A stretch of DNA of 64,000 nucleotides from Methanosarcina acetivorans C2A. Lineage in GTDB: Archaea > Halobacteriota > Methanosarcinia > Methanosarcinales > Methanosarcinaceae. This document shows positions 1 to 64,000 of this stretch, in pieces. The stretch is from contig NC_003552.1 of NCBI RefSeq assembly GCF_000007345.1, positions 3,348,001-3,412,000 on the forward strand. Direction: 5' to 3'. Under the pieces are notes generated by a model. It had not been told where the DNA came from. It saw nothing but the letters and a program-made list of their open reading frames with translations, and did not search any database. Made by a program: the position numbers and the translations under genes. Each line of letters begins with the position of its first letter. Position 1 is the stretch's first letter.

Positions 1-1847
1 GCCTGAAAATCGAAGGCAGGATGAAAAAACCCGAGTATGTAACCGCAAGTGCTGCTGCCTACAAAGCTGCAGTAGATGCCATCTGCAACCCCGGAGCTAA
101 CCCGACAAAGGAAGAACTCGAAGCAAGAGAAGCCGAGCTTGCAAAACTCTTTTACAGGGGTTTTACTCGGGGCTTCATCCTCGGGGAAAAGGACGTGTCC
201 CACCCCAAATACAGCTCCAACTACGGTGCCTTCCTCGGAAAAGTCCTGGACCTCTCCCGTTCCAAAGGGAATACAAAACTCACAGTCCGGCTTGAAGAAA
301 ATATCCGGGTAAAAGACGGCATAAGCGTCTTCACGCGGGAAAGAATGCTCGGATCCGCAGTAACGGGCATTATCACAATTTCAGGAGAGCACGTGAAAAG
401 TGCCCTAAAAGGCGAAAAAGTCGGGCTTGAGATCAGCTCAAAGACCGGCAGAGCCGTCCAGCGGGGAGACGAACTCTACCTCACGACTGACACCCAGCTC
501 CTTGATACCCTTCAGAAAACAAAATTAAAAGCCCTTCCCGTAAGCCTAAAAGCAAAAGCCCGAAAAGGAGAACGGTTTACGGTTGAAATCGGGGCAGAAA
601 ACAAAAAAAGTGCAGAAAACGGAAAAGTCAGCAGAACAGAAGAACCTGCGTATGTGGAATTTACCGATGACTATATCGTTCAGGAAGCCGAGAAAGCTCC
701 TACAACGGTAGATCAGATAAAAAAAGCGATGGAAAGCCTTGGAGACACTCCTTTCGAAGCCGCCTCCATTGAGATCGAAACTGACGAAAATATCTTTATC
801 CCCGTCGGCGTGCTGAAGAATACGAGGCGAAAGGCTGTAGAACTCCTGCTGGAAAAAATCCTGAAGTCGAAGAAAAAAGAACAAAAACACCCTGATCTGG
901 CAGCCTTTAACAGCCTGTGCTCTTTAGAAAGTGATTCGGAGAGTGAAATTGAAGCCGATATGAAAAGGAAAGGGGAAGGATCAAAAGGCACAAGAGGCAC
1001 AGCTTTAAAGAAAGCCTTCCTGAGCGTTGAAGTGCAGAAAATTTCCTCTCTCATACAGGCAGCCGAAGCCGGTGCAGATATTGCTTATATCCCGGTCTCA
1101 TTATTCGAAGAGCTGATGTCCCCCAAAAACGAGGAGAAGCTTGAAGACCTGAAAGCAGAAAAAATCGAACTCGTTTTCAGAGTACCCAGGATAACCCATG
1201 ACATCGAACTTACAGAACTGAAACCCATTCTTGAAAAAATAAGGGACTCCGGATTTACTATCGCATGTTCCAGTCTCGGAGCCTCCCGGCTTGCAAAAGA
1301 GCTTTCCATACCGTTTGTTGCTCAGAAAGACCTCAATATCTTCAACGCCTTTACTGCCAGCACCTTCTTCCAGGCAGGTGCGTACAGGGCAACCCTTTCA
1401 AGCGAACTGAACCTGAGCGAGATGAAAAATGTCTGTGAAGCTCTTCAAGCCTGCGAAAACCCGGGACAGACCGAAATCCTGGTTTACGGCAGGGAATTGA
1501 TGCTTATTACGGAAAATGACCTCTTAAAGCCCCTCGTTGACCGGAGAATCTTAAGAAAAGAAAGTGAAGTGCTTCTCGTTGATCAGAACGGCTCCGAGTT
1601 CCCGGTCAAGAGCTTTGGTACCCGGACCCTGATCTATAATTCAAAAGTCCTTGACATGCTGAAGTACGTCAAGAATATGAAAGGGTACGGCGTGGATGTG
1701 CTCAGGCTTGACCTTTCACTCAACACCGGAGCTGAGGTAAGAGAGATTACGGAAGCGTATAAACAGGCGCTTGCAGGAAAAGAGGCAAGGCTGAAATCTG
1801 CAAGAGGGGTTGAGTATACGACCGGGCATTATTTTAAAGGGGTTTGA
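1..1847 (+). CDS. Peptidase U32 family protein, 5'-partial
   Basis: The reading frame is already open at the window edge: codons for LKIEGR precede the ATG at 21, so that ATG is internal and the true start lies upstream. LKIEGRMKKPEYV is the conserved U32 segment (usually LKIEGRMKSPEYVA). The following ~590 residues match the long form of the family with the DUF3656 region, as in bacterial RlhA/YdcP, where U32 proteins act in 23S rRNA hydroxylation. U32 members serve as proteases or as RNA/cofactor-modification factors, and the sequence does not say which applies here. The catalytic N-terminal part and its Cys cluster are outside the window. A short Lys/Ser/Glu-rich linker lies near residues 295-330, counting from the internal Met. 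Confidence 0.85.
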   Translation, partial: LKIEGRMKKPEYVTASAAAYKAAVDAICNPGANPTKEELEAREAELAKLFYRGFTRGFILGEKDVSHPKYSSNYGAFLGKVLDLSRSKGNTKLTVRLEENIRVKDGISVFTRERMLGSAVTGIITISGEHVKSALKGEKVGLEISSKTGRAVQRGDELYLTTDTQLLDTLQKTKLKALPVSLKAKARKGERFTVEIGAENKKSAENGKVSRTEEPAYVEFTDDYIVQEAEKAPTTVDQIKKAMESLGDTPFEAASIEIETDENIFIPVGVLKNTRRKAVELLLEKILKSKKKEQKHPDLAAFNSLCSLESDSESEIEADMKRKGEGSKGTRGTALKKAFLSVEVQKISSLIQAAEAGADIAYIPVSLFEELMSPKNEEKLEDLKAEKIELVFRVPRITHDIELTELKPILEKIRDSGFTIACSSLGASRLAKELSIPFVAQKDLNIFNAFTASTFFQAGAYRATLSSELNLSEMKNVCEALQACENPGQTEILVYGRELMLITENDLLKPLVDRRILRKESEVLLVDQNGSEFPVKSFGTRTLIYNSKVLDMLKYVKNMKGYGVDVLRLDLSLNTGAEVREITEAYKQALAGKEARLKSARGVEYTTGHYFKGV

Positions 1848-2158
1848 ACACCCGAATTGCGATTCGGGAGTCTGCTGTCTGTTTCGGCAGAGTTGCGGCT
1901 CAGGATGAGAAGAACAAAACATTTCCTCCCGGGTTTCGGAATAGATCAAATAGTTAATCAGGGAAAACTCAAACCTGCTCAAAAGTAGAGGATCTCTGAT
2001 AACTCCTGCTTGCAGACTTTATCAAAATGTTTAAATATCTCCATAACAATTATGTATATAGAAGCTTAATATAATTTGTAGTTTTTAAAAAAATATTCAT
2101 ATTGATAACATATCGATAACAATATCTTAGAGACAGTTAAAGTGGAGCAGTACACCGG
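1848..2158. other. Intergenic gap with a hairpin
   Basis: No gene is seen. A perfect 7-bp-stem hairpin (CCCGAAT-TGCG-ATTCGGG) at 1851-1868 lies just after the U32 stop and could be a processing or termination structure, although no T-run follows. The right half is AT-rich and leads into the TnpB gene. Confidence 0.4.
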
Positions 2159-3697
2159 ATGCTACTGACCTATAAAATCAAGCATAATCGGGATTTTTCG
2201 GAAGAACTCCGAAAGGCGCGCAAGGTTGCTGAGTTCTGTATTGAACACAGGGCTCAAAATCGCACTCTTGAACCGCCTCCGATCCAAAGAACCGGTTCTT
2301 CTGGTCCTCAACTTTCTCCTTCTTCTCTTCCTCTTTCTTCTCCTTTTCCTCTGCTTTCCTCTGCTCTTTCCCCTTCTTCTGCTTCTCCCTCCTCTTTTCC
2401 TCTTTCTGTTTCCTCAGCTAAATCCTCCAATGACTCCTCAATTTCTTCTTCTACTCATCCTTTTTCCGATTCCCTGCCCGGAGCGGATTCATTTTCGGGT
2501 AAGGATTCACTTTTCCCTGCGGATGTCAGGCATATAGGCCTGAGGTCAACAATTTCCGGCCAGATCATCAGGAAATATTCCAGAAACCGGGATCTCAAAT
2601 CTATGAAAAATGTGAAACTGATTGTCCCTTCGAAGGCTGTCAATGTTGACAGGGAGGAAAAGACCCTGGAGATACCCTGTCTCAAACTTCTTCTGGACTA
2701 TCATTTTTCCAGCAACTTCAAGAAAATCTCCCAGATAGAAATCGATAACGTCTATGCCTATGTAGCGGTTGTCTTCCAGGACGAAAAACCCGATAGTACC
2801 GGGCGCTACATAGGAGTTGACCTCAATACCAAGGGGCATATTGCAGTTGTGGCTGACCCGGAGTCCGGAAAGGTCTGGAAGTTCGGCAAAATGCGCTATC
2901 ATACGCATAAGAAATACGAAAACATAAAAAAGCGGCTCTACACCAAAGGCAAATACAAACGCCTGAAAGCTGTGAAAAAGAGAGAAAAGAATATTGTAAA
3001 AGACCTGAACCATAAAATCAGCCGAAAGATTGTGGACCTTGCTCTGTATTCCGGGTGCGGGATAAAACTCGAAAACCTGAAAGGGGTCAAGAAACTCAAC
3101 GGCAAGGCCGAAAGTGTGGGAAAAGGCAGGAATAAGAAAAGCGTAGAAAAAAAGAAAAATCAAAACGTAGGCAGAAGCCGAAGCGAGGAAATGAATAAGG
3201 AGGTCATCAAAACCGAAAATGAAATAAAAGCCGAAATCAAAACCAAAATTGAAACCAAAAACAAAACCAAAACCAGAAGAGAAAACAAAGCCAAAAAACA
3301 CATCTGGTCAAATGAATACTCCCTGAACAGCTGGTCATTTCATCAGCTTCAGCAATTTATCGAATATAAAGCCAGGCTGCAGGGAGTAGAGGTAGTCTAT
3401 ATTGATCCCCATGCGACAAGCAAAAGGTGTAGTCGCTGCGGACTTACAGGCAACCGACGCAGCAAGGAGTTTGAATGCCCTCACTGCGGGCATGTTGACC
3501 ATGCCGATGTCAACGCTGCCTTTAATATTGCGCTGACGCCCAAAGGCAACGGTCAATTCTCTGCAGAAAGAGATGCAGGGAAAGGGAGCCCTGATACCCC
3601 TCAAAAAATCCTGGCCCGTACCCTCCTGAGTAAACGGAAAGCCAGCGAAAAAACTTCTCCATATTTTGCCTGGGAAGTATGTCAGTTTTTGGCTTAA
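2159..3697 (+). CDS. tnpB: TnpB (IS605 OrfB / IS1341 type) with two low-complexity inserts
   Basis: RNA-guided nuclease protein of an IS200/IS605-family element, with no TnpA beside it. All three RuvC acidic residues are present: D221 in GVDLNTKG, E305 in KLENLKG and D450 in HADVNAAFN. The zinc-finger cysteines C424, C427, C440 and C443 are intact, so the protein should be able to cleave. At 512 aa it is longer than the usual ~370-430 aa. A Ser/Pro/Leu-rich stretch (about residues 42-118) sits after the N-terminal helix, and a Lys/Glu/Thr-rich stretch (about 310-380) follows RuvC-II. Most TnpB proteins have neither. The 3' end and following bases would encode the guide (omega) RNA, but I could not delimit it. 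Confidence 0.9.
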   Translation: MLLTYKIKHNRDFSEELRKARKVAEFCIEHRAQNRTLEPPPIQRTGSSGPQLSPSSLPLSSPFPLLSSALSPSSASPSSFPLSVSSAKSSNDSSISSSTHPFSDSLPGADSFSGKDSLFPADVRHIGLRSTISGQIIRKYSRNRDLKSMKNVKLIVPSKAVNVDREEKTLEIPCLKLLLDYHFSSNFKKISQIEIDNVYAYVAVVFQDEKPDSTGRYIGVDLNTKGHIAVVADPESGKVWKFGKMRYHTHKKYENIKKRLYTKGKYKRLKAVKKREKNIVKDLNHKISRKIVDLALYSGCGIKLENLKGVKKLNGKAESVGKGRNKKSVEKKKNQNVGRSRSEEMNKEVIKTENEIKAEIKTKIETKNKTKTRRENKAKKHIWSNEYSLNSWSFHQLQQFIEYKARLQGVEVVYIDPHATSKRCSRCGLTGNRRSKEFECPHCGHVDHADVNAAFNIALTPKGNGQFSAERDAGKGSPDTPQKILARTLLSKRKASEKTSPYFAWEVCQFLA

Positions 3698-4958
3698 GCC
3701 TTTGCTCATATTTGTTAATTTTCATGTTTTCTCTAATTTCGTGCGTTGCATTTTCTCAGTATTTTCCAGTGTGTTTTTTCCGGTGTGTTTGAAGTTTTCG
3801 TGTTTATTCAAAGACAATCTGTTCGCAGTGTTTTCAATTACTTATTTTCATGGATAGGGAAGACCTGTAGATACCATTTGCTTACTCCGGAATAATATAA
3901 CTCAAATTTGACAGATTCTGGTAATCAATATAGTATATGATTAAAAAAGCACATCGTGTCAAGGCATATATTTAGAAATGTACAAAGTAGCAAGGAATTT
4001 ACAAACACAATATATAATGTGTATCTGTTTGCCAAAAACAAAAGCAACCAGCCCATTTATACATTACAAATTGTATGCTTCTGTCAAAGTAGAGATATAA
4101 ACCGATTAATAACGGGCTGCCTGCTCAAAAGCTCAGCAAGGTCTGAAAAATAATTTTTATTTTTTATGATAAGTTATTTAAAAAGAAGTTATTGATTGCG
4201 TTTTTTAGGCTGAAACCAGTGACCCACTAAAACAAAAAAAGCTGTAAATATATAAATATCATCTAAATATTGTATTATATATAAAATTAGCTGACCAGAC
4301 TGACTATCTGATTATTGAGTCTACTTTGTTGATTCTACTTGCTTTGTTGGTCCTACTTGCTTTGTTGCATAATTCTGCAGGATTCTCAGTTTCAATTGAA
4401 TCCTCTTTTACAGTATAAATGATGAAGCTTCGTAAAACGGGCTGATTAGTAAACGGGTCGGGTTGATGCAGCACCTCTGCGGCACAAAACCAGCCTTAGA
4501 ATATGTGTAAATAACATTCAGTTTGAGTGTCATTCCGTATGTCGTTTATTCTGAATGCTTGTCATTCGGCATTTTTGCCAGTCTGTAACATTCTGATTAA
4601 AACTGCAACACAGCAGCTATCTTTTGAATTTGCATGTTCCTGAAGCTTCATCAGGATGAAAGATGACTTTATCTAAATTATTTGTAAGGACTGAAGACTC
4701 TCATCCCGAGTTTTTAAGGGAGTACAACTCCTTAAAGGGATGTAGGGATTCAAGAAAGTATAAAATACCCGCTCAAATACCCAATCTCTTATCGAACAGG
4801 TCTTTTTATCTGAAAATAGCAAAAATAGCCCCGGAAATTGAAAAAAGGATCTGCAGATTCTTTAAAGAAAAAATTTGGTTTTCTTTTTGCCTAAAAGAAC
4901 TAAAAACCTTCCTGAAAGTCCCCGAAAAAATAGTTTTGCAGCCTGAGGGGGTCAGGGT
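3698..4958. other. Long AT-rich intergenic stretch
   Basis: No convincing gene is seen in 1.26 kb. Short open frames here have poor composition and no Shine-Dalgarno. The beginning should contain the right end and guide-RNA region of the TnpB element. A frame at 4663-4965 overlaps the start of the MATE gene and is judged non-coding. Confidence 0.4.
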
Positions 4959-6479
4959 ATGGTAAGCGATGAAGAATTGAGGTCCGGGAATATTTTCAAT
5001 CTTTTCTGGAAATTTACTTTTCCGGCAGTAGTTGGCGTCATCATTGTCGGAATCCAGGAGATAATTGATGGTTTCTTCATAGGAAATGCGGTTGGAAACC
5101 AGGGGCTTGCGGGAATTACCCTTGCCTACCCTCCTTACCTTATCATAATCGGGGCAGGTATAATTATCGGAATCGGTTCGTCCAGTCTTACGGCCCTGAA
5201 ACTTGGAAAAGGGAATAAAAAGGAAGCCTTCGAGATTGTGCATAATGCTTTTCCCTTAAGCCTCCTTACAGGAGCTATTTTTACTGTGGGCGGGCTGATT
5301 TTTTGTGAAACATCCCTAGGTTTACTCGGAACCGATGGGCCTGCCCTCTTCTTTGCCCGGGAATACCTCCGTATCATCTTTGCAGGTTCGGTTTTTATGG
5401 TTCTTGCAATCTCCCTCGACCCCCTGGTAAGGAATGACGGGAAACCCAGGCTCTGTATGCACATTATGGCTGCAGGGGTGGTCATAAACATCGTACTTGA
5501 TTACTTTTTTGTCATGCGCATGGGAATGGGTATGCCGGGCGCAGCAGCTGCGACAATACTTTCCTTTGTCCTGCCTGCAGTCCTGCTTATGCGCTACCTT
5601 TTCGGAAGCGAGGCAAAGCTTAAGCTCCGGTTGAGGTCAATGAGCTTCAAACCCGTGACAGTCCTGCAGATCTTTAAAGCCGGAACCCCCTCATTTGCCA
5701 TGCAGATTTCGTTTGCTCTCTTACTCTTTGCACATAACTACATGCTGCTCAGATACGGTTCCGAGCTTGCGGTCTCAGCCTACGGTATCATAGGGTATGT
5801 ATTTTCAATTTTCTACATGCTTTTTGAGGGAATAGCCCTTGGGGTGCAACCGATAATGGGTTTCAATTACGGGGCAGGAAGTTACGAAAGGGTTTCAAAG
5901 ACCCTGAAACTGACAATGCTTTCGTGTATCCTCGTCGGAGTTTTCGGCTTTATGCTGATCTGTCTTTTCCCGGAGACTCTGGTGCAGCTCTTCAGCCAGA
6001 ATGACCCCGAACTTCTGGAAATCACGCTAAGGGGCATGAATATTGGCATGTTCTCTTTGCTTGTTGAGGGCATCGTACTGCTAACCTCCATCTATTACCA
6101 GTCAATAAACAGGGTCAGAGCAGCCCTCTTCATCAATCTCGGAAAGATCTTCATTTTCCTCTTTCCCCTGCTGTTCATCCTCCCTCTATTCTTCGGGCTT
6201 GATGGCGTCTGGTCTGCATCTCCGGTTGCGGAATATTTTATGGTAATACTGGTCATGGTTATGCTTTCAAAAGAGTTCAGGTTCCTCAGGGAAAGTGCAA
6301 AAGCAGTGACAGGAAAACCAGCAGATTTAAAAACAAATGCAAAAGCCAATATAAGGGCCAGTACAAAGGCTGAGGCAAAGTATGCACCTTCGGTATCCAG
6401 AAGCAGTGTGAAGGCAGGTAGTAAGGAAAGTACGGGGTTTGTCGCCTTCAAGCATGCTGAAAATGCGGAAAGCTCGTGA
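4959..6479 (+). CDS. MATE family multidrug/Na+ exporter
   Basis: A 506-aa integral membrane protein with about twelve hydrophobic segments. The two halves have the MATE pattern: an N-terminal segment with GNIFNLFWKFTFPAVVGV and repeated QGLAG / GAxxAT stretches, and a second half beginning near residue 230. MATE proteins export drugs or metabolites using Na+ or H+ gradients. The ATG at 4959 follows a G-rich stretch (GAGGGGGTCAGGG). The last ~50 residues form a hydrophilic Lys/Ala/Ser-rich tail that is not part of the family fold. The substrate cannot be told from sequence. Confidence 0.9.
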   Translation: MVSDEELRSGNIFNLFWKFTFPAVVGVIIVGIQEIIDGFFIGNAVGNQGLAGITLAYPPYLIIIGAGIIIGIGSSSLTALKLGKGNKKEAFEIVHNAFPLSLLTGAIFTVGGLIFCETSLGLLGTDGPALFFAREYLRIIFAGSVFMVLAISLDPLVRNDGKPRLCMHIMAAGVVINIVLDYFFVMRMGMGMPGAAAATILSFVLPAVLLMRYLFGSEAKLKLRLRSMSFKPVTVLQIFKAGTPSFAMQISFALLLFAHNYMLLRYGSELAVSAYGIIGYVFSIFYMLFEGIALGVQPIMGFNYGAGSYERVSKTLKLTMLSCILVGVFGFMLICLFPETLVQLFSQNDPELLEITLRGMNIGMFSLLVEGIVLLTSIYYQSINRVRAALFINLGKIFIFLFPLLFILPLFFGLDGVWSASPVAEYFMVILVMVMLSKEFRFLRESAKAVTGKPADLKTNAKANIRASTKAEAKYAPSVSRSSVKAGSKESTGFVAFKHAENAESS

Positions 6480-6742
6480 ACCAATTCCCAACTTTATTTT
6501 TTGCCTTCTGGTTTAACTAAAGGGCAGAAATTCCCTTTCTCCTCCGATAAAGTAAACCTGTTTGTTCTGCATATGCCGGAAGTTTACCGAGCAGCAACTC
6601 GGGAAGTGAACAGGCAGCGTACTGACAAAAAAATATATTAACTTTAAAAGAATAGTTCAACATTAGAAATTTTAATCCTGAGCTCTGTCTTGAACTGAAA
6701 TACTGAACTCTGATCTCTAACGTAAAAGGATATTCGATCCTG

Positions 6743-9298
6743 ATGAAACAAAACGGCAGTACACAGGAAAAAGCCCTTAAAGTAGTCAGTTACCTCTTAC
6801 CGGGAATCATCTTTGCCCTGGCTTTGTGGACTCTGGACCAGCAGATGCACCATCTGCGCTCGAGTTATATTCTGAAAAGTATTGCCAGCGTTCCCCTGAG
6901 CCATATAGGAATTGCTGTCTTTTTCACTATTTTGAGCTATGCGGTTTTAACGGGCTACGATTATCTTGCAACCCGCCATATCAACCATCCCCTTTCTTAC
7001 AAACAGGCTGCCAGGTCTTCTTTTATCAGCACATCCATCAGTTATAGCACGGGGTTTAATTTCCTGACAGGAAGTTCCCTCCGCTACAGGCTGTATTCGA
7101 TGTACGGGCTGGCTTTTTCTGAGATCTGGGAAATTATAGTTTTTTGCGTCTCCACTTTCTGGGTCGGGTTTTGTTTCATTGCAGGCTTGCTTTTCACATT
7201 TTATCCTGTAAAGTTTTCGGCTTACTCCTCTGAGGTTCCGATCCCATTGAATATAGTCGGGATTCTTTTAATGCTTCTTTTTGCTGCATATTTCTTTTTC
7301 TCATTCCGGAAACGGGATTTTGAGATTAAGGGCTACAGGATCAGGTTTCCCGAACCTAAAATTGCTTTCCTGCAGCTTGCTTTATCCTCAGCTGATTACC
7401 TGCTCTCAGGAAGCATAATCTACTTCCTCCTGCCCTCAAATTCTCAGCTCACCCTGCTTCACGTACTTGTGTTCTTTGCGCTGGCCCAGCTGGCAGGGCT
7501 GATAAGCACGGTTCCCGGTGGGCTTGTCGTTTTCGAGACCGTGATGCTCTTTCTACTGAAGCCTTATTTCGGTACGGTTGATACGATAAAGCCTCTTTTG
7601 ATCTTCAGAGCCGTTTATTATTTCCTTCCTTTCCTGCTCGGCTTCCTGGCTCTTATTTTCTGCGAGTTTGAAGCAAGGAAAGAGTTCCTTAAAAAAGCCG
7701 GAAAAGTTACCTATTCCAGTCTATCGGAGGTAACTCCCCAGATCTTTTCGGTCCTGATCTTTCTGGGAGGAATCTCTCTCCTCTTTTCCGGGGCTCTTCC
7801 TTCAAACCCCGAATACCTGCGGGAACTCCCATACTTTATCCCTCTCCCTCTCATCGAAGCTTCAAGGTTTTTCGGAAGCATAGTAGGCTTTTTGCTCCTG
7901 CTTCTGGCAAACGGGCTCTGGAAAAGGATCGACGGGGCTTATATGCTTTCCCTTATAGTCCTTTTACTGGGAGGGATTTTTACCCTCCTGAAGGATTTTA
8001 ATTACCAGGAGGCTGCAGTACTTTTTGCGATGTTTGTTCTCCTGTTTCCCTCAAGGAAGCATTTCTACAGGAAGTCCTCACTTCTGCACCAGTCCTTTGG
8101 CAGGGAAAATATAATTGCCATAATTCTGGTGCTGGTGAGCTTCATCTGGCTCGGGATGTTTTCCTACCGGAATGTTGAGTATTCAAACGAACTCTGGTGG
8201 CAGTTCGGGGTAAATTCCCAGGCTTCGAGCTTTTTAAGGGCTGTAGTGGGAATCTTTTTCATACTTCTGGTCCTTGGAGTTATGAAAATGCTGAGCCCTT
8301 TTTCCAAAGACATCCACCTTCCCGGAACTGAAGAGCTTGAGCTTGCAAAAACGATTCTCAGGGAAAGCCCGGAAACCTGGGGAAACCTCGCCCTTAGCGG
8401 AGACAAATACCTGCTTTTTGATGCCCGGAAACAGGCTTTTTTGATGTACGGAGTCTCGGGAAAGAGCTGGATTGCTATGGGAGACCCTGTAGGAAAGAGT
8501 GAACAGATAAAGGAACTGATCTGGGACTTTTATGAAATGAGCAAACTGCACCAAGGCAGAGCCGTCTTCTACGAGATAAGCGAAAAATACATCCCCATTT
8601 ACCTCGACCTAGGCCTGACCCTGATCAAAATCGGGGAAGAAGCAAAAGTCCCTCTTGACTCCTTTACGCTGGAAGGAAAAGCCGGCAAGGACTTCCGCTA
8701 CGCCGTGAAAAATGTGGAAAAAAAAGGGTACTGGTTTGAGATTATCCCCCCCGAAGGAGTAAACGCCCTTATCCCTGAACTCAAAAAAGTCTCGGATGCC
8801 TGGCTGGAAATGAAAACCGGAAAAGAAAAGGGTTTCTCAATCGGGTTTTTTGACGAGAAATACCTCTGTAACTTCCCTCTTGGCATTGTCAGGAACGAAA
8901 CCGAAATCGTGGCTTTTGCAAACATCTGGCCAGGAGCAGCAGCGGAAGAGTTCAGCATCGACCTTATGCGCTACAACTCCAGCGCCCCGGCAATGGACTA
9001 CCTTTTTGTCAAACTCATCCTCTGGGGAAAAGAAAACGGATACAAACATTTTTCTCTCGGAATGGCTCCCCTTTCAGGCCTTGAAACGAGACAGTTTGCC
9101 CCCCTCTGGCATAGAGTAGGGGCTTTGATCTTTGCCAACGGAGACTATATTTATAACTACAAAGGCCTGCGGGCTTATAAAGAAAAATTCCATCCTGTCT
9201 GGAGCCCGAAGTATATCGCTCTCCCCACAGGGTTCAAGAAAAGCCTTGCCCTGAAAGATATTGCAGCCCTGATCTCGGGAATGAAAGATCTTTTCTGA
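6743..9298 (+). CDS. MprF-like membrane protein (flippase plus DUF2156 aminoacyl-lipid synthase domains)
   Basis: An 851-aa protein with the two-part MprF layout. The N-terminal part (about residues 15-520) has a dozen or more membrane segments, including the lysyl-PG flippase-type motif near SFISTSISYSTGFNFLTG and AQLAGLISTVPGGLVVFE. The C-terminal part (about 535-850) is soluble and of DUF2156 type. Bacterial MprF transfers Lys or Ala from aminoacyl-tRNA to phosphatidylglycerol and flips the product. In an archaeon the acceptor would have to be an ether lipid such as archaetidylglycerol. The length matches bacterial MprF (~840-880 aa). It is monocistronic, with ~260 bases before the start and the next gene convergent. 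Confidence 0.85.
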   Translation: MKQNGSTQEKALKVVSYLLPGIIFALALWTLDQQMHHLRSSYILKSIASVPLSHIGIAVFFTILSYAVLTGYDYLATRHINHPLSYKQAARSSFISTSISYSTGFNFLTGSSLRYRLYSMYGLAFSEIWEIIVFCVSTFWVGFCFIAGLLFTFYPVKFSAYSSEVPIPLNIVGILLMLLFAAYFFFSFRKRDFEIKGYRIRFPEPKIAFLQLALSSADYLLSGSIIYFLLPSNSQLTLLHVLVFFALAQLAGLISTVPGGLVVFETVMLFLLKPYFGTVDTIKPLLIFRAVYYFLPFLLGFLALIFCEFEARKEFLKKAGKVTYSSLSEVTPQIFSVLIFLGGISLLFSGALPSNPEYLRELPYFIPLPLIEASRFFGSIVGFLLLLLANGLWKRIDGAYMLSLIVLLLGGIFTLLKDFNYQEAAVLFAMFVLLFPSRKHFYRKSSLLHQSFGRENIIAIILVLVSFIWLGMFSYRNVEYSNELWWQFGVNSQASSFLRAVVGIFFILLVLGVMKMLSPFSKDIHLPGTEELELAKTILRESPETWGNLALSGDKYLLFDARKQAFLMYGVSGKSWIAMGDPVGKSEQIKELIWDFYEMSKLHQGRAVFYEISEKYIPIYLDLGLTLIKIGEEAKVPLDSFTLEGKAGKDFRYAVKNVEKKGYWFEIIPPEGVNALIPELKKVSDAWLEMKTGKEKGFSIGFFDEKYLCNFPLGIVRNETEIVAFANIWPGAAAEEFSIDLMRYNSSAPAMDYLFVKLILWGKENGYKHFSLGMAPLSGLETRQFAPLWHRVGALIFANGDYIYNYKGLRAYKEKFHPVWSPKYIALPTGFKKSLALKDIAALISGMKDLF

Positions 9299-9318
9299 GG
9301 GTTCAAGAACGTAATTCT

Positions 9319-10035
9319 TTATTCCAGCCTTCCCTTTCCGGCTATTTTTTCAAACTTGTCCAGCACTGCAAACATGAATTTCTTTGTCTCAACCAGATAC
9401 TTCTCCTGTCCGACCATCTCTTCCTTCCTCTGGGTAAAAGGTCCGTTTCCCGATTCTCCCCCGAACCGCCGGATCATGGATTCAACCCTTTCTTCATGCA
9501 CCTCCGGGTGAAACTGGAGTGCCACAACTCTGCCGCCATATATGAAACCCTGATTTTTGCACCCCTCGCTCCGGAAAAGATGTACAGCTCCCTCTGGAAG
9601 GTCAAAGGTCCGGGAGTGCCAGTGAAAAACAGTGATCTCTTCCGGCAGCCCTTTGAGAAATTCTGGTTTATTTTCCTCCTTCCTGACTGCCTTTACGGGA
9701 AACCAGCCCATTTCCCGGTGTCCGTTTTCGTAGATGCGGGCGCCGAGGATGTTAGCAAGCAACTGAGCCCCGAGACAGATCCCGAGCACGGGCTTTCCTG
9801 CATCGATGGCCTGTTTTATGAAGGATTTTTCATCTCTTAACCAGGGGTTTTCGGCATAGTCGTAGATTCCCATTGGACCGCCCATGATTATGAGAAGGTC
9901 GAAGGAGTCGAGGGAGGGAGGGTTTTTTGTTTCGTAAAAGCGGGTTGACTCAAGGGGGTAGCTTCTAGTTTTAGCGTATTCTTCAATTGTGCCGAGGGTG
10001 TTGAGGGCAGAGTGCTGGAGGACTTGGAGCTTCAT
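9319..10035 (-). CDS. Class I glutamine amidotransferase (GMP synthase-like GATase domain protein)
   Basis: A 238-aa stand-alone class I GATase. The nucleophile elbow is GICLGAQ with C87, the oxyanion strand is MGGPMG (51-56), and the His-Glu pair is H176/E178 in QFHPEVHEE. The triad is complete. Proteins of this type sit outside purine synthesis and resemble GuaA N-domain homologues that hydrolyse glutamine or gamma-glutamyl compounds. The partner or substrate is unknown. It is convergent with the MprF-like gene, 20 bases apart. Confidence 0.88.
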   Translation of the reverse strand: MKLQVLQHSALNTLGTIEEYAKTRSYPLESTRFYETKNPPSLDSFDLLIIMGGPMGIYDYAENPWLRDEKSFIKQAIDAGKPVLGICLGAQLLANILGARIYENGHREMGWFPVKAVRKEENKPEFLKGLPEEITVFHWHSRTFDLPEGAVHLFRSEGCKNQGFIYGGRVVALQFHPEVHEERVESMIRRFGGESGNGPFTQRKEEMVGQEKYLVETKKFMFAVLDKFEKIAGKGRLE

Positions 10036-10095
10036 GAGTGATCAGTTTAACTTTGATGAATGAACTTTTAGAGTTTTCCGTTTTATCTGTATTTT

Positions 10096-11640
10096 TGAGT
10101 CTTTTTAATTTTTTCTGGTTTTTCTTCTATTTCAAGAAAATCACAAAATTTCATCCTAATTTGAGCAAATCAATTCACTTATTTTGAAAATGTTGATCCA
10201 TTCAGACTGGTACTTAAAAAATTTTTTCCAATGATGAACCTATTTTTGTGGAAATATTCTACAGCTACGGCTATAAGCCATCAACTTTAGAAACTAATTT
10301 TTCCCCTATTCTAACCTTATCCATGTTGGAATCTTGCTCTCATTAAGGGTGAGAAACCTTTCCATTTTCCAGTGCTAAAACATCTCTTGTTGAAATAATT
10401 AAACAAATTATAACAAAAACTAGTTATTCCACTATTGGTTTTGAATGACCTTGCTTTGTCTACGATATCACATATCAAAGAAAATATCTGTTCCATTGTA
10501 TTATCTGTCTCAGGCGTAAAACCTTTTTTCAAGAAGCTCACATTTTTCATGAAAATCTCTTCGGCATAAGAAATCGCTTTATGAGACGCTTCAGAAAGTT
10601 CAAGATCAGAGTTAAATTCTCGTATTTTTTGAATGTGCGCAACAGCACTGATGACCGTATCAGAAAGTATCAACTGAGATATCTCATTGTAGGTAATCTT
10701 ATCATTATCTGGAATCTCTTCAATAGAACTGAATTCCTCATAATATCTCTTACTAACATTTTTTAATTGGTGAAACACGCAAAAAGAATGAGCCACTTCA
10801 GGAAAGGCCCTTTTTACGGCTCCAATGATCGCTTTATCCTCATCAGAAACAATCTTTTTGATTTTACCTTCAGAAAATCGGTTCTTTATTCGTATAAAAA
10901 GAGGTATCAGAGCTTCAATTGTTGGTAATCTGGCAGTTATTTCAAAATCTAAAATTACCTTTTCTTTGGTAGCGACAACGTAAACAGATTTATATCACAT
11001 CTTTTTCCATTCTTTCTTTGTAAGCTTTGCTCCAATCAATTCTTCAAGCTTTTTTTTCCATCCGTTCTTGATCCAATTCCCATCAACATACAATGTTTCG
11101 TCAAAGCTATAACTTCTTGGTTCAAAAGTTCTTGCTTTGAAAGTTTTGCTTGTTTCTGTTCGTATAACCACAATAAGTGGGACAAGGAGCTCTTCCACAG
11201 ACACTTATTACTCCTTCTGTATATGTTTCCCCTATTCGGCGAGAATTGTGTAGACTGCATCGTCCATCGTATCTAACATTCATTTGTGTATCATAATATT
11301 CAGAACTGTAATTTGCAGAACCCTGAACACCAATAACCTGATCCTGATAATGTTTCTTACAAGTGGGACAAAGCCAGTATGTAACATTGAGAGGTATAGT
11401 GCCGTAACATGACAAAATAAAACGAGTGTGGTGAGAGTTCACATGTAATTTACTTCCACAACTATCACACTGAGTAGGGGAGAATATAGAGAACAGAGGA
11501 TAGTATCGATTTTCAACCAAAACTTTTGGCAAAGGAAATATAATATTCCCATCAACTACTGTTTTTGCCAGTGACTTATCTATTAGGATATTGCCTTTTA
11601 CCATAAATAAAAAATTTATCGAAAGATAATTAAAATTTTA
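10096..11640 (-). mobile_element. Insertion sequence, copy 1 (MULE-like transposase, inactivated)
   Basis: Similarity to the last ~650 bases of the window (63351-64000) begins sharply at about 10096, with the shared run GAGTCTTTTTAATTTTTTCT, and continues through the transposase. That gives one element end. The other end, near 11605-11640, is estimated from the transposase start only; terminal repeats were not resolved. Both copies lie in the same orientation. Confidence 0.65.
10317..11604 (-). pseudogene. Broken MULE-like transposase
   Basis: Three pieces on the minus strand make one transposase. The N-terminal part (11604 down to ~11180) has a CxxC...CxxC zinc ribbon (CDSCGS, CPTCKK). A frameshift near 11125-11200 then moves the reading to a second frame, and an in-frame TGA at 10995-10997 interrupts that. 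After the stop the same frame runs on (YKSVYVVATKEKVILDFEIT) through IVSDEDKAI and HSFCVFHQLKN to the end at 10317. The SDED and CxxH residues fit a DDE transposase of the MULE/ISL3-like kind. TGA is not the pyrrolysine codon, so the stop is read as a real lesion. Confidence 0.75.
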
Positions 11641-12000
11641 CTGTTTTGTACAATCGAAAGGAAAAATCTAAAGACCAGAAAATAATAAAAAGTCTCGCAA
11701 CTTATCATTCAATTATAACTTCGATTTGTGATCTTGATCTTGAAAATCAATAAATTCAATAGAAATTGTGTATAGGTTATTCTGTGACAAGTCCAAAATT
11801 GCGCAGGTGATTTCTTTGTGGGCCTTTATAAACTTGTGGACAGATAGTTAAAAAAGATCTATCCAAGAGAATGCACAGCTACCCTTTCTGTGGACTCATT
11901 CTCGATAGGAACTATAATGTTACTATTAATTTTCTCAGAATGAGGTTATAGTCTGTATAGTAAACGCTAAGATACCCCTCAACCTAAATGGAAGGAGTGT
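11641..12000. other. Intergenic gap
   Basis: AT-rich DNA between the broken insertion sequence and the convergent end of the methyltransferase gene. No gene, RNA or repeat was recognised. Confidence 0.35.
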
Positions 12001-12585
12001 TCACACTACTTTTGGAAATAGCCTCCCGGTTTTCCCCATGTACTCTATGTATTCATCCCCAAACTCTTCAATCAACAGTTCTTCTTCTTTTGGAACTCTT
12101 ATGAAATAAAGAATTGCCCAGGCAACTATTCCAAATATTAAAACAACCCAATTGCTAAGAATTATTCCCTGAGTTATTACCCATAACCAGAGATGCGCAT
12201 ACATTGGGTGCCTTATATTTTTATAGATACCTTCTTTCACTAATTTATGACCGTCCTTGATTTCCAGTATTGCAGACCAGTTATTCCCAAGGTCCTTATG
12301 GATTTTAGTGAACAATCCAATATTTAGAAATGTCACTATCAAAGCAAATAATCTAATACTATCTGGTAAATTGATATTAAATGAATCTAAATATGAGCTA
12401 AAAACAGCAGTAAGAGGAAGAAAAACCATTCCTATAAAATTAAGAAATACTAACGACTTTTCAAAATTTGGTCTTACCTTTTTCTTTGATTTATTTTTCA
12501 TGGCACGAGTTCCGTAAACCTTTCTGACGAAAACCCAAATTATGAACATTACAATAAAACATATTTTCCAAAGGTTTTCATTCAT
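12001..12585 (-). CDS. Membrane methyltransferase of the isoprenylcysteine carboxyl methyltransferase/PEMT family
   Basis: A 194-aa protein with about five membrane segments. The C-terminal half holds the family signature: DLGNNWS...[17 protein letters not shown], then two hydrophobic segments, then [26 protein letters not shown]. The RHPMY motif and the paired Glu (EE) are the conserved SAM- and substrate-binding region of ICMT-like enzymes. Small archaeal members may methylate lipids or isoprenoid compounds; the substrate is unknown. A GGAGA ribosome site lies ~10 bases before the ATG. Confidence 0.85.
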
Positions 12586-12962
12586 TTACATATAATCTCC
12601 TAATTTTTAAATGTGTAATACGTTTGGCATGCATAGTTGTACGCCACATCAAAACATTGGGATTATTTTGTATGGATTCTATTCTTATTGCCAATTTGAT
12701 ATACCCATTATAACTGCCATATTTTAGATGGCAAAAATGCATATATATTTTTTCGTGTATTCGAAATTAATTCACTAATTATAAATACATTCGTAATTAC
12801 AAAATTTGACCATCTTTTTTTCATATACAAATCTGTTTTTGCATTCAGAAATCATTTTATACTATCATAATACTTTTGTAAAATGAAAATATATTTGGAT
12901 TACAGAAAATATCTTGACGTTTTTTAATCTGCAAAAGTTTGATTAAAACAGCGAGGCAAAAT
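12586..12962. other. Divergent intergenic region
   Basis: AT-rich promoter region between the divergently read methyltransferase and flavodoxin genes. No repeat or RNA was recognised. Confidence 0.35.
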
Positions 12963-13406
12963 ATGGAGAAAACAATTATTGTTTATGGTAGCTCAACAGG
13001 AAACACTGAAATATTGGCTGAAGAGATCAAAGGTACTTTAGAAAAGTATGATGGGAAGGTCAAGCTGATGGAGGTCACAGATCTGCATCCAACCGATTTG
13101 GCCAACTACGATACAATCCTCTTAGGATGTTCAACGTGGGGAGATGGAGAATTACAGGATGACTTTATTCCATTCGAAGAAGAGATGGAGGGTGTAGACC
13201 TTAAGGGTAAAAAAGCTGCTTGCTTTGGGCCGGGAGATTCCACTTTTCCTCTATTTTGCAATGCAGTGGACCTCCTGGAAGAAAAGTTGAAAAGTTGTGG
13301 TGCACAAATCATTGTTGAAGGTTTGAAGATTGATGGAGATGTGGATTATCAGCTTGACAAAGCAGAAGAATGGGCAAATGAAGTCGCACAAGCAGTAAGT
13401 GTGTGA
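12963..13406 (+). CDS. Flavodoxin
   Basis: A 147-aa short-chain flavodoxin that carries electrons on FMN. The phosphate-binding loop is SSTGNTE (residues 10-16), the tryptophan loop is CSTWGDGELQDDF, and the third loop is FGPGDSTF. The reading frame could start upstream at a TTG (12939), but the ATG at 12963 begins the canonical strand MEKTIIVYGSSTG and has GCGAGG ~7 bases ahead, so it is preferred. A DUF2023 gene, a common flavodoxin neighbour, lies 1 kb downstream on the other strand, with a MITE between them. Confidence 0.92.
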   Translation: MEKTIIVYGSSTGNTEILAEEIKGTLEKYDGKVKLMEVTDLHPTDLANYDTILLGCSTWGDGELQDDFIPFEEEMEGVDLKGKKAACFGPGDSTFPLFCNAVDLLEEKLKSCGAQIIVEGLKIDGDVDYQLDKAEEWANEVAQAVSV

Positions 13407-13500
13407 CCTGTTGTTAGAATGAGAGGATTGATAGTTTGGTGGCAACAAGAAAATTATCAAATCCTCTACTTCGACATAAGTTAGAGCTTTAATTCTCTTA

Positions 13501-13740
13501 GAGCGTGTCTTAAAATTCAATTTAATTATACAATTGGGATAGGACTCATGTATTTGGACTAAAAAACGGTAGAATTGAACCGTTAAATGTCTAAAGTTTA
13601 AATTTTAACCATGATGTCTAATGCATTTGATATTATGCATCGAGCTAATATGTTAGATATAATTAATTTACTGAGTGACCTTAAGATCAACAATGCGTAC
13701 TATCCAAATGTAGAAATGATTTGAATTTTAAGACAGCCTC
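13501..13740. mobile_element. 240-bp MITE with 20-bp terminal inverted repeats
   Basis: The left end (13501-13520) and the reverse complement of the right end (13721-13740) match at 18 of 20 positions; the shared core is GTCTTAAAATTCAA and both begin with GAG. The trinucleotide TTA flanks both sides (13498-13500 and 13741-13743), as expected for a 3-bp target duplication. There is no coding capacity inside. GAG-starting ends with a TNA target duplication fit the IS5 superfamily, so it was probably moved by an IS5-type transposase. Confidence 0.8.
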
Positions 13741-13795
13741 TTAAGGTCAATATGAACAAAAATAACTTGAATAAGATGAAAGGAATGCAGCAATA

Positions 13796-13918
13796 TCAAC
13801 ACTTGTAAATTTTTAGAAAAGCTGATGAAGCGATAATGAAAATAAGTCCTAAAAATGATGCGATGTTGCTAAAGGTGTTCACTGCAACCATTCCAATCAC
13901 TTTTTTGCTGTCAATCAT
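13796..13918 (-). CDS. Possible 40-aa hydrophobic peptide
   Basis: A small frame encodes MIDSKKVIGMVAVNTF... followed by a hydrophobic segment (SNIASFLGLIFIIASSAFL) and KIYKC. The composition looks like a single-pass membrane peptide, or the start of a truncated membrane gene. No Shine-Dalgarno is evident, so it may be a remnant. Confidence 0.25.
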   Translation of the reverse strand: MIDSKKVIGMVAVNTFSNIASFLGLIFIIASSAFLKIYKC

Positions 13919-14114
13919 TTTTTAAGACATCGTCATTTGTTGCTGAAGCTTATGGTATTATTTACCTCTTTTTCATATTCTCTTTTCTTACTGGCAGGTG
14001 TGCGCTATAAGCGTACACCAAAACAGGAAGTAAACTATCCCTCCCTGCCTCCTTCGGAGTCGAGGAATTGAAACTCAAAAGATGACGGTAGCAGGCTGTA
14101 TCAAAAGTCACCTC

Positions 14115-14229
14115 AGTTCTACAATTGGAAAAGTTTATTATACTATTGGGTTACTTTTGGTGATGTATTTCAGAATGATTGCTCGCCTATATTTAAACTT
14201 GATATTGGTTAATACACAATTGTAGAACT
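14115..14229. repeat. 13-bp inverted repeat pair, 115 bp overall
   Basis: AGTTCTACAATTG (14115-14127) is mirrored exactly by CAATTGTAGAACT (14217-14229). The interval is non-coding. It could be a very small MITE or the ends of a decayed element; no target duplication was found. Confidence 0.4.
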
Positions 14230-14472
14230 AATATTAGTTTGGAGACTGCTTGCGTAGGATCAATTTTATATTCACGTATTAAAGACCAGTTTCTTTGGCA
14301 GTTTGCCTTAACCACTCATAAGGAAACTTATCCCAAAGAGAGTCTTCAAGAATAAATTAGGGATGAGGTGACATAAATTAGTATTGTTATGTTGATTACA
14401 TAAAAACGAATACATGAGAGATTCTCTAACGTTTAATAGATGACACATGAAGAACATTCTATATCTCTTAGC

Positions 14473-14865
14473 TTAACCTATGAGTTCTTCGACTTTTGAA
14501 CTACCATTTTTTCTTTGGATATAACGTTCGCATTGTTGTAATCTATCATATCCCAGCATAATACCGAGAATAAAATCTTCTTCATCAGTATACTGTGACA
14601 GCTTTTTATTCCCAATATTATTTATAACTCGGATGCATTTCTCGTTTCCAAAGAACACGTTTATATTTTTTTCCCCAACGGGATGGATGATATATGGTAT
14701 ATCTTTTTTTTGAAGTGTTGCGGTTATATCATTCAGAAACCTAATATGAGTCGTATGCAAAATCAGATCACGAAGGCCTTTTTGAAATTCATAAATATGA
14801 TGCATGAACACCTGCATATTTCCGTCTAAACTTCTTTTTAGTAATTTTTCTGTTGACTTATTCAA
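14473..14865 (-). CDS. DUF2023 family protein
   Basis: About 130 aa. The core MQVFMHHIYEFQKGLRDLIL ... VGEKNINVFFGNEKC ... EEDFILGIMLGYDRLQQCERY matches DUF2023, a small family usually encoded next to flavodoxin genes in anaerobes. Its biochemical role is unknown; a function in flavodoxin electron transfer or stress is suggested only by location. The start is taken as the TTG at 14865 because GAGGTG lies 7 bases before it. The family core itself begins at an internal ATG ~16 codons later. Confidence 0.8.
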   Translation of the reverse strand: MNKSTEKLLKRSLDGNMQVFMHHIYEFQKGLRDLILHTTHIRFLNDITATLQKKDIPYIIHPVGEKNINVFFGNEKCIRVINNIGNKKLSQYTDEEDFILGIMLGYDRLQQCERYIQRKNGSSKVEELIG

Positions 14866-15108
14866 TTGAATACACCTCAATAATCGGTTAGCTTTCCAGG
14901 TACAATATTTTTAGGAAATGGGATGATCTTACAGATATTCATTTACCATAATCCCTCATTCCTTTTCTCTTCTTTTCTCTTTAAGAAAATATGTTTTCCC
15001 AGATGGGGGGTTTGTACCGCCTCCAGAGCAACACCATCTATTGAACAAAAACTGTATTTCCCCAGCAGGAATGGAGGCTCACAAATAGTCTCCGAATCAT
15101 GGCTGGTC

Positions 15109-15200
15109 TTCTACTACGGATCTGTATCACTTTTACTACAAGGGGAGTGCGGAGAGTCACGAATGCCCCGACCCTCAAGTCGGGGATGAAGTGAACCCTA
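15109..15200 (+). mobile_element. Solo right-end remnant of a TnpB/IS605-type element
   Basis: A 7-bp-stem hairpin CCCCGAC-CCTCAA-GTCGGGG (15166-15185) follows a G-rich stretch and is followed by ATGAAGTGAACC. This arrangement is typical of the right ends of IS200/IS605 elements, where the guide RNA and 3' hairpin lie. No transposase gene is attached, so it is probably a leftover end. Confidence 0.4.
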
Positions 15201-15347
15201 GCCTCTTTTTGTTTTCGATTTAAATCTCTAAATCGTCATTTCTTTGTAAATTGATTGGAAATCGGACATGGGCCCGATAGCAAAGTTTCAATAACTTAGA
15301 TCAAGGAAACCTCGTTAAAGGGCACTGTAAATTATCCCCAAATAATC

Positions 15348-15652
15348 GGGCGGGCGGCCGCCCGCAATTTGATTTTAACGCTTGGTTAAAGCAGATTGAA
15401 CGTAGTTTCAAATATATTCACCAGTTCCCGTTCGGCATTCATAAATATATCGTTATCATGAGTAATATTTTCGGGCATATTTAATATTTTCGCATATCCA
15501 AAAACTTTTTTCAAGCCCCAATATTTGTGACCATAGTGAAATTAAGAAATTATTTATAGGAGTATACAAAACCCCGAGAAAAAGAAGTAAAAGCAAAAAA
15601 CAGTTAAAAAGTAGGACAGGCCAAAATCAAATTGCGTGCGGCCACCCCGCCC
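15348..15652. repeat. GC-rich 29-bp inverted repeats bracketing ~250 bp
   Basis: The left arm (15348-15376) contains GGGCGGGCGGCCGCCCGC followed by AATTTGATTTT. The right arm (15623-15652) is its reverse complement with about three mismatches. The arms are far more GC-rich than their surroundings. Between them, on the minus strand, a ~50-codon open stretch ending in AERELVNIFETTFNLL may be a gene remnant. The layout suggests a non-autonomous mobile element or a fold-back RNA/DNA structure. Confidence 0.55.
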
Positions 15653-15858
15653 TTCACAGGCTGTCCGGTAATTACCGATAGTAATAATGTCATAATCGTC
15701 CGTTTTTATTCTCTCTTTAGAGGATTTCGATTTACCTCTTATTTTTTTCTTCGCAAGAATTTTCCCTCAACCATTTCCTGAGAATTTCTCTTACTGATCT
15801 CTCTTTTTGACTTCTTTTGATCATTATTTTCTTACTTCAAGGATAGCTTTCGCTATCC

Positions 15859-16803
15859 TTAAAATACTCCTTTCCTTTTCAATGTCCTCAGTTGATGCAG
15901 ATTATAACAAAAAGCAGTAAACAACATCTTCATATTCACCCTTTCGACAGTGGTAACAAGAACCGTTCCTGAACTAAATACGTTTTTCGTTACTGCATAA
16001 ACTCTTTCCCCTGGCACTCTCTTTAAACTAATCCTCTTGTTTCGGATTATATCCCTTATTCCCAATGGATGTCCTCTAACTGCTCTTTTCATTGTTGCGG
16101 CAAAACCTTTTGCTTCTGCTCCAAAGTATCCTGTATCCCTGTAAACCACTTCGTTTTCCTCAGACAAATCAACTTGGGAATCATGAACTAACGCTGTTGT
16201 TGTTTTGAATCTTCGGATCAGTTCATAATCTCTGTCTATTATGCTATGAAGTTTGTAGCCAAAATATAACTTACTTCCCTTCTTTGTCCATGTTCCATCT
16301 CTACTTCTTCTTGTTTTTGCTTCATTTCCTCTTGGTTTGTCAGCTTTAGCATGTTCTGGATCTGAATGAATAAAAGTAGCATCCTGGATCATTCCTTTTT
16401 TGATTTTCAAACCATGAGAATCAAGTTGACTTTGTAACTCGTCCCAGATTTCCTCTTCCTTCTCGTTATCGATAATTCCCTTCCTGAACAACCAGACAGT
16501 GGTACTGTCTGGGATATAATCAGGAAAGCCGAGAAAATTCCTGAAAGAGAGGCGGTCAATACAATGCTTCTCAAGCTCTGGATCAGAAAGACCATGCCAT
16601 TGCTGCAAAACAAGCATCTTAAACATTACAATGACATCAGCTTCAGGCCTGCCGCCTGAAGCGGTTTTGTTTACATACATAGGTTCTAAAATCAAACGAA
16701 AACGTTTCCAGCCGATTAAGGATTCAAGTTCAGAAAGGTTATCTCCAACCAATTGAATGTGTTTGTATTTTTCTTTAAGAGCAAAATCAGTAAAGGTTTT
16801 CAT
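15859..16803 (-). CDS. IS5-family transposase
   Basis: An intact 314-aa DDE transposase. It has the IS5-group N-terminal region (KYKHIQLVGDNLSELESLI...GGRPEADVIVMFKMLVLQQW) and the first Asp in MIQDATFIHSD. The second Asp is in VYRDTGYFG and the Glu in RVPGERVYAVTKN. A perfect hairpin AAGGATAGC-TTTC-GCTATCCTT (about 15839-15861) overlaps the stop codon and may end transcription. Element ends could not be set with confidence. Confidence 0.9.
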   Translation of the reverse strand: MKTFTDFALKEKYKHIQLVGDNLSELESLIGWKRFRLILEPMYVNKTASGGRPEADVIVMFKMLVLQQWHGLSDPELEKHCIDRLSFRNFLGFPDYIPDSTTVWLFRKGIIDNEKEEEIWDELQSQLDSHGLKIKKGMIQDATFIHSDPEHAKADKPRGNEAKTRRSRDGTWTKKGSKLYFGYKLHSIIDRDYELIRRFKTTTALVHDSQVDLSEENEVVYRDTGYFGAEAKGFAATMKRAVRGHPLGIRDIIRNKRISLKRVPGERVYAVTKNVFSSGTVLVTTVERVNMKMLFTAFCYNLHQLRTLKRKGVF

Positions 16804-16861
16804 AAATGAAAGGTAATTTAGTGAGATTTAAATACCTCTTAATGTGCAAGCTAAGAGGAGT

Positions 16862-17002
16862 TTATCGAAATTCTCTATACATGTAGACATTGTAGGTTCT
16901 CTGATCTTGATTTTCATCATCGACAAAATTCTGCCACACTATTATGTTATCGTAAATAGCTGGTTCACTCCCCGTCCTGTAGTTACTATCACCTGTTATC
17001 TT
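16862..17002 (-). pseudogene. Fragment of a TolB-like beta-propeller surface protein gene
   Basis: The minus strand reads ITGDSNYRTGSEPAIYDN, then IIVWQ...NVYMYREFR and a stop at 16862-16864. This is the repeat signature (AIYDN-IVWQ-xNVYMY) of the propeller proteins at 19, 20-23 and 47-48 kb. It is cut off exactly where the insertion sequence at 17003 begins, and no continuation is visible on the far side of that element. Confidence 0.7.
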
Positions 17003-18141
17003 TAGGACTTACGCACTTGAAATGCCGAAAACTTCATGTCATTAGAAATATAATTATTCCTTGTTTATTCTCCAAAAACGTATGGAGTTATGAACATAAA
17101 TCCACCCAGGTGTTCCGACATTATCTACATTGATTTTCTCATTGCAGCTTCTAACGTTTTTAGTTGCACTGAAGCTGCTCGATGTTATCCAAACGTAGTT
17201 AATGCTCCTTCCCATGACGCTTTCACTCGTTGCCTTCAAAGGCAACCTCCGGACACGGAAGCGTTATGGGAAGAAGTAAAAAATCATGTAAAGCCTGAAG
17301 GAGGCTTTCTAATTGCTGACGATTCAACATTAGATAAACCATACGCAAAAGAAATGGTTTTTGTTCGTCGTATGTGGAGTGGAAAACATCATCGTACCGT
17401 AAAAGGGATAGGTCTAGTTACCTTAGTTTGGACAGACGGTTCAACCGTTATACCTATCGATTTTCGAATTTACAACATTGATGTCGACGACAAAACAAAG
17501 AATGACCATTTCCTCGATATGCTTGAAAAGCCGAAGAACGTGGTTTTGATCCTGAATTCGTTTTGTTTGATACATGGTATGCAAGTGTGAAAAACCTTAA
17601 AGCTATAAGGAAGAAAGAATGGCACTTCCTTACAAGGCTAAAAAGCAACCGTTTGGTAAATCCTGACAACAAGGGAAATGTGCCACTTGAAACAGTAGAA
17701 ATTCCTCCCAAAGGGCTTGTGGTTCACCTCAGAGCATATGGATTTGTAAAGGTTTTTAGGATAGTTTCAAAAGATGGAGACACGCAACACTGGGTTACAG
17801 ATGTGCAAGATATGGATGAAGCAAAAACGTGAAGAGTTGGCAAAAAAGTCATGGAAAATTGAGGAATACCATAGAGGGATAAAACAGTTCTGTGGTGTTG
17901 AAAAATGTCAGGCAAGAAAGGAAGAGTCACAAAGAGCACATATAATGTTCTCATTAAGAGCCTTCCTTAGACTGGAATTACAGAGGGTAAAATGTGGAAT
18001 ATCCTGGTTTGAAAGTGCCATGAAAATTAGAAGAGTTGCAGTGACTGTATATTTAAATAATCCTCTGTACACAGTAAATTAATCCAGATATTTTGTAAGT
18101 TATTAAAAACGATATGTTAAGACCCAACTGCGTAACTCCTA
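17003..18141. mobile_element. Insertion sequence with imperfect 17-bp ends
   Basis: The left end TAGGACTTACGCACTTG (17003-17019) and the reverse complement of the right end (18125-18141) agree at about 15 of 17 positions. The element of ~1.14 kb holds one frameshifted transposase. The left boundary coincides with the truncation of a propeller gene fragment. No clear target duplication was found. Confidence 0.65.
17090..18082 (+). pseudogene. Frameshifted IS701/IS4-superfamily transposase
   Basis: Three overlapping frames join into one DDE transposase. The first (17090 to ~17535) holds the first Asp in LIADDSTLDKPYA. The second (~17535-17825) holds DPEFVLFDTWYAS. The third (~17825-18082) holds the Glu region WKIEEYHRGIKQFCG. 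The second break sits at a run of five A (about 17822-17826); with one A fewer the frame continues as DEAKREELAKKSW. The family is called from the Asp context and the IEEYHRGIKQ motif. It is broken and probably inactive. Confidence 0.75.
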
Positions 18142-18335
18142 TACTATTAGGTTTGATCTCTATATATTTGTCAAATTAATCCTCCTACACTATTTTTTAT
18201 AAAAAATAACTAATGCCTATTACACAGGCTGGAAATAATGGCTGGAAGTGCGGAAGTGCTTTACAATCCCTCAGGTTATTCGACTGAAATAAACTTATTT
18301 ATATCTCAGAATGCAGTTGTAAAAGATGATAGACA

Positions 18336-18566
18336 ATGAATCCTGACATTATCATCCGCAGTTTTATAGCAGCAGTTATTTTCTCGCTTATAGCAGTGAT
18401 TCTGGAAGCAGCTTACCACGGGCTGCGTACCGCGAATTATTCAATTGCCAGTCCTTTTGCCAGTACGTTTATAAACAACCCTTTAAATTACGCAATAATC
18501 GCTCTGATATTTATTTCCAGCTTTGTGATAACTTTTAACACGATATCTAAAAGCGAAAGGGCATAA
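18336..18566 (+). CDS. Small two-TM membrane protein, unrecognised
   Basis: A 76-aa protein with two hydrophobic segments (about residues 5-25 and 49-68) and a short charged tail (SKSERA). A good TATA-like box (CTTATTTATATC, 18295-18306) lies ~30-40 bases before the ATG, so the gene would be nearly leaderless. A frameshifted relative exists at 34503-34636 with the same tail pattern (VFISSFLIVLNTILKKERT). The function is unknown. Confidence 0.65.
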   Translation: MNPDIIIRSFIAAVIFSLIAVILEAAYHGLRTANYSIASPFASTFINNPLNYAIIALIFISSFVITFNTISKSERA

Positions 18567-18976
18567 AAGACGGATCACATCTGACTGAAGGGTACATTAG
18601 CCTTGAGAGGTTATTGAAAGGTTTGATTGAGGTCGCCTTTACTTTTCATATCAAGTATTTATAAAAGCTACAGTGGCTTACAATCTTCCATACTTCTTGT
18701 GAGCCTGTCTTTTGTTATTTGCATGGCGGTAGTCTCAGCTATTTTTGAGTAAAAAATAGTTTAACAGATCATGGGTGTGCGATTTGCATTTTTTTTACTC
18801 CAGGCCGGGCCAGCTCATCTACACCTGGCGCGGCATAAGAACAGGCGGGAGAGACACTTCAGGTAGCCCTGAATTGAATCTCTCATTTAGTTAACCAAAC
18901 CTGCCAATTATCGCTTTTCCGGGGTTTTCTGATTTTATACCCCGTTCTATAACGAAAAGGGCTTTTTCCTTAAGTT
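18567..18976. other. Intergenic region
   Basis: About 410 bases without a recognisable gene. The middle (18800-18880) is more GC-rich than its surroundings, but no structure or coding frame was identified. Confidence 0.3.
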
Positions 18977-19969
18977 TCAAGCTGAAAGGTTATACAAATA
19001 GATGTTTCTTTCTTCCTGGTATTCCGGATCACTGCGTGAATCTATGTATACAATTTTATCGTCGTAAATTGCAGGCTCTCTTGCATAAGTGCTGTTAGTA
19101 ATACGAGTTGTCTCATTGGTTAAGATATTGTACATATAAATATCACCCGACGGGTTGTTTCCTGCCCTGTATGCACTTTCCCACACTATTCTATCACCAT
19201 ATACATCTGGACTGGTCGAGTTGCCATCAAAAGTGACCTGACGTGTTTCATGCTTGGCAATATCTCGCATATAGATATTCATTGATCCGTTTTGGGATTC
19301 TACCCACACGACAATGTCTCCGTAGATTTTACCGTCCTGTGCTGTACCACTTCTGCCGATGTCACTTACTCTCTTTGTGGGTATGTCGTATATGGAAATG
19401 TTTGTACTCCGCTCGCTTGAATTTACCCGATTTGCCTGTGTCCATACAATCTTATTTTCGTAGATAGAAGAACCAAAGTGAGCATGCTTATATGGAGTTA
19501 GTTGAACTTCTTTATGGGTGCTGAGATTGTATAAATATAAACTGTTATACTGGGCATTTTGATAAGAGGCAGGCTGACAGTCCTCATATTTTGACCTTAC
19601 AAACACAAGATTATCCCCGTAGATCGCTGGTGTATTAGCGCCTTCTATGTTAATTTCTTTGCCAGTGGAAATGTTATACACAATTACCTTTTCTTCGTCC
19701 CACCATGTAATTTTATCCCCCTGAATAGATGGACTAGTTCCCACATGCCCTAGCCCGGTTATCTTTCCAGTAGTCAGGTTATACATACCCGCTGAGTTAG
19801 TAGCAGTCTCAGCCAATGTAACAATGTTGCCATAGATTGATGTACCCAGTGTTAGTCTCGAACCTATGATCATAGTCTCTTTGCCAGCGTTTGCTATTGA
19901 TGTAAAGCTTATTAGAAAAATCAAAGCCAGTGCTAGATGTATTATTTTGTTTCCCACATTAATCCCCAT
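18977..19969 (-). CDS. Secreted TolB-like beta-propeller surface protein
   Basis: A 330-aa protein with an N-terminal signal peptide (hydrophobic segment IIHLALALIFLISFTSIANA) followed by repeated blades of ~45 residues. The pattern is IYGDxIVWxx...NIYMYDIxTxxxxxIT. Methanosarcina encodes many such surface-layer-associated propeller proteins, often with PKD modules. This one has no PKD domain and stops shortly after the last blade (EERNIYLYNLSA), unlike the relative at 47-48 kb. Adhesion or envelope structure is a likely role; the ligand is unknown. Confidence 0.8.
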   Translation of the reverse strand: MGINVGNKIIHLALALIFLISFTSIANAGKETMIIGSRLTLGTSIYGNIVTLAETATNSAGMYNLTTGKITGLGHVGTSPSIQGDKITWWDEEKVIVYNISTGKEINIEGANTPAIYGDNLVFVRSKYEDCQPASYQNAQYNSLYLYNLSTHKEVQLTPYKHAHFGSSIYENKIVWTQANRVNSSERSTNISIYDIPTKRVSDIGRSGTAQDGKIYGDIVVWVESQNGSMNIYMRDIAKHETRQVTFDGNSTSPDVYGDRIVWESAYRAGNNPSGDIYMYNILTNETTRITNSTYAREPAIYDDKIVYIDSRSDPEYQEERNIYLYNLSA

Positions 19970-20326
19970 AAAGGATGTAATACTGGAAAACTACATCAAC
20001 ATTACTGCTCATTAGCAATATGGGGGAAAAAGAAAGAAAAAAGAACACAGGAAACTACTTACTTTTTCAGCATCCAGTTATTGCTTTCCGGATAGGCTCT
20101 ATGTTAGGCCGGCATTATTTGTAATTATTTTCATTTCAACTATCAGTTACTGATTGTGTTTTTCATTTTTGTTTGAATTGGCAGTTGTGTTTTTGACAAC
20201 TCTAAATTATCGTCATATTTCGAGTATCCAGCCAATAACAGGTTAAAATTCAAAGGAAAGAGTAAAAATTATTGAAAAACGGTCAGTAATAATATTTTTT
20301 TAATGAGGGGCGGTGAGGGTAAATAA
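19970..20326. other. Divergent intergenic region
   Basis: AT-rich control region between two divergent propeller genes. A purine-rich stretch with GGGGCGGTGAGGG just before 20327 gives the ribosome site of the plus-strand gene. Nothing else was recognised. Confidence 0.35.
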
Positions 20327-23056
20327 ATGGCAAATAAGGAAAGGTTGCATCCAATACCTTTAGTGTTGATAGCATTATTTTTCTTATTTTTGGTTTCAAA
20401 CTCGGCTGTAACGTTAGCTGCCCAGGAAATCAGGCTCTCAGAGGATATTGGAGTGAATGGAGAGACTTCTATTTACGGTGATAAAGTGGTGTGGTCATAT
20501 TGGGACAAAATTCATCTTTATGACTTAAAAACCGGAAATGATACTATAATTACTACGCCTGAACATTATTATGCATCACATCCTGCTATCTATGATAATA
20601 AAATTGTATTCTGTATTTGTAATTATAATGAGAACCCAGTTAGGTACAGACTTTACGTGTATGATATACTTAATTCTACAAGTTCGCTAATCGCAGAGAA
20701 TTTGTCCCATTGTGTTCCTGATATTTACGGTGATAGAATTGTGTGGGCTGAGGAGCGCAACTACAAGACCGGTGTCTATATGTACAACATTTCCACTCAG
20801 ATGAAAACTCAGATAACCACAAGCGGATCTGCAAGTAACCCTTCGATATATGAAAACAAAATAGTATGGGTGGGTTACGGGGACAATGGAACTATTACAG
20901 ATAGAAATAACAATTCCATTAGCATAGATAGTATTTGCATTTATGACCTTTCCACTAAGAAGGAAACTATGATCAGCACTGGCGGAAGAGCATATGCTCC
21001 CGTGATCTACGGTGACAGGATAGTATGGCAGGATAGTCGCAATTCAGACTTTACTAAGGGAAGAGGAGATGTCTACATGTATAACCTCTCAACTGAGAAA
21101 GAAAGCCGGATCTCTTACAGTGGGCAGTCCTCGTTAGGTTCGTCTCCAGCTATCTATGGTGATAGGATAGTGTGGCAGGACCACCGCAACGGAAAATACA
21201 ATATTTACATGTACAATCTTTCAACTCAGAAGGAGACTCAGATTACCACCAGTGGAAGTGCAATGGGACCTGATATCTACGGAGATAGGATAGTGTATAG
21301 GGATAATCGTCAAAGATTGCCCCCTGGTGATGGTTATTTTAGTGATGTCTATGTGTATGATCTCACTGCTGGACCCATAGAACCACAAGCTGGGTTTGCA
21401 TCCAATGTGACTTCCGGGATAGCACCTCTAACGGTATTATTCACCGATACTAGCACTGGTGGAGTTCCAACTTCCTGGCATTGGGACACTGGTGACGGTA
21501 TTTGCTCAACACATGCCATGAATGCAACACATACGTTTACAAAGCCAGGGGTGTATAACGTTACTTTAACAGTTGAAAATGAAGCAGGCAATAGTGCGGT
21601 AACGAAACCGAATTATATTACTGTAACTCCCCCACAACCACCAGTGGCAGATTTTTATGCTAATGTAACCTCTGGAAAAGCACCTCTAATGGTGTCTTTC
21701 TATGGTAGAATTATTGGCAAAGCTACAAGTAAAGGCGACGAACCTATTTCCTGGTATTGGGATTTTGGCGAAGGCATTTATTCAAAACACACCACGAATG
21801 CAATCCACACATTTACAAAACCAGGTATTTACACAGTAAATCTTACCGTAGGAAATTTTGTGGGTAATAGTACAGCGACAAAGCCAAATTACATAGTCGT
21901 TATCGATCCAAAAGCTCCCGATGCAAATTTTAGTAGTAATATTATCGAGGGTTATCTTCCCCTGACAGTACAGTTTAATGACACTTCTCAAAATGCAACG
22001 TCAAGGGTATGGGACTTCGACAATAATGGAAAAACAGACTCAACCGATGTAAATCCTGCTTATACATTTACAACACCAGGAATCCATACTGTTAACCTGA
22101 CAGTAAGAAATGCTTACGGCACTACCTCAAAAACTGATACAATAATTGTACTTACAGAAAATGAGATCCGGATTACAACCAGCGAATTAGCATCCTATCC
22201 TGATATCTATGGTAATAGAATAGTATGGCAAGACCTTCGCAACGGAAACTACGATATCTACATGTACGATCTTTCCACTTCCAGGGAAACCAGGATTACT
22301 GCTAATGAATCAAATCAGACATATCCTTCACTCTACTGTGATAGAATAGTATGGCAAGATGATCGTAATGGACAGTATGATATCTATATGTACAATATAT
22401 CTACTTCCAAAGAAACTCAAATAAGCACTAGCGGGCGCGCTCAGAGACCTAAAATATATGGTGACAGGATAATGTGGATGGATTATCGAACTAGAAATGA
22501 AGGTATTTACGTGCACGACCTATCCACTTCTAAGGAAACTCGGATAATTTCAAAAGGAATACCTCAATATATTAATATGCAAGGTAACTTGATAGTCTGG
22601 CATGATCTTCGATACATAAGTCCGGATATTTACATGTACGATCTCTCCACTTCCAAGGAAACTCAAATAACCTCCAATGGAGAAGCAACATTTCCTAACG
22701 TCTATGGTAACAGGATAGTGTGGCAAGAGTGGAGAGAAGATGTCACCACCGATATCTACATGTACGATTTATCCACTTCCAAGAAGACTCAGATTACTAC
22801 CAATAAATCAAGTCAATACTATCCTGCTATTTATGGTAATAAGATAGTGTGGCGGCAAGGGTATGATATCTACATGTACGATCTCTCCACTCAGAAGGAG
22901 ACTCGAGTCACTGCCAGTGGAAGTGCAACGGAACCTGATATCTACGGAGACAGGATTGTATATAGGAAGTATAGTCATCATAGATTACCCCTTGATGGTG
23001 TTTTTTTTAGTGATATCTATATGTATGATCTCACTGCTAGACCCATAGAGCCATAA
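20327..23056 (+). CDS. Large secreted beta-propeller/PKD surface protein, 3' end lost to a stop
   Basis: A 909-aa protein with a signal peptide (about residues 1-31) and a first TolB-like propeller (about 32-345). Three PKD domains follow (about 352-432, 438-525 and 530-608; signature WxxGDG/WDFGEG...HTFTKPGxYxVxLTV), then a second propeller (about 612-900). Blades follow the pattern DIYGDRIVWQDxRNGxYDIYMYDLSTxKETQIT. The second propeller ends DLTARPIEP-stop, where the first continues GPIEPQAGF into PKD1. The stop is CAA changed to TAA at 23054-23056, and PKD coding sequence continues after it. The surviving protein still exports two full propellers. Likely roles are envelope structure or adhesion. 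Confidence 0.82.
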   Translation: MANKERLHPIPLVLIALFFLFLVSNSAVTLAAQEIRLSEDIGVNGETSIYGDKVVWSYWDKIHLYDLKTGNDTIITTPEHYYASHPAIYDNKIVFCICNYNENPVRYRLYVYDILNSTSSLIAENLSHCVPDIYGDRIVWAEERNYKTGVYMYNISTQMKTQITTSGSASNPSIYENKIVWVGYGDNGTITDRNNNSISIDSICIYDLSTKKETMISTGGRAYAPVIYGDRIVWQDSRNSDFTKGRGDVYMYNLSTEKESRISYSGQSSLGSSPAIYGDRIVWQDHRNGKYNIYMYNLSTQKETQITTSGSAMGPDIYGDRIVYRDNRQRLPPGDGYFSDVYVYDLTAGPIEPQAGFASNVTSGIAPLTVLFTDTSTGGVPTSWHWDTGDGICSTHAMNATHTFTKPGVYNVTLTVENEAGNSAVTKPNYITVTPPQPPVADFYANVTSGKAPLMVSFYGRIIGKATSKGDEPISWYWDFGEGIYSKHTTNAIHTFTKPGIYTVNLTVGNFVGNSTATKPNYIVVIDPKAPDANFSSNIIEGYLPLTVQFNDTSQNATSRVWDFDNNGKTDSTDVNPAYTFTTPGIHTVNLTVRNAYGTTSKTDTIIVLTENEIRITTSELASYPDIYGNRIVWQDLRNGNYDIYMYDLSTSRETRITANESNQTYPSLYCDRIVWQDDRNGQYDIYMYNISTSKETQISTSGRAQRPKIYGDRIMWMDYRTRNEGIYVHDLSTSKETRIISKGIPQYINMQGNLIVWHDLRYISPDIYMYDLSTSKETQITSNGEATFPNVYGNRIVWQEWREDVTTDIYMYDLSTSKKTQITTNKSSQYYPAIYGNKIVWRQGYDIYMYDLSTQKETRVTASGSATEPDIYGDRIVYRKYSHHRLPLDGVFFSDIYMYDLTARPIEP

Positions 23057-23490
23057 GCTGGATTTACATCCAATGTAACTCTGGAACAACACCTCTAACG
23101 GTGTTATTTGCTGCTACAAGTAAAGGCAGAGCTACAGGTGAAGTCGAAGCACCTACATCCTGGTATTGGGATTTTGGCGATGGTATCAATTCAAAGGATG
23201 CCATGAATACGACCCACACGTTTACGAAACCAGGAAATTATACAGTAGGTCTAACTGTAGAAAATGCCGCAGGGAACAGTACAGCGATAAAGCCGGGTTA
23301 CATAGTTGTTACCGATCCAAGCACTCCGGTTGCAAACTTCAGTAGCAATGTTACAGAGGGTTGTATCCTTTGACAGTATAGTCTTATGATCTTTCCCAGA
23401 AAGCAGCTTCAAGGTACAGATGATGCTATTCGGATCCTGGAGAAACACATTCATAAGACTGATTATAAGATGGGAAATAAAATTGAGAAT
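23057..23490 (+). pseudogene. Decaying PKD-domain tail of the preceding gene
   Basis: Directly after the stop the sequence still encodes AGFTSNVT. Then one base is missing near 23077 and the reading moves to another frame. That frame gives a nearly complete PKD domain (TSWYWDFGDG...THTFTKPGNYTVGLTV, 23155-23320). A second PKD begins (NFSSNVTEG) but is broken by further frame changes and stops. The gene once carried at least two more PKD domains. Confidence 0.75.
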
Positions 23491-23563
23491 TAGCTTGCTA
23501 TGCTTCATTTTGCATGCGCATGGATAGCACTAAGAGCAGCAGGACTTTTCGAATAGGCGTTTA

Positions 23564-24097
23564 TTATGCGAAGCTGGATAAGGCAGTTAGTATCCAGACA
23601 AACACGGCCGGTAGGAAAAAGCTCAGACATATAATTATCATGGATTTGTGCATACTCACAGTATGCACAATCATGCCATCTACAATAAGGAGATACAGCT
23701 CGTAAATTAAAGCGACCGGGGTGATAAAAGGAACCGCTGAAAATATCAATGCAGCACTCGCATATAACGATAGCCTTAAAGTGCCTTCTAAATTTCCCGT
23801 TCCTCCCATTGCCTTATAAAGAAAATTGGCTACTAGAGCCTGGAGGATAAAAGAAGTGAATATTGCAAGAAGGACTGCTCCCAAAAGCGCGGAAAGAACG
23901 CCTAAATCCGAATAGCTGGATTCGGAACCGTATATTGTTAATATGCTGAAGGAGGCAAGTACAGATAAAAGCCAGGAAATGACGTAGTTGATTGCTGCAA
24001 AAGTTAGTGGCTCGGCATATCCTCCGGCCGATGGCATTTTCCAGTAAAATTCAGCTGGTTTAAGTACAACCTCTTTCCAGGTTTTGATGTACTCCAT
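23564..24097 (-). CDS. Yip1-domain membrane protein
   Basis: A 177-aa protein with four to five membrane segments and an N-terminal WKEVVLKPAEFYWKMP leader, the pattern of prokaryotic Yip1-domain proteins (KPxxFFxxM then multiple TMs). The central cytoplasmic turn YKAMGGTGNLEGTLRLSLYAS is typical. The role of archaeal members is unknown; they are thought to act in membrane organisation. The 3' end approaches the decayed PKD tail. Confidence 0.75.
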   Translation of the reverse strand: MEYIKTWKEVVLKPAEFYWKMPSAGGYAEPLTFAAINYVISWLLSVLASFSILTIYGSESSYSDLGVLSALLGAVLLAIFTSFILQALVANFLYKAMGGTGNLEGTLRLSLYASAALIFSAVPFITPVALIYELYLLIVDGMIVHTVSMHKSMIIICLSFFLPAVFVWILTALSSFA

Positions 24098-24334
24098 AAC
24101 AATTCTACTGTGAAATATGTATAAGTTTAATATAAAGTTATCACAAAATTAACCAAGTTCTGTCAAATATATAATCGGATACAAAGTTACACTGGTATGC
24201 TTACTAAGCCTCTTTTTCTCATCTCGTTGATGCGTAGGTCTCACTGTAAAAACCTATGGCCTCACAACTCTCCGCGGGTATATAAACGGGGAGGAAATGG
24301 GAACAAGTCAGGTTTTTTGATTTTACTCTGAAGT

Positions 24335-24616
24335 TCACCTTGATCCTTTCAATATGGAAAGCCGGTCTTGAATTGATTTTTGATGTTCCTCTTCACTCGA
24401 GGAAGGATCCTTTAAAGAAACCCAGATTTCGCAGGGAATTTGCGAACAATCGCCGCAATTTTGATAACCTTTTTCCTTAACGCAAGCGTAAACAGGGCAA
24501 ACATCAGCGCCAATATACTGAGTCCAGTAAACCTTGCCTTCAAGTGCATCACAACCGGCACATTCGTCATTCAGATGAGGACATCCTCCACAATTTGCTC
24601 CACATACACAAATCAT
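24335..24616 (-). CDS. Cys-rich DUF3795-like protein
   Basis: A 93-aa protein with ten cysteines in the DUF3795 arrangement: CGANCGGCPHL...CAGC...CPVYACVKEKGYQNCGDC...PCEIW. Such proteins probably bind zinc or an Fe-S cluster; no activity is established. A perfect GGAGGT site lies 5 bases before the ATG, which fixes the start. It is monocistronic. Confidence 0.8.
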   Translation of the reverse strand: MICVCGANCGGCPHLNDECAGCDALEGKVYWTQYIGADVCPVYACVKEKGYQNCGDCSQIPCEIWVSLKDPSSSEEEHQKSIQDRLSILKGSR

Positions 24617-25556
24617 CTTATACCTCCTTAATAAACTTCAGTATATTATATGCAAATTTCGGCAGTTAAGGCGAGTAAATGATTATGTTATTCAAAATGT
24701 TGAGCACATTTAAAAAACCCTTTGAATATCATTACTGTTTTATTCACCTTTAGAGATTTGAATGCGAAAAAATACATAGCCATATTAAGAATACAGTTAA
24801 ATTCGACATAAGAAGAGTAAGAGGGTAGAGCAAGAAAATGTGTTCACTCCCTAACTTCGGCAGATCAACTTTTGGTGCTTACAGAAATACAAAATAGAGT
24901 TCGAAATAGAAACTCATTTGGATGATATTTTTAATGAAAAAATTGTCAAATTAGATCAGAGATATTAAGACCTAATTTGAGACCTTCTTCAGGTGACATT
25001 TTTCTCGTTAGTAGTTGTATATATATTTATTATACCATATAATATGTGAATATGTGAATATATGAAAATTAATGAAATTTACCTGGAATCATCATTGAAT
25101 ATTATTGAGATATTTAATATATTCGCAAATATATTAACCAATTATCTTTTCGAAGTAATTAAGTTTGAGGCACATAACTTAATTCTTATTCTAAATTTTT
25201 ATAAAATTGTAGGTACACACATATATATACATATAATTAATATTTATTGACTTTGGATTCTTGTTCTACATTGAGTATAATATACTGGATAATTTTCTTC
25301 TTTTAAAAATTAAGTTTACTACCTCGTAACTCAAATATTGTTGTTTTATCCCTCTATTTCTTTAGTGTATGTAAAAAATATTTACTGTGTTGGCTATAAA
25401 TAGAGGGATATATGTATAAATTAATTCTAAATAGTAGAGTATTATAAGAATCATTTAATAGTATGTATCATATGTTTTACAGAGAGTATGTTTACAAATA
25501 ATGTAGGTTTTGCAGAAAGGATATTAATAAATAATGTAGCGGTGGTGCAATAAGGA
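24617..25556. other. Very AT-rich 940-bp upstream region of the tubulin-like operon
   Basis: No supported gene is seen; a short frame near 25062-25250 has only AT-driven composition. A TATA-like box (GCTATAAATAG, ~25391-25401) precedes the operon by ~155 bases, so a long leader is possible. The composition is clearly more AT-rich than the core genes at either side. Confidence 0.4.
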
Positions 25557-26291
25557 ATGAAATTATCCAAGGGCGTAAACTTCTTATTTTTGTCAATGTT
25601 CTTACTTTTATTTCTTGGAAGTACGGCATCAGCAACAAACATTGAGATCAGTGGTCAAACACAAAGCCAAGTTTTAGAGGGTCAGGTAATAAATTACACA
25701 TTAACAGTAAGCAATATTCCATCAGCTGCAGATTACATCTCTTTTGACACTGATCTGGTTAAAACTGGTAATTTCCATTTATATAATTTCACAAATTTGA
25801 ACATTACAAGTGATAATAACAAATTTGATCTTCCAGTTAATGAAAGCACAAAATCGATTATTGTTAATATTCATGGGCAAATCCCGCAAATAACCGAAAA
25901 GACACAGTATGGCAGAGTAACACTCATAACATATAAGCAAAGTACGGGTTATGCTTATGATAGGATAACACTCACAAATAGTAATGGAGATCTGATCGAA
26001 AGCGTGGAAACACGCCCCTTCGAAATCTCAAACCCGGAAGTTGAATCATTCCGAGAACAGATGAATAAAATAGATGATCCTTTTTTCAAGAACTATCTGC
26101 AGGACCTTCATGATAAAGGGCTTGTTACAGAATCAAAAACACTTGCTGACCATCTGACTGAAAATGATAAATGGCCTTCATACTGGTGGCTTATCCTGGG
26201 CGCAATTATAGGTCTTATAATCGGTGTTATAATCGGTGTTAGAATTAAAAATGGAAGTGAAGAGGAGGTCTTGAATGACGGAAGCTTTTAA
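25557..26291 (+). CDS. Anchored exoplasmic protein, first gene of the tubulin-like operon
   Basis: A 244-aa protein of unrecognised family. It has a signal peptide (about residues 1-26, core FLFLSMFLLLFLGSTASA). A beta-rich ectodomain (about 27-160) follows, of the type seen in Ig-like/CARDB surface modules (QVLEGQVINYTLTVSNIPSAA). A helical region comes next, then one C-terminal membrane segment (about 207-229, LILGAIIGLIIGVIIGV) and a short acidic cytosolic tail. The topology places the domain outside the cell. The next gene overlaps it by 17 bases, so the two are co-translated and the protein is probably part of the same machine, perhaps a sensor or receptor. Confidence 0.75.
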   Translation: MKLSKGVNFLFLSMFLLLFLGSTASATNIEISGQTQSQVLEGQVINYTLTVSNIPSAADYISFDTDLVKTGNFHLYNFTNLNITSDNNKFDLPVNESTKSIIVNIHGQIPQITEKTQYGRVTLITYKQSTGYAYDRITLTNSNGDLIESVETRPFEISNPEVESFREQMNKIDDPFFKNYLQDLHDKGLVTESKTLADHLTENDKWPSYWWLILGAIIGLIIGVIIGVRIKNGSEEEVLNDGSF

Positions 26292-29200
26292 GTGTCCCAC
26301 AGACCTAACAATTTTGGGTCTTGGAGGATGTGGAAAAAAACTTGCTCGTGAAATATGCAGTTATGATTGGTTACTTCACGAATACTCCAAGGGTATGAAC
26401 AGGCTTCGGATTTTCACTATGGATACGGATGCCAGTGAGCGTTTTCAGGATAAAAAATTGGAAACAGATATTATGGAGAAAGTAAATAAGTTGAATGGAA
26501 CAGGAAACATCCTGTTTCAGTCCTACTTTCTACCATACCTTGCAAGTGTTGAACATGTAGCCGATTTAACCAGTTCTAAAGTTTTAGCAAGCATAAAAGA
26601 TTCCCAATCTGTTACTGCAAATACGTGGTGGTTGCACGATCCCGAAAATGGAATTACTTTCAAGGATCTGAAAAATATTGATCCTTACCTCAAGGATGAT
26701 TTCGGGGGTGGTGTTCATCGCAGAAGAGCTATTTCGAAAGCTATTCTATATAAAGTTTTGAATGAAGGGCAATCGAATGGGTTTCCGTCATTTTCATCTC
26801 CAGGAGATGTAGCCATGATAGTAGGGATAGGGGGAGGTAGTGGCTCTGGAATGTTCATAGACCTTGCAAGATATATAAAAAAAGGACGGGATAATAAAAT
26901 CTATCTATTTGCAGTGCTTCCGACAACAAAAGAAGGAGTAAAAGAACAGCTTAATGCTGCCATTTCTATTACTGAGCTTGAATACTTAAATGTGCTTCAA
27001 GAGGAGGGACTTTTCGATCATGTAATTTTTACATCCCTGGGCCCTACGGAATATGCCAATGGGCAGCAGGAGTTAAAAGAAGTACGTGACTTTGATTCAG
27101 TCTTCCCGCAGATTCTTCTGAACTTCTTTTATATAGAGAAAGGTGATCTCCAAGTCAGTGATACCAGAAAATTCTATTCATCTTTTATTTTTGCCGATTC
27201 GCATATAATCGAATATCCCGTGGAAGAACTTAGGAAATTAAAGAAGCAGTACAGCCAGATTGTTGATGAATTGGGAGAGATCGTTACTGCCAGGAAAGCT
27301 GTAAATGAGGAAATAGAAAAACTCCTTAGTAGTTTTAATATCAGTGGAGAGTCCATTCCAACTGAGGAAGTATTTGAGGTCATGAAAAAGGAGTATAAAA
27401 ACATTGAAATGGTATGGACAAACAACATCGCAGAACTGCTTAACTATCACAGTGTGGTAAAAATAAAGGACTTCATTCAATATAATGTTTCGGATGTTCA
27501 ATTTGATCAGATCAAAACATATAATGACTTAACATCCTATATTTCACGAGTCAAGTATTGTACTCAAGGTGTCGAACAATATAAAATCAAAGATGAAATC
27601 GATAAAAAATTATCTACCTTGATTCCATCAGCTCTTGAGACTCTGGAAAATACTGCAAGTTTATTCAAACGGGTTTCATTTGTTGGGACTGAAGAGTGCA
27701 GGTCCGTAATGATTGATATCCTGAAGGGAAAACTGGAAATCTCTTCTCTTGTTGGATCGATGAAAGCCAGGAATCAGGAAATCCAAGCTCTGGACACGAA
27801 GCTAAAGGCGACTGAGCAGAAGATAGGTGAGTTGGATTCTCTATCCAGCAATGTTGAAGATAAAATTGAACAGATATTAAATGACATAGATAGTGACCTT
27901 GCATCCTATGTACAAATCACAAAGAATATCAAAGCCCTCCCGACTTTCGAAAAAGAATTGAAGAATAAATCAGATGACTATATAAATAAATTAAAAAGTG
28001 GAAAGGTTAAAGAGAAAAAGAAAGATAACTGGTATTTATCTGCTGGCAGAAAACAACTTAGGGAAGAAATTGATAATTATTCAAGTGAGATCAAACTTGA
28101 TTTTAATAGCTTAAATAAGTTTATGGATGCAGTTACTGATTATTATTATTATGATTATATGCTCGAAGAAATTGAAAAGTTCAGCGTAAAAACGTTTTTA
28201 ATGGGAAACAAACAGGCACTAAAAAGCAGGTATATTCAAGGAAAGGGAAAAGCAGAAGAATATATCAATTTAAATAAAAGGGATTGGGGAATTGTTATCG
28301 CTCCTCCCTTTGAAATAATTATACCTGATAATTTTTTGATTTTAGGACTCATGAAAAAGGCAGTTGAACTTATAGAACAAATCTATAACCCAATATACAG
28401 AGATCTAAATAATGACAGTCTTAACATTGAAAAACTGAAAGAAATATGCGAATCCGGTGACAGGGTAATAATTAGAAAGTCTTTGAGAGAATATCTAAGA
28501 GATCTTTACTTAAATGCTGCTGGTTACTTCAAAAAGAAGCAAGAGCTAAATAAATCCAAAGAAGATCTGGAAGTAGAACTCAGAGAAAAGAATCTTCTTT
28601 TAAATATGCTTGAAAATGTCGATGCCGCCAAGAACGAAACATTTTCAATCCGAAGAGATTACGGTCAGCATTATGATATATTCCACACACTATTTGAGAA
28701 CATCAATCAAAAAAGAGATGTTGAGACGACAAGTGGAATATACAAATCCAAACTTGGAAGTGTCAACCCCAAGATATTGTCTCTTGTGGAAGAAGGGTCT
28801 AATATGAGTAACCTTGACAAGGACGTAGACGGGACATCAGAACTTAATAAACTCATAAACCTCGCAAAATCCAAATATTACAACTTGTTTGAAAATAGAA
28901 ATCTTGGCGTAAATTCTTTAACGATTCCAATTACAGAGACCGAGAAGTGGAATTTTGATAAAGCTGCTGTAGTTGTATCATCTACTTCCAGCTATGTACG
29001 TTCTGAACTCATGAAAAGTACTATTGAGGAAGACATTATCTTTAAGAACATGTCTCTGAGAAGTCGCAACGATTCCCGTTGTACTGCTCATGAATATACA
29101 AGACCCTGGGAGATTGTTCTGACATTTTTTGCAGCATCAAGTTTTCTTGACAACATTTATCCACTGGTGGCCGGAGGAGGTTACTGGGAAATTTATGCAA

Positions 29201-29394
29201 AAAATAAGGAAAATATACTACATCATGTCCTGAAACTTCAGGATGGAAAATATATAACTCGAAACGCCCTCTTAAGCTCAAAAAACGCAGGAAGAATTGC
29301 ACAAAATATAGATCAAAAGGGGCTTAAGGAAATCAAAGACCTTTATGAAATAAAGTCATTAAAGGGGGCTTTGGGGCTTGAAAATAAGCAATAA
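26275..29394 (+). CDS. Large tubulin/FtsZ-like GTPase (Tubulin_2-like)
   Basis: A 1039-aa protein. The N-terminal ~350 residues show a tubulin/FtsZ nucleotide-binding fold. The first glycine loop is ILGLGGCGKKLA (residues 13-24). The hallmark T4 loop is VGIGGGSGSGMF (183-194), a serine version of the tubulin GGGTGSG signature, followed by the T5-like segment IYLFAVLPTTKEG. The rest is unlike FtsZ: coiled-coil stretches (about 500-580 and 755-795), a basic linker, and a globular C-terminal domain. Length and layout fit the poorly studied 'tubulin-like' family of bacteria and archaea. GAGGAGGT lies five bases before the ATG. It would polymerise or act as a GTP switch at the membrane with its neighbours. 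Confidence 0.85.
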   Translation: MTEAFKCPTDLTILGLGGCGKKLAREICSYDWLLHEYSKGMNRLRIFTMDTDASERFQDKKLETDIMEKVNKLNGTGNILFQSYFLPYLASVEHVADLTSSKVLASIKDSQSVTANTWWLHDPENGITFKDLKNIDPYLKDDFGGGVHRRRAISKAILYKVLNEGQSNGFPSFSSPGDVAMIVGIGGGSGSGMFIDLARYIKKGRDNKIYLFAVLPTTKEGVKEQLNAAISITELEYLNVLQEEGLFDHVIFTSLGPTEYANGQQELKEVRDFDSVFPQILLNFFYIEKGDLQVSDTRKFYSSFIFADSHIIEYPVEELRKLKKQYSQIVDELGEIVTARKAVNEEIEKLLSSFNISGESIPTEEVFEVMKKEYKNIEMVWTNNIAELLNYHSVVKIKDFIQYNVSDVQFDQIKTYNDLTSYISRVKYCTQGVEQYKIKDEIDKKLSTLIPSALETLENTASLFKRVSFVGTEECRSVMIDILKGKLEISSLVGSMKARNQEIQALDTKLKATEQKIGELDSLSSNVEDKIEQILNDIDSDLASYVQITKNIKALPTFEKELKNKSDDYINKLKSGKVKEKKKDNWYLSAGRKQLREEIDNYSSEIKLDFNSLNKFMDAVTDYYYYDYMLEEIEKFSVKTFLMGNKQALKSRYIQGKGKAEEYINLNKRDWGIVIAPPFEIIIPDNFLILGLMKKAVELIEQIYNPIYRDLNNDSLNIEKLKEICESGDRVIIRKSLREYLRDLYLNAAGYFKKKQELNKSKEDLEVELREKNLLLNMLENVDAAKNETFSIRRDYGQHYDIFHTLFENINQKRDVETTSGIYKSKLGSVNPKILSLVEEGSNMSNLDKDVDGTSELNKLINLAKSKYYNLFENRNLGVNSLTIPITETEKWNFDKAAVVVSSTSSYVRSELMKSTIEEDIIFKNMSLRSRNDSRCTAHEYTRPWEIVLTFFAASSFLDNIYPLVAGGGYWEIYAKNKENILHHVLKLQDGKYITRNALLSSKNAGRIAQNIDQKGLKEIKDLYEIKSLKGALGLENKQ

Positions 29395-31057
29395 TTTGGT
29401 CTTAGAAGTGGTTTTGGTTTTAGTTGGGGTCCTCCTATCCATTATTTTTTTAGATATTAGTGAGCTCTACTGGAAATCAGATTCTCACTGGCTTATACAG
29501 TTAATTCTCAGCTTCATAGTATCGTCCTTAATTTTCGGTGCAATCGGAATGGTTCTTGAGCGAAACTCAAGGACCGGAGGAATTTTTTTACTTGCAGTAT
29601 TCTTATCAATTACATATGTCCTTTATGAAAGAGGATTCTTATTGAGTATATATGGTATCTATGGGTTCATACTTGGAATGTTAGAAGGTGGATACTTAAG
29701 TTTTTACTCCTACTTTAACAATCGATTTGACAACCTTGCGATATATTCACGTAGATTCGTCACATACTTTTGTGTATTAACCTTATTGTATCTTGCTTTT
29801 ATCAATCTAGAGTATTTTCAAGAAATTTCACAGTTCAGTGCAAGTGATACAGACAAGCTTTTTAAAACTATAATTATGGTTGGATCTTTAGTTGCATTTT
29901 CTTTCCTTCTGAGAGCGACCATTCGTGGCATAAGGGCTTATGATGTATTCATATATGGTCCTTCGGGATCAGGAAAATCATTGTTATTGCTTGCTATTTA
30001 CAAACAGTTTATTTCATTTTATAGTGGCAAGAGAAATGAATTTATTCTGTCGGAGGGGAATAAAGAGGATTTAAAGATTGAAAGTATGCTTATCGCTTTA
30101 GAAAATGGAGAACTTCCAAAAAGCAACCTTCGGACAGACCTGGCAATGTATAAATTGTCAGGCAAAAATAGATTAAAACCCGTAGGAATTACATTTGTAG
30201 ATTACGGGGGAGAGCATACAGATAATTTTGACAAAGTACGGTATAAGGAAACAATTGAAGGACTGCGCAAACTCTTTTATTCAGATGCCTCTTACCTGAA
30301 AAAAATACTGGAAAATGCAGGTACTACTTCTGAAGTGGACGAAATACTGAGACAATATGTAGGTACTCCCAAACTGAATAAAATTCTGGGGGATACAGAC
30401 GCTTCAGAAATAAAGAAAATGTATGGTAATGATAACACACGACGCACTGAAAAAGATATAACTAAATCGAAAAAGAGCCTGATCTCTCTACTGAATAAAA
30501 AACTGGATGGATTGGAAAAAAAACTGGGAGATTTGGACGGTATACAGGACCTGCAAGATTATCATCAAAATGAATTTGCAGAGTATGTAGACAAAATCAT
30601 TTTTGCTTGTGTATATAAAAGGTTTGAAAGTGCAGGGAAAATCATTTTTTTGGTAGATGGAGATTATGTTGTTGACTTCCATAATGAGAACAATAACGGC
30701 AAAAACCATCTAATAAAACTCTTCAGCAATTACTCAGACATAATAAATAAATTTGGGAATGAGAAATCTTACGCGATTGTAGTTACTAAGACTGACAAGT
30801 TTGAAAATCTTTCAAATATTCTGGAAAACTCAACTGAAGCCAAGGCGATAGAGCATAAAGTATATGATATGTTCTGCGAGATTCCTACATTCAAAGAAAT
30901 TGTACATATGTCAAATCGGACGCCGATCTATCTGTACACGGTCAGCGTGGACGCAACCATGGAGCCTCACATAAAGGATGAGGATACAGAAATGCAGCAA
31001 AAAAGTCTAAAAATATATCCATGGAGAGTTGGAGAGATTGAAAAATTCAGCTTTTGA
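29378..31057 (+). CDS. Multi-TM protein with cytosolic P-loop GTPase domain
   Basis: A 559-aa protein. About five membrane segments fill residues 8-183. The soluble domain then carries a P-loop GPSGSGKS (194-201), a switch-II-like VDYGGE (274-279) and a TKTD motif (470-473), the order expected of a GTPase (G1, G3, G4). A long charged insert (about 300-400) separates G3 from G4. The start is a TTG overlapping the previous stop by 17 bases, with a GGGGG run upstream, so translation is coupled. Double-GTPase or 'GTPase-associated' conflict systems contain comparable membrane GTPases; assignment to one is inference. It may recruit or regulate the tubulin-like protein. Confidence 0.78.
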   Translation: MKISNNLVLEVVLVLVGVLLSIIFLDISELYWKSDSHWLIQLILSFIVSSLIFGAIGMVLERNSRTGGIFLLAVFLSITYVLYERGFLLSIYGIYGFILGMLEGGYLSFYSYFNNRFDNLAIYSRRFVTYFCVLTLLYLAFINLEYFQEISQFSASDTDKLFKTIIMVGSLVAFSFLLRATIRGIRAYDVFIYGPSGSGKSLLLLAIYKQFISFYSGKRNEFILSEGNKEDLKIESMLIALENGELPKSNLRTDLAMYKLSGKNRLKPVGITFVDYGGEHTDNFDKVRYKETIEGLRKLFYSDASYLKKILENAGTTSEVDEILRQYVGTPKLNKILGDTDASEIKKMYGNDNTRRTEKDITKSKKSLISLLNKKLDGLEKKLGDLDGIQDLQDYHQNEFAEYVDKIIFACVYKRFESAGKIIFLVDGDYVVDFHNENNNGKNHLIKLFSNYSDIINKFGNEKSYAIVVTKTDKFENLSNILENSTEAKAIEHKVYDMFCEIPTFKEIVHMSNRTPIYLYTVSVDATMEPHIKDEDTEMQQKSLKIYPWRVGEIEKFSF

Positions 31058-33494
31058 TCTTGATGTAACTCCAGAGAATTTTGTTTTTAATTCAACAGGC
31101 CAGTTGTTAAAAGGCAATGAATATTATGAACAATATACTGAACTGGCTAAGCAGCTTTACGAAAAAAGAAGTGCGTTCTACCTGGAGTTAAGAGATAATG
31201 AAATTATTTTTGGGTGCAGTTTGAATGTAAAGGAGAATAGTGGTGGAGAAGAAAGAATAGTATTCATACAGACCTACAATAATTTACCACCACAAGATAT
31301 TAGTTTAGATATCACTTCAGTAAAAAACGTTTATAAATATATCAAATCTGAGATTATAAATCTTTACTCAAATATGTACCAATTAGTTGGACTATGGGAA
31401 GAAAACGACTACATAAATATCAGAGATCGAGCGATAAGCGACGATGCTCTAAAATACACTGCTGATAGGATTAACTCAGGCAAAAAAGTATCTGTTAAGA
31501 TCTCTGAGCTCAATGTCGGTCTCTCCTTTGTCCTCAAATTAGTTGCTATACTGGGGTACAGATATCCATTAACATTTGATGTTTCTCAATATTCTTCTAA
31601 TTTTGATGTTTCTGTTAGTCTAACCGAACCAAATCCAGATTTTGAGATCGAAAAATATAGAAAGTACCGGAAAAATAACGTGGAAGAATCGTGGGGTTTT
31701 TATAATGATTTGGGTGGAGAATCATTAAAGCATAAAGTTTCGAATCCAGAAAAAAGTACGGCTCCATCATACTCTGTTGATGACAGATTTAAAGTTGAAC
31801 TCTTTCATAGATTTTCCAACGATGTCTATAACTTGGACTACGGAGTATACAACTCGACAGGCCAGCTGTTAAAAGGCAATGAGCACTTTGAACAATACAC
31901 GGAACTGGCAAAGCAGCTTGATACAAAAAGAAGTGCTTTTTACCTGGAGTCAAGAGAGGATAAAATTATTTTAGGGTGCGGTTTGAGTGTAAAGGCGGAT
32001 AATGGTAGAGAAGAAAGAGTTGTGTTCATACATGTCCACAATAATTTACCATCACAGCACAAAATTACTGACTGTGAAATCCAATTTTTGAAGAAGTTCT
32101 ATGGACGGATTAAGTCTGAGATTAAAACTATTTACTCGAATAAATATCAATTAGTTGGGTTATGGGAAGAAAATGACTACAAAAATATCGAAGATCGGGT
32201 TATAAAAGATGATATTCTGATATACACTGCTGGTAGGATCAATTCTGGCAAAAAAGTATCTGTTAAGATTACTGATCTCAGTGCCGGTCTCTCCTTTGTC
32301 CTCAAATTAGTTACTCTGCTGGGGCACAGATATCCATTGATGCTTGATGTTTCTCAATATCCTTCAAATTCTGAGGTTTCTGTTAGCCTAATCAAACCAA
32401 ATCCAGATTTTGAGATCAAAGAAAATGGAGAGTACCGAATAATTAATGCGAAAGAATCGTGGGATTTCTACAAAGAGTTGGGTGAAGAATCAGTTAAAAA
32501 TAAAACTTCTGGTTTAAAAATAAATAAAAATTCATCAGATTCCGTAAGTCTTATCGTAAAAAAGATATTAAAGACACCATCCGATTATTATAGTTCGGAT
32601 AAATTTATAGATAATTTTGATGATAGAGAAAAAGTTGAAATATTTAAGAGATTGATTCAAGAAAACTCTAAAACAAAGGGCCTAACTTCTGATGATAGAG
32701 ACAAAGTCGAAATGTTTAAGAAATTGGTTCAGGAAGACTCTAAAATAAACAATCCAACCAGCAAAGTTCTCACAAACATTTATCACAAAATTAAATCGCC
32801 GGAATGTAGGAAAGAGATTTATGAAATATCACTTTCAAACGATGTCTATGTTGAGAATCTCGTTAAGGATCTTCTAAGAGTTATATACAAGGAACATAAC
32901 AGAGATTTGTTCAATTTACTCTTTGATTATTCCGACAACGAGATTGCACAGGGCTATAAAAAGAGTTCTAAGTACGATTCTTTTAAGAATGAGGTTGAAA
33001 AATCACTAAAATACTTAGAAGATTCCGACAAGGTTAACTTTGTAAAATATATTGCGAGTGAAGCACCTTCTAAACCAAAAGCCAGAGGAAAAATCCTGCT
33101 AAAAGCTCTGATCGAAGATCTGGTTGAGCGAAAAGGCAATAATGACTTTCTTTCAAAGCTAAGTGAAGAAGAAGCTGAGAACCTGGATAAAATAATCCGG
33201 GATTCAAACTACTTAAGTTCAATGAAAAAGATGAAAAAAAGTAAAAGAGACAAGAAAATCAAAATAGCTTCTTATGCTATTATTGCTATTATTTTAGTTT
33301 CTATTCTTCTTATGTCTTATTTTGTCTATATTCACCCTGCAGGAATTGATGGAGAGAACAACTCCTCGATAAACAAATCTGAAAATGATTCGATAGATCT
33401 GGCGATGACTTCTCAAGGCAATAATACAAATAGTTCAGAGGAAGCTGTATTCTTAGACCGGATAAAAAATCGCATCATCTCCTTGATTTCCTGA
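31029..33494 (+). CDS. Tail-anchored protein with large tandem duplication, fourth gene of the operon
   Basis: An 821-aa protein of unrecognised family. Two ~220-residue copies follow each other (about residues 18-236 and 272-490). Each starts YNSTGQLLKGNE...YTELAKQL and contains YQLVGLWEENDY and GKKVSVKI; the offset is 254 residues. A helical region (about 500-740) leads to one membrane segment (about 742-765, IASYAIIAIILVSILLMSYF) and a short Ser/Asn-rich exterior tail. Most of the protein is therefore cytosolic. It overlaps the previous gene by 29 bases. The start is a TTG, at 31029 or, with better GGAGAG spacing, at 31038. The arrangement resembles GTPase-associated partner proteins with repeated N-domains. 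Confidence 0.75.
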   Translation: MERLKNSAFDLDVTPENFVFNSTGQLLKGNEYYEQYTELAKQLYEKRSAFYLELRDNEIIFGCSLNVKENSGGEERIVFIQTYNNLPPQDISLDITSVKNVYKYIKSEIINLYSNMYQLVGLWEENDYINIRDRAISDDALKYTADRINSGKKVSVKISELNVGLSFVLKLVAILGYRYPLTFDVSQYSSNFDVSVSLTEPNPDFEIEKYRKYRKNNVEESWGFYNDLGGESLKHKVSNPEKSTAPSYSVDDRFKVELFHRFSNDVYNLDYGVYNSTGQLLKGNEHFEQYTELAKQLDTKRSAFYLESREDKIILGCGLSVKADNGREERVVFIHVHNNLPSQHKITDCEIQFLKKFYGRIKSEIKTIYSNKYQLVGLWEENDYKNIEDRVIKDDILIYTAGRINSGKKVSVKITDLSAGLSFVLKLVTLLGHRYPLMLDVSQYPSNSEVSVSLIKPNPDFEIKENGEYRIINAKESWDFYKELGEESVKNKTSGLKINKNSSDSVSLIVKKILKTPSDYYSSDKFIDNFDDREKVEIFKRLIQENSKTKGLTSDDRDKVEMFKKLVQEDSKINNPTSKVLTNIYHKIKSPECRKEIYEISLSNDVYVENLVKDLLRVIYKEHNRDLFNLLFDYSDNEIAQGYKKSSKYDSFKNEVEKSLKYLEDSDKVNFVKYIASEAPSKPKARGKILLKALIEDLVERKGNNDFLSKLSEEEAENLDKIIRDSNYLSSMKKMKKSKRDKKIKIASYAIIAIILVSILLMSYFVYIHPAGIDGENNSSINKSENDSIDLAMTSQGNNTNSSEEAVFLDRIKNRIISLIS

Positions 33495-34196
33495 CACAAG
33501 GATAAAAACTCACATTGTCTCCCTGATTTCCTGAGACTGGTTTTTTGATTAGCAGGTAAATAGAACGCATCCGTCAGCTTGCCTGGCGGCCCTTCACCAA
33601 AAAGCAGAAAGATTTAAGGAAAAATAAATAAAAGCAGAAGCTTGAAAATGCAGTAAACCAGCAAAAGTAAGCAGAAGTTGTTTACTTCCTGCTTTCGGCA
33701 GGTAACTTGTTTTTCTCATAATATTTTTACTGATAGCGTTTTTGCTAGAAAACACATTATTCCTGATACTAGTACATCGATTCCATATATCCTCAATAAA
33801 CCATGAATAAAAACAAGTGAACACAAATATTTTCAATTCGTGTTTATTCTTGTCCGCTTGTGGTTTTCTCATAGAAAAAACATTAACCAGTGCTGATTTC
33901 AAAGTCCAATTCTTCCCATAATTTGGAATCGATGTACTAGACATTATTGCAAAAACGGCTCATTGTTTATATATGTCGTGAGATTTGGGCCATATGTTAA
34001 CCAGTTACGAACCCGACATATATGCACATAATGTTTGAAAAACGCCATCATTAAAAATACTTAAAATCTAATGTCGACCTGCCGAATATAGGTTACTTAT
34101 TCTCTTCTTCCCTTTTTTTGACAGGCCGCTTTCCTTCGTCGAGTGGACAGAACAATTAGGTATGGCTAATAAGGTTTGATGGGTCAGAAGATTTAT
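33495..34196. other. Intergenic region with a short palindromic element
   Basis: No supported gene. A hairpin-forming stretch at 33561-33592 (TAGAACGC-TCCGTCAGCTTGCC core) recurs inverted at 44803-44834 with about 27 of 31 positions identical. A 116-codon minus-strand frame at 33594-33944 has no ribosome site and low-complexity content and is not called. Confidence 0.4.
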
Positions 34197-34439
34197 CCCA
34201 CTTTCCGCAGTAAATTTTCGTATATTCACATTTTTTCCTGCTATCGATTTTCAATAAAAAGTGGATTTATTGGACTTTTATGCAGGAGGTAAAGCAGCTA
34301 TATGGTGTATCATAGAGACAAAAAAACGATATCATTCAATTTTCACCAAGTTCCATTAAAAGTCCAAATTAATTTGATTTGTTTCAAAAACGCTATCAGG
34401 GAAAATATTGATTTTTGAAAAAATACTGCGGAATGTGGG
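34197..34439. mobile_element. 243-bp MITE, copy A
   Basis: The ends are inverted repeats: CCCAC-TTTCCGCAGTA at the left and its near mirror TACTGCGGAATGTGGG at the right. The interior is non-coding. The reverse complement of 58492-58734 has the same 243-bp length with only two differences. No 7-bp target duplication is visible at this copy. Confidence 0.8.
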
Positions 34440-34502
34440 TTTACAGTTCATCCATTTTTTAGTCCTCTTGAGCGAAGCGGAAAGGATCTTGTGCTCCCGA
34501 GC

Positions 34503-34636
34503 GGAACTTATTCCATTACCAGTCCTTTTGTCATTGCAATCATAGACGCCTATTAAACATGGCAGTACTCGCTGTAGTATTCATATCCAGCTTTTTGATA
34601 GTCTTAAACACAATACTTAAAAAAGAAAGAACATAA
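34503..34636 (+). pseudogene. Frameshifted relative of the small two-TM protein at 18.3 kb
   Basis: One frame reads GTYSITSPFVIAI and stops. After a frame change the sequence reads MAVLAVVFISSFLIVLNTILKKERT-stop. These match NYSIASPFA and IIALIFISSFVITFNTISKSERA of the intact 76-aa protein at 18336-18566. The start region is missing. Confidence 0.6.
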
Positions 34637-34720
34637 GCAAACAAGGGAAAAAAGAAGACGGGTAAGAAATGTTCAGAGATGAAGAGAGGGCACATACTGC
34701 CCTTTATCTAAAACTCTTTC

Positions 34721-36343
34721 TCAATCATACTTGCCAAAAAGAGCACTTATGCTTTCGCTTGTAACAATGCCTATTATACGGTGCTCGGAATCTATTACGG
34801 GGAGTGCGGAAATCGAGTGTTTTTCCATTATTGAGGATGCGTGTTCAATCTTTTCATCCTCATATACGTACTTTACATCCCGCGTTATGATTTCGTCCAG
34901 CTCGTTGATTTTGCATGCCACTGCTTTTGTGATATCCCAGGATGTGACTATGCCTTCGAGTTTTCCGTCCTCTGAGATGACCGGCAGGTGGCTTACGCAT
35001 TCTTTTACCATGAGCTTTGAGGAGTGTTCGATGGTTTCGTCTCTCGATACCGTATAGAAGTTCCGGTTCATGACATCGCTGACAAGGATGTGCGAGAGGA
35101 AGCTCCTTAGCAGGTAGCTCAGCTGTCCTTCTTCAAGCAGGAACGCATCGTGCCCGTGCTGGGATCTGATTTCTTCATATCTGGCATCGACTCCGTTTGC
35201 AGTAAGAGCCGATACGATTTCCTGGGACTGGTAAGGGGGATAGAGCCAGTCTGAAGATATGGAAATTACAAGGTATTTTGCAGTAACTCCGGAAAAGCCC
35301 TCTATAAGGGAGCCGTTCTTTGCAAGGTCAAAGTAGTCCACAGCTTTTGTAATGTACAGGTAAGAATTGGCATCAAAACGTTTTGTGAAATTATCTCCTT
35401 TGTAGTTCAGGTAGCTCTCGACCTGGAAGTTTGGGGTAAAGTCGTAGGAGAGCTCGGAGGAGATCTCAGAGGATATTGAGGATATTTCAGAGGATATTTC
35501 GGATGAATTCTTTCCTTCCGTACCCGTCGTGCCTTTTATCCCTGATTTATCGGTATCCTGCTGGAGCCTTCCGAACTTATTCTGCATTGAAGCGTCGCTC
35601 AGGTATGTAATGTGTCCTATCATTCGGGCGAGGGCAAGCCCCTGGGAAGGTATCTCTTTTCCGTAATAGTCTCCGCCGTTCCATTTCGGGTCATCGGTTA
35701 TGGCTTTCCTGCCGATTGCTCCGAATGCGATTTGCTGCGGAGTTGTGGAGGCTGTGGTCGCTATTGCAATTGCTTTTCTTACCATTTCGGGGTAGCTGAC
35801 CGTCCACTGGAGTACCTGCATTCCCCCCATGGAACCGCCTGCAACCGCAAAAAGTTGTTTTACTCCGAGGTGCTCTATCAGTTTTTTCTGGGCATTTACC
35901 ATGTCCTTGACCGTAATTACGGGAAAGGAGATGCCGTAGTGTTTTCCGGTTTCGGGGTCTATGGAAGAAGGACCTGTAGAGCCTTTACAGCCTCCCAGGA
36001 TGTTTGAGCAGATGACGCAGTATTTTTCAGTGTCAAATGCCTTATTGGGGCCGATTACGATCTCCCACCAGCCCGGTTTTTTGTCACCCTCATGAAACCC
36101 GGCAGCATGGGCATCGCCTGTAAGGGCGTGGCAGATCAGGATGACGTTGCTCTTATCGGCATTCATCTTCCCGTACATTTCGTACTCTACCCTGACGCCG
36201 GAAAGGGTTTTTCCGCTCTCAAGGCCGAAGGTCCCCGGGATTTTATAGTTCATCGAGCGGACTATCCCGATGCTCTGGCCTTTTTTTCCCGAAAAAAGTT
36301 TTTTGGAAGAGTTCACGGAAGAATTCCCGGAAGAAACCGCCAT
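34721..36343 (-). CDS. metX: Homoserine O-acetyltransferase with C-terminal CBS domain pair
   Basis: A 540-aa alpha/beta-hydrolase-fold enzyme that acetylates homoserine with acetyl-CoA, the entry to homocysteine and methionine. The nucleophile is the Ser in AVAGGSMGGMQVLQW. The Asp is in ISSDWLYPP and the His in QHGHDAFLLEE. The usual family length is ~370-490 aa. Two additions are seen: a Ser/Glu/Ile repeat insert (about residues 270-305, SSEISSEISSISSE) before the NFQVESYL segment, and two CBS domains (about 415-540; SHLPVISEDGKLEGIVTSWD and SALPVIDSEHRIIGIVTSE). CBS domains usually bind adenosyl ligands, so SAM or AMP feedback is a reasonable inference. It lies 6 bases after metY with overlapping ribosome site, hence an operon. 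Confidence 0.93.
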   Translation of the reverse strand: MAVSSGNSSVNSSKKLFSGKKGQSIGIVRSMNYKIPGTFGLESGKTLSGVRVEYEMYGKMNADKSNVILICHALTGDAHAAGFHEGDKKPGWWEIVIGPNKAFDTEKYCVICSNILGGCKGSTGPSSIDPETGKHYGISFPVITVKDMVNAQKKLIEHLGVKQLFAVAGGSMGGMQVLQWTVSYPEMVRKAIAIATTASTTPQQIAFGAIGRKAITDDPKWNGGDYYGKEIPSQGLALARMIGHITYLSDASMQNKFGRLQQDTDKSGIKGTTGTEGKNSSEISSEISSISSEISSELSYDFTPNFQVESYLNYKGDNFTKRFDANSYLYITKAVDYFDLAKNGSLIEGFSGVTAKYLVISISSDWLYPPYQSQEIVSALTANGVDARYEEIRSQHGHDAFLLEEGQLSYLLRSFLSHILVSDVMNRNFYTVSRDETIEHSSKLMVKECVSHLPVISEDGKLEGIVTSWDITKAVACKINELDEIITRDVKYVYEDEKIEHASSIMEKHSISALPVIDSEHRIIGIVTSESISALFGKYD

Positions 36344-36349
36344 GCTATC

Positions 36350-37687
<1,338 letters not shown>

Positions 37688-37705
37688 TCAAGACCGTGTT
37701 TTTCA

Positions 37706-37777
37706 AGTCAGAAGTGAGAATCGAACTCACGTAATTCCGGGTTGCAGCCGGAAGCATAGCCACTCTGCCATTCTGAC
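37706..37777 (-). tRNA. tRNA-Cys (anticodon GCA)
   Basis: A full cloverleaf on the minus strand: acceptor GTCAGAA/TTCTGAC, four-pair D-stem with GG in the loop, and anticodon stem TCCGG/CCGGA with loop CTGCAAC giving GCA. The five-pair T-stem is GTGAG/CTCAC with TTCGATT. The discriminator is U (position 73), the known identity base of tRNA-Cys. CCA is not encoded. It sits between the operator pair and metY, all on one strand. Confidence 0.95.
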
Positions 37778-37797
37778 AAGTCTGCTTTTCATTCATG

Positions 37798-37848
37798 TTC
37801 ACAATTGCGAACACAACGTCACAATTGTGATCCAGGTATAAATAAATA
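37798..37848 (-). promoter_or_regulatory. Promoter with two CAATTG palindromes upstream of tRNA-Cys/metY/metX
   Basis: On the minus strand a TATA-like box (TATTTATA, ~37838-37848) is followed by TCACAATTGTGA (37819-37830) and TTCACAATTGCGAA (37798-37811). Centres are 20 bp apart. A start site ~25 bases from the box would fall between the two palindromes, so a bound protein should block initiation. Confidence 0.7.
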
Positions 37849-37896
37849 CCTGTTTACAGGAAAAAAGATAGCAGGACTGAAAAATATGAGAGTGAT

Positions 37897-37970
37897 TCCC
37901 TTCCTCTCTTTATCTTCCTCTCTTACTTTCCTCTCTTTAACTTCCCTCTCTTTTACCTTCCTCTCTTTTG
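37897..37970. repeat. CTTCCTCTCTTT tandem repeat
   Basis: About five imperfect copies of a 14-15-base pyrimidine unit (CTTCCTCTCTT plus 2-4 bases) fill the gap up to the nadA stop codon. On the nadA strand this is a purine-rich tract. Confidence 0.6.
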
Positions 37971-38885
37971 TTAAGTTCCGCTAACCGAAAGCATCCGGTC
38001 AAGTGCCTTTTTTGCTTTCGCTCTCACATGTTCCGGGACCTGGACTTCATATTCCATATTCTGGAGGCTGTTCAGAATGGACTCAAGAGTGACCTTTTTC
38101 ATATTGTAGCAAACAGCCTTTTTTGATACGGGGTAGAATTTTCTATCCGGGTATTTCCGTTTCAGGCTCTGAACAATTTCCTTTTCAGTCCCGATTATAA
38201 ACTCTGTGGACTCTGATCTTCCCGCCTCCTTCACAATTCCGGAGGTACTGAGGATATGGTCTGCAAAACTCATGACTTCAGGCCTGCATTCGGGGTGTGC
38301 AAGAAATTCCGCTTCAGGATGGAGGTTTTTTAATTCTTCGATATCCTCTTTCCCTATGTTCTCATGGACATGGCAAAACCCGGGCCGGAGGTGTATTTTT
38401 TTGTCGGTATGAAGGGATACAAAGGCTCCAAGGTTTTTGTCCGGGACAAAAATAATCTCCCTGTTCTCAACTGAATTTACCACATTTACTGCATTTGAAG
38501 AGGTGCAGCAGATATCCGACTCCGCTTTTACGGCGGCTGAACTGTTCACATAACAGACGACGGCTGCATCCGGGTGCTTTTCTTTTTCTTTCCTGAGAGT
38601 CTCCACGGTAACCATATCCGCCATCGGGCAGCCCGCCTCCGGAACCGGCAACAGAACCGATTTTTCAGGAGAAAGAATCGATGCCGACTCTGCCATAAAA
38701 TGAACACCTGCAAAGACTATGACATCAGCTTTTGAATTCACCGCTTCCCTGCAGAGGGAAAGGGAATCCCCAACAAAATCCGCAAATTCCCGTACTTCCC
38801 CGCGGGTGTAAAAATGAGCAAGGATTATTGCGTTTCTTTCTTCTTTGAGCTTTTTTATTTCTTCTGCAATTAACCGGTCTTCCAT
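37971..38885 (-). CDS. nadA: Quinolinate synthase A
   Basis: A 304-aa [4Fe-4S] enzyme that condenses iminoaspartate with dihydroxyacetone phosphate to quinolinate for NAD synthesis. The conserved start (AIILAHFYTRGEVREFADFVGDS) and three cluster-ligand cysteines (EAGCPMADM, HPECRPEV, AVCYNMKK) are present. An ATG at 38903 also fits, but GGAG sits five bases before the ATG at 38885, so that is preferred. It lies downstream of iscS-iscU on the same strand, sensible for an Fe-S enzyme. No nadB or nadC is next to it. Confidence 0.93.
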   Translation of the reverse strand: MEDRLIAEEIKKLKEERNAIILAHFYTRGEVREFADFVGDSLSLCREAVNSKADVIVFAGVHFMAESASILSPEKSVLLPVPEAGCPMADMVTVETLRKEKEKHPDAAVVCYVNSSAAVKAESDICCTSSNAVNVVNSVENREIIFVPDKNLGAFVSLHTDKKIHLRPGFCHVHENIGKEDIEELKNLHPEAEFLAHPECRPEVMSFADHILSTSGIVKEAGRSESTEFIIGTEKEIVQSLKRKYPDRKFYPVSKKAVCYNMKKVTLESILNSLQNMEYEVQVPEHVRAKAKKALDRMLSVSGT

Positions 38886-38916
38886 AACAACTCCGTTTTC
38901 CATAATATTTCCGTTT

Positions 38917-39067
38917 TCAAAGTGATTTCATTTTTAAAGTGACTTAATTCTCAAAGCGACTTCTTTTTTAAAGTGATTTCATCTTCAAAGTAACTTTTTT
39001 TCTGTAATTACTTCGTTTTTTAAAGTGGCTTAGTTTTCTAAAGTGGTCTGATTTTTCAAAGTGAGTC
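38917..39067. repeat. 17-18-bp AAAGTGACTT-type tandem repeat
   Basis: About eight imperfect units of the form AAAGTGAxTTxxTTTTT fill the gap between iscU and nadA. Units vary by substitutions and one longer spacer. Confidence 0.65.
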
Positions 39068-39093
39068 TATTTCTTAATCCAGCCTAGGCTCAT

Positions 39094-39480
39094 TCAGTCC
39101 CAGGGCTCAAGCCCTTTTTTCTGCAGATAGTCGTTAATTGCCTCATGGATTGCCTCTTCCGCAAGCATGGAACAGTGCATTTTTATCGGAGGGAGCCCGT
39201 CAAGTGCCTCTGCAACTGCTTTATTCGAAAGTTCCCAGGCTTCTTTCAGGATTTTTCCTTTGATAAGTTCGGTTGCCATGCTGCTTGATGCAATTGCAGC
39301 CCCGCATCCGAAGGTCTGGAACTTCACGTCAACGATCCTGTCCCCTTCGACCTTGAGAAAGATCTTCATTATATCTCCGCACTTTGCGTTCCCGACCTCT
39401 CCCACTCCGTCGCAGTTCGCAATACTCCCCATGTTTCTCGGGTTTGAAAAATGGTCTAACACCTTAGCGCTGTAATCCAT
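39094..39480 (-). CDS. iscU: Fe-S cluster assembly scaffold IscU
   Basis: A 128-aa scaffold on which Fe-S clusters are built. All three ligand cysteines are present (C34 in AKCGD, C59 in FGCGAA, C103 in MHCSML) plus D36. The LPPxK contact motif is LPPIK. The length matches the IscU/NifU-N family. Directly downstream of iscS on the same strand; the 168-base gap holds short repeats. Confidence 0.95.
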   Translation of the reverse strand: MDYSAKVLDHFSNPRNMGSIANCDGVGEVGNAKCGDIMKIFLKVEGDRIVDVKFQTFGCGAAIASSSMATELIKGKILKEAWELSNKAVAEALDGLPPIKMHCSMLAEEAIHEAINDYLQKKGLEPWD

Positions 39481-39540
39481 GAATTTATCTCCAATACTGT
39501 TTTTTGATTTCTGAATCCAAAACGTTTACTTATCCGGGTT

Positions 39541-39632
39541 CCTTTTTGTTAAAATATCCCCGATCTTTGTTAAAATATCCCAGAATTTTTTGTTCCGATA
39601 TCCCAGAATTTTTTGTTTAAAAATTCCCGTTT
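39541..39632. repeat. Short TGTTAAAATATCCC tandem repeat
   Basis: Three to four imperfect copies of a unit with TTTGTTAAAATATCCC and AGAATTTTT fill the iscS-iscU gap. Confidence 0.5.
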
Positions 39633-39648
39633 ATTCATTTCCGGTTGT

Positions 39649-40833
39649 TCAAAGAGCTCTGTATTCCTGAGGGGTCAATGGCGACATATTTCTGAGCTTC
39701 TGAACAATCTCGGGGAGAACCTCAAGTACCCTGTCCACATCTTCCAGGGTATTCATCCTTCCGAGGCTCAATCTCAGGGAACCGTGGACGATTTCATGAG
39801 GAACTCCGCAGGCTGTAAGCACGTGCGAAGGTTCAAGAGAAGTAGAATTACACGCGCTTCCCGTGGATGCAAAAATTCCCTTTGCGTTCAGGAGCAGCAG
39901 GAGAGACTCTCCCTCAATGTATTCAAAAGTGACATTTACGTTGTTTGCAAGCCTTTCTGTTGGGTGCCCGTTCAGGTGGGTTTTCGGGATCTGCAGGAGG
40001 CCTTTAATCAAGCGTTCTCTCATTTCCAGCAGGGGTTTATTTGTTTCCTCCATTTCGCCTGTTGCAAGCCCTATAGCTTTTCCGAGGCCCACGATGGAGG
40101 GTACGTTCTCGGTGCCTGCCCTGCGTTTTCTTTCCTGAGCCCCTCCATGGAGAAAAGCCTCGATTTTTGTCCCTTTCCTTATGTAAAGTGCTCCGCAGCC
40201 CTTTGGTCCGCCAAATTTGTGCCCTGAAAGGGATAGGAGGTCAACATTCATTTTTTTGACATCTATAGGGACATGGCCTATTGCCTGCACAGCGTCCGTA
40301 TGGAAATATATACTGTTTTCCCTTGAGATTTTTCCGATTTCTTCGACAGGCTGAATTGTCCCGATTTCATTGTTTGCAAGCATTATGGAAATGAGAATCG
40401 TATCGTCCCGGATTGCATTCTTCAGTTCCTCCGGTGAGACCATCCCATACCGGTCAACCGGAAGATATGTTACCTCAAACCCCTGCCCTTCAAGCCAGGC
40501 ACAGGCGTGCAGGACTGCGTGGTGTTCGATTGATGAGGTGATTATGTGTTTTCCTCTGTTTTTATTTGCAAAAGCTACCCCCTTTACTGTCCAGTTGTCG
40601 GACTCGGTGCCTCCGGATGTGAAATAGATTTCATTTTCTTCAGCCCCTATGGCATCTGCAACCCTTTTTCTTGCATTTTCCACTGCATGTTTTGAGATTT
40701 TCCCGAGTTCATAGATGGAAGAAGGGTTTCCGAAGTTCTCAGTAAGGTAGGGGAGCATCTCCTCAACCACTTCTTTTCTTACGGGAGTCGTAGCAGAGTT
40801 ATCCATGTAAACGGTTCTGTTTTCAATTGTCAC
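39649..40833 (-). CDS. iscS: Cysteine desulfurase IscS
   Basis: A 394-aa class V PLP enzyme that removes sulfur from cysteine for Fe-S clusters and other thio-cofactors. The PLP lysine is K206 in SGHKFGGP and the persulfide cysteine is C328 in STGSACNS. The start is a GTG at 40833, four bases after AGGTGA; the next codons give MTIENRTVYMDNSATTP. The regulatory palindrome ends eleven bases before this start codon. iscU follows on the same strand. Confidence 0.95.
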   Translation of the reverse strand: MTIENRTVYMDNSATTPVRKEVVEEMLPYLTENFGNPSSIYELGKISKHAVENARKRVADAIGAEENEIYFTSGGTESDNWTVKGVAFANKNRGKHIITSSIEHHAVLHACAWLEGQGFEVTYLPVDRYGMVSPEELKNAIRDDTILISIMLANNEIGTIQPVEEIGKISRENSIYFHTDAVQAIGHVPIDVKKMNVDLLSLSGHKFGGPKGCGALYIRKGTKIEAFLHGGAQERKRRAGTENVPSIVGLGKAIGLATGEMEETNKPLLEMRERLIKGLLQIPKTHLNGHPTERLANNVNVTFEYIEGESLLLLLNAKGIFASTGSACNSTSLEPSHVLTACGVPHEIVHGSLRLSLGRMNTLEDVDRVLEVLPEIVQKLRNMSPLTPQEYRAL

Positions 40834-40843
40834 ATCTTCACCT

Positions 40844-40885
40844 TCACAATTGTGACATGTATTAACAATTGTGACTATTTAAGTT
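40844..40885 (-). promoter_or_regulatory. iscS promoter with two CAATTG palindromes
   Basis: On the minus strand a TATA-like box (CTTAAATAG, ~40875-40885) is followed by TAACAATTGTGA (40863-40874) and TCACAATTGTGA (40844-40855), centres 19 bp apart. The expected start site lies at the second palindrome. The pattern matches the tRNA-Cys/metY and cysK promoters. Confidence 0.7.
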
Positions 40886-41059
40886 TTATCCTGAAAAATA
40901 CCCTGCCGCAGAAAACGAAACCTCTTAAATGCAGCAGTTACCCTAAAATTATTGCCTTGCGGGACAATCTTATTATTATTTTTCGTACTGATAATAAATA
41001 TATATGTACATGGGTTATATTTGTTCTCAATTGTAAAACCTCAATAAGTGATGATGATT

Positions 41060-41416
41060 ATGGAAACTCCGTGTCAGAAGATTGTGTGGGATCTGGTCCC
41101 CGCAATAAGGGCCAGTCTTGCAATCGAACTTGTAAATAAAGGACAGTCACAGGCAGCTTCCGCAAAGCTGCTGGGGATTGCCCCGTCGGCAGTTTCCCAG
41201 TATATTTCGGGAAAAGGGGGATACAGGATTGAGTTCCAGGGTGAGACGAAAGAAATGATCGAAAAACTTGCTCAGGACTTAATTGACAACAAAGTCGAAG
41301 ACTTTGTTCCGAGGATCTGCCAGATCTGTACAAGTGCAAGAGGGATTGGAGGCAGCTGCAGTAGCACCTGCGTTTCCGAAGAACCGGCAGTTGAAGAGAA
41401 GAAAACTGAAGAGTAA
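41060..41416 (+). CDS. HTH transcriptional regulator with C-terminal four-cysteine motif
   Basis: A 118-aa protein. A helix-turn-helix (about residues 30-52: SQAASAKLLGIAPSAVSQYI) is of the XRE type found in COG2522-like archaeal regulators. The C-terminal part has C87-x2-C90-x9-C100-x3-C104, which could hold an Fe-S cluster or zinc. It is divergent from iscS and sits in the middle of the cysteine/Fe-S cluster, so it is the best local candidate for the protein that reads the CAATTG palindromes. The start is uncertain: ATGs at 41048, 41051, 41054 and 41060 are in frame. A single weak CAATTG lies 27 bases upstream. Confidence 0.82.
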   Translation: METPCQKIVWDLVPAIRASLAIELVNKGQSQAASAKLLGIAPSAVSQYISGKGGYRIEFQGETKEMIEKLAQDLIDNKVEDFVPRICQICTSARGIGGSCSSTCVSEEPAVEEKKTEE

Positions 41417-41609
41417 TTCATTGGTCATCGGTTAAGAAATTTTCTTGCCTGAAAGCTATCGATTTTGCACCAAAAGGCTGCCTTAAATTTTGGCCTTTTT
41501 ACATGAAATCGACACACAGTTCCAGTCCACAACACATTAAAATTATCAGCAACTGTTGTGAGAATGGAGGCAATTTATCACGATTCCTCACTTAACCGAA
41601 GACGTATGA

Positions 41610-41815
41610 AGAGTAATTGAAAACGAAAAGTGAACTGAAAACGAAAAATGAACTGAAAACTAATAAGTGAACTGAAAACGAAAAATGAACTGAAAACTAA
41701 TAAGTGAACTGAAAACGAAAAATGAACTGAAAACTAATAAGTGAACTGAAAACGAAAAATGAACTGAAAACGAAAAATGAACTGAAAACTAATAAGTAAA
41801 CTGAAAGAAATGAGT
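41610..41815. repeat. Tandem repeat of GAAAACxxAAAAxTGAACT units
   Basis: Ten or so 18-19-bp units alternate between GAAAACGAAAAATGAACT and GAAAACTAATAAGTGAACT. This makes a ~37-bp higher-order period. It is non-coding, after the regulator gene. Confidence 0.75.
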
Positions 41816-41849
41816 ATTCTGGTTTTGAATAAGTTCACTTAAATCAGTC

Positions 41850-41990
41850 TGTTTAGTAAGTCCACTTCATAAATTCATATCATAGATCCATACCATCTGT
41901 CTGTTTAGTAAGTCCATTTCATAAGTTCATTCCATCTGTCTGTTTAATAAGTCCATTTCATAAGTCCATTTTATCACTCCATTTTTAAAC
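41850..41990. repeat. Tandem repeat with TCTGTTTAGTAAGTCCATTTCAT units
   Basis: Three imperfect copies of a ~45-50-bp unit containing CTGTTTAGTAAGTCCATTTC and ATAAGTCCAT lie just before the cysK promoter. Confidence 0.6.
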
Positions 41991-42088
41991 TTTCATTTCG
42001 TTCCGGTCCCCTTCGTGATGATTCCAGATGCCTTTTTTATTCCTGCTTTTTTCCCTTTCGGTTCATTGCCTTACACCGCTTGCGCGAT

Positions 42089-42128
42089 AACTTTATATCC
42101 AAGATCATATGTAATTCACAATTGTGAA
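42089..42128 (+). promoter_or_regulatory. cysK promoter with CAATTG palindrome
   Basis: A TATA-like box (CTTTATATCC, ~42089-42098) is followed 17 bases later by the 14-bp perfect palindrome TTCACAATTGTGAA (42115-42128), exactly where transcription should begin. The leader to the ATG is ~110 bases. A frame that runs upstream through this site is therefore not coding before 42237. Confidence 0.7.
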
Positions 42129-42236
42129 TTTCCTGTACACTCATTTTATCAGTTTATGATGAGGATAAATTCAGGCCAAAATAAGCTGTGGAGAACGGCA
42201 AATTTCAGAAAAATGATAAATGAAACGGTGAAAGAG

Positions 42237-43163
42237 ATGGGTCAAATCTATTCAGACATAACATGGACAATCGGAAACACACCGCTTGTCCGTTTAAACC
42301 ACATCACGAAGGGTCTTCATACGGATGTGCTGGTTAAGGTAGAGTCCTTTAACCCGATGGGGAGTGTAAAGGACAGAATCGGACTGGCAATGCTTGAGGA
42401 AGCCGAACGTGAGGGAAAAATCAAAGAAGGCACCACAATTGTTGAAGCCACAAGCGGGAACACCGGAATAGCCCTTGCAGGAGTGTGTGCTGCCCGTGGC
42501 TATAAACTCATCCTTGTTATGCCTGAGACGATGAGCATAGAACGAAGAAAGCTGCTGAAAGCTCTGGGCGCAGAACTCGTCCTGACCCCGGGCCCCGAAG
42601 GGATGAAAGGGGCAGTCAATAAAGCGGAACAGATGGCTTCAGCAGACCCCACTCTTTACTATATGCCCCAGCAATTTCAGAACCCTGCAAACCCTGAGGC
42701 CCACCGCAGGACAACTGCCGAGGAGATCTGGAGAGATACGGATGGGAAAGCGGATGTTCTCGTAGCAGGCGTGGGGACCGGAGGGACAATCACAGGTATT
42801 GCCGGAGTCCTCAAGAAAAGGAAAACCGGTTTCAGGGCTATTGCAGTCGAACCTACCGAATCTCCCGTACTCAGCGGCGGAAGCCCGGGCCCACACAGGA
42901 TCCAGGGAATAGGTGCAGGTTTTATCCCGGATGTCCTTCAGCTTGGTCTTGTTGATGAAATTATCAAAGTATCTGCAGATGAAGCTATTTCCACGGGAAG
43001 AAGGCTGGCAAGGGAAGAAGGCATTCTTGCAGGCATATCTTCAGGAGCGGCTACATGCGCAGCCCTGCAGGTAGCATCCAGGAAAGAGATGAGCGGAAAG
43101 ACAATTGTTGTCATCCTGCCGGATACCGGAGAGCGTTATCTGAGCACCGATCTGTTTAGCTGA
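42237..43163 (+). CDS. cysK: Cysteine synthase (O-acetylserine sulfhydrylase)
   Basis: A 308-aa fold-type II PLP enzyme making cysteine from O-acetylserine and sulfide. The PLP lysine is in [11 protein letters not shown], the substrate loop is [11 protein letters not shown], and the phosphate loop is [10 protein letters not shown]. The frame stays open to 42015, but the ATG at 42237 has GGTGA at good distance and begins the conserved [20 protein letters not shown]. Upstream lies the operator. cysE follows ~240 bases later on the same strand. Confidence 0.95.
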
Positions 43164-43211
43164 TCTGTTTGACTGATCTGTTTGACTGAGCTATTAATGG
43201 TTATTTGACTA

Positions 43212-43363
43212 AACTATTTGATTGATTTATTGACTTCTTTACTCGACTGAACTATTTAATTGATTTATTGACTTCTTTACTCGACTGAACTATTTGATTG
43301 ATTTATTAACTTCTTTACTTGACTGAACTACTTGATTGATTTATTAACTTCTTTACTCAACTG
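43212..43363. repeat. Four 38-bp tandem repeats between cysK and cysE
   Basis: Four units of AACTATTTGATTGATTTATT plus GACTTCTTTACTCGACTG, 38 bp each, differ at only a few positions. Non-coding. Confidence 0.85.
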
Positions 43364-43406
43364 AACTATTTGACCTACTTACTTTCAACCATACTGGAAG
43401 ATTCAA

Positions 43407-44369
43407 ATGGGAATCAGGGAAGATATAAAAACAGTTTTCGAAAAAGACCCAGCTGCAAGGTCAACACTCGAGGTGCTCTGCTGCTATCCGGGGCTGCATG
43501 CTATCTGGATGCACCGAGTAGCCCACTCGCTCTGGAACAAAGACCTCTTGTTTCTCGCCCGTTTGACATCTCATATCTCAAGGGCGCTCACGGGCATTGA
43601 AATCCATCCGGGAGCAAAGCTGGGGAAGCGGGTATTTATTGACCACGGATCAGGAGTGGTAATAGGAGAAACTGCCGAAGTAGGGGATGACGTCCTCATA
43701 TACATGGGAGTCGTGCTCGGAGGGACTGCCCTTGAGAAGAAAAAGCGACACCCCACTGTTGAAAATAATGCGGTTCTCGGCTCAGGTGCAATCGTACTCG
43801 GACCGATTACGATAGGAAGAGGGGCAAAAGTAGGTGCCGGTTCGGTTGTGGTTCGCTCAGTTCCACCCGAAGCCACCGTAGTCGGCGTCCCTGCCAGGAT
43901 TGCAGGAACGCCACAGCCGTCCGCACCCTCAGAGCAGCTGGACCACAATAAACTGCCTGACCCCGTGCTTACCGTAATAAGTCAGGTGCTTGACCGCATG
44001 AGCAGGTTGGAGGAACGGTTTCAGGCTCATGAAAAAGCATCCACCACTCCCGTGCCGGTATCCTTTGTAAGCTCAGAAAACCCCTCCGTCAAAAAAGATG
44101 AGCAGATTTATTCCTTGCTAAAAGACGTGATCGATCCTGCAGTTGGAATAGATATCGTCAACCTGGGTTTTGTCAAGGAAGTCACTGTGAACGGGACAAA
44201 TGTAGATGTAAACCTTGTATTGACAACGAGTGCCTGTCCCATGATCGAATATTTTAGAAATCAGGTAAAGAGAAAGGTCATGGGCATTAAAGGGATAGAA
44301 AACGTTACTGTCAATATCCTTGACGAGCCCTGGAAATGGGATGGGGCCGGCAGGCAGGCATTCCATTAA
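43407..44369 (+). CDS. cysE: Serine O-acetyltransferase fused to a MIP18/DUF59 domain
   Basis: A 320-aa protein. Residues 1-170 are a short-form CysE: an N-terminal helical region ([20 protein letters not shown]), then the left-handed hexapeptide helix with the catalytic [19 protein letters not shown] linker (about 171-230) leads to a C-terminal domain of ~95 residues ([21 protein letters not shown]...[16 protein letters not shown]). That is a MIP18/DUF59 domain with the DPExxxDIVxLG and TxxxCP motifs. This domain type acts in Fe-S protein maturation (SufT, Cia2). The fusion links cysteine supply to cluster assembly. GGAAG lies six bases before the ATG. Confidence 0.92.
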
Positions 44370-44975
44370 GCCTGACACAAAATTGAGATTACAATTTGTA
44401 TCACCCTTACAACCTTATTCGCCGTATCTTGTCGTTCTCGTCCCGGCAGAGTTGCAGTTCTGCAGCCCGAATTGCGCCTCGGGATCGCAGGGAATCGGAG
44501 ATTTTCTGGGAGTTGCGCTGTAATCGCAACAGTACGCAGTCCGTTTCGCTGCGCTCAAGCGGACTAGTTTGCAGGTAAAAATCAGGAGTTTCGCTAAAAC
44601 GACTATTCGTGGGAAGAAATGAGCTACGCTCACGAGGGCTAACTAAAACAATGGTAAAGTAAAGAGACGCAGGAGAGAGGTCTTTTCCAAAATGCAAAAC
44701 CCAACATGAAATTCTTCAAATAACAGGCACAAAGTAATGAAAACGCTTTTCAAATCAAGTAATTTCATGCCAAGAAGAGAAAAATAAGTAGAAAACCAGG
44801 AAGAGCCGTCAGGCAAGCTGACGGAGGCGTTCTATATTCAGGAGAAATGGCCTTGGGGCCAAAAAAAGGTATTTCTCTGCTAACAGGCCGGCTCCAACTC
44901 TGTACGACACAGGAAGAGAAAAATGAAAGATTCGAGTTCCGAAGACCCGGGAACAAAATAACCTTAAACTGCTGA
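44370..44975. other. Intergenic region, partly GC-rich, with palindromic element
   Basis: No supported gene in ~600 bases. Stretches such as TTTCGCTGCGCTCAAGCGG and GAGCTACGCTCACGAG make short hairpins. A palindrome at 44803-44834 (GCCGTCAGGCAAGCTGACGG) repeats the element at 33561-33592 in inverse orientation. Confidence 0.4.
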
Positions 44976-45662
44976 TTATTGTCGGCCTGAATTTTTTATT
45001 TCCCGAATAATCTCAATAAACTTCCTGGTTTCCCTTTTTACATCGTCGCTGCAAACTACTGCAGAAATTGCAACAAAGCTGTCAGCTCCGTTTTCAACCA
45101 CAGGTATGCAGTTTTCCCTGTTTATTCCTCCAATAGCGACGACTGGAATTTTTATTGCGTTTTTTACTTCCTTTATGCTGGCAGGACCGATCCCCTTTCC
45201 TGCATCCTTTTTTGTTGAGGTATCGAAGATGGAGCCAAGGCCCACATAATCAGCCCCATTTCTCTCGGCTTCTAGTGCTTCTTCGACGTTGTGGACAGTG
45301 AGGCCGATAATCTTTTCCGGGCCCAAGAGTTTTTTTGCGATTTCAATAGGCATGTCGTCCTGGCCTATGTGGACTCCATCCGCATCAACTGCCAGAGCAA
45401 CGTCAATCCGGTCATTTACAAGAAATATTGCTCTATCCCCGCAGATTCTCTTAATTTCGGATGCTTCGTCGATCATTTCTTTTGTGCTTTTGTTTTTCTC
45501 CCGGTACTGAACAATCTTGCAGCCTGCGTCAACTGCTTCTCTCACATCGGATAAAGTTCCTTTCTTTGAGAGTCCGGAGTCAGTTACAAGGTAAAAGTCG
45601 ATCTGTTTTAAAAGGGAAATTTTCCGGGGAGGATTTTTCGGATTGGAATTTTTCTGGTTCAT
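44976..45662 (-). CDS. thiE: Thiamine-phosphate synthase
   Basis: A 228-aa TIM-barrel enzyme joining HMP-PP and hydroxyethylthiazole phosphate. Family motifs in order: [69 protein letters not shown] and VVAIGGIN. The N-terminal Lys/Asn-rich stretch is extra. It is the second thiamine gene, after thiM on the same strand with a 270-base gap that contains a GC hairpin (45864-45882). Confidence 0.95.
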
Positions 45663-45932
45663 AATACTTCAGCCCATTCAGGGTACGTCTTTTAGAAATA
45701 ATTGGGAGCCAACCGGTAAATTGGTAATATTGTAATAATCGGCTTTTCAGTGCCTGATATTTATGTCTTCATTTCTTCAAAGATAGGGGTCCGGTTGCCT
45801 GGACATGGAACTAAATAATAGGGAGATTTCATTCAGGATTTACTGGATGAGTCACTGGCAGGGAGGCGCTTGAAGGGCGCCTGAATAGTATCCAGGCCGA
45901 TTCAACAAACCGGGGAAGTTCTTTTTTCAGAT

Positions 45933-46718
45933 TCATTTTTCTTCGAAATTCTTCATACTCTTTACTTTCTCATCTGACAGGTTGAACACTTCGTCATAGA
46001 GGTGAACCTTGAAACTTCCGGGGCCGCTGGATTTTGCAGCTGCCAGTTCTCCTGAGGCTCCGAAATAGCATAAAGCGTCTTTGGCAGCATCACAGTAGTC
46101 CCGATTGACCGCAGCAAATAAACCGACTATAGAGGCAGCCATGCATCCGGTCCCCACAATTGATCCCATCAGTTCATGCCCGTTTTTCACGATAAAGGTC
46201 CTGTCTCCGTCACTTATTATGTCTTCTTTTCCTGTCATTACCACAACGCAGGATTCAGCTTTTGCGAATGCTTTTGCAACTTTTGCAGGGTCGGCATCAA
46301 TCGAGGTTGCTTCAACTCCTTTTGTTTCAGCGTTTTCGCCTGCAAGTTTTGCAATTTCAGAGTAATTGCCTTTAATGATGTCAATGTGGACCGAAGCAAG
46401 GATTTTTGCAGCCATTTCGTCCCTGAATTTCGTAGCCCCAACGCCGACCGCATCAAGTACCACCGGGATATCCCTTTCGTTTGCAGCGGCAGCGGAAAGC
46501 AGCATGGAATCTATGATTTCGGATGTCAGGGTTCCGATATTGAGTACGAGAGCCGACGAGATCTTTGTCATGTCAGCACATTCTTCAGGGGCATGTGCCA
46601 TTACAGGAAGAGCGCCGAAAGCTCTTGTCATATTTGCGCATTCGTAAATAGTTACCCAGTTGGTGATGTGATGAATCAGGGGTTTTGTTTCCCTTATTGT
46701 TTTTAGTGGCTCGTTCAT
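45933..46718 (-). CDS. thiM: Hydroxyethylthiazole kinase
   Basis: A 261-aa ribokinase-like enzyme that phosphorylates hydroxyethylthiazole to feed ThiE. Motifs: [44 protein letters not shown] and the C-terminal anion hole [12 protein letters not shown] with the catalytic Cys/Asp environment. GAGGAAT stands before the ATG. Together with thiE it makes a thiazole salvage unit. No TPP riboswitch was recognised upstream. Confidence 0.95.
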
Positions 46719-47272
46719 CAGTATTCCTCAATAGACAGTTTAAATTGTACTTAAGTATAAAAATCAGAAAGCCCTGCATCTGGAGGCCTCTGGAGAATGG
46801 ATAGGACTCCTGGTTAATCGTCAGGATTTGTAATTAAGCATCAGTGTAATAAGCATTGACCAGCATTGAGCAGCATGAGCAGCACTGAGACCTGTAGTTA
46901 AACATGCAGGACTCGTAATAGAGCATTAAGGACTCATAGTTAAAAGTGCTCCTGATTTTTGATTCTTTCCGTGTATAAAAACTCTACTCCATAGATTGCG
47001 GTGTTCCTTGCTTTTGTCATGCCGTAACCATACGGGGAACAGATTTCTAAAACACTGGCAGAAAGATAGAAAAAAGACATATGTTAAAAATGAATTAATG
47101 AGGGTGAACCTGCCCATCTGTCAGGAGCCAAAGGCATCACCACCAAGTTACTGTGACTGCTTCCTCCACAACTTCTGTCGCAGGATTTTTTTATTATATC
47201 TATCTGATATTTATATTGCCGCTGGAATCTTTTATTACACTTATTTTATATTTATTTATCCTTCTATCATAC
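46719..47272. other. Intergenic region
   Basis: About 550 bases without a supported gene. Short repeats of the type AGGACTCxTAxTTAAxxAT occur at 46800-46950. No RNA family was recognised. Confidence 0.35.
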
Positions 47273-48469
47273 TTATTTTGCATTTATTGTAGCTAACTTC
47301 GAATCAGTACTGTTTTCATTGCTTACTGTCAGACAGGCTGTATAGTTTCCTGCTGATAAATAAGTATGAGCCGGGTTCTGTTCGTTTGAAATCTCGCCAT
47401 CCCCGAAGCCCCAGAACCACGTATCCGGTGTCCCCGTACTGGTGTCAGAAAAAGAGACGTTTAAAGGCGCAGTTCCCGTGCTAACATTGCCGGTGAAATT
47501 TGCGACAAGATTATTCGATGTGTTTGAGAGATCATACAGATAAATATCTCTTGCTTCACAAAATTCCGGATTATTGCGACAATCTGCATATACGATTTTA
47601 TCGCCGTAGACGGACGGATTGAATGCATGGGTACTGTTAGTTATGCGGGTTGTCCTGGCAGCAGGTATCTCATACATATAGATGTCTTTATTCCCCCCAC
47701 TATAAGGATCACCTATCATATATACAATCCAGTTACCGTAGATTGAAGGCTGGTATGCACTTACGTTACTGGTAACCTGAGTTGTTTTGTTGGAAGCCAT
47801 ATCGTGCATATATACGTTGCCTGATTCTGCCCATACTACGACATTTCCGAAGATATCAAGTTCGGATTCTGGTATTGAGCTATTTGTAGTTGTTATTTTG
47901 CCTGTTTGTTGATTAGATATGTCATATAAGTAGATATCAGAAGCATTGCTGCTGTTCTCCGGCGACCAAACTACTTTGTTACCGTATATGGCAGGAAAGC
48001 TGTAAACCGCAGCGATTTTGGTTTCATTGTGAGTATTGAGGTCGTAAAGATAAATCCCATCATTCTGGTGATCCTGACCATAATAATAGTTATTAGTATA
48101 GACTATGTAGTTCCCGAAAATATCAGGGGCACGACGTTCGGATGCTATCAGGGTTTCATTTCCTGTAGAAATGTCGTACATATAAACAGTTTCACTATCT
48201 CCGGTCCATACTACCTTATCTCCGTATGCATTAATTTTACCTCCTGCCGAATTCCCGGTAATATCCGTTCGGTTTCCGGTAGTTAGATCGTAAGCATGTA
48301 CATCATTCCCAGCACGCTCTGTCCAGAAAACATAGCTACCATAAATCGCCATGCGCTGTGTTAATCGCTCATCCTGTGTGAGCTGAGTTTCCGTTCCAGC
48401 CGATGCAACTGTCACCAGTGCAACAAAAATTAAAAGAACTAAAAATATTGTCCGAGCTTTATTTTTCAT
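47273..48469 (-). CDS. Secreted beta-propeller protein with one PKD domain
   Basis: A 398-aa protein with a signal peptide (core IFLVLLIFVALVTVASAG), a TolB-like propeller of six to seven blades (IYGNKVVWSPENSS...IYLYDISNQQ, IFGNVVVWAESGNVYMHD) and one C-terminal PKD domain (WFWGFGDGEISNEQNPAHTYLSAGNYTACLTV). The more likely start is the second in-frame ATG at 48469, directly before the KNKAR signal sequence. It is a relative of the proteins at 19 and 20-23 kb. Probably envelope-associated. Confidence 0.85.
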   Translation of the reverse strand: MKNKARTIFLVLLIFVALVTVASAGTETQLTQDERLTQRMAIYGSYVFWTERAGNDVHAYDLTTGNRTDITGNSAGGKINAYGDKVVWTGDSETVYMYDISTGNETLIASERRAPDIFGNYIVYTNNYYYGQDHQNDGIYLYDLNTHNETKIAAVYSFPAIYGNKVVWSPENSSNASDIYLYDISNQQTGKITTTNSSIPESELDIFGNVVVWAESGNVYMHDMASNKTTQVTSNVSAYQPSIYGNWIVYMIGDPYSGGNKDIYMYEIPAARTTRITNSTHAFNPSVYGDKIVYADCRNNPEFCEARDIYLYDLSNTSNNLVANFTGNVSTGTAPLNVSFSDTSTGTPDTWFWGFGDGEISNEQNPAHTYLSAGNYTACLTVSNENSTDSKLATINAK

Positions 48470-48794
48470 ATCCAATCCCCACAAGTGTCACTAAAAGGGT
48501 CTAACAGATTTCTGATTTAGCTTTCAGCGGATATTATTTATTTAGCTATTATAAAATATATGCATAATCGACACAATTCCATAATTTAGTGATTTCTCAT
48601 TTTTTTCCATCCTTTAAACTTCAATTTCTCTGCTAACTTCCTAAATAAACTGTAATATAACCCTTGAGAAACAATTTTTTTGGCGTTTCTGCCAAAGAAT
48701 TCTTTTACTTCTGTAATTTTTCACTGAACCTATTGACTAAAATCGACACGCTCCGCTATGTCATTCTGAACTACTCTCTCAAAAATAGATATTA
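48470..48794. other. Intergenic region
   Basis: About 325 AT-rich bases between a propeller gene and a transposase gene. It should contain one end of the insertion sequence, but no terminal repeat was resolved. Confidence 0.3.
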
Positions 48795-50099
48795 CTAAAG
48801 CTTAAATGGAGAAAATAATCTGAACAATTCCATAAATGACTTTTGTGGTTTCTTAAGTAAATTTAATCTTCTCATCTGAGTAAGTTTAATCCGATTTTCA
48901 ATTCCTTTGTCAGTTCTAAACTTCTTCTTGTTATCCGTTTTTAGACTTTTTGAATAATAGCTTTCGATAGGGTTATTTGTCGCTGGCGCTCCTGGAAGAT
49001 AATGGAACAAAGTAAGATTTAACCAGTGTTTATTGATCATCCACAATCGTTTTTGAACCTTTTCATCATATGTTCTTATATTTTCCATTAATTTATCAAA
49101 GTTATATTTTGCTTTTTCAAGACTATTACGTGGAAGATTTTCCTTTTTTCTTCTGATTTCAAGCTTTAATTTATGTCTATACTGGCAAAATTCCTTTTTT
49201 GCTTTTTTAATCCATTCTTGATGCTTTTCTTTGTTATTAATTACGTTGAGTTCTTCAGATTGAAGTTTTTGCAGAAATTTAATCTCATTCTCTCTATTAT
49301 AAAATATACTTAATAACCTGTACTTCAAAAGTTCCTGTTCTATCGTTGTGTTCTTTGGAAAATCATTAACAATAAGCTTATTTAAATGCATCAAACAATA
49401 TTGATGGACTAACTTATCCCTAAAAATTTCCTTTAATATATCAGGGTATCTCTTATCAAAATCCGTAACGATAAACACTGGCTCTGATGCATCAAGATTT
49501 TTCTTTAGAAATTTCTTGATGGTTTCTGGACTCTTATCTTTGAAAAGTTCATCTGCTATCGTTCTTTGAGCTTTTGCATCCAGTAAAGTTAAACGGTATT
49601 TCTGACATCTTCCTTCTTTTGGATGTTGTTCGTCATAATGCACCATATGTATATTTTCTGAATATGGAATAGTTTCCTGTTCCATTTCTTTGTAGAATGC
49701 TCTAAAAATCGTGCTTCTTGATCTTGGATATATGAAATCCATTAGATCAGAAATTCCATCATATGAAACGTTATGGTATCTGAGTAACTGGAAAAAATCA
49801 TTGAATGTATCAAAAAGTAAAGTCTTCATATCTTCCCAAAAACTATAATCTTCTTCGTGTGTACTACCACAGTTTGAGCATTTATACCGACCAATGTTGA
49901 TTTCCCCAAGACCGTCTTTGGTATGGGGATTATAGCCATTATGAACCATTGGAGTATTACAAATTGAACAGACGGGAGGAATTTTTCTACGAAAAATTCC
50001 TCGTGTAGTATATTCATAATCGTTTCCAAAACAACCAAAAACGTCTAAGAGAGCATGGAGCTCAGAAAAGTTATTAAGTGTAAGATTTATAGTCACCAT
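48795..50099 (-). CDS. MULE/ISL3-like transposase
   Basis: A 434-aa protein that appears intact. The N-terminal zinc ribbon has CSICNTP and CSNCGST. The DDE set is likely the Asp in VHYDEQHPKEG, the Asp in FIVTDFDKRYPD and the Glu in NNPIESYYSKSL. The CLMH motif after the second Asp is the C/H pair of MULE-type transposases. The family is not assigned more closely. It has the same general architecture as the broken element at 10-11.6 kb but is not a close relative. Confidence 0.8.
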   Translation of the reverse strand: MVTINLTLNNFSELHALLDVFGCFGNDYEYTTRGIFRRKIPPVCSICNTPMVHNGYNPHTKDGLGEINIGRYKCSNCGSTHEEDYSFWEDMKTLLFDTFNDFFQLLRYHNVSYDGISDLMDFIYPRSRSTIFRAFYKEMEQETIPYSENIHMVHYDEQHPKEGRCQKYRLTLLDAKAQRTIADELFKDKSPETIKKFLKKNLDASEPVFIVTDFDKRYPDILKEIFRDKLVHQYCLMHLNKLIVNDFPKNTTIEQELLKYRLLSIFYNRENEIKFLQKLQSEELNVINNKEKHQEWIKKAKKEFCQYRHKLKLEIRRKKENLPRNSLEKAKYNFDKLMENIRTYDEKVQKRLWMINKHWLNLTLFHYLPGAPATNNPIESYYSKSLKTDNKKKFRTDKGIENRIKLTQMRRLNLLKKPQKSFMELFRLFSPFKL

Positions 50100-50138
50100 T
50101 GCTTCTGCCGTAACATCATTACATAATTATAGGATTAT

Positions 50139-50190
50139 AATTTTGTGTAGTGATGTTACACTTACTTTTATCACTAGATTTTGGGACTGA
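50139..50190. repeat. ~50-bp repeat, copy 1 (probable transposon end)
   Basis: TTTTGTGTAGTGATGTTACA and ATCACTAGATTTTGGGACTG flank a short variable piece. The same block recurs at 52071-52120 with few differences. It lies just upstream of the transposase start, where the element end is expected. Confidence 0.55.
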
Positions 50191-50418
50191 GTCGCATAAT
50201 CCTTAGATTGATAAATAATCTGTTATTGAAAGCTAAAACCGGGAAAATAATCAGTAGCAGAAGAGAAAGAGTTGAGAGTCAGCAGAGATAGTGATCCGCC
50301 GACCCCCGGTGCAAGAAGCAAAACCGGAGAACTGGGAACAGTAAACCGGAACCACTGGTAACAACAAACCGGAACTTCCGGTAAGTTAAAGCTATCCGGT
50401 ACAGGTGTTCCGTCTGTG
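50191..50418. other. Intergenic region
   Basis: Includes repeats of CCGGAAC/CCGGTAA (50330-50400) after the secreted protein gene. No gene seen. Confidence 0.3.
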
Positions 50419-51666
50419 TTATCCGTTTATGTTGTCTGTGTTGTTTGTATTGTTTGTGTCCTCCGTCTTTAACTGGTAGAAGTGGTACTCGTATGGTTGC
50501 CAGGTATCTGTAATGGTTCCATCAGCAACGTTCACGGTTCTGTTCTCCCACAAGACATCATACGTCCCGTCTGGCACGCCGGTAATTGTTGCATTATTTG
50601 CCATGCCGTTTGCTTCGGTAAAATCGAGCATACTCGATGATGCAACCAATTTTCTGCCGTCCGTATCCGTGAACATATAAGCAGTAACCGCATCGATTCT
50701 CCCCCCCGGGTCCGAAGTTATACCTGTCCTGCCGCTGGTTACGTTTGTTTCCAGGAGTGTCCGGTTTCCTTCCATAATCCAGGGCCAGACCTGTTCGTAT
50801 TTTGGCTTAAAGCTGGCCCATCCGGTATAGCTGGGAGTATCTTCTGCGTATTTGTAAGCATATGAGAAAACACCCTGCGCCCCGCCCAAAATTCCCATCA
50901 CAATCTGACTTTCATGGCGGTCAGCCACTTTCTGCGTAGTGTTCAGGTCCGGGTCCAGAGCATTCACCTCAGCAGCCTGACCGAAAGCTTCCGTTGTTAC
51001 ATATACTGTTTTTCCCTTATTTTTCCAGTCAGGGGCATTGGCAATAAGATTTCCATATACCCAGGCATGCGGGCGTTCAGGATGAAATTTCGTGTAGGTG
51101 GTGAAGTAACTAACATCTAGGCCCGGAATAAATTCATCATCTTCAGGCCCGGTCTGCATATCCCCTAAATAATCTCCGGCAACCGCATTGGGGAAGTATT
51201 TCTTCATAGCTGTGTTCATTGTGATAAGTGTTGCAGGATTTCCTTCCTCATCAGGGAAATAAACCCCATAGAAATCATCATCAGTAACGCCCATATCCTT
51301 GACCGATTTCCAGAAACTCTCAGAAGTCATTTGCGGGCCGCTCGTCGCTACCAAATATTTCGGAATTCCCAGCTCTTTGCCTCTGTGAATGTTATCGACA
51401 AACTGTTGTGGCGTTATGGAAGTGCTCCATCCGAGGTGGACAAGCGTAGCGTTATCCGTCAAAAATTGAGTACCGGTCTCCCATCCCATCATCCCGTATG
51501 GCGGGGCTGTACCGCGCGGATACGGAAACTCATTATTTGCCGATGGGCCATTATCCGAAGCGTTTTCTTCACCAGATGTCTGTGCTGCAGATGAGCCTAT
51601 AATTAAGGAACAAAGCAGGACTGTTGAAGCTAAAAGTGTTAAGGATAAATTATCCTTATTTTTCAT
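50419..51666 (-). CDS. Secreted protein with a TIM-barrel glycosidase-like domain
   Basis: A 415-aa protein with a signal peptide (SLTLLASTVLLCSLIIGSSAA) and a Ser/Asn/Glu-rich spacer. A globular region follows (about residues 48-390), with motifs such as FVDNIHRGKELGIPKYLVAT, DDDFYGVYFPDEEGNP and HAWVYGNLIANAPDWKN that look like strands of a beta/alpha barrel. A short Ig-like end (DGTYDVLWENRTVNV) and an Asn/Thr-rich tail complete it. No family is firmly recognised; the DEE and TEAF residues could be catalytic. GGGGGTAG precedes the ATG. Confidence 0.7.
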   Translation of the reverse strand: MKNKDNLSLTLLASTVLLCSLIIGSSAAQTSGEENASDNGPSANNEFPYPRGTAPPYGMMGWETGTQFLTDNATLVHLGWSTSITPQQFVDNIHRGKELGIPKYLVATSGPQMTSESFWKSVKDMGVTDDDFYGVYFPDEEGNPATLITMNTAMKKYFPNAVAGDYLGDMQTGPEDDEFIPGLDVSYFTTYTKFHPERPHAWVYGNLIANAPDWKNKGKTVYVTTEAFGQAAEVNALDPDLNTTQKVADRHESQIVMGILGGAQGVFSYAYKYAEDTPSYTGWASFKPKYEQVWPWIMEGNRTLLETNVTSGRTGITSDPGGRIDAVTAYMFTDTDGRKLVASSSMLDFTEANGMANNATITGVPDGTYDVLWENRTVNVADGTITDTWQPYEYHFYQLKTEDTNNTNNTDNING

Positions 51667-52144
51667 CTATTTCTACCCCCCATTTCCCTATCTGATTGTG
51701 TATGTAAGTTATCCAGTGATTATTATAAAATTAGATGATATTTATAATTACAGGAAAACAGTTAATCGAATAGGGTTTTTTTAGAAAGGTAAATAGTGGC
51801 ATGGTGTGAAATTTGGTCATTCCATAATATTCGGTTGATGTTACTTACAAAACTAATTAGCGTTCTCAGTGTTTTTTGCTTCTCGACTAAAGAAGTTCAC
51901 GGAGCAAATTTACTTCGTGTATAAAAGTGCAAAAATTCATTCATAAAAAACTTAATTATGAGCCTATCTTGTCAAATATAATGTACCGTTCACGCTTGAT
52001 TGACTGAGAAAAGGATTCAGGATTCTATTGTGTTGTGTCTTAATATCGTTCCCAAGTTACAAAATAATTTATTTTGTGTAATGATGTTACATTACTTTTA
52101 TCACTAGATTTTGGAACTGACTCAAGGATTGGAGGTGAAAATAA
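51667..52144. other. Divergent intergenic region with repeat copy
   Basis: Promoter region between the secreted protein and the 255-aa gene. It holds the second copy of the ~50-bp repeat at 52071-52120, immediately before the ribosome site of the downstream gene. Confidence 0.4.
52071..52120. repeat. ~50-bp repeat, copy 2
   Basis: Matches 50139-50190 in the same orientation, with blocks GATGTTACA and TTTTATCACTAGATTTTGG. No transposase lies next to it, so it is a solo copy that may now carry the promoter region of the 52145 gene. Confidence 0.55.
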
Positions 52145-52912
52145 ATGGAACAGTTTTTAATGACCCCGGCAGCAGGAAAAAGATTAATAGCAAAAGCTCT
52201 GGTAAAGCATCCAGCAGTAAATGAATCTCTTGCATCCGGAACCATTGTTATAATTGCTGGAACTACAAATGGTTACGTGGCTGAAGAAATATTGTCTTCC
52301 ATAGGTCAAGCAGAAAATTTTTCAAGAAAAAAATTCTTCAGGGGTGTTGTACTTCCTCCTGGCGTTCCCGTAACCAGTTCCGGGCGTATTAAAGATGAAA
52401 CTGGTTTTCCAGGAGATGTCGTAATTAAGGATGGTATCTGGAAGCAGGGAAAAACTATTTTTAACGTTGTGGATGATTTGAAGGAAGGAGACGTGATTTT
52501 AAAGGGTTTTAATGCGTTGAACCTTCCAAAAGGACAGGCAGGCATTTACATCGGAGATCCCCACGGCGGAACTACTGTTGCATCTATTCAGGCAGTTGTA
52601 GGCCGACGTGTCAGACTGATACTTCCTGGTGGACTTGAAAAACGTGTTTATGCTGATTTAAATGATTTAGCACGGAAAGTAAATGCTCCAGGTTCGCATG
52701 GACCTCGTTTATTACCTTTAGCTGGTGAAATTGTCACTGAAATCGAAGCAATTTCACTTCTTACTGGTGCAAATGCAGAACAGATTGCAGGTGGTGGAGT
52801 AAGTGGAGCTGAGGGCGCTATCTGGCTTGCAGTAGATGGAAATGATGAACAGATTGAATCCACAAAGAAATTGTTAAATTCTATTATCAGAGAGCCTAAT
52901 TTTGAGTTTTAA
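52145..52912 (+). CDS. Conserved protein of unknown function, 255 aa
   Basis: A soluble, well-structured protein without a recognised family. It begins [20 protein letters not shown]. Glycine-rich strands include [49 protein letters not shown] and [17 protein letters not shown], the sort of loops that bind a nucleotide or phosphate compound. There is no signal peptide or membrane segment. GGAGGTGA stands seven bases before the ATG. Monocistronic, directly after a solo transposon-like repeat. Confidence 0.75.
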
Positions 52913-53520
52913 ATGTTGTATCCTTAAATTATTTATCAGAACAAAATCTGTTTGAATGTTCAATACATGATACTTCAATACATTATACTGCAACAGACGA
53001 CGCAAAAGGTAAAACATTGAATAAATTCCAATTCCACTCTGGCATTGAGGAATGATCATGTAAAATAAAACAAATTGGAAGTTGAAGTAAAATAGCGAGT
53101 CACTGTATGACATATAGCTGCAACAAAAGAAATTAAAAAAGCGAAATAATTTTGGGATAAAACAAATACTTTTAATAGGCAAAAAAAGAATATAGAGAGA
53201 TTTAATTGCCTGATAAAGCTTAATGAATCTTTTTTTATAAATTGGACTATTTATAATGAATATTCTTTGATTTTAGCGCTTTTTGAGTCTTTATATTCAA
53301 CGAGAATTAGTTTTATATACATAAAACCCAATTTGGTTCGTTTTATTTCAGGGATTATCCATATTATTAATTATAAATCTGAAAACTGAAATAAATCCAG
53401 ATTTCACTAAAAATTTATAAACAGAACTGCCCAAATATACCTCAACAGAATTATTACCCAGTTAGTAATAAAGTTTCAACCCTGCTTACAAAGAATTTAA
53501 GGTTAAAAAAGGGAGTAGAT
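52913..53520. other. Intergenic region
   Basis: About 600 AT-rich bases. No gene or RNA recognised; the last part is the promoter region of the decarboxylase. Confidence 0.3.
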
Positions 53521-54693
53521 ATGAGAAAAGAGTCTTATGAGTTCCCGCTGGAGGATTTTATTCCAAGAGAAGACTTTAACAAAATCAAGAAATTCTCCCG
53601 GGATAAAGAAACACCATTTCTGGTCATCGATCTTCAGAAAATAGAAAGAAGTTATGAAGAACTTGTAGAGCACATGCCTTTTGCAAAAATTCACTATGCT
53701 GTAAAGGCCAATCCTATGGATAGGGTAGTGCTTGCTCTGAAGGACAAAGGTTCCAATTTTGATGTTGCGACGATTTACGAACTTGATCAGGTGCTGAGAC
53801 TCGGGGTGGAGCCTGAAAGAATAAGCTACGGAAACACCATCAAAAAAGAAAAGGATATAGCTTATGCCTATGAGAAAGGAGTAAGGCTCTTTGTTACTGA
53901 TTCAGAAAGTGATTTAAAAAAATTATCCAGGGAAGCTCCCGGCTCAAGGGTTTTTTTCAGGATCCTTACCGAAAGCGACGGTGCAGACTGGCCCCTTTCC
54001 AGAAAATTCGGGTCTCACCCTGACCTTATATACAAACTTATTCTGAAAGCTGAAAAACTAGGGCTTGAACCCTACGGGCTTTCTTTCCACGTAGGTTCCC
54101 AGCAAAGAGATATCGGACAGTGGGACAATGCAATCTCCAAGTGCAAATACCTTTTTGAAGCAGCAGCCGAAAAAGGAATTCAGCTGAAAATGATCAACCT
54201 CGGGGGAGGCTTCCCCGCAAAATATCAGGCTCAGGCAAACGACCTTGAGACCTATGCCAGGGAAATCCGCCGCTTTTTACACGACGACTTCGGAGAAGAA
54301 CTTCCCGAGATTCTTATCGAACCGGGGAGATCTCTGGTTGCCGATGCCGGCATAATCGTAAGTGAAGTCGTTATGATCTCCAAGAAGGCCAGGTTCAACC
54401 AGTACAAGTGGGTTTATCTTGATATCGGAAAGTTCGGTGGCCTTATTGAAACCCTTGATGAGTGCATCAAATACCCGATTTTCTGTGACAAAAAAGGTTG
54501 TGCAGAAGAGGTGATCCTTGCAGGTCCAACCTGCGACAGCATGGACATCCTCTATGAACACCATAAATACTCCTTCCCCCATACTATGAGAGAAGGAAAC
54601 CGCGCCTACATTTTCACAACAGGAGCCTACACCCAGAGTTACTGTTCTGTGAATTTTAACGGCTTTCCCCCTCTCAAAGCCTATCTAATCTGA
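53521..54693 (+). CDS. Fold-type III PLP decarboxylase, ornithine decarboxylase-like
   Basis: A 390-aa alanine-racemase-fold enzyme. The PLP lysine is K62 in IHYAVKANP. The phosphate region is NLGGGFPAKY and FLIEPGRS-like ILIEPGRSLVADAG. The catalytic cysteine loop is GPTCDSMDIL, and the C-terminal YTQSYCSVNFNGFPP is usual for eukaryote-type ornithine decarboxylases. Product would be putrescine for polyamines; lysine or carboxynorspermidine activity cannot be excluded. GGGAGT lies five bases before the ATG. Confidence 0.88.
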   Translation: MRKESYEFPLEDFIPREDFNKIKKFSRDKETPFLVIDLQKIERSYEELVEHMPFAKIHYAVKANPMDRVVLALKDKGSNFDVATIYELDQVLRLGVEPERISYGNTIKKEKDIAYAYEKGVRLFVTDSESDLKKLSREAPGSRVFFRILTESDGADWPLSRKFGSHPDLIYKLILKAEKLGLEPYGLSFHVGSQQRDIGQWDNAISKCKYLFEAAAEKGIQLKMINLGGGFPAKYQAQANDLETYAREIRRFLHDDFGEELPEILIEPGRSLVADAGIIVSEVVMISKKARFNQYKWVYLDIGKFGGLIETLDECIKYPIFCDKKGCAEEVILAGPTCDSMDILYEHHKYSFPHTMREGNRAYIFTTGAYTQSYCSVNFNGFPPLKAYLI

Positions 54694-54964
54694 AGGGCAG
54701 CTGCCCTTATTCTTTTTTAAGCAGCCTGATGTGCTCCTGATCAAGCAGAGGAAAATTGCAAGTCAGGAGCTCTTAATCCTGCGGGATAGACCGATGACTG
54801 CTACCCTAAACGGGAAATGATGGAGTACTTCGAAAATATATTTTGATATACCCTTAAAAAATATCCTTAAAAAATTCCCGCATCTTCTAAATAATCCTCT
54901 TATCCAAAAGGTTGCAAAAGGTTTATTAAGTAGGTTATAATATATTGCTGAGTGTTATAAAAGA
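54694..54964. promoter_or_regulatory. Region with promoter of ncRNA copy 1
   Basis: After the decarboxylase gene there is no further coding frame. A TATA-like box (TTATAATATATT, 54935-54946) lies ~25-30 bases before the start of the first structured RNA. Confidence 0.5.
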
Positions 54965-55088
54965 TCGTAGATTGAGAGTAATAGGGTTTCCTCTCAATCC
55001 AGGGTTGGATCGCAGGTAGGGACCTCGAGAATAGGGACTCGAACCCTACCTGCCTAAACTAAGGATTAATTAGAACTAAGATTTTTTT
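54965..55088 (+). ncRNA. Structured ncRNA, copy 1
   Basis: A ~95-base block beginning GTAGATTGAGAG (54967) is repeated at 55745. It folds into a 9-bp hairpin (GATTGAGAG/CTCTCAATC) and a second hairpin with outer GGTAGGG/CCCTACC and inner TCGAG/CTCGA, joined by the invariant GGGTTGGATCGCA. Relative to copy 2 the inner stem has a compensatory T-A to C-G change. It has its own TATA-like box and is followed by T-runs (first at 55082-55088), so a ~120-base transcript is likely. There is no coding frame. Confidence 0.65.
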
Positions 55089-55246
55089 AGGCAATTGTAA
55101 TTAAACTAAGATTTTTTTAGGCAATTGTAATTAAACTAAGATTTTTTTAGGCAATTGTAATTAAACTAGATTTTTTTAGGCAATTGTAATTAAACTAGAT
55201 TTTTTTAGGCAATTGTAATTAAACTAGATTTTTTTAGGCAAAATAC
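55072..55246. repeat. Six 29-30-bp tandem repeats, each with a T7 run
   Basis: Units read AACTAAGATTTTTTTAGGCA plus ATTGTAATTA; the last three lack one A. They begin right after ncRNA copy 1. Each TTTTTTT could stop archaeal RNA polymerase, giving a chain of terminators. They have no spacers, so this is not a CRISPR array. Confidence 0.8.
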
Positions 55247-55708
55247 CCAGAAGAAATATACTTCCAAATTAACTTTCAGACTAACTTACTCTTTTTTATA
55301 ATGTATTTATTTTTAATAAACCTTATGACCGTTCTTAAATTCCTAAATTTCTAAATTTATTATATCTTTAATTTAGCTGACAAAGGCAAGAGCAACATAA
55401 ATAATCGTTTTGAAGTTTTTAAAAATCACTTCTTTGATGTCTGCAATATCTACTTTTATCCATTAGAATTGAATAATCAGCTGACTCTTACAGGCTGTGA
55501 GACTAACAAGATAAGTTTCTACATTCAAATATTGTAGTTATTGTTAGAATGGGAATGAATCAATTTGATAGAATAGGTATCGGTAAGATAGAATATCATA
55601 TCTTGAGCATGAGACCTTTACCTTTATTTAATGGCATTGAAAATTTGTTTGCTACAATAATTTTCAATAGCCTCAAAAAAAAAGAGACTCATTGGTTTTT
55701 TTGAGCGG
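55247..55708. other. Intergenic region between the ncRNA copies
   Basis: AT-rich, without a recognised gene. Confidence 0.3.
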
Positions 55709-55740
55709 TTATGATATATATGTCCACATGATTATAAAAT

Positions 55741-55858
55741 AGATGTAGATTGAGGGTTAAAGGGTTTCCTCTCAATCTAGGGTTGGATCGCAGGTAGGGA
55801 CCCCGAGAATAGGGACTCGGCCCCCTACCAACTACTTCTAAGCTAATAGCCGTTTTTT
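55741..55858 (+). ncRNA. Structured ncRNA, copy 2
   Basis: The same layout as the copy at 54965. The first hairpin is GATTGAGGG/CTCTCAATC with one A-U turned to G-U; the linker is identical; the second hairpin has CCGAG/CTCGG inside. A TATA-like box (TTATGATATATA, 55709-55720) precedes it and TTTTTT (55853-55858) follows. The changes between copies preserve pairing, which is the main evidence for a functional RNA. Confidence 0.65.
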
Positions 55859-56023
55859 AATTGTCTTTAAACTGCAACTTATTTTAACTGGGAATCGTTC
55901 AAGAAAATAGAATTACTTCCAAATTATTTTTTCTAGAATTTCCCTCTTTTTCATAATGTTGTTAGCATAAATAAGCCTTATGATTGTTCTTATTTAGCAT
56001 GAAAGTATATGAGGAGATCTTCC

Positions 56024-57268
56024 TCACGTACTCTCTTTTTCTTCATTTCTCGCAATTACGTATATTTCACTCATTATTTTGATCCTTTCATCAACTGAGA
56101 ACATCTCAGTCTCACCTATCTTTCTCTTTTGAATTTCTCCCTTTTTATATCCAGTTTCATCTTCATACATCTCCTCTTTTGTAATCAGATGCCAGATAAT
56201 TGTTGCAATTTTTCTTGCTAGGGCAATAATCGCCTTTGAATGTCCAATCGACTTCTTTTTTCTGTTGAAAAACTCTTTTAACCTGCTATTTTTCGTTCTT
56301 GCTGCTGCCTGGGCAATCTGTGTTAGGATCCACCTTGCTTCCTTAGATCCTCTCTTAGTGATTCTACCGTTATGGTATTTATCCGCTGATTGGTACACCT
56401 TCGGAACTAGGCCAAGCCATGAAGCAAGCTTATCTCCTGAAGAAAAATCTTTGAAATCGCCTATTTCAGCAATAAGAGTTGCTGCTCCAAGTTCTCCTAT
56501 TCCTGGAACAGACATTAAAATTTCCATTTCTTGCTTATGATTTTTATAAGCATAATTGAAAATTTCTTTTTCCAAAATTTTGATTTCATTGTCAAGATGC
56601 TTTATGATATCCAGACAGATTTGAAGCCTGAATGCAGTATCTTGAGAGATTTCTCTGTCCAGAATTTCCCTTATCTGATTACTTTTCTTACGAACATTTG
56701 GAGAAAGGTTTGCAATAATCTGGTCAACGCTTTTACCTGAACAAATTCCTGATAGAATTGCTCTACCACTCTTACCAAAACTATCTGTTAGCACATTCTT
56801 CAGACTAAACATCTCAGGTGCGAGTATGGCGTGAGCTTCATTTTTTATATCTGTTCTTTTTTGTACAAGGTTATGGCGAAGCCGAATACATGAACGAAAT
56901 GTTCTATGGTTTTTTGGGAAAACTCTTGATGGTTGAACCATATTATTCAATGCAAGTTGTGCGATGAATTCGGAATCGATCTTATCTGTTTTTTTGTGTG
57001 TAAACGCCTTCATATCTCGGGCATTTCCAACTATAACAGGTAGATGTTTTATCAACGCATCATAAATCGGAACCCAAAAGTCACTCGTTGATTCACAGGC
57101 AACAACGTCACAGTTCTCTGAGATAACCCAGTTTTTAAAAGCTAATATTTCGTCAGGGGTTCTATAGAAATGTTGTTGCTGTTTTTCACCAGATCTACTG
57201 AGGATTGTAGCAATGAAAAAGAGTTTGTGAATGTCTAAACCACAAGCTTTGTTTATAACCTCAACCAA
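56024..57268 (-). CDS. IS110-family transposase
   Basis: An intact 414-aa bridge-RNA-guided recombinase. The N-terminal DEDD RuvC-like domain shows GLDIHK (first Asp), ACESTSDFW (Glu) and KKTDKIDSEFIA (two Asp). The C-terminal Transposase_20 domain shows PGIGELGAATLIAEIGD and the catalytic serine region QSADKYHNGRITKRGS. Length and order are standard. The last ~35 residues are a charged tail. In the IS110 group the guide RNA lies upstream of this gene. Confidence 0.92.
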   Translation of the reverse strand: MVEVINKACGLDIHKLFFIATILSRSGEKQQQHFYRTPDEILAFKNWVISENCDVVACESTSDFWVPIYDALIKHLPVIVGNARDMKAFTHKKTDKIDSEFIAQLALNNMVQPSRVFPKNHRTFRSCIRLRHNLVQKRTDIKNEAHAILAPEMFSLKNVLTDSFGKSGRAILSGICSGKSVDQIIANLSPNVRKKSNQIREILDREISQDTAFRLQICLDIIKHLDNEIKILEKEIFNYAYKNHKQEMEILMSVPGIGELGAATLIAEIGDFKDFSSGDKLASWLGLVPKVYQSADKYHNGRITKRGSKEARWILTQIAQAAARTKNSRLKEFFNRKKKSIGHSKAIIALARKIATIIWHLITKEEMYEDETGYKKGEIQKRKIGETEMFSVDERIKIMSEIYVIARNEEKEST

Positions 57269-57560
57269 TTTAGATCACCAAATTAGATCACCAAATTAAT
57301 TTGGGCAGTAGAATTGCCTCAAAGGCCAATTTAGCATCCGTGATCAAAGTCACATTTGAGCCTTCGATGGCAATTCACTGGTTAGTTTTATCACGGCTTC
57401 GAAGAACCAAAATAAGTACAACCTTACTGCCAAAGAGAATGATGAGGTTGATCGATAAAAAGGGAAGGAAAAAAACTACTTTCATTTCTTTGTGCATGTT
57501 ATTCGAAGAATTTCATATGCGTTTTATCCGACATCCATATAAAAATTAATTATCAGGGCT
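57269..57560 (-). ncRNA. Probable bridge-RNA region of the IS110 element
   Basis: About 290 non-coding bases precede the transposase start. They contain short inverted complementarities (for example TTCGAAG near 57400 and GCCTTCGATGGC-like segments) and a triplicated AAATTAGATCACC/AAATTAATTTGG motif beside the start codon. IS110-group elements encode a structured bridge RNA in exactly this place. RNA ends and guide loops were not determined. Confidence 0.4.
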
Positions 57561-57591
57561 TGCCGAAGCCCGTATAAACCGTACGACAGGG

Positions 57592-58389
57592 CTATTTGGT
57601 AGCTGTGCCTTTAAAGAAGGTGTAACAAAACGTACCTTCCTGTCCAGCTGCCCGGTAAAGGTCATTAATACCTTTAGTCCACGTTTTTTCGTCGATCATC
57701 TTTAGTTCCAGTGCCTGTTCCCTGACACCTTCGACCATTGCATTGAAAGTGTTTTTCGTGAATCCTTCCACCAGGTCGGGCTTGCTCGAGTCGACGTACA
57801 CCATTCTTGGGGATATACTCACGCTTTTAAAACCGGCTCGATTCAATAGCGGATAGAGTTCCCGACCTATGAGGGAATTACCCCCCAAAAGTTCCTGGAT
57901 GTTGATCAGGCACTTTATTGTTTGCATGGCTTCATCGCTCCTGGGGTAAAAATAGCTTGAGCCGTGATCTCCCTCTATGACAGTTATCGTGCCCTCTTTT
58001 TTGAGTACTTTTTTCACCGACAATAAAGCATCCAGAGGGTTTTTAAGGTGTTCGAGTACAAAACATATGAAAACATGGTCAAAAGTCTCTTCTTCAAAGG
58101 GCAAATCGAAGATATCCGCCACCTGAAAGCTGACATTCGTCACTCCTTCTTTTTCAGTCAGCAATCTGGCTTTTTCGACCGATTCTCCGGAAATATCGAT
58201 GGATGTGATGCTGGCTTTGGGGCTATTCCTTGCCAGTATGACCGTCTGTGCGCCCACACCACAGCCGGCTTCAAGCACTCTGCTTCCAGAAGGATATATA
58301 GTATCATGATGCAGGAGCATAGTCAAAGTACTCGCCTGATCACAGAGCCGAGAATTTTCCCTATCCGAATATCCGTGTACGTAATCCAT
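57592..58389 (-). CDS. Class I SAM-dependent methyltransferase
   Basis: A 265-aa methyltransferase. Motif I is VLEAGCGVGAQTVILA, then SITSIDISGESVEKAR and DIFDLPFEEETFDHVFICFVLEHL. The C-terminal part is helical with a possible substrate cap (MVYVDSSKPDLVEGFTKNTF). The ATG at 58389 has GGTGGAT five bases ahead and is preferred over the TTG at 58401. A putative terpene synthase gene lies ~500 bases upstream on the same strand, separated by a MITE, so a terpenoid or lipid substrate is possible, but the domain alone does not say. Confidence 0.85.
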   Translation of the reverse strand: MDYVHGYSDRENSRLCDQASTLTMLLHHDTIYPSGSRVLEAGCGVGAQTVILARNSPKASITSIDISGESVEKARLLTEKEGVTNVSFQVADIFDLPFEEETFDHVFICFVLEHLKNPLDALLSVKKVLKKEGTITVIEGDHGSSYFYPRSDEAMQTIKCLINIQELLGGNSLIGRELYPLLNRAGFKSVSISPRMVYVDSSKPDLVEGFTKNTFNAMVEGVREQALELKMIDEKTWTKGINDLYRAAGQEGTFCYTFFKGTATK

Positions 58390-58491
58390 TTTATCCACCA
58401 ATTGCCATTAGATCATTGCTTTGCTGGTGCTAAATATGTTCCTTAATGTACCTGTGCGTACAAAAATTTAGTGGAAATACAGCTGTAACAA

Positions 58492-58734
58492 CCCACATTC
58501 CGCAGTATTTTTTCAAAAATCAATATTTCCCCTGATAGCGTTTTTGAAACAAATCAAATTAATTTGGACTTTTAATGGAACTTGGTGAAAATTGAATGAT
58601 ATCGTTTTTTTGTCTCTATGATACACCATATAGCTGCTTTACCTCCTGCATAAAAGTCCAATAAATCCACTTTTTATTGAAAATCGATAGCAGGAAAAAA
58701 TGTGAATATGCGAAAATTTACTGCGGAAAGTGGG
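58492..58734. mobile_element. 243-bp MITE, copy B, with 7-bp target duplication
   Basis: Inverse orientation to 34197-34439, same length, two differences. It is flanked by a perfect GTAACAA on both sides (58485-58491 and 58735-58741). The ends are CCCACATTCCGCAGTA and its near mirror. It sits between the methyltransferase gene and the terpene synthase-like gene. Confidence 0.88.
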
Positions 58735-58926
58735 GTAACAAGTCAATGTTCGAGGGATGAAACAGGAAGCCCTTTAAAGCGAGTAGTTCATATGATGATT
58801 GTGAGAAAGAGCCAGGGAAGAGGACTTAAGAAAACTGAAAAAATCAGTTGAGAGCTGGCACAAAAAATGAAAGTATCACCTGAATAAATGAATTAATCTG
58901 GTGAAATTAATTTTGAAATCGATACG

Positions 58927-59886
58927 TTAGTTCATGGCATCGGTCTGCCAATATAGGTTCACATAGTTGTTGACAAACTTAGAAGTATCAAAACTCTTTA
59001 TCTCGGAATTCTCCGCGAATTCCTTCATTGACAATATGGCCTTGTCTAGTTCATTTTCTATCATTTCTGATACGGGTGATAGTTTCTCTTTCAGATTTTC
59101 TGCGCTTGCCCTCTCGAAATCGCTGAACTTGATAAGCTTCTTTTCAAGAGCTAATGAAATTACTGGACAGCTATAATCTCTCTCGGTTATTTCTCTTGTC
59201 CATGTATTAATCGTATTACTCAGCATTGCTACGATATCCGCCTGTTTGAAAAGGACTATCGCTTTTCCAAGCTCAGAGGTGTCAAAATTTTTGGAAGACA
59301 TCAGGTCGAGCAGGGAATGGGTCTCGATCATTGTGGAGGCAGCCCTGCTACGTACAACATGAGAGAATGGGTATACAATTTTATTCTTGTTCAAAAGATA
59401 GGAAAACTCCATTGATTCAGCAACGTTACGCATTGCTAGGAGAAATTCACCTCTAAAGTCACAGTATCTCGGAAGCGACGCTATTTGATTTTTAATTAAG
59501 TCTGAATAAATCTCAACAGTAGTTTTTATATACATGTTATTAGTTAAATGGGCATCTAATAATATATAATCTCCAGATTCAATTTTATCCGTATTGTACA
59601 GCATGCTTAGAATCTCATAGCTGAATTTATCTCCACCGTTTTTTTCTCTTAGAAGCGCATAATCGCATGAATCGTCAACAGCTACACCGATCATGGCCAG
59701 ACATGTCTTGAGGTCGGTTAGTCTGGAAACTAGAGATGGATCCACACAAGAAAGGTACAGACATCTATAACTGTTATATAACCAGTCGAAGAGAGCTGGC
59801 TTTCTGAGAGGGCTTGCAACATTTCTGAAGTTTAAAAAGTATTTTTCCCACAAAGTTTTATATTCGTTTATTATCACAGTTATCAC
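58927..59886 (-). CDS. Putative class I terpene synthase
   Basis: A 319-aa all-helical protein. It has an aspartate-rich motif DDSCD (71-75) and an NSE triad N224-T228-E232 in NTINTWTRE, both in canonical form and ~150 residues apart. Arginines R179/R181 in HVVRSRAAS lie ~45 residues before the NSE motif, where class I synthases keep the diphosphate sensor. Length (~320 aa) and helical content suit bacterial-type terpene cyclases; the C-terminal Arg-Tyr pair is not evident. The start is GTG at 59886, or GTG at 59877 with better AGGTGAT placement. Substrate and product are unknown. A helical prenyl-transfer relative is the alternative. Confidence 0.7.
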   Translation of the reverse strand: MITVIINEYKTLWEKYFLNFRNVASPLRKPALFDWLYNSYRCLYLSCVDPSLVSRLTDLKTCLAMIGVAVDDSCDYALLREKNGGDKFSYEILSMLYNTDKIESGDYILLDAHLTNNMYIKTTVEIYSDLIKNQIASLPRYCDFRGEFLLAMRNVAESMEFSYLLNKNKIVYPFSHVVRSRAASTMIETHSLLDLMSSKNFDTSELGKAIVLFKQADIVAMLSNTINTWTREITERDYSCPVISLALEKKLIKFSDFERASAENLKEKLSPVSEMIENELDKAILSMKEFAENSEIKSFDTSKFVNNYVNLYWQTDAMN

Positions 59887-60137
59887 CTACTTTGACCGGG
59901 ATCGTGTTCTGAGTTATTGATCAACCTGGCAAAGCGGGTATATCTGCTCAGTTTGCGCAAATTTTTAAAAGCTATCCCTCTGCTTCCTGCTTTCAATTAC
60001 TGATCCCCGCGACCCCGATAGTGATTACATTTTAAATATTATTCATTGTGCACACAGATTAAACGATCATAAATCTCGGTAGAGATTTGATTCTCGATGC
60101 CTGATTTCAGTGAAATGATCTTAGATTTTCCTTAGTT

Positions 60138-61625
60138 CTATGAATCTTTGAACAGTATATTATATTTCGTCCCCGGCCCATTTCCAATTTCGATACTACC
60201 ACCGATTTGATCCACAAGAGTGTTTACAAGTTGTAAGCCTAGCGAACTGATATTTTTAAAGTCAAAGGATCCCGGAAAACCAATTCCGTTATCTCCAACA
60301 GTCAACCTAAAATAACTGCTGGGTCCGACGTTATTTTGCATACTAAAGTCAGCAGTAGTATTGCTTGATTTTTTATCGTCAAGAGCTTGAAGTTCAATGT
60401 GAATTTCCCCGTTTCTTCCATCTGGAAATGCATATTTTAAGGAGTTTGAAACCAGTTCATTGACAATGATACCCAAAGGGATTGCGTTGTCCATTTCAAA
60501 AAAGAAATCCTCCACATCCAAGTAAAGTTTGATATCGGAATTTCCTACTTTGTATGACTTGAAGAGATCATCTGTTAATTTTTTAAGATAAGATGCGAAG
60601 TTAATTGTTTCCATGTCTCTGGAGTTATACAATTCCTCGTGAATGACAGACATCGATATGATTCTATTGTGGCTTTCTCGAAATGCTTCAGCAATTTTTT
60701 TGTGATCGGGAGTCCCGGAAAGCAGGCTGTCGCATTCTAAGTCCAGGAGGCTGGAGATTACCTGCAGGTTGTTTTTTATTCTGTGGTGGATTTCTTTTTT
60801 GCGGAGTTTTTCAGCTCTGTCAAGCGATTCCGTTGCAATTTTTCTTTCGGTAATATCCTGGATAAAGCCCTGATAAAGTCTACTTGTCTGATCTATACTG
60901 TGTATAACTTGAATAGATTCAAAAACCCATACTCTATTCCCGTTCCGGTTTCGCATTCTGTATTCTTGCTCAACTAGATAGTTTGATGCAGTACTCAATT
61001 TTCTTCGATTTTCAAAAAAATTGCTCCGATCTTCAGGATCCACAAGTTGAGCCAACTGGATTTTTCCGGAAAAAAAATCTTTATCTTCGTAGCCAGTAAT
61101 TTCCTTTACGGCCCCGTGCAGCAGCACAAAATCAAAGTTGTCATCCAGCTGGAATCCAATCCCTCTGAAATTCTGCAAATATCTGAGGAGATTTTCTTCG
61201 CTTATCTTGAGTTTTTCCTGGTTATGCTCTCTTTCTGTGATATTTTTAAGCAAACCGATGGCTCTATATACATGATTATTTTCATTTTTTAGGAAAACAC
61301 AGCTGCATTCCACATAAATATAAGTTCTATTCTTTCTTTCGAGTCTGAATTTCTGCTCAAACTTCTCTCCAGTCTTCAGAGAATTCATAAGAGTGTTCCA
61401 GAACATTTCTTGTTCTTCGGGATGAATTAAACTCTTACTGGCTTCCAGATCGACTTTACCAAATTTCTCTGGCGTATAACCAGTAAATTCCTCAATAGCT
61501 CCATACCATTCAATTTTGCCAGTCTTTGGATCACCATCGAAAATTAGTTGTCCTGTTTGCTCAGCTATAGAGAAAAACCTTTCCGCAATTTTCTCTAAAT
61601 TTTCTTTATGATAATCCTTTTCCAT
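60138..61625 (-). CDS. PAS-domain sensor histidine kinase (HisKA_2/HWE-like type)
   Basis: About 495 aa, soluble. Two PAS domains (about residues 10-135 and 145-265 from this start; IEWYGAIEEFTGYTPEKFGK and ITGYEDKDFFSGK), each followed by a PAC-type NITERE/DITERK end. Then a HisKA_2 phosphoacceptor EIHHRIKNNLQVISSLL and a HATPase domain with VNELVSNSLKYAF (N box) and VGDNGIGFP (G1). No membrane segment, so a cytoplasmic signal or redox/ligand sensor. A TTG at 61682 would add 19 residues; the ATG at 61625 is preferred. No response regulator is adjacent. Confidence 0.9.
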   Translation of the reverse strand: MEKDYHKENLEKIAERFFSIAEQTGQLIFDGDPKTGKIEWYGAIEEFTGYTPEKFGKVDLEASKSLIHPEEQEMFWNTLMNSLKTGEKFEQKFRLERKNRTYIYVECSCVFLKNENNHVYRAIGLLKNITEREHNQEKLKISEENLLRYLQNFRGIGFQLDDNFDFVLLHGAVKEITGYEDKDFFSGKIQLAQLVDPEDRSNFFENRRKLSTASNYLVEQEYRMRNRNGNRVWVFESIQVIHSIDQTSRLYQGFIQDITERKIATESLDRAEKLRKKEIHHRIKNNLQVISSLLDLECDSLLSGTPDHKKIAEAFRESHNRIISMSVIHEELYNSRDMETINFASYLKKLTDDLFKSYKVGNSDIKLYLDVEDFFFEMDNAIPLGIIVNELVSNSLKYAFPDGRNGEIHIELQALDDKKSSNTTADFSMQNNVGPSSYFRLTVGDNGIGFPGSFDFKNISSLGLQLVNTLVDQIGGSIEIGNGPGTKYNILFKDS

Positions 61626-61737
61626 GATTATTTCTCTGTTCAATTCTAACTTTTTTCCATACCTATTTTCAAATGAACTCAACTATTTGTGGACATAAGA
61701 TACTACTGGTTATAATATGTACATTATTTGATTTATT

Positions 61738-62477
61738 GGTATTGTTAATTAAATATAGATAACTCTTTATTTCTGTTTTTCATCAATAGAAGAACAGAGT
61801 ACTTTAGCATTTCAAGACTCTTCGTATAACACTTTGTCTTTCGTCTCAACCTTGCCAGAAAGTGCCTTAGTATGCCGTTATATCCTTCAACTGTATACGT
61901 TTCTGCTTTGGATTGAGTATGAATGGTTTCAGGAATAAACTCTGCATATGCCCTCCAGTGATCAGTCATCACTTCTCCAATCTCTTTCTTCTTTAATTTT
62001 TCCCAGAGTAGTTGTCCAGTTTTCGTTCCTCTGCTACCAAAAGAGCAGTTGATGAATTTTTTCCCAACTCTATCAACAGCAATCCAGATCCAGCAATATT
62101 TTTTTTGTTGCCGATGTAAGTGTGCATCTCATCCAGTTCAACAATAGATATCTCATTTTCGCTTTTTAGCTCCTCTATCTCCTGACCAAATTTCTTTATC
62201 CATTTTTGGACAGAAACATGACTTACCCCTAAAAATCGTCCTATTGAACGAAATCCTAATCCCTCAAGATAAAGTTGCAAAGCCTGTCTCTTAACTAAAG
62301 GAGAACTAGCAGTTGATTTTAGCTCGACTGAATAGTTATATCCACAATCGTGGCATTTGTAGCGTTGACGTCCACAAACTATACCGTTTTTTGTGTGATT
62401 GGAACTTTTGCATCTTGGGCAGTTCATGCAGAAATATAGGTTTTCATAATATATAACTATAATTAAATACCAATACC
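61738..62477. mobile_element. IS1-family insertion sequence
   Basis: A 740-bp element. The left end GGTATTGTTAATTAAATATAG (61738-61758) matches the reverse complement of the right end at about 17 of 21 positions. Size and gene content fit IS1. A clear 8-9-bp target duplication was not seen. Confidence 0.65.
61745..62427 (-). pseudogene. IS1-family transposase in two frames
   Basis: The first frame starts at ATG 62427 (MNCPRCKSSNHTKNGI) and has the IS1 zinc finger and HTH (RSIGRFLGVSHVSVQKWI), then ELDEMHTYIGNKKN. Reading must then shift by -1 near the A8 run (62099-62106 on the plus strand) to give YCWIWIAVDRVGKKF and the rest, ending at 61745 (TVEGYNGILRHFLARLRRKT). With the shift all DDE parts are present. 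It is either a one-base deletion or translational slippage, which IS1 elements are known to use, though at another place. Confidence 0.7.
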
Positions 62478-62482
62478 GATCC

Positions 62483-62755
62483 TTATTTAGTTGATCTTGC
62501 TCTCGAGTATATAATATACAATCTGTCAATACGATACCATACAACATCATATGAAAATCTAGCATAAGAGAAAGGATAATTCACCCAAAAAACCACTTTC
62601 TTGAGACGCGATAGATCTCTATAACCTTCTATCCGCATGGATTCGCTTAAAAATCCTTCCCAAATAAAAGATTTTTTCATATGTTCCCATCGCCTGAATA
62701 TATGGGCTATTATGAGAAAAAAGGTACAAACGATTGCGAATTGTTTTTTTGTCAT
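62483..62755 (-). CDS. Small protein with N-terminal hydrophobic segment, possibly truncated by IS1
   Basis: A 90-aa frame starting MTKKQFAIVCTFFLIIAHIF with a good GGGGTG four bases before the ATG. The N-terminal segment may be a membrane anchor; the rest is rich in aromatic and basic residues. It ends six bases before the IS1 end, so the original gene may have been longer. No family recognised. Confidence 0.45.
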   Translation of the reverse strand: MTKKQFAIVCTFFLIIAHIFRRWEHMKKSFIWEGFLSESMRIEGYRDLSRLKKVVFWVNYPFSYARFSYDVVWYRIDRLYIIYSRARSTK

Positions 62756-62874
62756 TTTTCACCCCCAACGACTCAATAAAGTTAATAATAACAGGTTAAC
62801 AGGAAAATGCATTAAAGCAATACATTTCTTACAGATCCTATCTTAACTGAATACAAATGAATATCTCTTCAAAA

Positions 62875-63048
62875 TTATACTTTCTTTCTTCCCATTTTCT
62901 TTCGCACATACCGTAAAACCCCATAAGAACAACCCAACAGAAGCATAATCTTAAAGGGTTTCTCACCTGCTTTGAGGAGTTCTTCGATTTTTTCATGATC
63001 GTATTTTGGTTTCTGACCTTTCCTTTTTGGAGGAAATTGGTGACTCAT
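62875..63048 (-). CDS. 57-aa basic HTH-like protein
   Basis: Encodes MSHQFPPKRKGQKPKYDHEK, then IEELLKAGEKPFKIMLLLG and a basic end VRKKMGRKKV. The helix-turn-helix-like middle resembles DNA-binding parts of resolvases or transposon accessory proteins. A strong GAGGTGA seven bases before the ATG supports translation. It may be a free-standing regulator or belong to the mobile elements around it. Confidence 0.55.
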   Translation of the reverse strand: MSHQFPPKRKGQKPKYDHEKIEELLKAGEKPFKIMLLLGCSYGVLRYVRKKMGRKKV

Positions 63049-63350
63049 TAAGATTTCACCTCTTCATACAATTTACTGTACTTTCAAGTCTATGAGGGCT
63101 GGTCATTTTATAGGTTCAACTGTAGCTGAAAAAATTCCTTAGCTTCCATAGACTTGATAGAACCTCAAGAAAGTTGAAAAAATCACTCAGCAGTCCCATA
63201 TACCCTTCTCCACAATATAAGCATATTATGTCAAAAATATAAAAGCCTTTCATATTAATTATTAATTTAAACTATTAATATTTCGTCTCTCCAATGTTTC
63301 CAAAAGCTTGTGTGCCGAAAATTTTGTTCATTCTAATGGTCTCTGTACCT
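63049..63350. other. Intergenic region
   Basis: AT-rich; no gene or RNA recognised. It ends where similarity to the insertion sequence at 10.1 kb begins. Confidence 0.3.
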
Positions 63351-64000
63351 TAGAGTCTTTTTAATTTTTTCTGGTTTTTCTTCAATTTCAAGACAACCAC
63401 AAAATTTCATCCCAATTTGAGCAAATCAATTCACTCATTTAAAAATGTTGATTCATTTACACAAGCATTCACCAAAATTTTCCAAATTGTGGAACTATTT
63501 TTGTGGGAATTTCCGACAGCTACAGCTATAAGCCATCAAGTTTAAGAACTAATTATTCTCCAATTCTAGCATTATCCATATTGGAATCTTGCTCTCATTA
63601 AAGGTGAGAAACCTTTCCATTTTCCAGTGCTGAAACACCGTTTGTTGAAAAAAGTAAATAGATTGTAACAAAAATTAGTTAGTCCATTATCGGTTTTGAA
63701 TGACCTTGCTTTGTCTACGATATCACATATCAAAGAAAATATTTGTTCCATTGTATTATCTGTCTCAGGTGTAAAACCTTTTTTCAAGAAGCTCACATTC
63801 TTGCTGAAAATCTCTTCGGCATAAGAAATCGCTTTATGAGACGCTTCAGAAAGTTCAAGATCAGAGTTAAATTCTCGTATCTTCTGAATATGCGCAACAG
63901 CACTGATAACCGTATCAGAAAGTATCAATTGAGATATCTCATTGTAGGTAATCTTATCGTTATCTGGAATCTCTTCAATAGAACTGAATTCCTCATAATA
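63351..64000 (-). mobile_element. Insertion sequence, copy 2, running off the window
   Basis: Aligns with 10096-10740 in the same orientation, including the non-coding end with GAGTCTTTTTAATTTTTTCT. There are many small differences, so the two copies are not recent twins. The rest of the element is beyond the window. Confidence 0.75.
63572..64000 (-). CDS. MULE-like transposase C-terminal part, partial
   Basis: The frame is open from the window edge (YYEEFSSIEEIPDNDKITYN...) through ISQLILSDTVISAVAHIQK to KWKGFSPLMRARFQYG-stop. It is nearly identical in protein sequence to the end of the broken transposase at 10317-11604. No lesion is seen in the visible part, so this may be the intact copy. 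Confidence 0.75.
   Translation of the reverse strand, partial: YYEEFSSIEEIPDNDKITYNEISQLILSDTVISAVAHIQKIREFNSDLELSEASHKAISYAEEIFSKNVSFLKKGFTPETDNTMEQIFSLICDIVDKARSFKTDNGLTNFCYNLFTFFNKRCFSTGKWKGFSPLMRARFQYG

Follow-up and report, generated by a model that had tools for sequence, protein, structure and literature searches.

The window, by which we mean the whole stretch of 64,000 nucleotides that was analysed, is part of the 5,751,492-bp genome of Methanosarcina acetivorans C2A. Four open reading frames on its + strand, all free of stops, were confirmed: T1 (25557..26291, 244 aa), T2 (26275..29394, 1039 aa), T3 (29378..31057, 559 aa) and T4 (31029..33494, 821 aa). The last two start with TTG, and many relatives have retained this start for T4. 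The genes do overlap, as a previous sequence-only reading had proposed, and the 16-29 bases given there became, when measured, 17, 17 and 29 bp at the T1/T2, T2/T3 and T3/T4 junctions; the junctions of relatives are also tight, often 4, 14 or 26-29 bp. An Rfam scan of 23.0-35.5 kb returned no match, and a literature search with the presumed M. acetivorans locus tags found no study of these four genes. T1 combines a signal peptide, an exoplasmic domain of ~180 aa, a C-terminal TM segment (about aa 207-230) and a short acidic cytosolic tail, in agreement with its first description as an exoplasmic single-pass protein. Four of its five sequons fall within the ectodomain, and E41, L67, G107, P110, F155, G188 and L189 are invariant in a 26-member alignment. 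Its profile had no match among PDB sequences, and neither GAP1 nor FNIII appeared in the listed family matches of the 26 relatives (E<=1).

By its sequence and predicted fold, T2 is a member of the tubulin superfamily. This fold had been set beforehand as a point on which the proposal could be refuted, and it was found: T2 matches Pfam Tubulin_2 (PF13809) with 32.8 bits for a cut-off of 27 (E 5.9e-8), its profile retrieves TubZ (4xcq, 5.6e-6) among PDB sequences, and its AlphaFold2 model (pLDDT 86.5) was matched by Foldseek to CetZ2 (4b45; E 1.3e-6, prob 1.00). The tubulin-type domain (aa ~10-315) is followed by a helical part and a long coiled coil (aa 493-574), then, in the AlphaFold2 model, by helices (583-812) and a C-terminal alpha/beta part (aa ~883-1028). 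This is the layout of the FtsZl1 family (FtsZ-like N-terminus, coiled coil, mostly helical C-terminus), the last ~150 aa being alpha/beta. The two nucleotide-binding motifs first seen by eye are where they had been placed, and their glycines are conserved in 30 homologues. In the T1-type loop GLGGCG (aa 15-20; 26317..26334, +), G17 and G20 are invariant and G18 is kept in 29/30, with the next residue, K21, in 28/30; in the T4-type signature GGGSGSG (aa 186-192; 26830..26850, +), which fits the GGGTG[ST]G type, G186, G187, G188, G190 and G192 are invariant. As the Tubulin_2 cut-off is passed, we do not regard these motifs as chance. The alignment also brought forward a candidate T7-like motif, GDLQVSD (aa 290-296; 27142..27162, +; clade consensus GDINISD), which precedes the strand aligned with FtsZ S7 and keeps D291 in 22/30 and D296 in 23/30 homologues. 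We tentatively take it as a T7-like loop. It is found in most of the loci that bear the T1 gene and is missing from most haloarchaeal homologues devoid of the T1 and T4 genes; with a catalytic loop thus tentative, and absent in many haloarchaeal relatives, dynamic polymerisation of T2 is not assured. A search of viral contigs found no copy of T2, while on genome contigs a single-sequence scan gave no match and an alignment scan gave 12 loci.

T3 displays about five N-terminal TM segments, then a cytosolic P-loop GTPase domain (aa ~190-555). The transmembrane GTPase foreseen at this place stands, with its motifs as described, the figure of five being approximate because most relatives score 4-6 segments in a hydropathy scan. 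The motifs are G1/Walker A GPSGSGKS (aa 194-201; 29957..29980, +; G194, G199 and K200 26/28, P195 27/28), G3/Walker B DYGGE (aa 275-279; 30200..30214, +; D275, Y276 and G278 26/28) and G4 TKTD (aa 470-473; 30785..30796, +; T470 27/28, K471 26/28, D473 28/28); near-invariant in 28 homologues, they are not due to chance. The Walker B glutamate of the DYxGE pattern, E279, is present in 23/28. Pfam detects DO-GTPase2 in 20 of the 28 family members at E<=0.05 (best value 1.8e-6); the window protein itself (E 0.012) stays below the cut-off. T3 is a P-loop GTPase anchored in the membrane and remotely similar to DO-GTPase2, its P-loop fold being assessed from motifs and Pfam only. Searched against PDB sequences, its profile aligned only with RecA, over short P-loop stretches, and with a membrane sequence by chance; a search of plasmids gave no match.

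T4 had been described as tail-anchored, with a large duplication. The duplication is real: aa 1-238 (31029..31742, +) and aa 259-494 (31803..32510, +) are 62.5% identical in protein and 79.5% in DNA, and a second copy of this unit was not seen in the other aligned T4 homologues. The anchoring had to be revised. Cytosolic alpha/beta and helical domains lead to one TM helix (about aa 742-763) trailed by a 57-aa exoplasmic tail with five N-x-S/T sequons (helix and tail 33252..33491, +), which rules out a simple tail anchor and makes the protein bitopic. Over the family the tails hold 185 sequons in 2398 aa, against 60 +/- 6 after shuffling, a 3-fold enrichment; the cytosolic parts hold 57, against 63 +/- 7, and are not enriched. 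The AlphaFold2 model of aa 249-821 (mean pLDDT 77.9, pTM 0.52) predicts in copy 2 a longin-like beta-beta-alpha-beta-beta-beta-alpha unit (aa ~270-367), then an alpha/beta unit (aa ~373-471), in a block where pLDDT is mostly 75-96. Regulators of GTPases dominate the top of the Foldseek list (DENND1A/1B, C9orf72-SMCR8; lower down GATOR/SEA and a Thorarchaeota Roadblock protein), the best match being the exchange factor DENND1A at E 6.7e-3 and prob 0.97, with none at E<=1e-3 and with TM-scores of 0.1-0.3 and an rmsd of about 11 A for the DENN matches. For 22 T4 relatives, the Pfam matches displayed at E<=1 include no DENN, longin or Roadblock family, nor do the families listed for them at the same threshold include FNIII or GAP1, for which Pfam has models; the T4 profile had no match among PDB sequences. 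We regard the longin/DENN-like nature of this region as suggestive. Because of this region and of the sequon-rich tail, we see in T4 a candidate for a GTPase regulator or for a second sensor, instead of the tail-anchored adaptor that had been proposed. It could even be, though we think this improbable, a DENN-like module of prokaryotes with longin, alpha/beta and helical parts, which a membrane span links to a glycosylated tail outside; it would then be an exchange factor or GAP for the membrane TRAFAC GTPase governing giant-tubulin assembly, and possibly a relative of the eukaryotic DENN regulators. In other lineages, proteins at the T4 position may be analogues, since the T4 profile found among them only a weak match (hhalign E 5e-4, probability 31%). 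One T4 relative has a PKD domain, and the gene at this position in Methanohalobium evestigatum is annotated as a PGF-pre-PGF protein.

It had been supposed that the four genes travel together, their failure to do so being named as another refuting point, and inspection of gene neighbourhoods bears this out. Across Halobacteriota, the order T1-T2-T3-T4 recurs in 24 further loci. In 393 genomes T1 has 39 strong matches, every one of them immediately upstream of T2. With T1–T4 distance matrices also correlated (r 0.92–0.98), we may consider the operon as one co-inherited module. Its distribution is patchy (14/44 good genomes of the sample; 11/30 among the other Methanosarcina genomes, about two-thirds being without it), which shows that basic growth does not require the machine. 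Some relatives harbour a broken copy of one component, and copies are carried by plasmids in haloarchaea and Methanohalobium. In Methanomicrobiales-like and haloarchaeal loci, additional TM proteins carrying PEGA or CarboxypepD_reg domains are encoded downstream; protein kinases are present in haloarchaeal loci, and some haloarchaeal relatives have two GTPase genes.

Horizontal gain of the operon had been suggested from an AT-rich setting and neighbouring MITEs; gain by insertion is supported instead by species that lack the operon, in which the site is empty and GATase lies next to metX. The base composition (35.0% GC) departs from that of the downstream 13 kb (44.9%), but with 36.5% in the upstream 15 kb it does not set the operon off sharply as AT-rich on that side. 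MITE-like repeats lie downstream (33688-34439; repeat counts derived from searches) and none was found upstream. In the sampled genomes G004, G014, G027 and G030 the operon adjoins the same GATase gene; in the last two, metX lies on its other side. A recent, MITE-marked gain in M. acetivorans is rejected on this ground: the repeats are real and unrelated to the operon, and the insertion is old enough to be common to several species.

We propose, with a probability of roughly 0.45, that the operon encodes a GTPase switch that spans the envelope and controls a tubulin-like scaffold at the membrane cortex. The T1 ectodomain and the T4 tail would face the S-layer or glycocalyx, T3 would be the membrane-embedded GTP switch, and the cytosolic N-terminal region of T4 would most likely contact T3, promoting nucleotide exchange or hydrolysis. 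Parts facing outward are suggested by the sequon-rich T4 tails, by the PKD domain of one T4 relative, by the PEGA and CarboxypepD_reg proteins encoded in other loci and by the PGF-pre-PGF annotation in Methanohalobium evestigatum. Once switched, T3 would recruit or license T2, and this giant GTPase with its long coiled coil would assemble as a cortical scaffold beneath the membrane, there to organise or remodel the envelope locally. The fold class of T2, the GTPase motifs of T3, the gene order with its co-inheritance and the membrane topology signals are established here, while we infer the direct contacts of T4 with T3 and of T3 with T2, polymerisation, which way the signal runs and what the machine does physiologically. 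Much of the initial scheme of sensor, switch, assembly and adaptor is kept, namely the membrane GTPase, the tubulin fold and the exoplasmic placement, and the tail-anchored adaptor is abandoned. As output, organisation of the cell surface or cortex is judged likelier than defence.

The most serious competitor bears on the scaffold itself. T2 may be non-cytomotive, its tubulin domain serving as a platform for GTP sensing or for assembly within a membrane complex that is static and forms no filaments, an arrangement that would fit any of the physiological roles considered here. This is a real, somewhat less probable possibility, in line with the large C-terminal additions, with a T7-like motif that is not conserved family-wide, and with the T6-H7 elements that Makarova and Koonin (2010; PMC2875224) could not find; these authors named this very option. 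The nucleotide loops are nevertheless strictly conserved, and the same authors recall that every characterised member of the superfamily forms filaments. A conflict or immune system, on the pattern of Kaur et al. (2020; PMC7159879), appears unlikely. Ectodomain proteins or T4 would sense an invader, T3 would act as a threshold switch, and T2 assembly would kill or seal the infected cell. Patchy, insertable distribution, plasmid copies in haloarchaea and Methanohalobium, the relationship of T3 to DO-GTPase2 and the published proposal for bacterial relatives (PMC7159879) all go in this direction. Yet the PADLOC survey of 138 flanking proteins from 30 loci (E<=1e-10) gave, among the families listed, only MADS-type and protein-kinase-type matches, the latter generic, and a defence island as context was rejected on this survey. 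No copy was found in viral contigs, a toxic effector was not recognised, GAP1 and FNIII components are lacking, and clade-wide retention with tight co-inheritance is not the rapid turnover of effectors. The viral-conflict role once envisaged is thus without direct support. The weak PADLOC matches of the four operon proteins (LmuB, AbiLi, mad8) were set aside as generic coiled-coil or P-loop similarity. Slightly less probable still is a non-immune control of adhesion or aggregation, where the module would tie the cytoskeleton to the S-layer or exopolysaccharide and govern cell packing, as between aggregates and single cells of Methanosarcina. Exoplasmic sequon-rich, PEGA, CarboxypepD_reg and PGF-type partners would suit it, as would the kinases of haloarchaeal loci, which match the genome-context analysis of 2010 (PMC2875224), but the operon exists in many lineages not known here as aggregating, and most of the sampled Methanosarcina genomes do without it. 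Finally, a decaying or chance cluster, which the lineage-specific T4 duplication and the broken copies might evoke, is already contradicted by four stop-free genes whose order and motifs are conserved over Halobacteriota.

Here the system comes down to four genes inherited together, in a genus amenable to genetics, so that two open questions become directly testable: whether giant Tubulin_2 proteins polymerise, and what switches them. Were the fold reading of T4 true, it would connect the control of GTPases in prokaryotes with the longin/DENN modules that serve membrane traffic in eukaryotes, and the DENN-like reading would amount to an archaeal outside-in pathway from GTPase to cytoskeleton.

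The system is not a novelty in itself. Makarova and Koonin described in 2010 the FtsZl1 tubulin-like family with membrane-associated GTPases in archaea and predicted for it a role in membrane remodelling; their superfamily alignment names M. acetivorans in its legend (PMC2875224); Kaur et al. described tubulin/DO-GTPase systems in 2020, with a conflict role proposed for the bacterial ones (PMC7159879). Experimental work on giant Tubulin_2 proteins was not found in the literature searched. The window operon resembles FtsZl1 in a giant protein whose tubulin-type domain is N-terminal and is followed by a coiled coil and a helical C-terminal region, and in a P-loop GTPase of the operon, membrane-associated in archaea, here T3. 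It differs in the lack of an adjoining vWA, OmpA or kinase gene (a vWA gene accompanies most, not all, FtsZl1 members; PMC2875224), vWA being absent from the scanned window neighbours and from the top families of the 138 flanking proteins. It also differs in its obligate partners T1 and T4, although the archaeal partner families A1-A2 of the 2010 paper (PMC2875224) may be these very proteins. With this reserve, T1 and T4 as fixed partners are new here, together with the T4 topology, its suggestive longin/DENN-like fold and the candidate T7-like motif of T2. The systems of Kaur et al. share a TRAFAC-type GTPase with Walker B glutamate, sometimes with an N-terminal TM, a tubulin-domain protein, extracellular domains such as PEGA and, in some haloarchaeal relatives of our operon, paired GTPase genes. 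They are from firmicutes and actinobacteria, whereas ours is archaeal, with a single GTPase, T4 in place of GAP1, no vWA and no FNIII-repeat component in the T1 and T4 families or the scanned window neighbours. With CetZ, FtsZ and TubZ, T2 shares the core fold and the T1/T4 loops; it is two to three times longer, with a coiled coil and new C-terminal parts, and its T7 is not securely identified. As for DENN modules (longin, DENN, d-DENN), T4 recalls them by its predicted order of longin-like, alpha/beta and helical parts and by its best Foldseek matches, and it is encoded, as MglB/Roadblock would be, beside a GTPase. It differs from all of these in that no sequence or structure score is significant, that its partner is not a GTPase of the Rab/MglA type, and that it crosses the membrane to expose an external tail.

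The four overlapping ORFs of the forward strand (window 25557-33494) are present, with the overlaps and motifs claimed by the sequence-only reading, at 25557-26291 (T1, a 244-aa ectodomain protein), 26275-29394 (T2, 1039 aa, tubulin-like), 29378-31057 (T3, a 559-aa membrane GTPase) and 31029-33494 (T4, an 821-aa bitopic protein). The tubulin fold which that reading attributed to T2 is borne out by sequence as well as by structure prediction: T2 lies above the cut-off of Pfam Tubulin_2 (E 5.9e-8) and resembles Pfam Tubulin/FtsZ (1.4e-5), among PDB sequences a profile built from 30 relatives finds TubZ (4xcq, E 5.6e-6) along with CetZ/FtsZ, and the AlphaFold2 model (mean pLDDT 86.5) is matched by Foldseek to CetZ2 (E 1.3e-6), the best 50 of its 129 structure matches at E<=0.001 being all tubulin-superfamily chains. 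It is the one Tubulin_2 protein of the genome, a single contig of 5,751,492 bases (window at 3348001-3412000), and M. acetivorans is among three control genomes positive for the family. The T1-type and T4-type nucleotide loops are invariant or nearly so among relatives. Makarova and Koonin (PMC2875224) could not identify the T6-H7 elements in the FtsZl1 family; a GDINISD-like motif at residues 290-296, upstream of a conserved strand, occurs in the lineage bearing the T1 gene and is missing from most haloarchaeal relatives in the family alignment, and we propose that it could be a T7 equivalent.

The G1, G3 and G4 motifs of T3 are near-invariant in 28 relatives, four to six hydrophobic segments preceding them in most; Pfam DO-GTPase2 matches 20 of the 28 (best 1.8e-6, at a limit of E<=0.05), and DO-GTPase1 matches four. 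T1 begins with a signal peptide; its ectodomain carries four sequons and is followed by a TM segment and a short tail. It has no strong match among protein families, the weak ones including DUF7927 and DUF11. T4 passes from a cytosolic region through one TM segment to a C-terminal tail that is very probably exoplasmic and glycosylated, since the tails of 21 family members hold 185 N-x-S/T sequons in 2398 residues (60 +/- 6 when shuffled), with no excess in the parts N-terminal to the TM (57 against 63 +/- 7). Its N-terminal 238 residues are duplicated in M. acetivorans (copies 62.5% identical in protein, 79.5% in DNA), and in no other aligned homologue. The AlphaFold2 model of residues 249-821 (mean pLDDT 77.9, pTM 0.52) has as top Foldseek match DENND1A (E 6.7e-3, prob 0.97), followed by C9orf72:SMCR8, TagF and DENND1B, with GATOR/SEA components and one Thorarchaeota Roadblock within the best 50. 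We hold this predicted DENN likeness as a lead, because no structure matched at E 0.001, TM-scores were low and sequence and profile searches gave no supporting family.

That the four genes travel together, as had been supposed, is confirmed by 24 fetched loci which, like the window, carry T1-T2-T3-T4 in the same order, from Methanosarcinaceae to Methanomicrobiales-like families, the latter having in addition a fifth gene, which encodes a membrane protein with PEGA repeats. Every strong T1 match in 393 Halobacteriota genomes (39/39) is followed on the same strand, within about 1.6 kb, by a Tubulin_2 match. For the four proteins, pairwise distances taken over 21 loci are correlated, with r 0.92-0.98 (Mantel p <= 0.0005), a pattern that shows shared inheritance, not contact. 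Organisms with relatives include Methanosarcina spelaei and Methanogenium marinum, and among the haloarchaea Haloferax profundi. T2-T3 often stands alone in haloarchaeal and other distant loci, where the single-pass proteins downstream are different ones; these have CarboxypepD_reg ectodomains, and the N-terminus of one is kinase-like. In Methanohalobium evestigatum, T2-T3 is on plasmid pMETEV01, adjoining a gene annotated PGF-pre-PGF. One MAG (G019: L023, L024, L026) shows three T2 copies, two nearly identical and ending at contig ends, probably an assembly duplication.

The operon sits between a GATase gene (9322-10035) and metX, a MetX-like alpha/beta hydrolase with fused C-terminal CBS domains (34724-36343), in the window, G027 and G030, and adjoins the GATase gene in G004 and G014; these two genes are 1-4 kb apart in genomes with no operon or one of another type, such as G001, G002, G007, G010, G020, G022 and G026. 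The operon was thus inserted at this site, or lost from it, before the species that carry it here diverged. A version with 45% identity is found at another place in other Methanosarcina. In some relatives metX matches fall into two separate pieces. Of the horizontal gain beside MITEs that had been suggested, site comparison makes insertion or transfer likely; the event is not recent and is unconnected to the MITEs, copies of which lie only downstream of the operon, none upstream. They comprise an element of about 175 bp (33766-33940, about 15 near-identical genome copies) nested in another, which spans 33688-33777 and 33935-34094 and has about 10 copies or more, then one of about 245 bp (34195-34439, about 9 copies); an ORF within these repeats (33597-33944) has no Pfam match. 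The stretch 20327-23373, upstream, encodes a PKD/beta-propeller-like surface protein of 909 aa, with its end at 23056, and then from 23101 a PKD fragment of 90 aa that is related to it, which suggests a broken or shortened gene. A Yip1-domain membrane protein (23564-24097, E 1.3e-12) is encoded on the opposite strand; its closeness to the operon looks coincidental, as no homologue was found in the related loci.

The mechanism we favour is a trans-envelope switch. The external domains of T1 and T4 would report on the cell surface, T4 would act upon T3, and T3 would recruit or license T2 at the membrane. Of this scheme, the evidence shows the GTPase motifs, the topology signals, the co-inheritance and the fold class to which T2 belongs; contacts among the products, polymerisation and output are what we infer. 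A defence role is possible, because bacterial relatives have been proposed as conflict systems (Kaur et al., 2020, PMC7159879), but among the families listed for the neighbours of 30 loci kinase-like and MADS-type matches stood alone, and no T2 copy turned up in viral contigs.

A description of the family, and of its membrane GTPase in archaea, dates from 2010, and M. acetivorans is in the alignment given there (PMC2875224); families A1 and A2 of that paper's supplement may already be T1 and T4. What this analysis adds is the strict four-gene linkage, the topology of T4 with its fold lead, the link of the archaeal GTPase to DO-GTPase2 and the empty-site history of the operon. The Walker B glutamate that marks DO-GTPases (PMC7159879) is also found in T3, within DYxGE. 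The predicted order of elements in T4, beta-beta-alpha-beta-beta-beta-alpha, then an alpha/beta and a helical part, resembles the longin, alpha/beta DENN and helical d-DENN of the DENN module (PMC3521125). Two haloarchaeal loci hold two T3-like genes by T2 (L083, 2818-5046 and 11706-13076; L084, 3456-5543 and 5562-6992), an arrangement shared with the 'double' systems. At L069 (G285), a divergent second T2 paralogue (13071-16358) lies 3' of a complete T1-T4 set and a further two-TM gene, so that a single cluster encodes two giant tubulin-like proteins, a situation also reported for systems of firmicutes.

Follow-up and report, generated by a model that had tools for sequence, protein, structure and literature searches.

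The window analysed here is a stretch of 64,000 nucleotides from the genome of Methanosarcina acetivorans C2A. An open reading frame predicted to encode a class I terpene synthase homologue occupies positions 58927..59886 on the minus strand. It starts with GTG at 59886, its stop codon ends at 58927, and the product is a protein of 319 amino acids; the preliminary description of this DNA had placed a protein of about 320 residues at exactly these coordinates. Upstream on the same strand, domain assignment with Pfam identified a PAS-PAS-HisKA_2-HATPase sensor histidine kinase (60138..61682), and 525 bp downstream, again on the minus strand, lies a class I SAM-dependent methyltransferase (57592..58401). 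Inspection by eye also showed transposase-like ORFs at 56024-57268 and 61993-62565, flanking the stretch that holds the three genes.

In class I terpene synthases, an Asp-rich motif is followed about 150 residues later by the NSE/DTE triad, (N/D)xxx(S/T)xxxE, and the form NxxxTxxxE is typical of these enzymes. An Asp-rich metal motif, DDSCD (residues 71-75; 59662..59676, minus strand), was recognized by reading the sequence, in a 32-row alignment of relatives and by hhalign. The putative NSE-type metal triad N224-T228-E232 lies within NTINTWTRE (residues 224-232; 59191..59217, minus strand), for which the family form is NWxxTWERE. Between them is Arg179-Ser-Arg181 (59344..59352, minus strand), earlier put forward as the candidate diphosphate-sensing arginines. 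All three elements are at the residue numbers originally reported. Among 32 aligned relatives with 16-78% identity, D71, D72, N224, W229, E232 and D237 are invariant and position 228 is either T or S; the Asp-rich motif of the haloarchaeal relatives reads DDxxE or DDxxD. Comparison between the Methanosarcinaceae copies gave dN/dS values of 0.13-0.32, indicating purifying selection on the synthase gene. With residues invariant over such a range of identity and a low dN/dS, the open reading frame and its motifs are beyond chance.

The outcome of profile searches, which had been proposed as a check on the terpene synthase assignment, depended on the query. The window protein alone had zero matches in Pfam, NCBIfam or PDB sequences, and a search of its own genome with the PF19086 profile gave no match, as in the control genomes. 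Through the relatives, the assignment gained good support. Haloarchaeal plasmid relatives share 22-26% identity with the window protein, with E values down to 8e-19 and 95% of the protein covered. PF19086 (Terpene_syn_C_2) was matched in the Pfam search by 23 of the 32 aligned family members (best E 2.6e-8), and a Natrinema relative exceeds the Pfam cut-off for it. The 32-row family alignment was then compared by hhalign with a canonical set of ten bacterial synthases, assembled from epi-isozizaene synthase and plasmid relatives; the epi-isozizaene synthase query agreed with PDB 3kb9 along its entire length. The two alignments matched over 219 columns at E 1.3e-4 and about 16% identity. D71/D72 paired with DDxxD, N224 paired with the Asn that opens the NSE triad, and NTINTWTRE lined up with the epi-isozizaene synthase sequence NDLCSLPKE. 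Conservation in homologues is seen for both metal motifs, which are kept in the 32-row alignment and in register with the canonical synthases.

Neither the single window protein nor the Methanosarcina-type rows alone (E 0.45) could be linked to the canonical synthases by hhalign, and family membership of the Methanosarcina protein therefore rests on its haloarchaeal relatives. An AlphaFold prediction of the window protein, for which the input was three sequences only, had a pLDDT of 38, too low for a usable model. Prenyl-elongating synthases and enzymes of the squalene/phytoene synthase type have the superfamily fold and an Asp-rich motif in common with terpene synthases, and the gene could in principle encode one of these. 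Such an assignment is highly improbable: no match to the squalene/phytoene or polyprenyl synthase families was obtained for the window protein or for any of the 32 members (0/32, against 23/32 for PF19086), the control hhalign of the family against polyprenyl synthetases gave no profile match (E 0.71), and the NxxxTxxxE triad is of the kind typical of class I terpene synthases. Haloarchaeal homology and motif conservation together give the class I terpene synthase reading good support, and the gene is predicted, with fairly high confidence, to encode a divergent member of this class.

The basic residues did not follow the metal motifs. Arg179 is replaced by Gln in the six other aligned Methanosarcina-type copies, and position 181 is R or K solely in the Methanosarcina-type copies, being mostly Asp elsewhere in the 32-row alignment. 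The suggestion that Arg179 and Arg181 fall at the places expected for a cyclase is consequently weaker than proposed, as neither is a feature of the family. A conserved counterpart of R194 and R338, both invariant in the canonical set, was sought in the family alignment and none was found; neither the Arg that acts as diphosphate sensor some 46 residues ahead of the triad nor the C-terminal RY pair is a property of the family. Because these features are usual, though not universal, in class I terpene synthases, their absence weakens class membership but does not exclude it.

The archaeal family resembles the bacterial PF19086 synthases, as represented by epi-isozizaene synthase (PDB 3kb9), in length, in DDxxD/E, in an NSE-type triad and in the spacing of the motifs. 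It differs from them in that the triad begins with NW or NT/NA and not ND, an invariant Trp (W229) follows the triad Thr, identity in the profile alignment is about 16% and neither the sensor Arg nor the RY pair is kept. A P450 or prenyl synthase gene was not seen beside the window synthase, and the locus holds no obvious tailoring cluster. FPP and GGPP are both made for archaeal lipids, and for that reason one or the other is our guess for the substrate. If the protein works as its family does, a cluster of three Mg2+ ions would be held by D71/D72, together with D75, and by the N224-T228-E232 triad. This cluster would abstract diphosphate from the linear prenyl diphosphate, FPP or GGPP, and the resulting carbocation would be cyclised or quenched to yield a terpene. 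For the Methanosarcina protein, catalytic activity, substrate and product are predictions. That class I enzymes use a Mg2+ cluster to ionise prenyl diphosphates is established chemistry (PMC10563020), and the metal motifs suggest the same here.

Relatives of the protein are present in 15 of the 112 genomes searched in its own family, its own genome included. Of 393 genomes sampled across the phylum, 38 have one. Within the genus, 10 of the 30 other genomes have a relative, which in three of them is a broken copy; decayed synthase copies occur in G078, G100 and G087. In the class Halobacteria about a third of the genomes sampled (120/391) carry one. Wherever annotation was available the relatives are called hypothetical protein, and none was found in the viral contigs searched. 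The statement that such enzymes are seldom reported in archaea is accordingly fair for the literature and not for genomes, given the counts in the Halobacteria class and in the protein's own family. In the tree, the branch leading to the Methanosarcina-type clade is very long. G029 belongs to another genus of Methanosarcinaceae, and its copy falls on the opposite side of the tree; a history involving transfer or paralogy is thus possible. In-frame TAG codons, reflecting either pyrrolysine or decay, were noted in the Methanosarcina synthase at G087:C57:2749-3687 (L011) and in a kinase match of another genome (G086:C18:79116-80591). A degenerate relative at L092 5995-6768 (G201, f8) has lost the two metal motifs and is directly followed by a SAM methyltransferase.

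The SAM methyltransferase on the same strand, the presence of which agrees with the preliminary description, had raised the possibility that synthase and methyltransferase form a small methylated-terpenoid pathway. The two genes lie on one strand only 525 bp apart, and a Halobellus synthase copy also has a methyltransferase beside it. Adjacency is nevertheless limited to the present genome (G000) and its nearest relative (G080). Orthologs of the methyltransferase with 87-88% identity are found in G088 and G104, both of which are without the synthase, and in G077, G100 and G102 the methyltransferase is about 9 kb away from the synthase. On the strength of the two-genome adjacency and the orthologs in genomes lacking the synthase, the pathway was rejected as very unlikely; the methyltransferase is probably unrelated to the synthase.

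The conserved partner of the synthase is the upstream PAS sensor histidine kinase and not the methyltransferase. At all 12 of the other Methanosarcina-type loci, the upstream gene on the same strand corresponds to the window kinase, intact or as a remnant. Among the 31 genomes of the genus, kinase orthologs with at least 68% identity are confined to genomes that have the synthase or a remnant of it, and the sole other kinase match in the genus is 53% identical. Two synthase-bearing genomes fall short of this strict threshold, namely G075, in which the kinase is in pieces, and G100, in which both genes are truncated. The constant adjacency of kinase and synthase in the genus suggests that terpenoid production in Methanosarcina is under sensory control. 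From neighbourhood and co-occurrence alone, the kinase would either control the synthase or sense its product.

The strict pairing of synthase and kinase also allows for a protein that has kept the fold and the metal motifs and carries out no cyclisation, either as a non-catalytic partner of the kinase that senses a prenyl diphosphate or terpenoid, or as a prenyl diphosphate hydrolase. The very long branch of the Methanosarcina-type clade and the variation of the basic sensor residues across the family are in keeping with such a role. Against it, D71, D72, N224, T228 and E232 are present in every aligned Methanosarcina-type copy, and their retention is best explained by selection for metal-diphosphate chemistry. 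The loss of cyclisation is thus considered unlikely, and a terpene synthase is the reading that we prefer.

In haloarchaea, the partners of the synthase vary and are often sensory; they include an FilR1-type HTH regulator, which at some loci overlaps or abuts the stop codon of the synthase, a PAS kinase, a PAS-GAF-BAT-HTH_10 activator and a HalOD1 gene. At 21 of 40 haloarchaeal loci the synthase has a gene of the kinase, BAT, FilR1-type or HalOD1 kind no more than 300 bp away, compared with 4 of 40 control stretches from other parts of synthase-bearing genomes. When the three loci from which reference proteins had been taken were removed, the ratio was 18/37 versus 4/40 (Fisher p = 3e-4), a value that is too favourable, since the loci share phylogenetic history and loci of this kind were the source of the reference proteins. 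At L084 5419-6954 (G429:C2), a receiver domain (E 8e-17), a HalX domain (E 7.6e-7) and the synthase are in a single open frame. This is the one receiver-HalX-synthase fusion found, though a stop codon may have been lost through sequencing error. A second receiver-synthase fusion was not present among the matches listed for the 170 genomes of G429's family, where the relatives match the synthase part alone, and the long open frames L137-L142 gave no match when checked for a receiver domain.

At a group of loci, mostly of f22 (L021, L069, L070, L072, L075, L080, L083, L085, L138, L140 and L141), the regulator is replaced by a divergent metallo-beta-lactamase gene, often together with a cystathionine gamma-synthase gene. 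The f25 copies, as at L087 7151-9121 (G329), adjoin a PHP-associated-domain gene and an FAD-dependent, possibly geranylgeranyl-reductase-like gene. Relatives of another kind were observed on Halocatena/Actinarchaeum plasmids (L097 5494-7878 and L103 5509-7856); these are terpene synthase relatives annotated as SRPBCC family or hypothetical. They are haloarchaeal proteins found with the epi-isozizaene synthase query and not with the window protein as query, and unlike the window gene, their genes directly precede a polyprenyl synthetase gene.

A literature search on archaeal class I synthases yielded nothing beyond the citation of a preprint by Samusevich et al., which by its title deals with archaeal terpenoid biosynthesis (bioRxiv 10.1101/2024.01.29.577750; cited in PMC12797696). 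Judged by that title alone, terpenoid biosynthesis in archaea is what their system and the present one have in common.

The findings add to this methanogen a candidate terpene synthase overlooked by standard annotation, and they describe a synthase family that is widespread in archaea, has had no name there and is linked to sensory regulators. As a tentative proposal, which we hold as possible and not as the likelier case, the archaeal family may be part of sensory modules, in which sensor kinases, and in one instance a receiver domain within the synthase polypeptide, would turn terpene production on or off, or a terpenoid would be sensed by PAS and FilR1-type regulators; the terpenoids themselves would then be signals or regulated stress metabolites. 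Methanosarcina acetivorans is genetically tractable. With one kinase-synthase pair, the role of archaeal terpenoids becomes testable.
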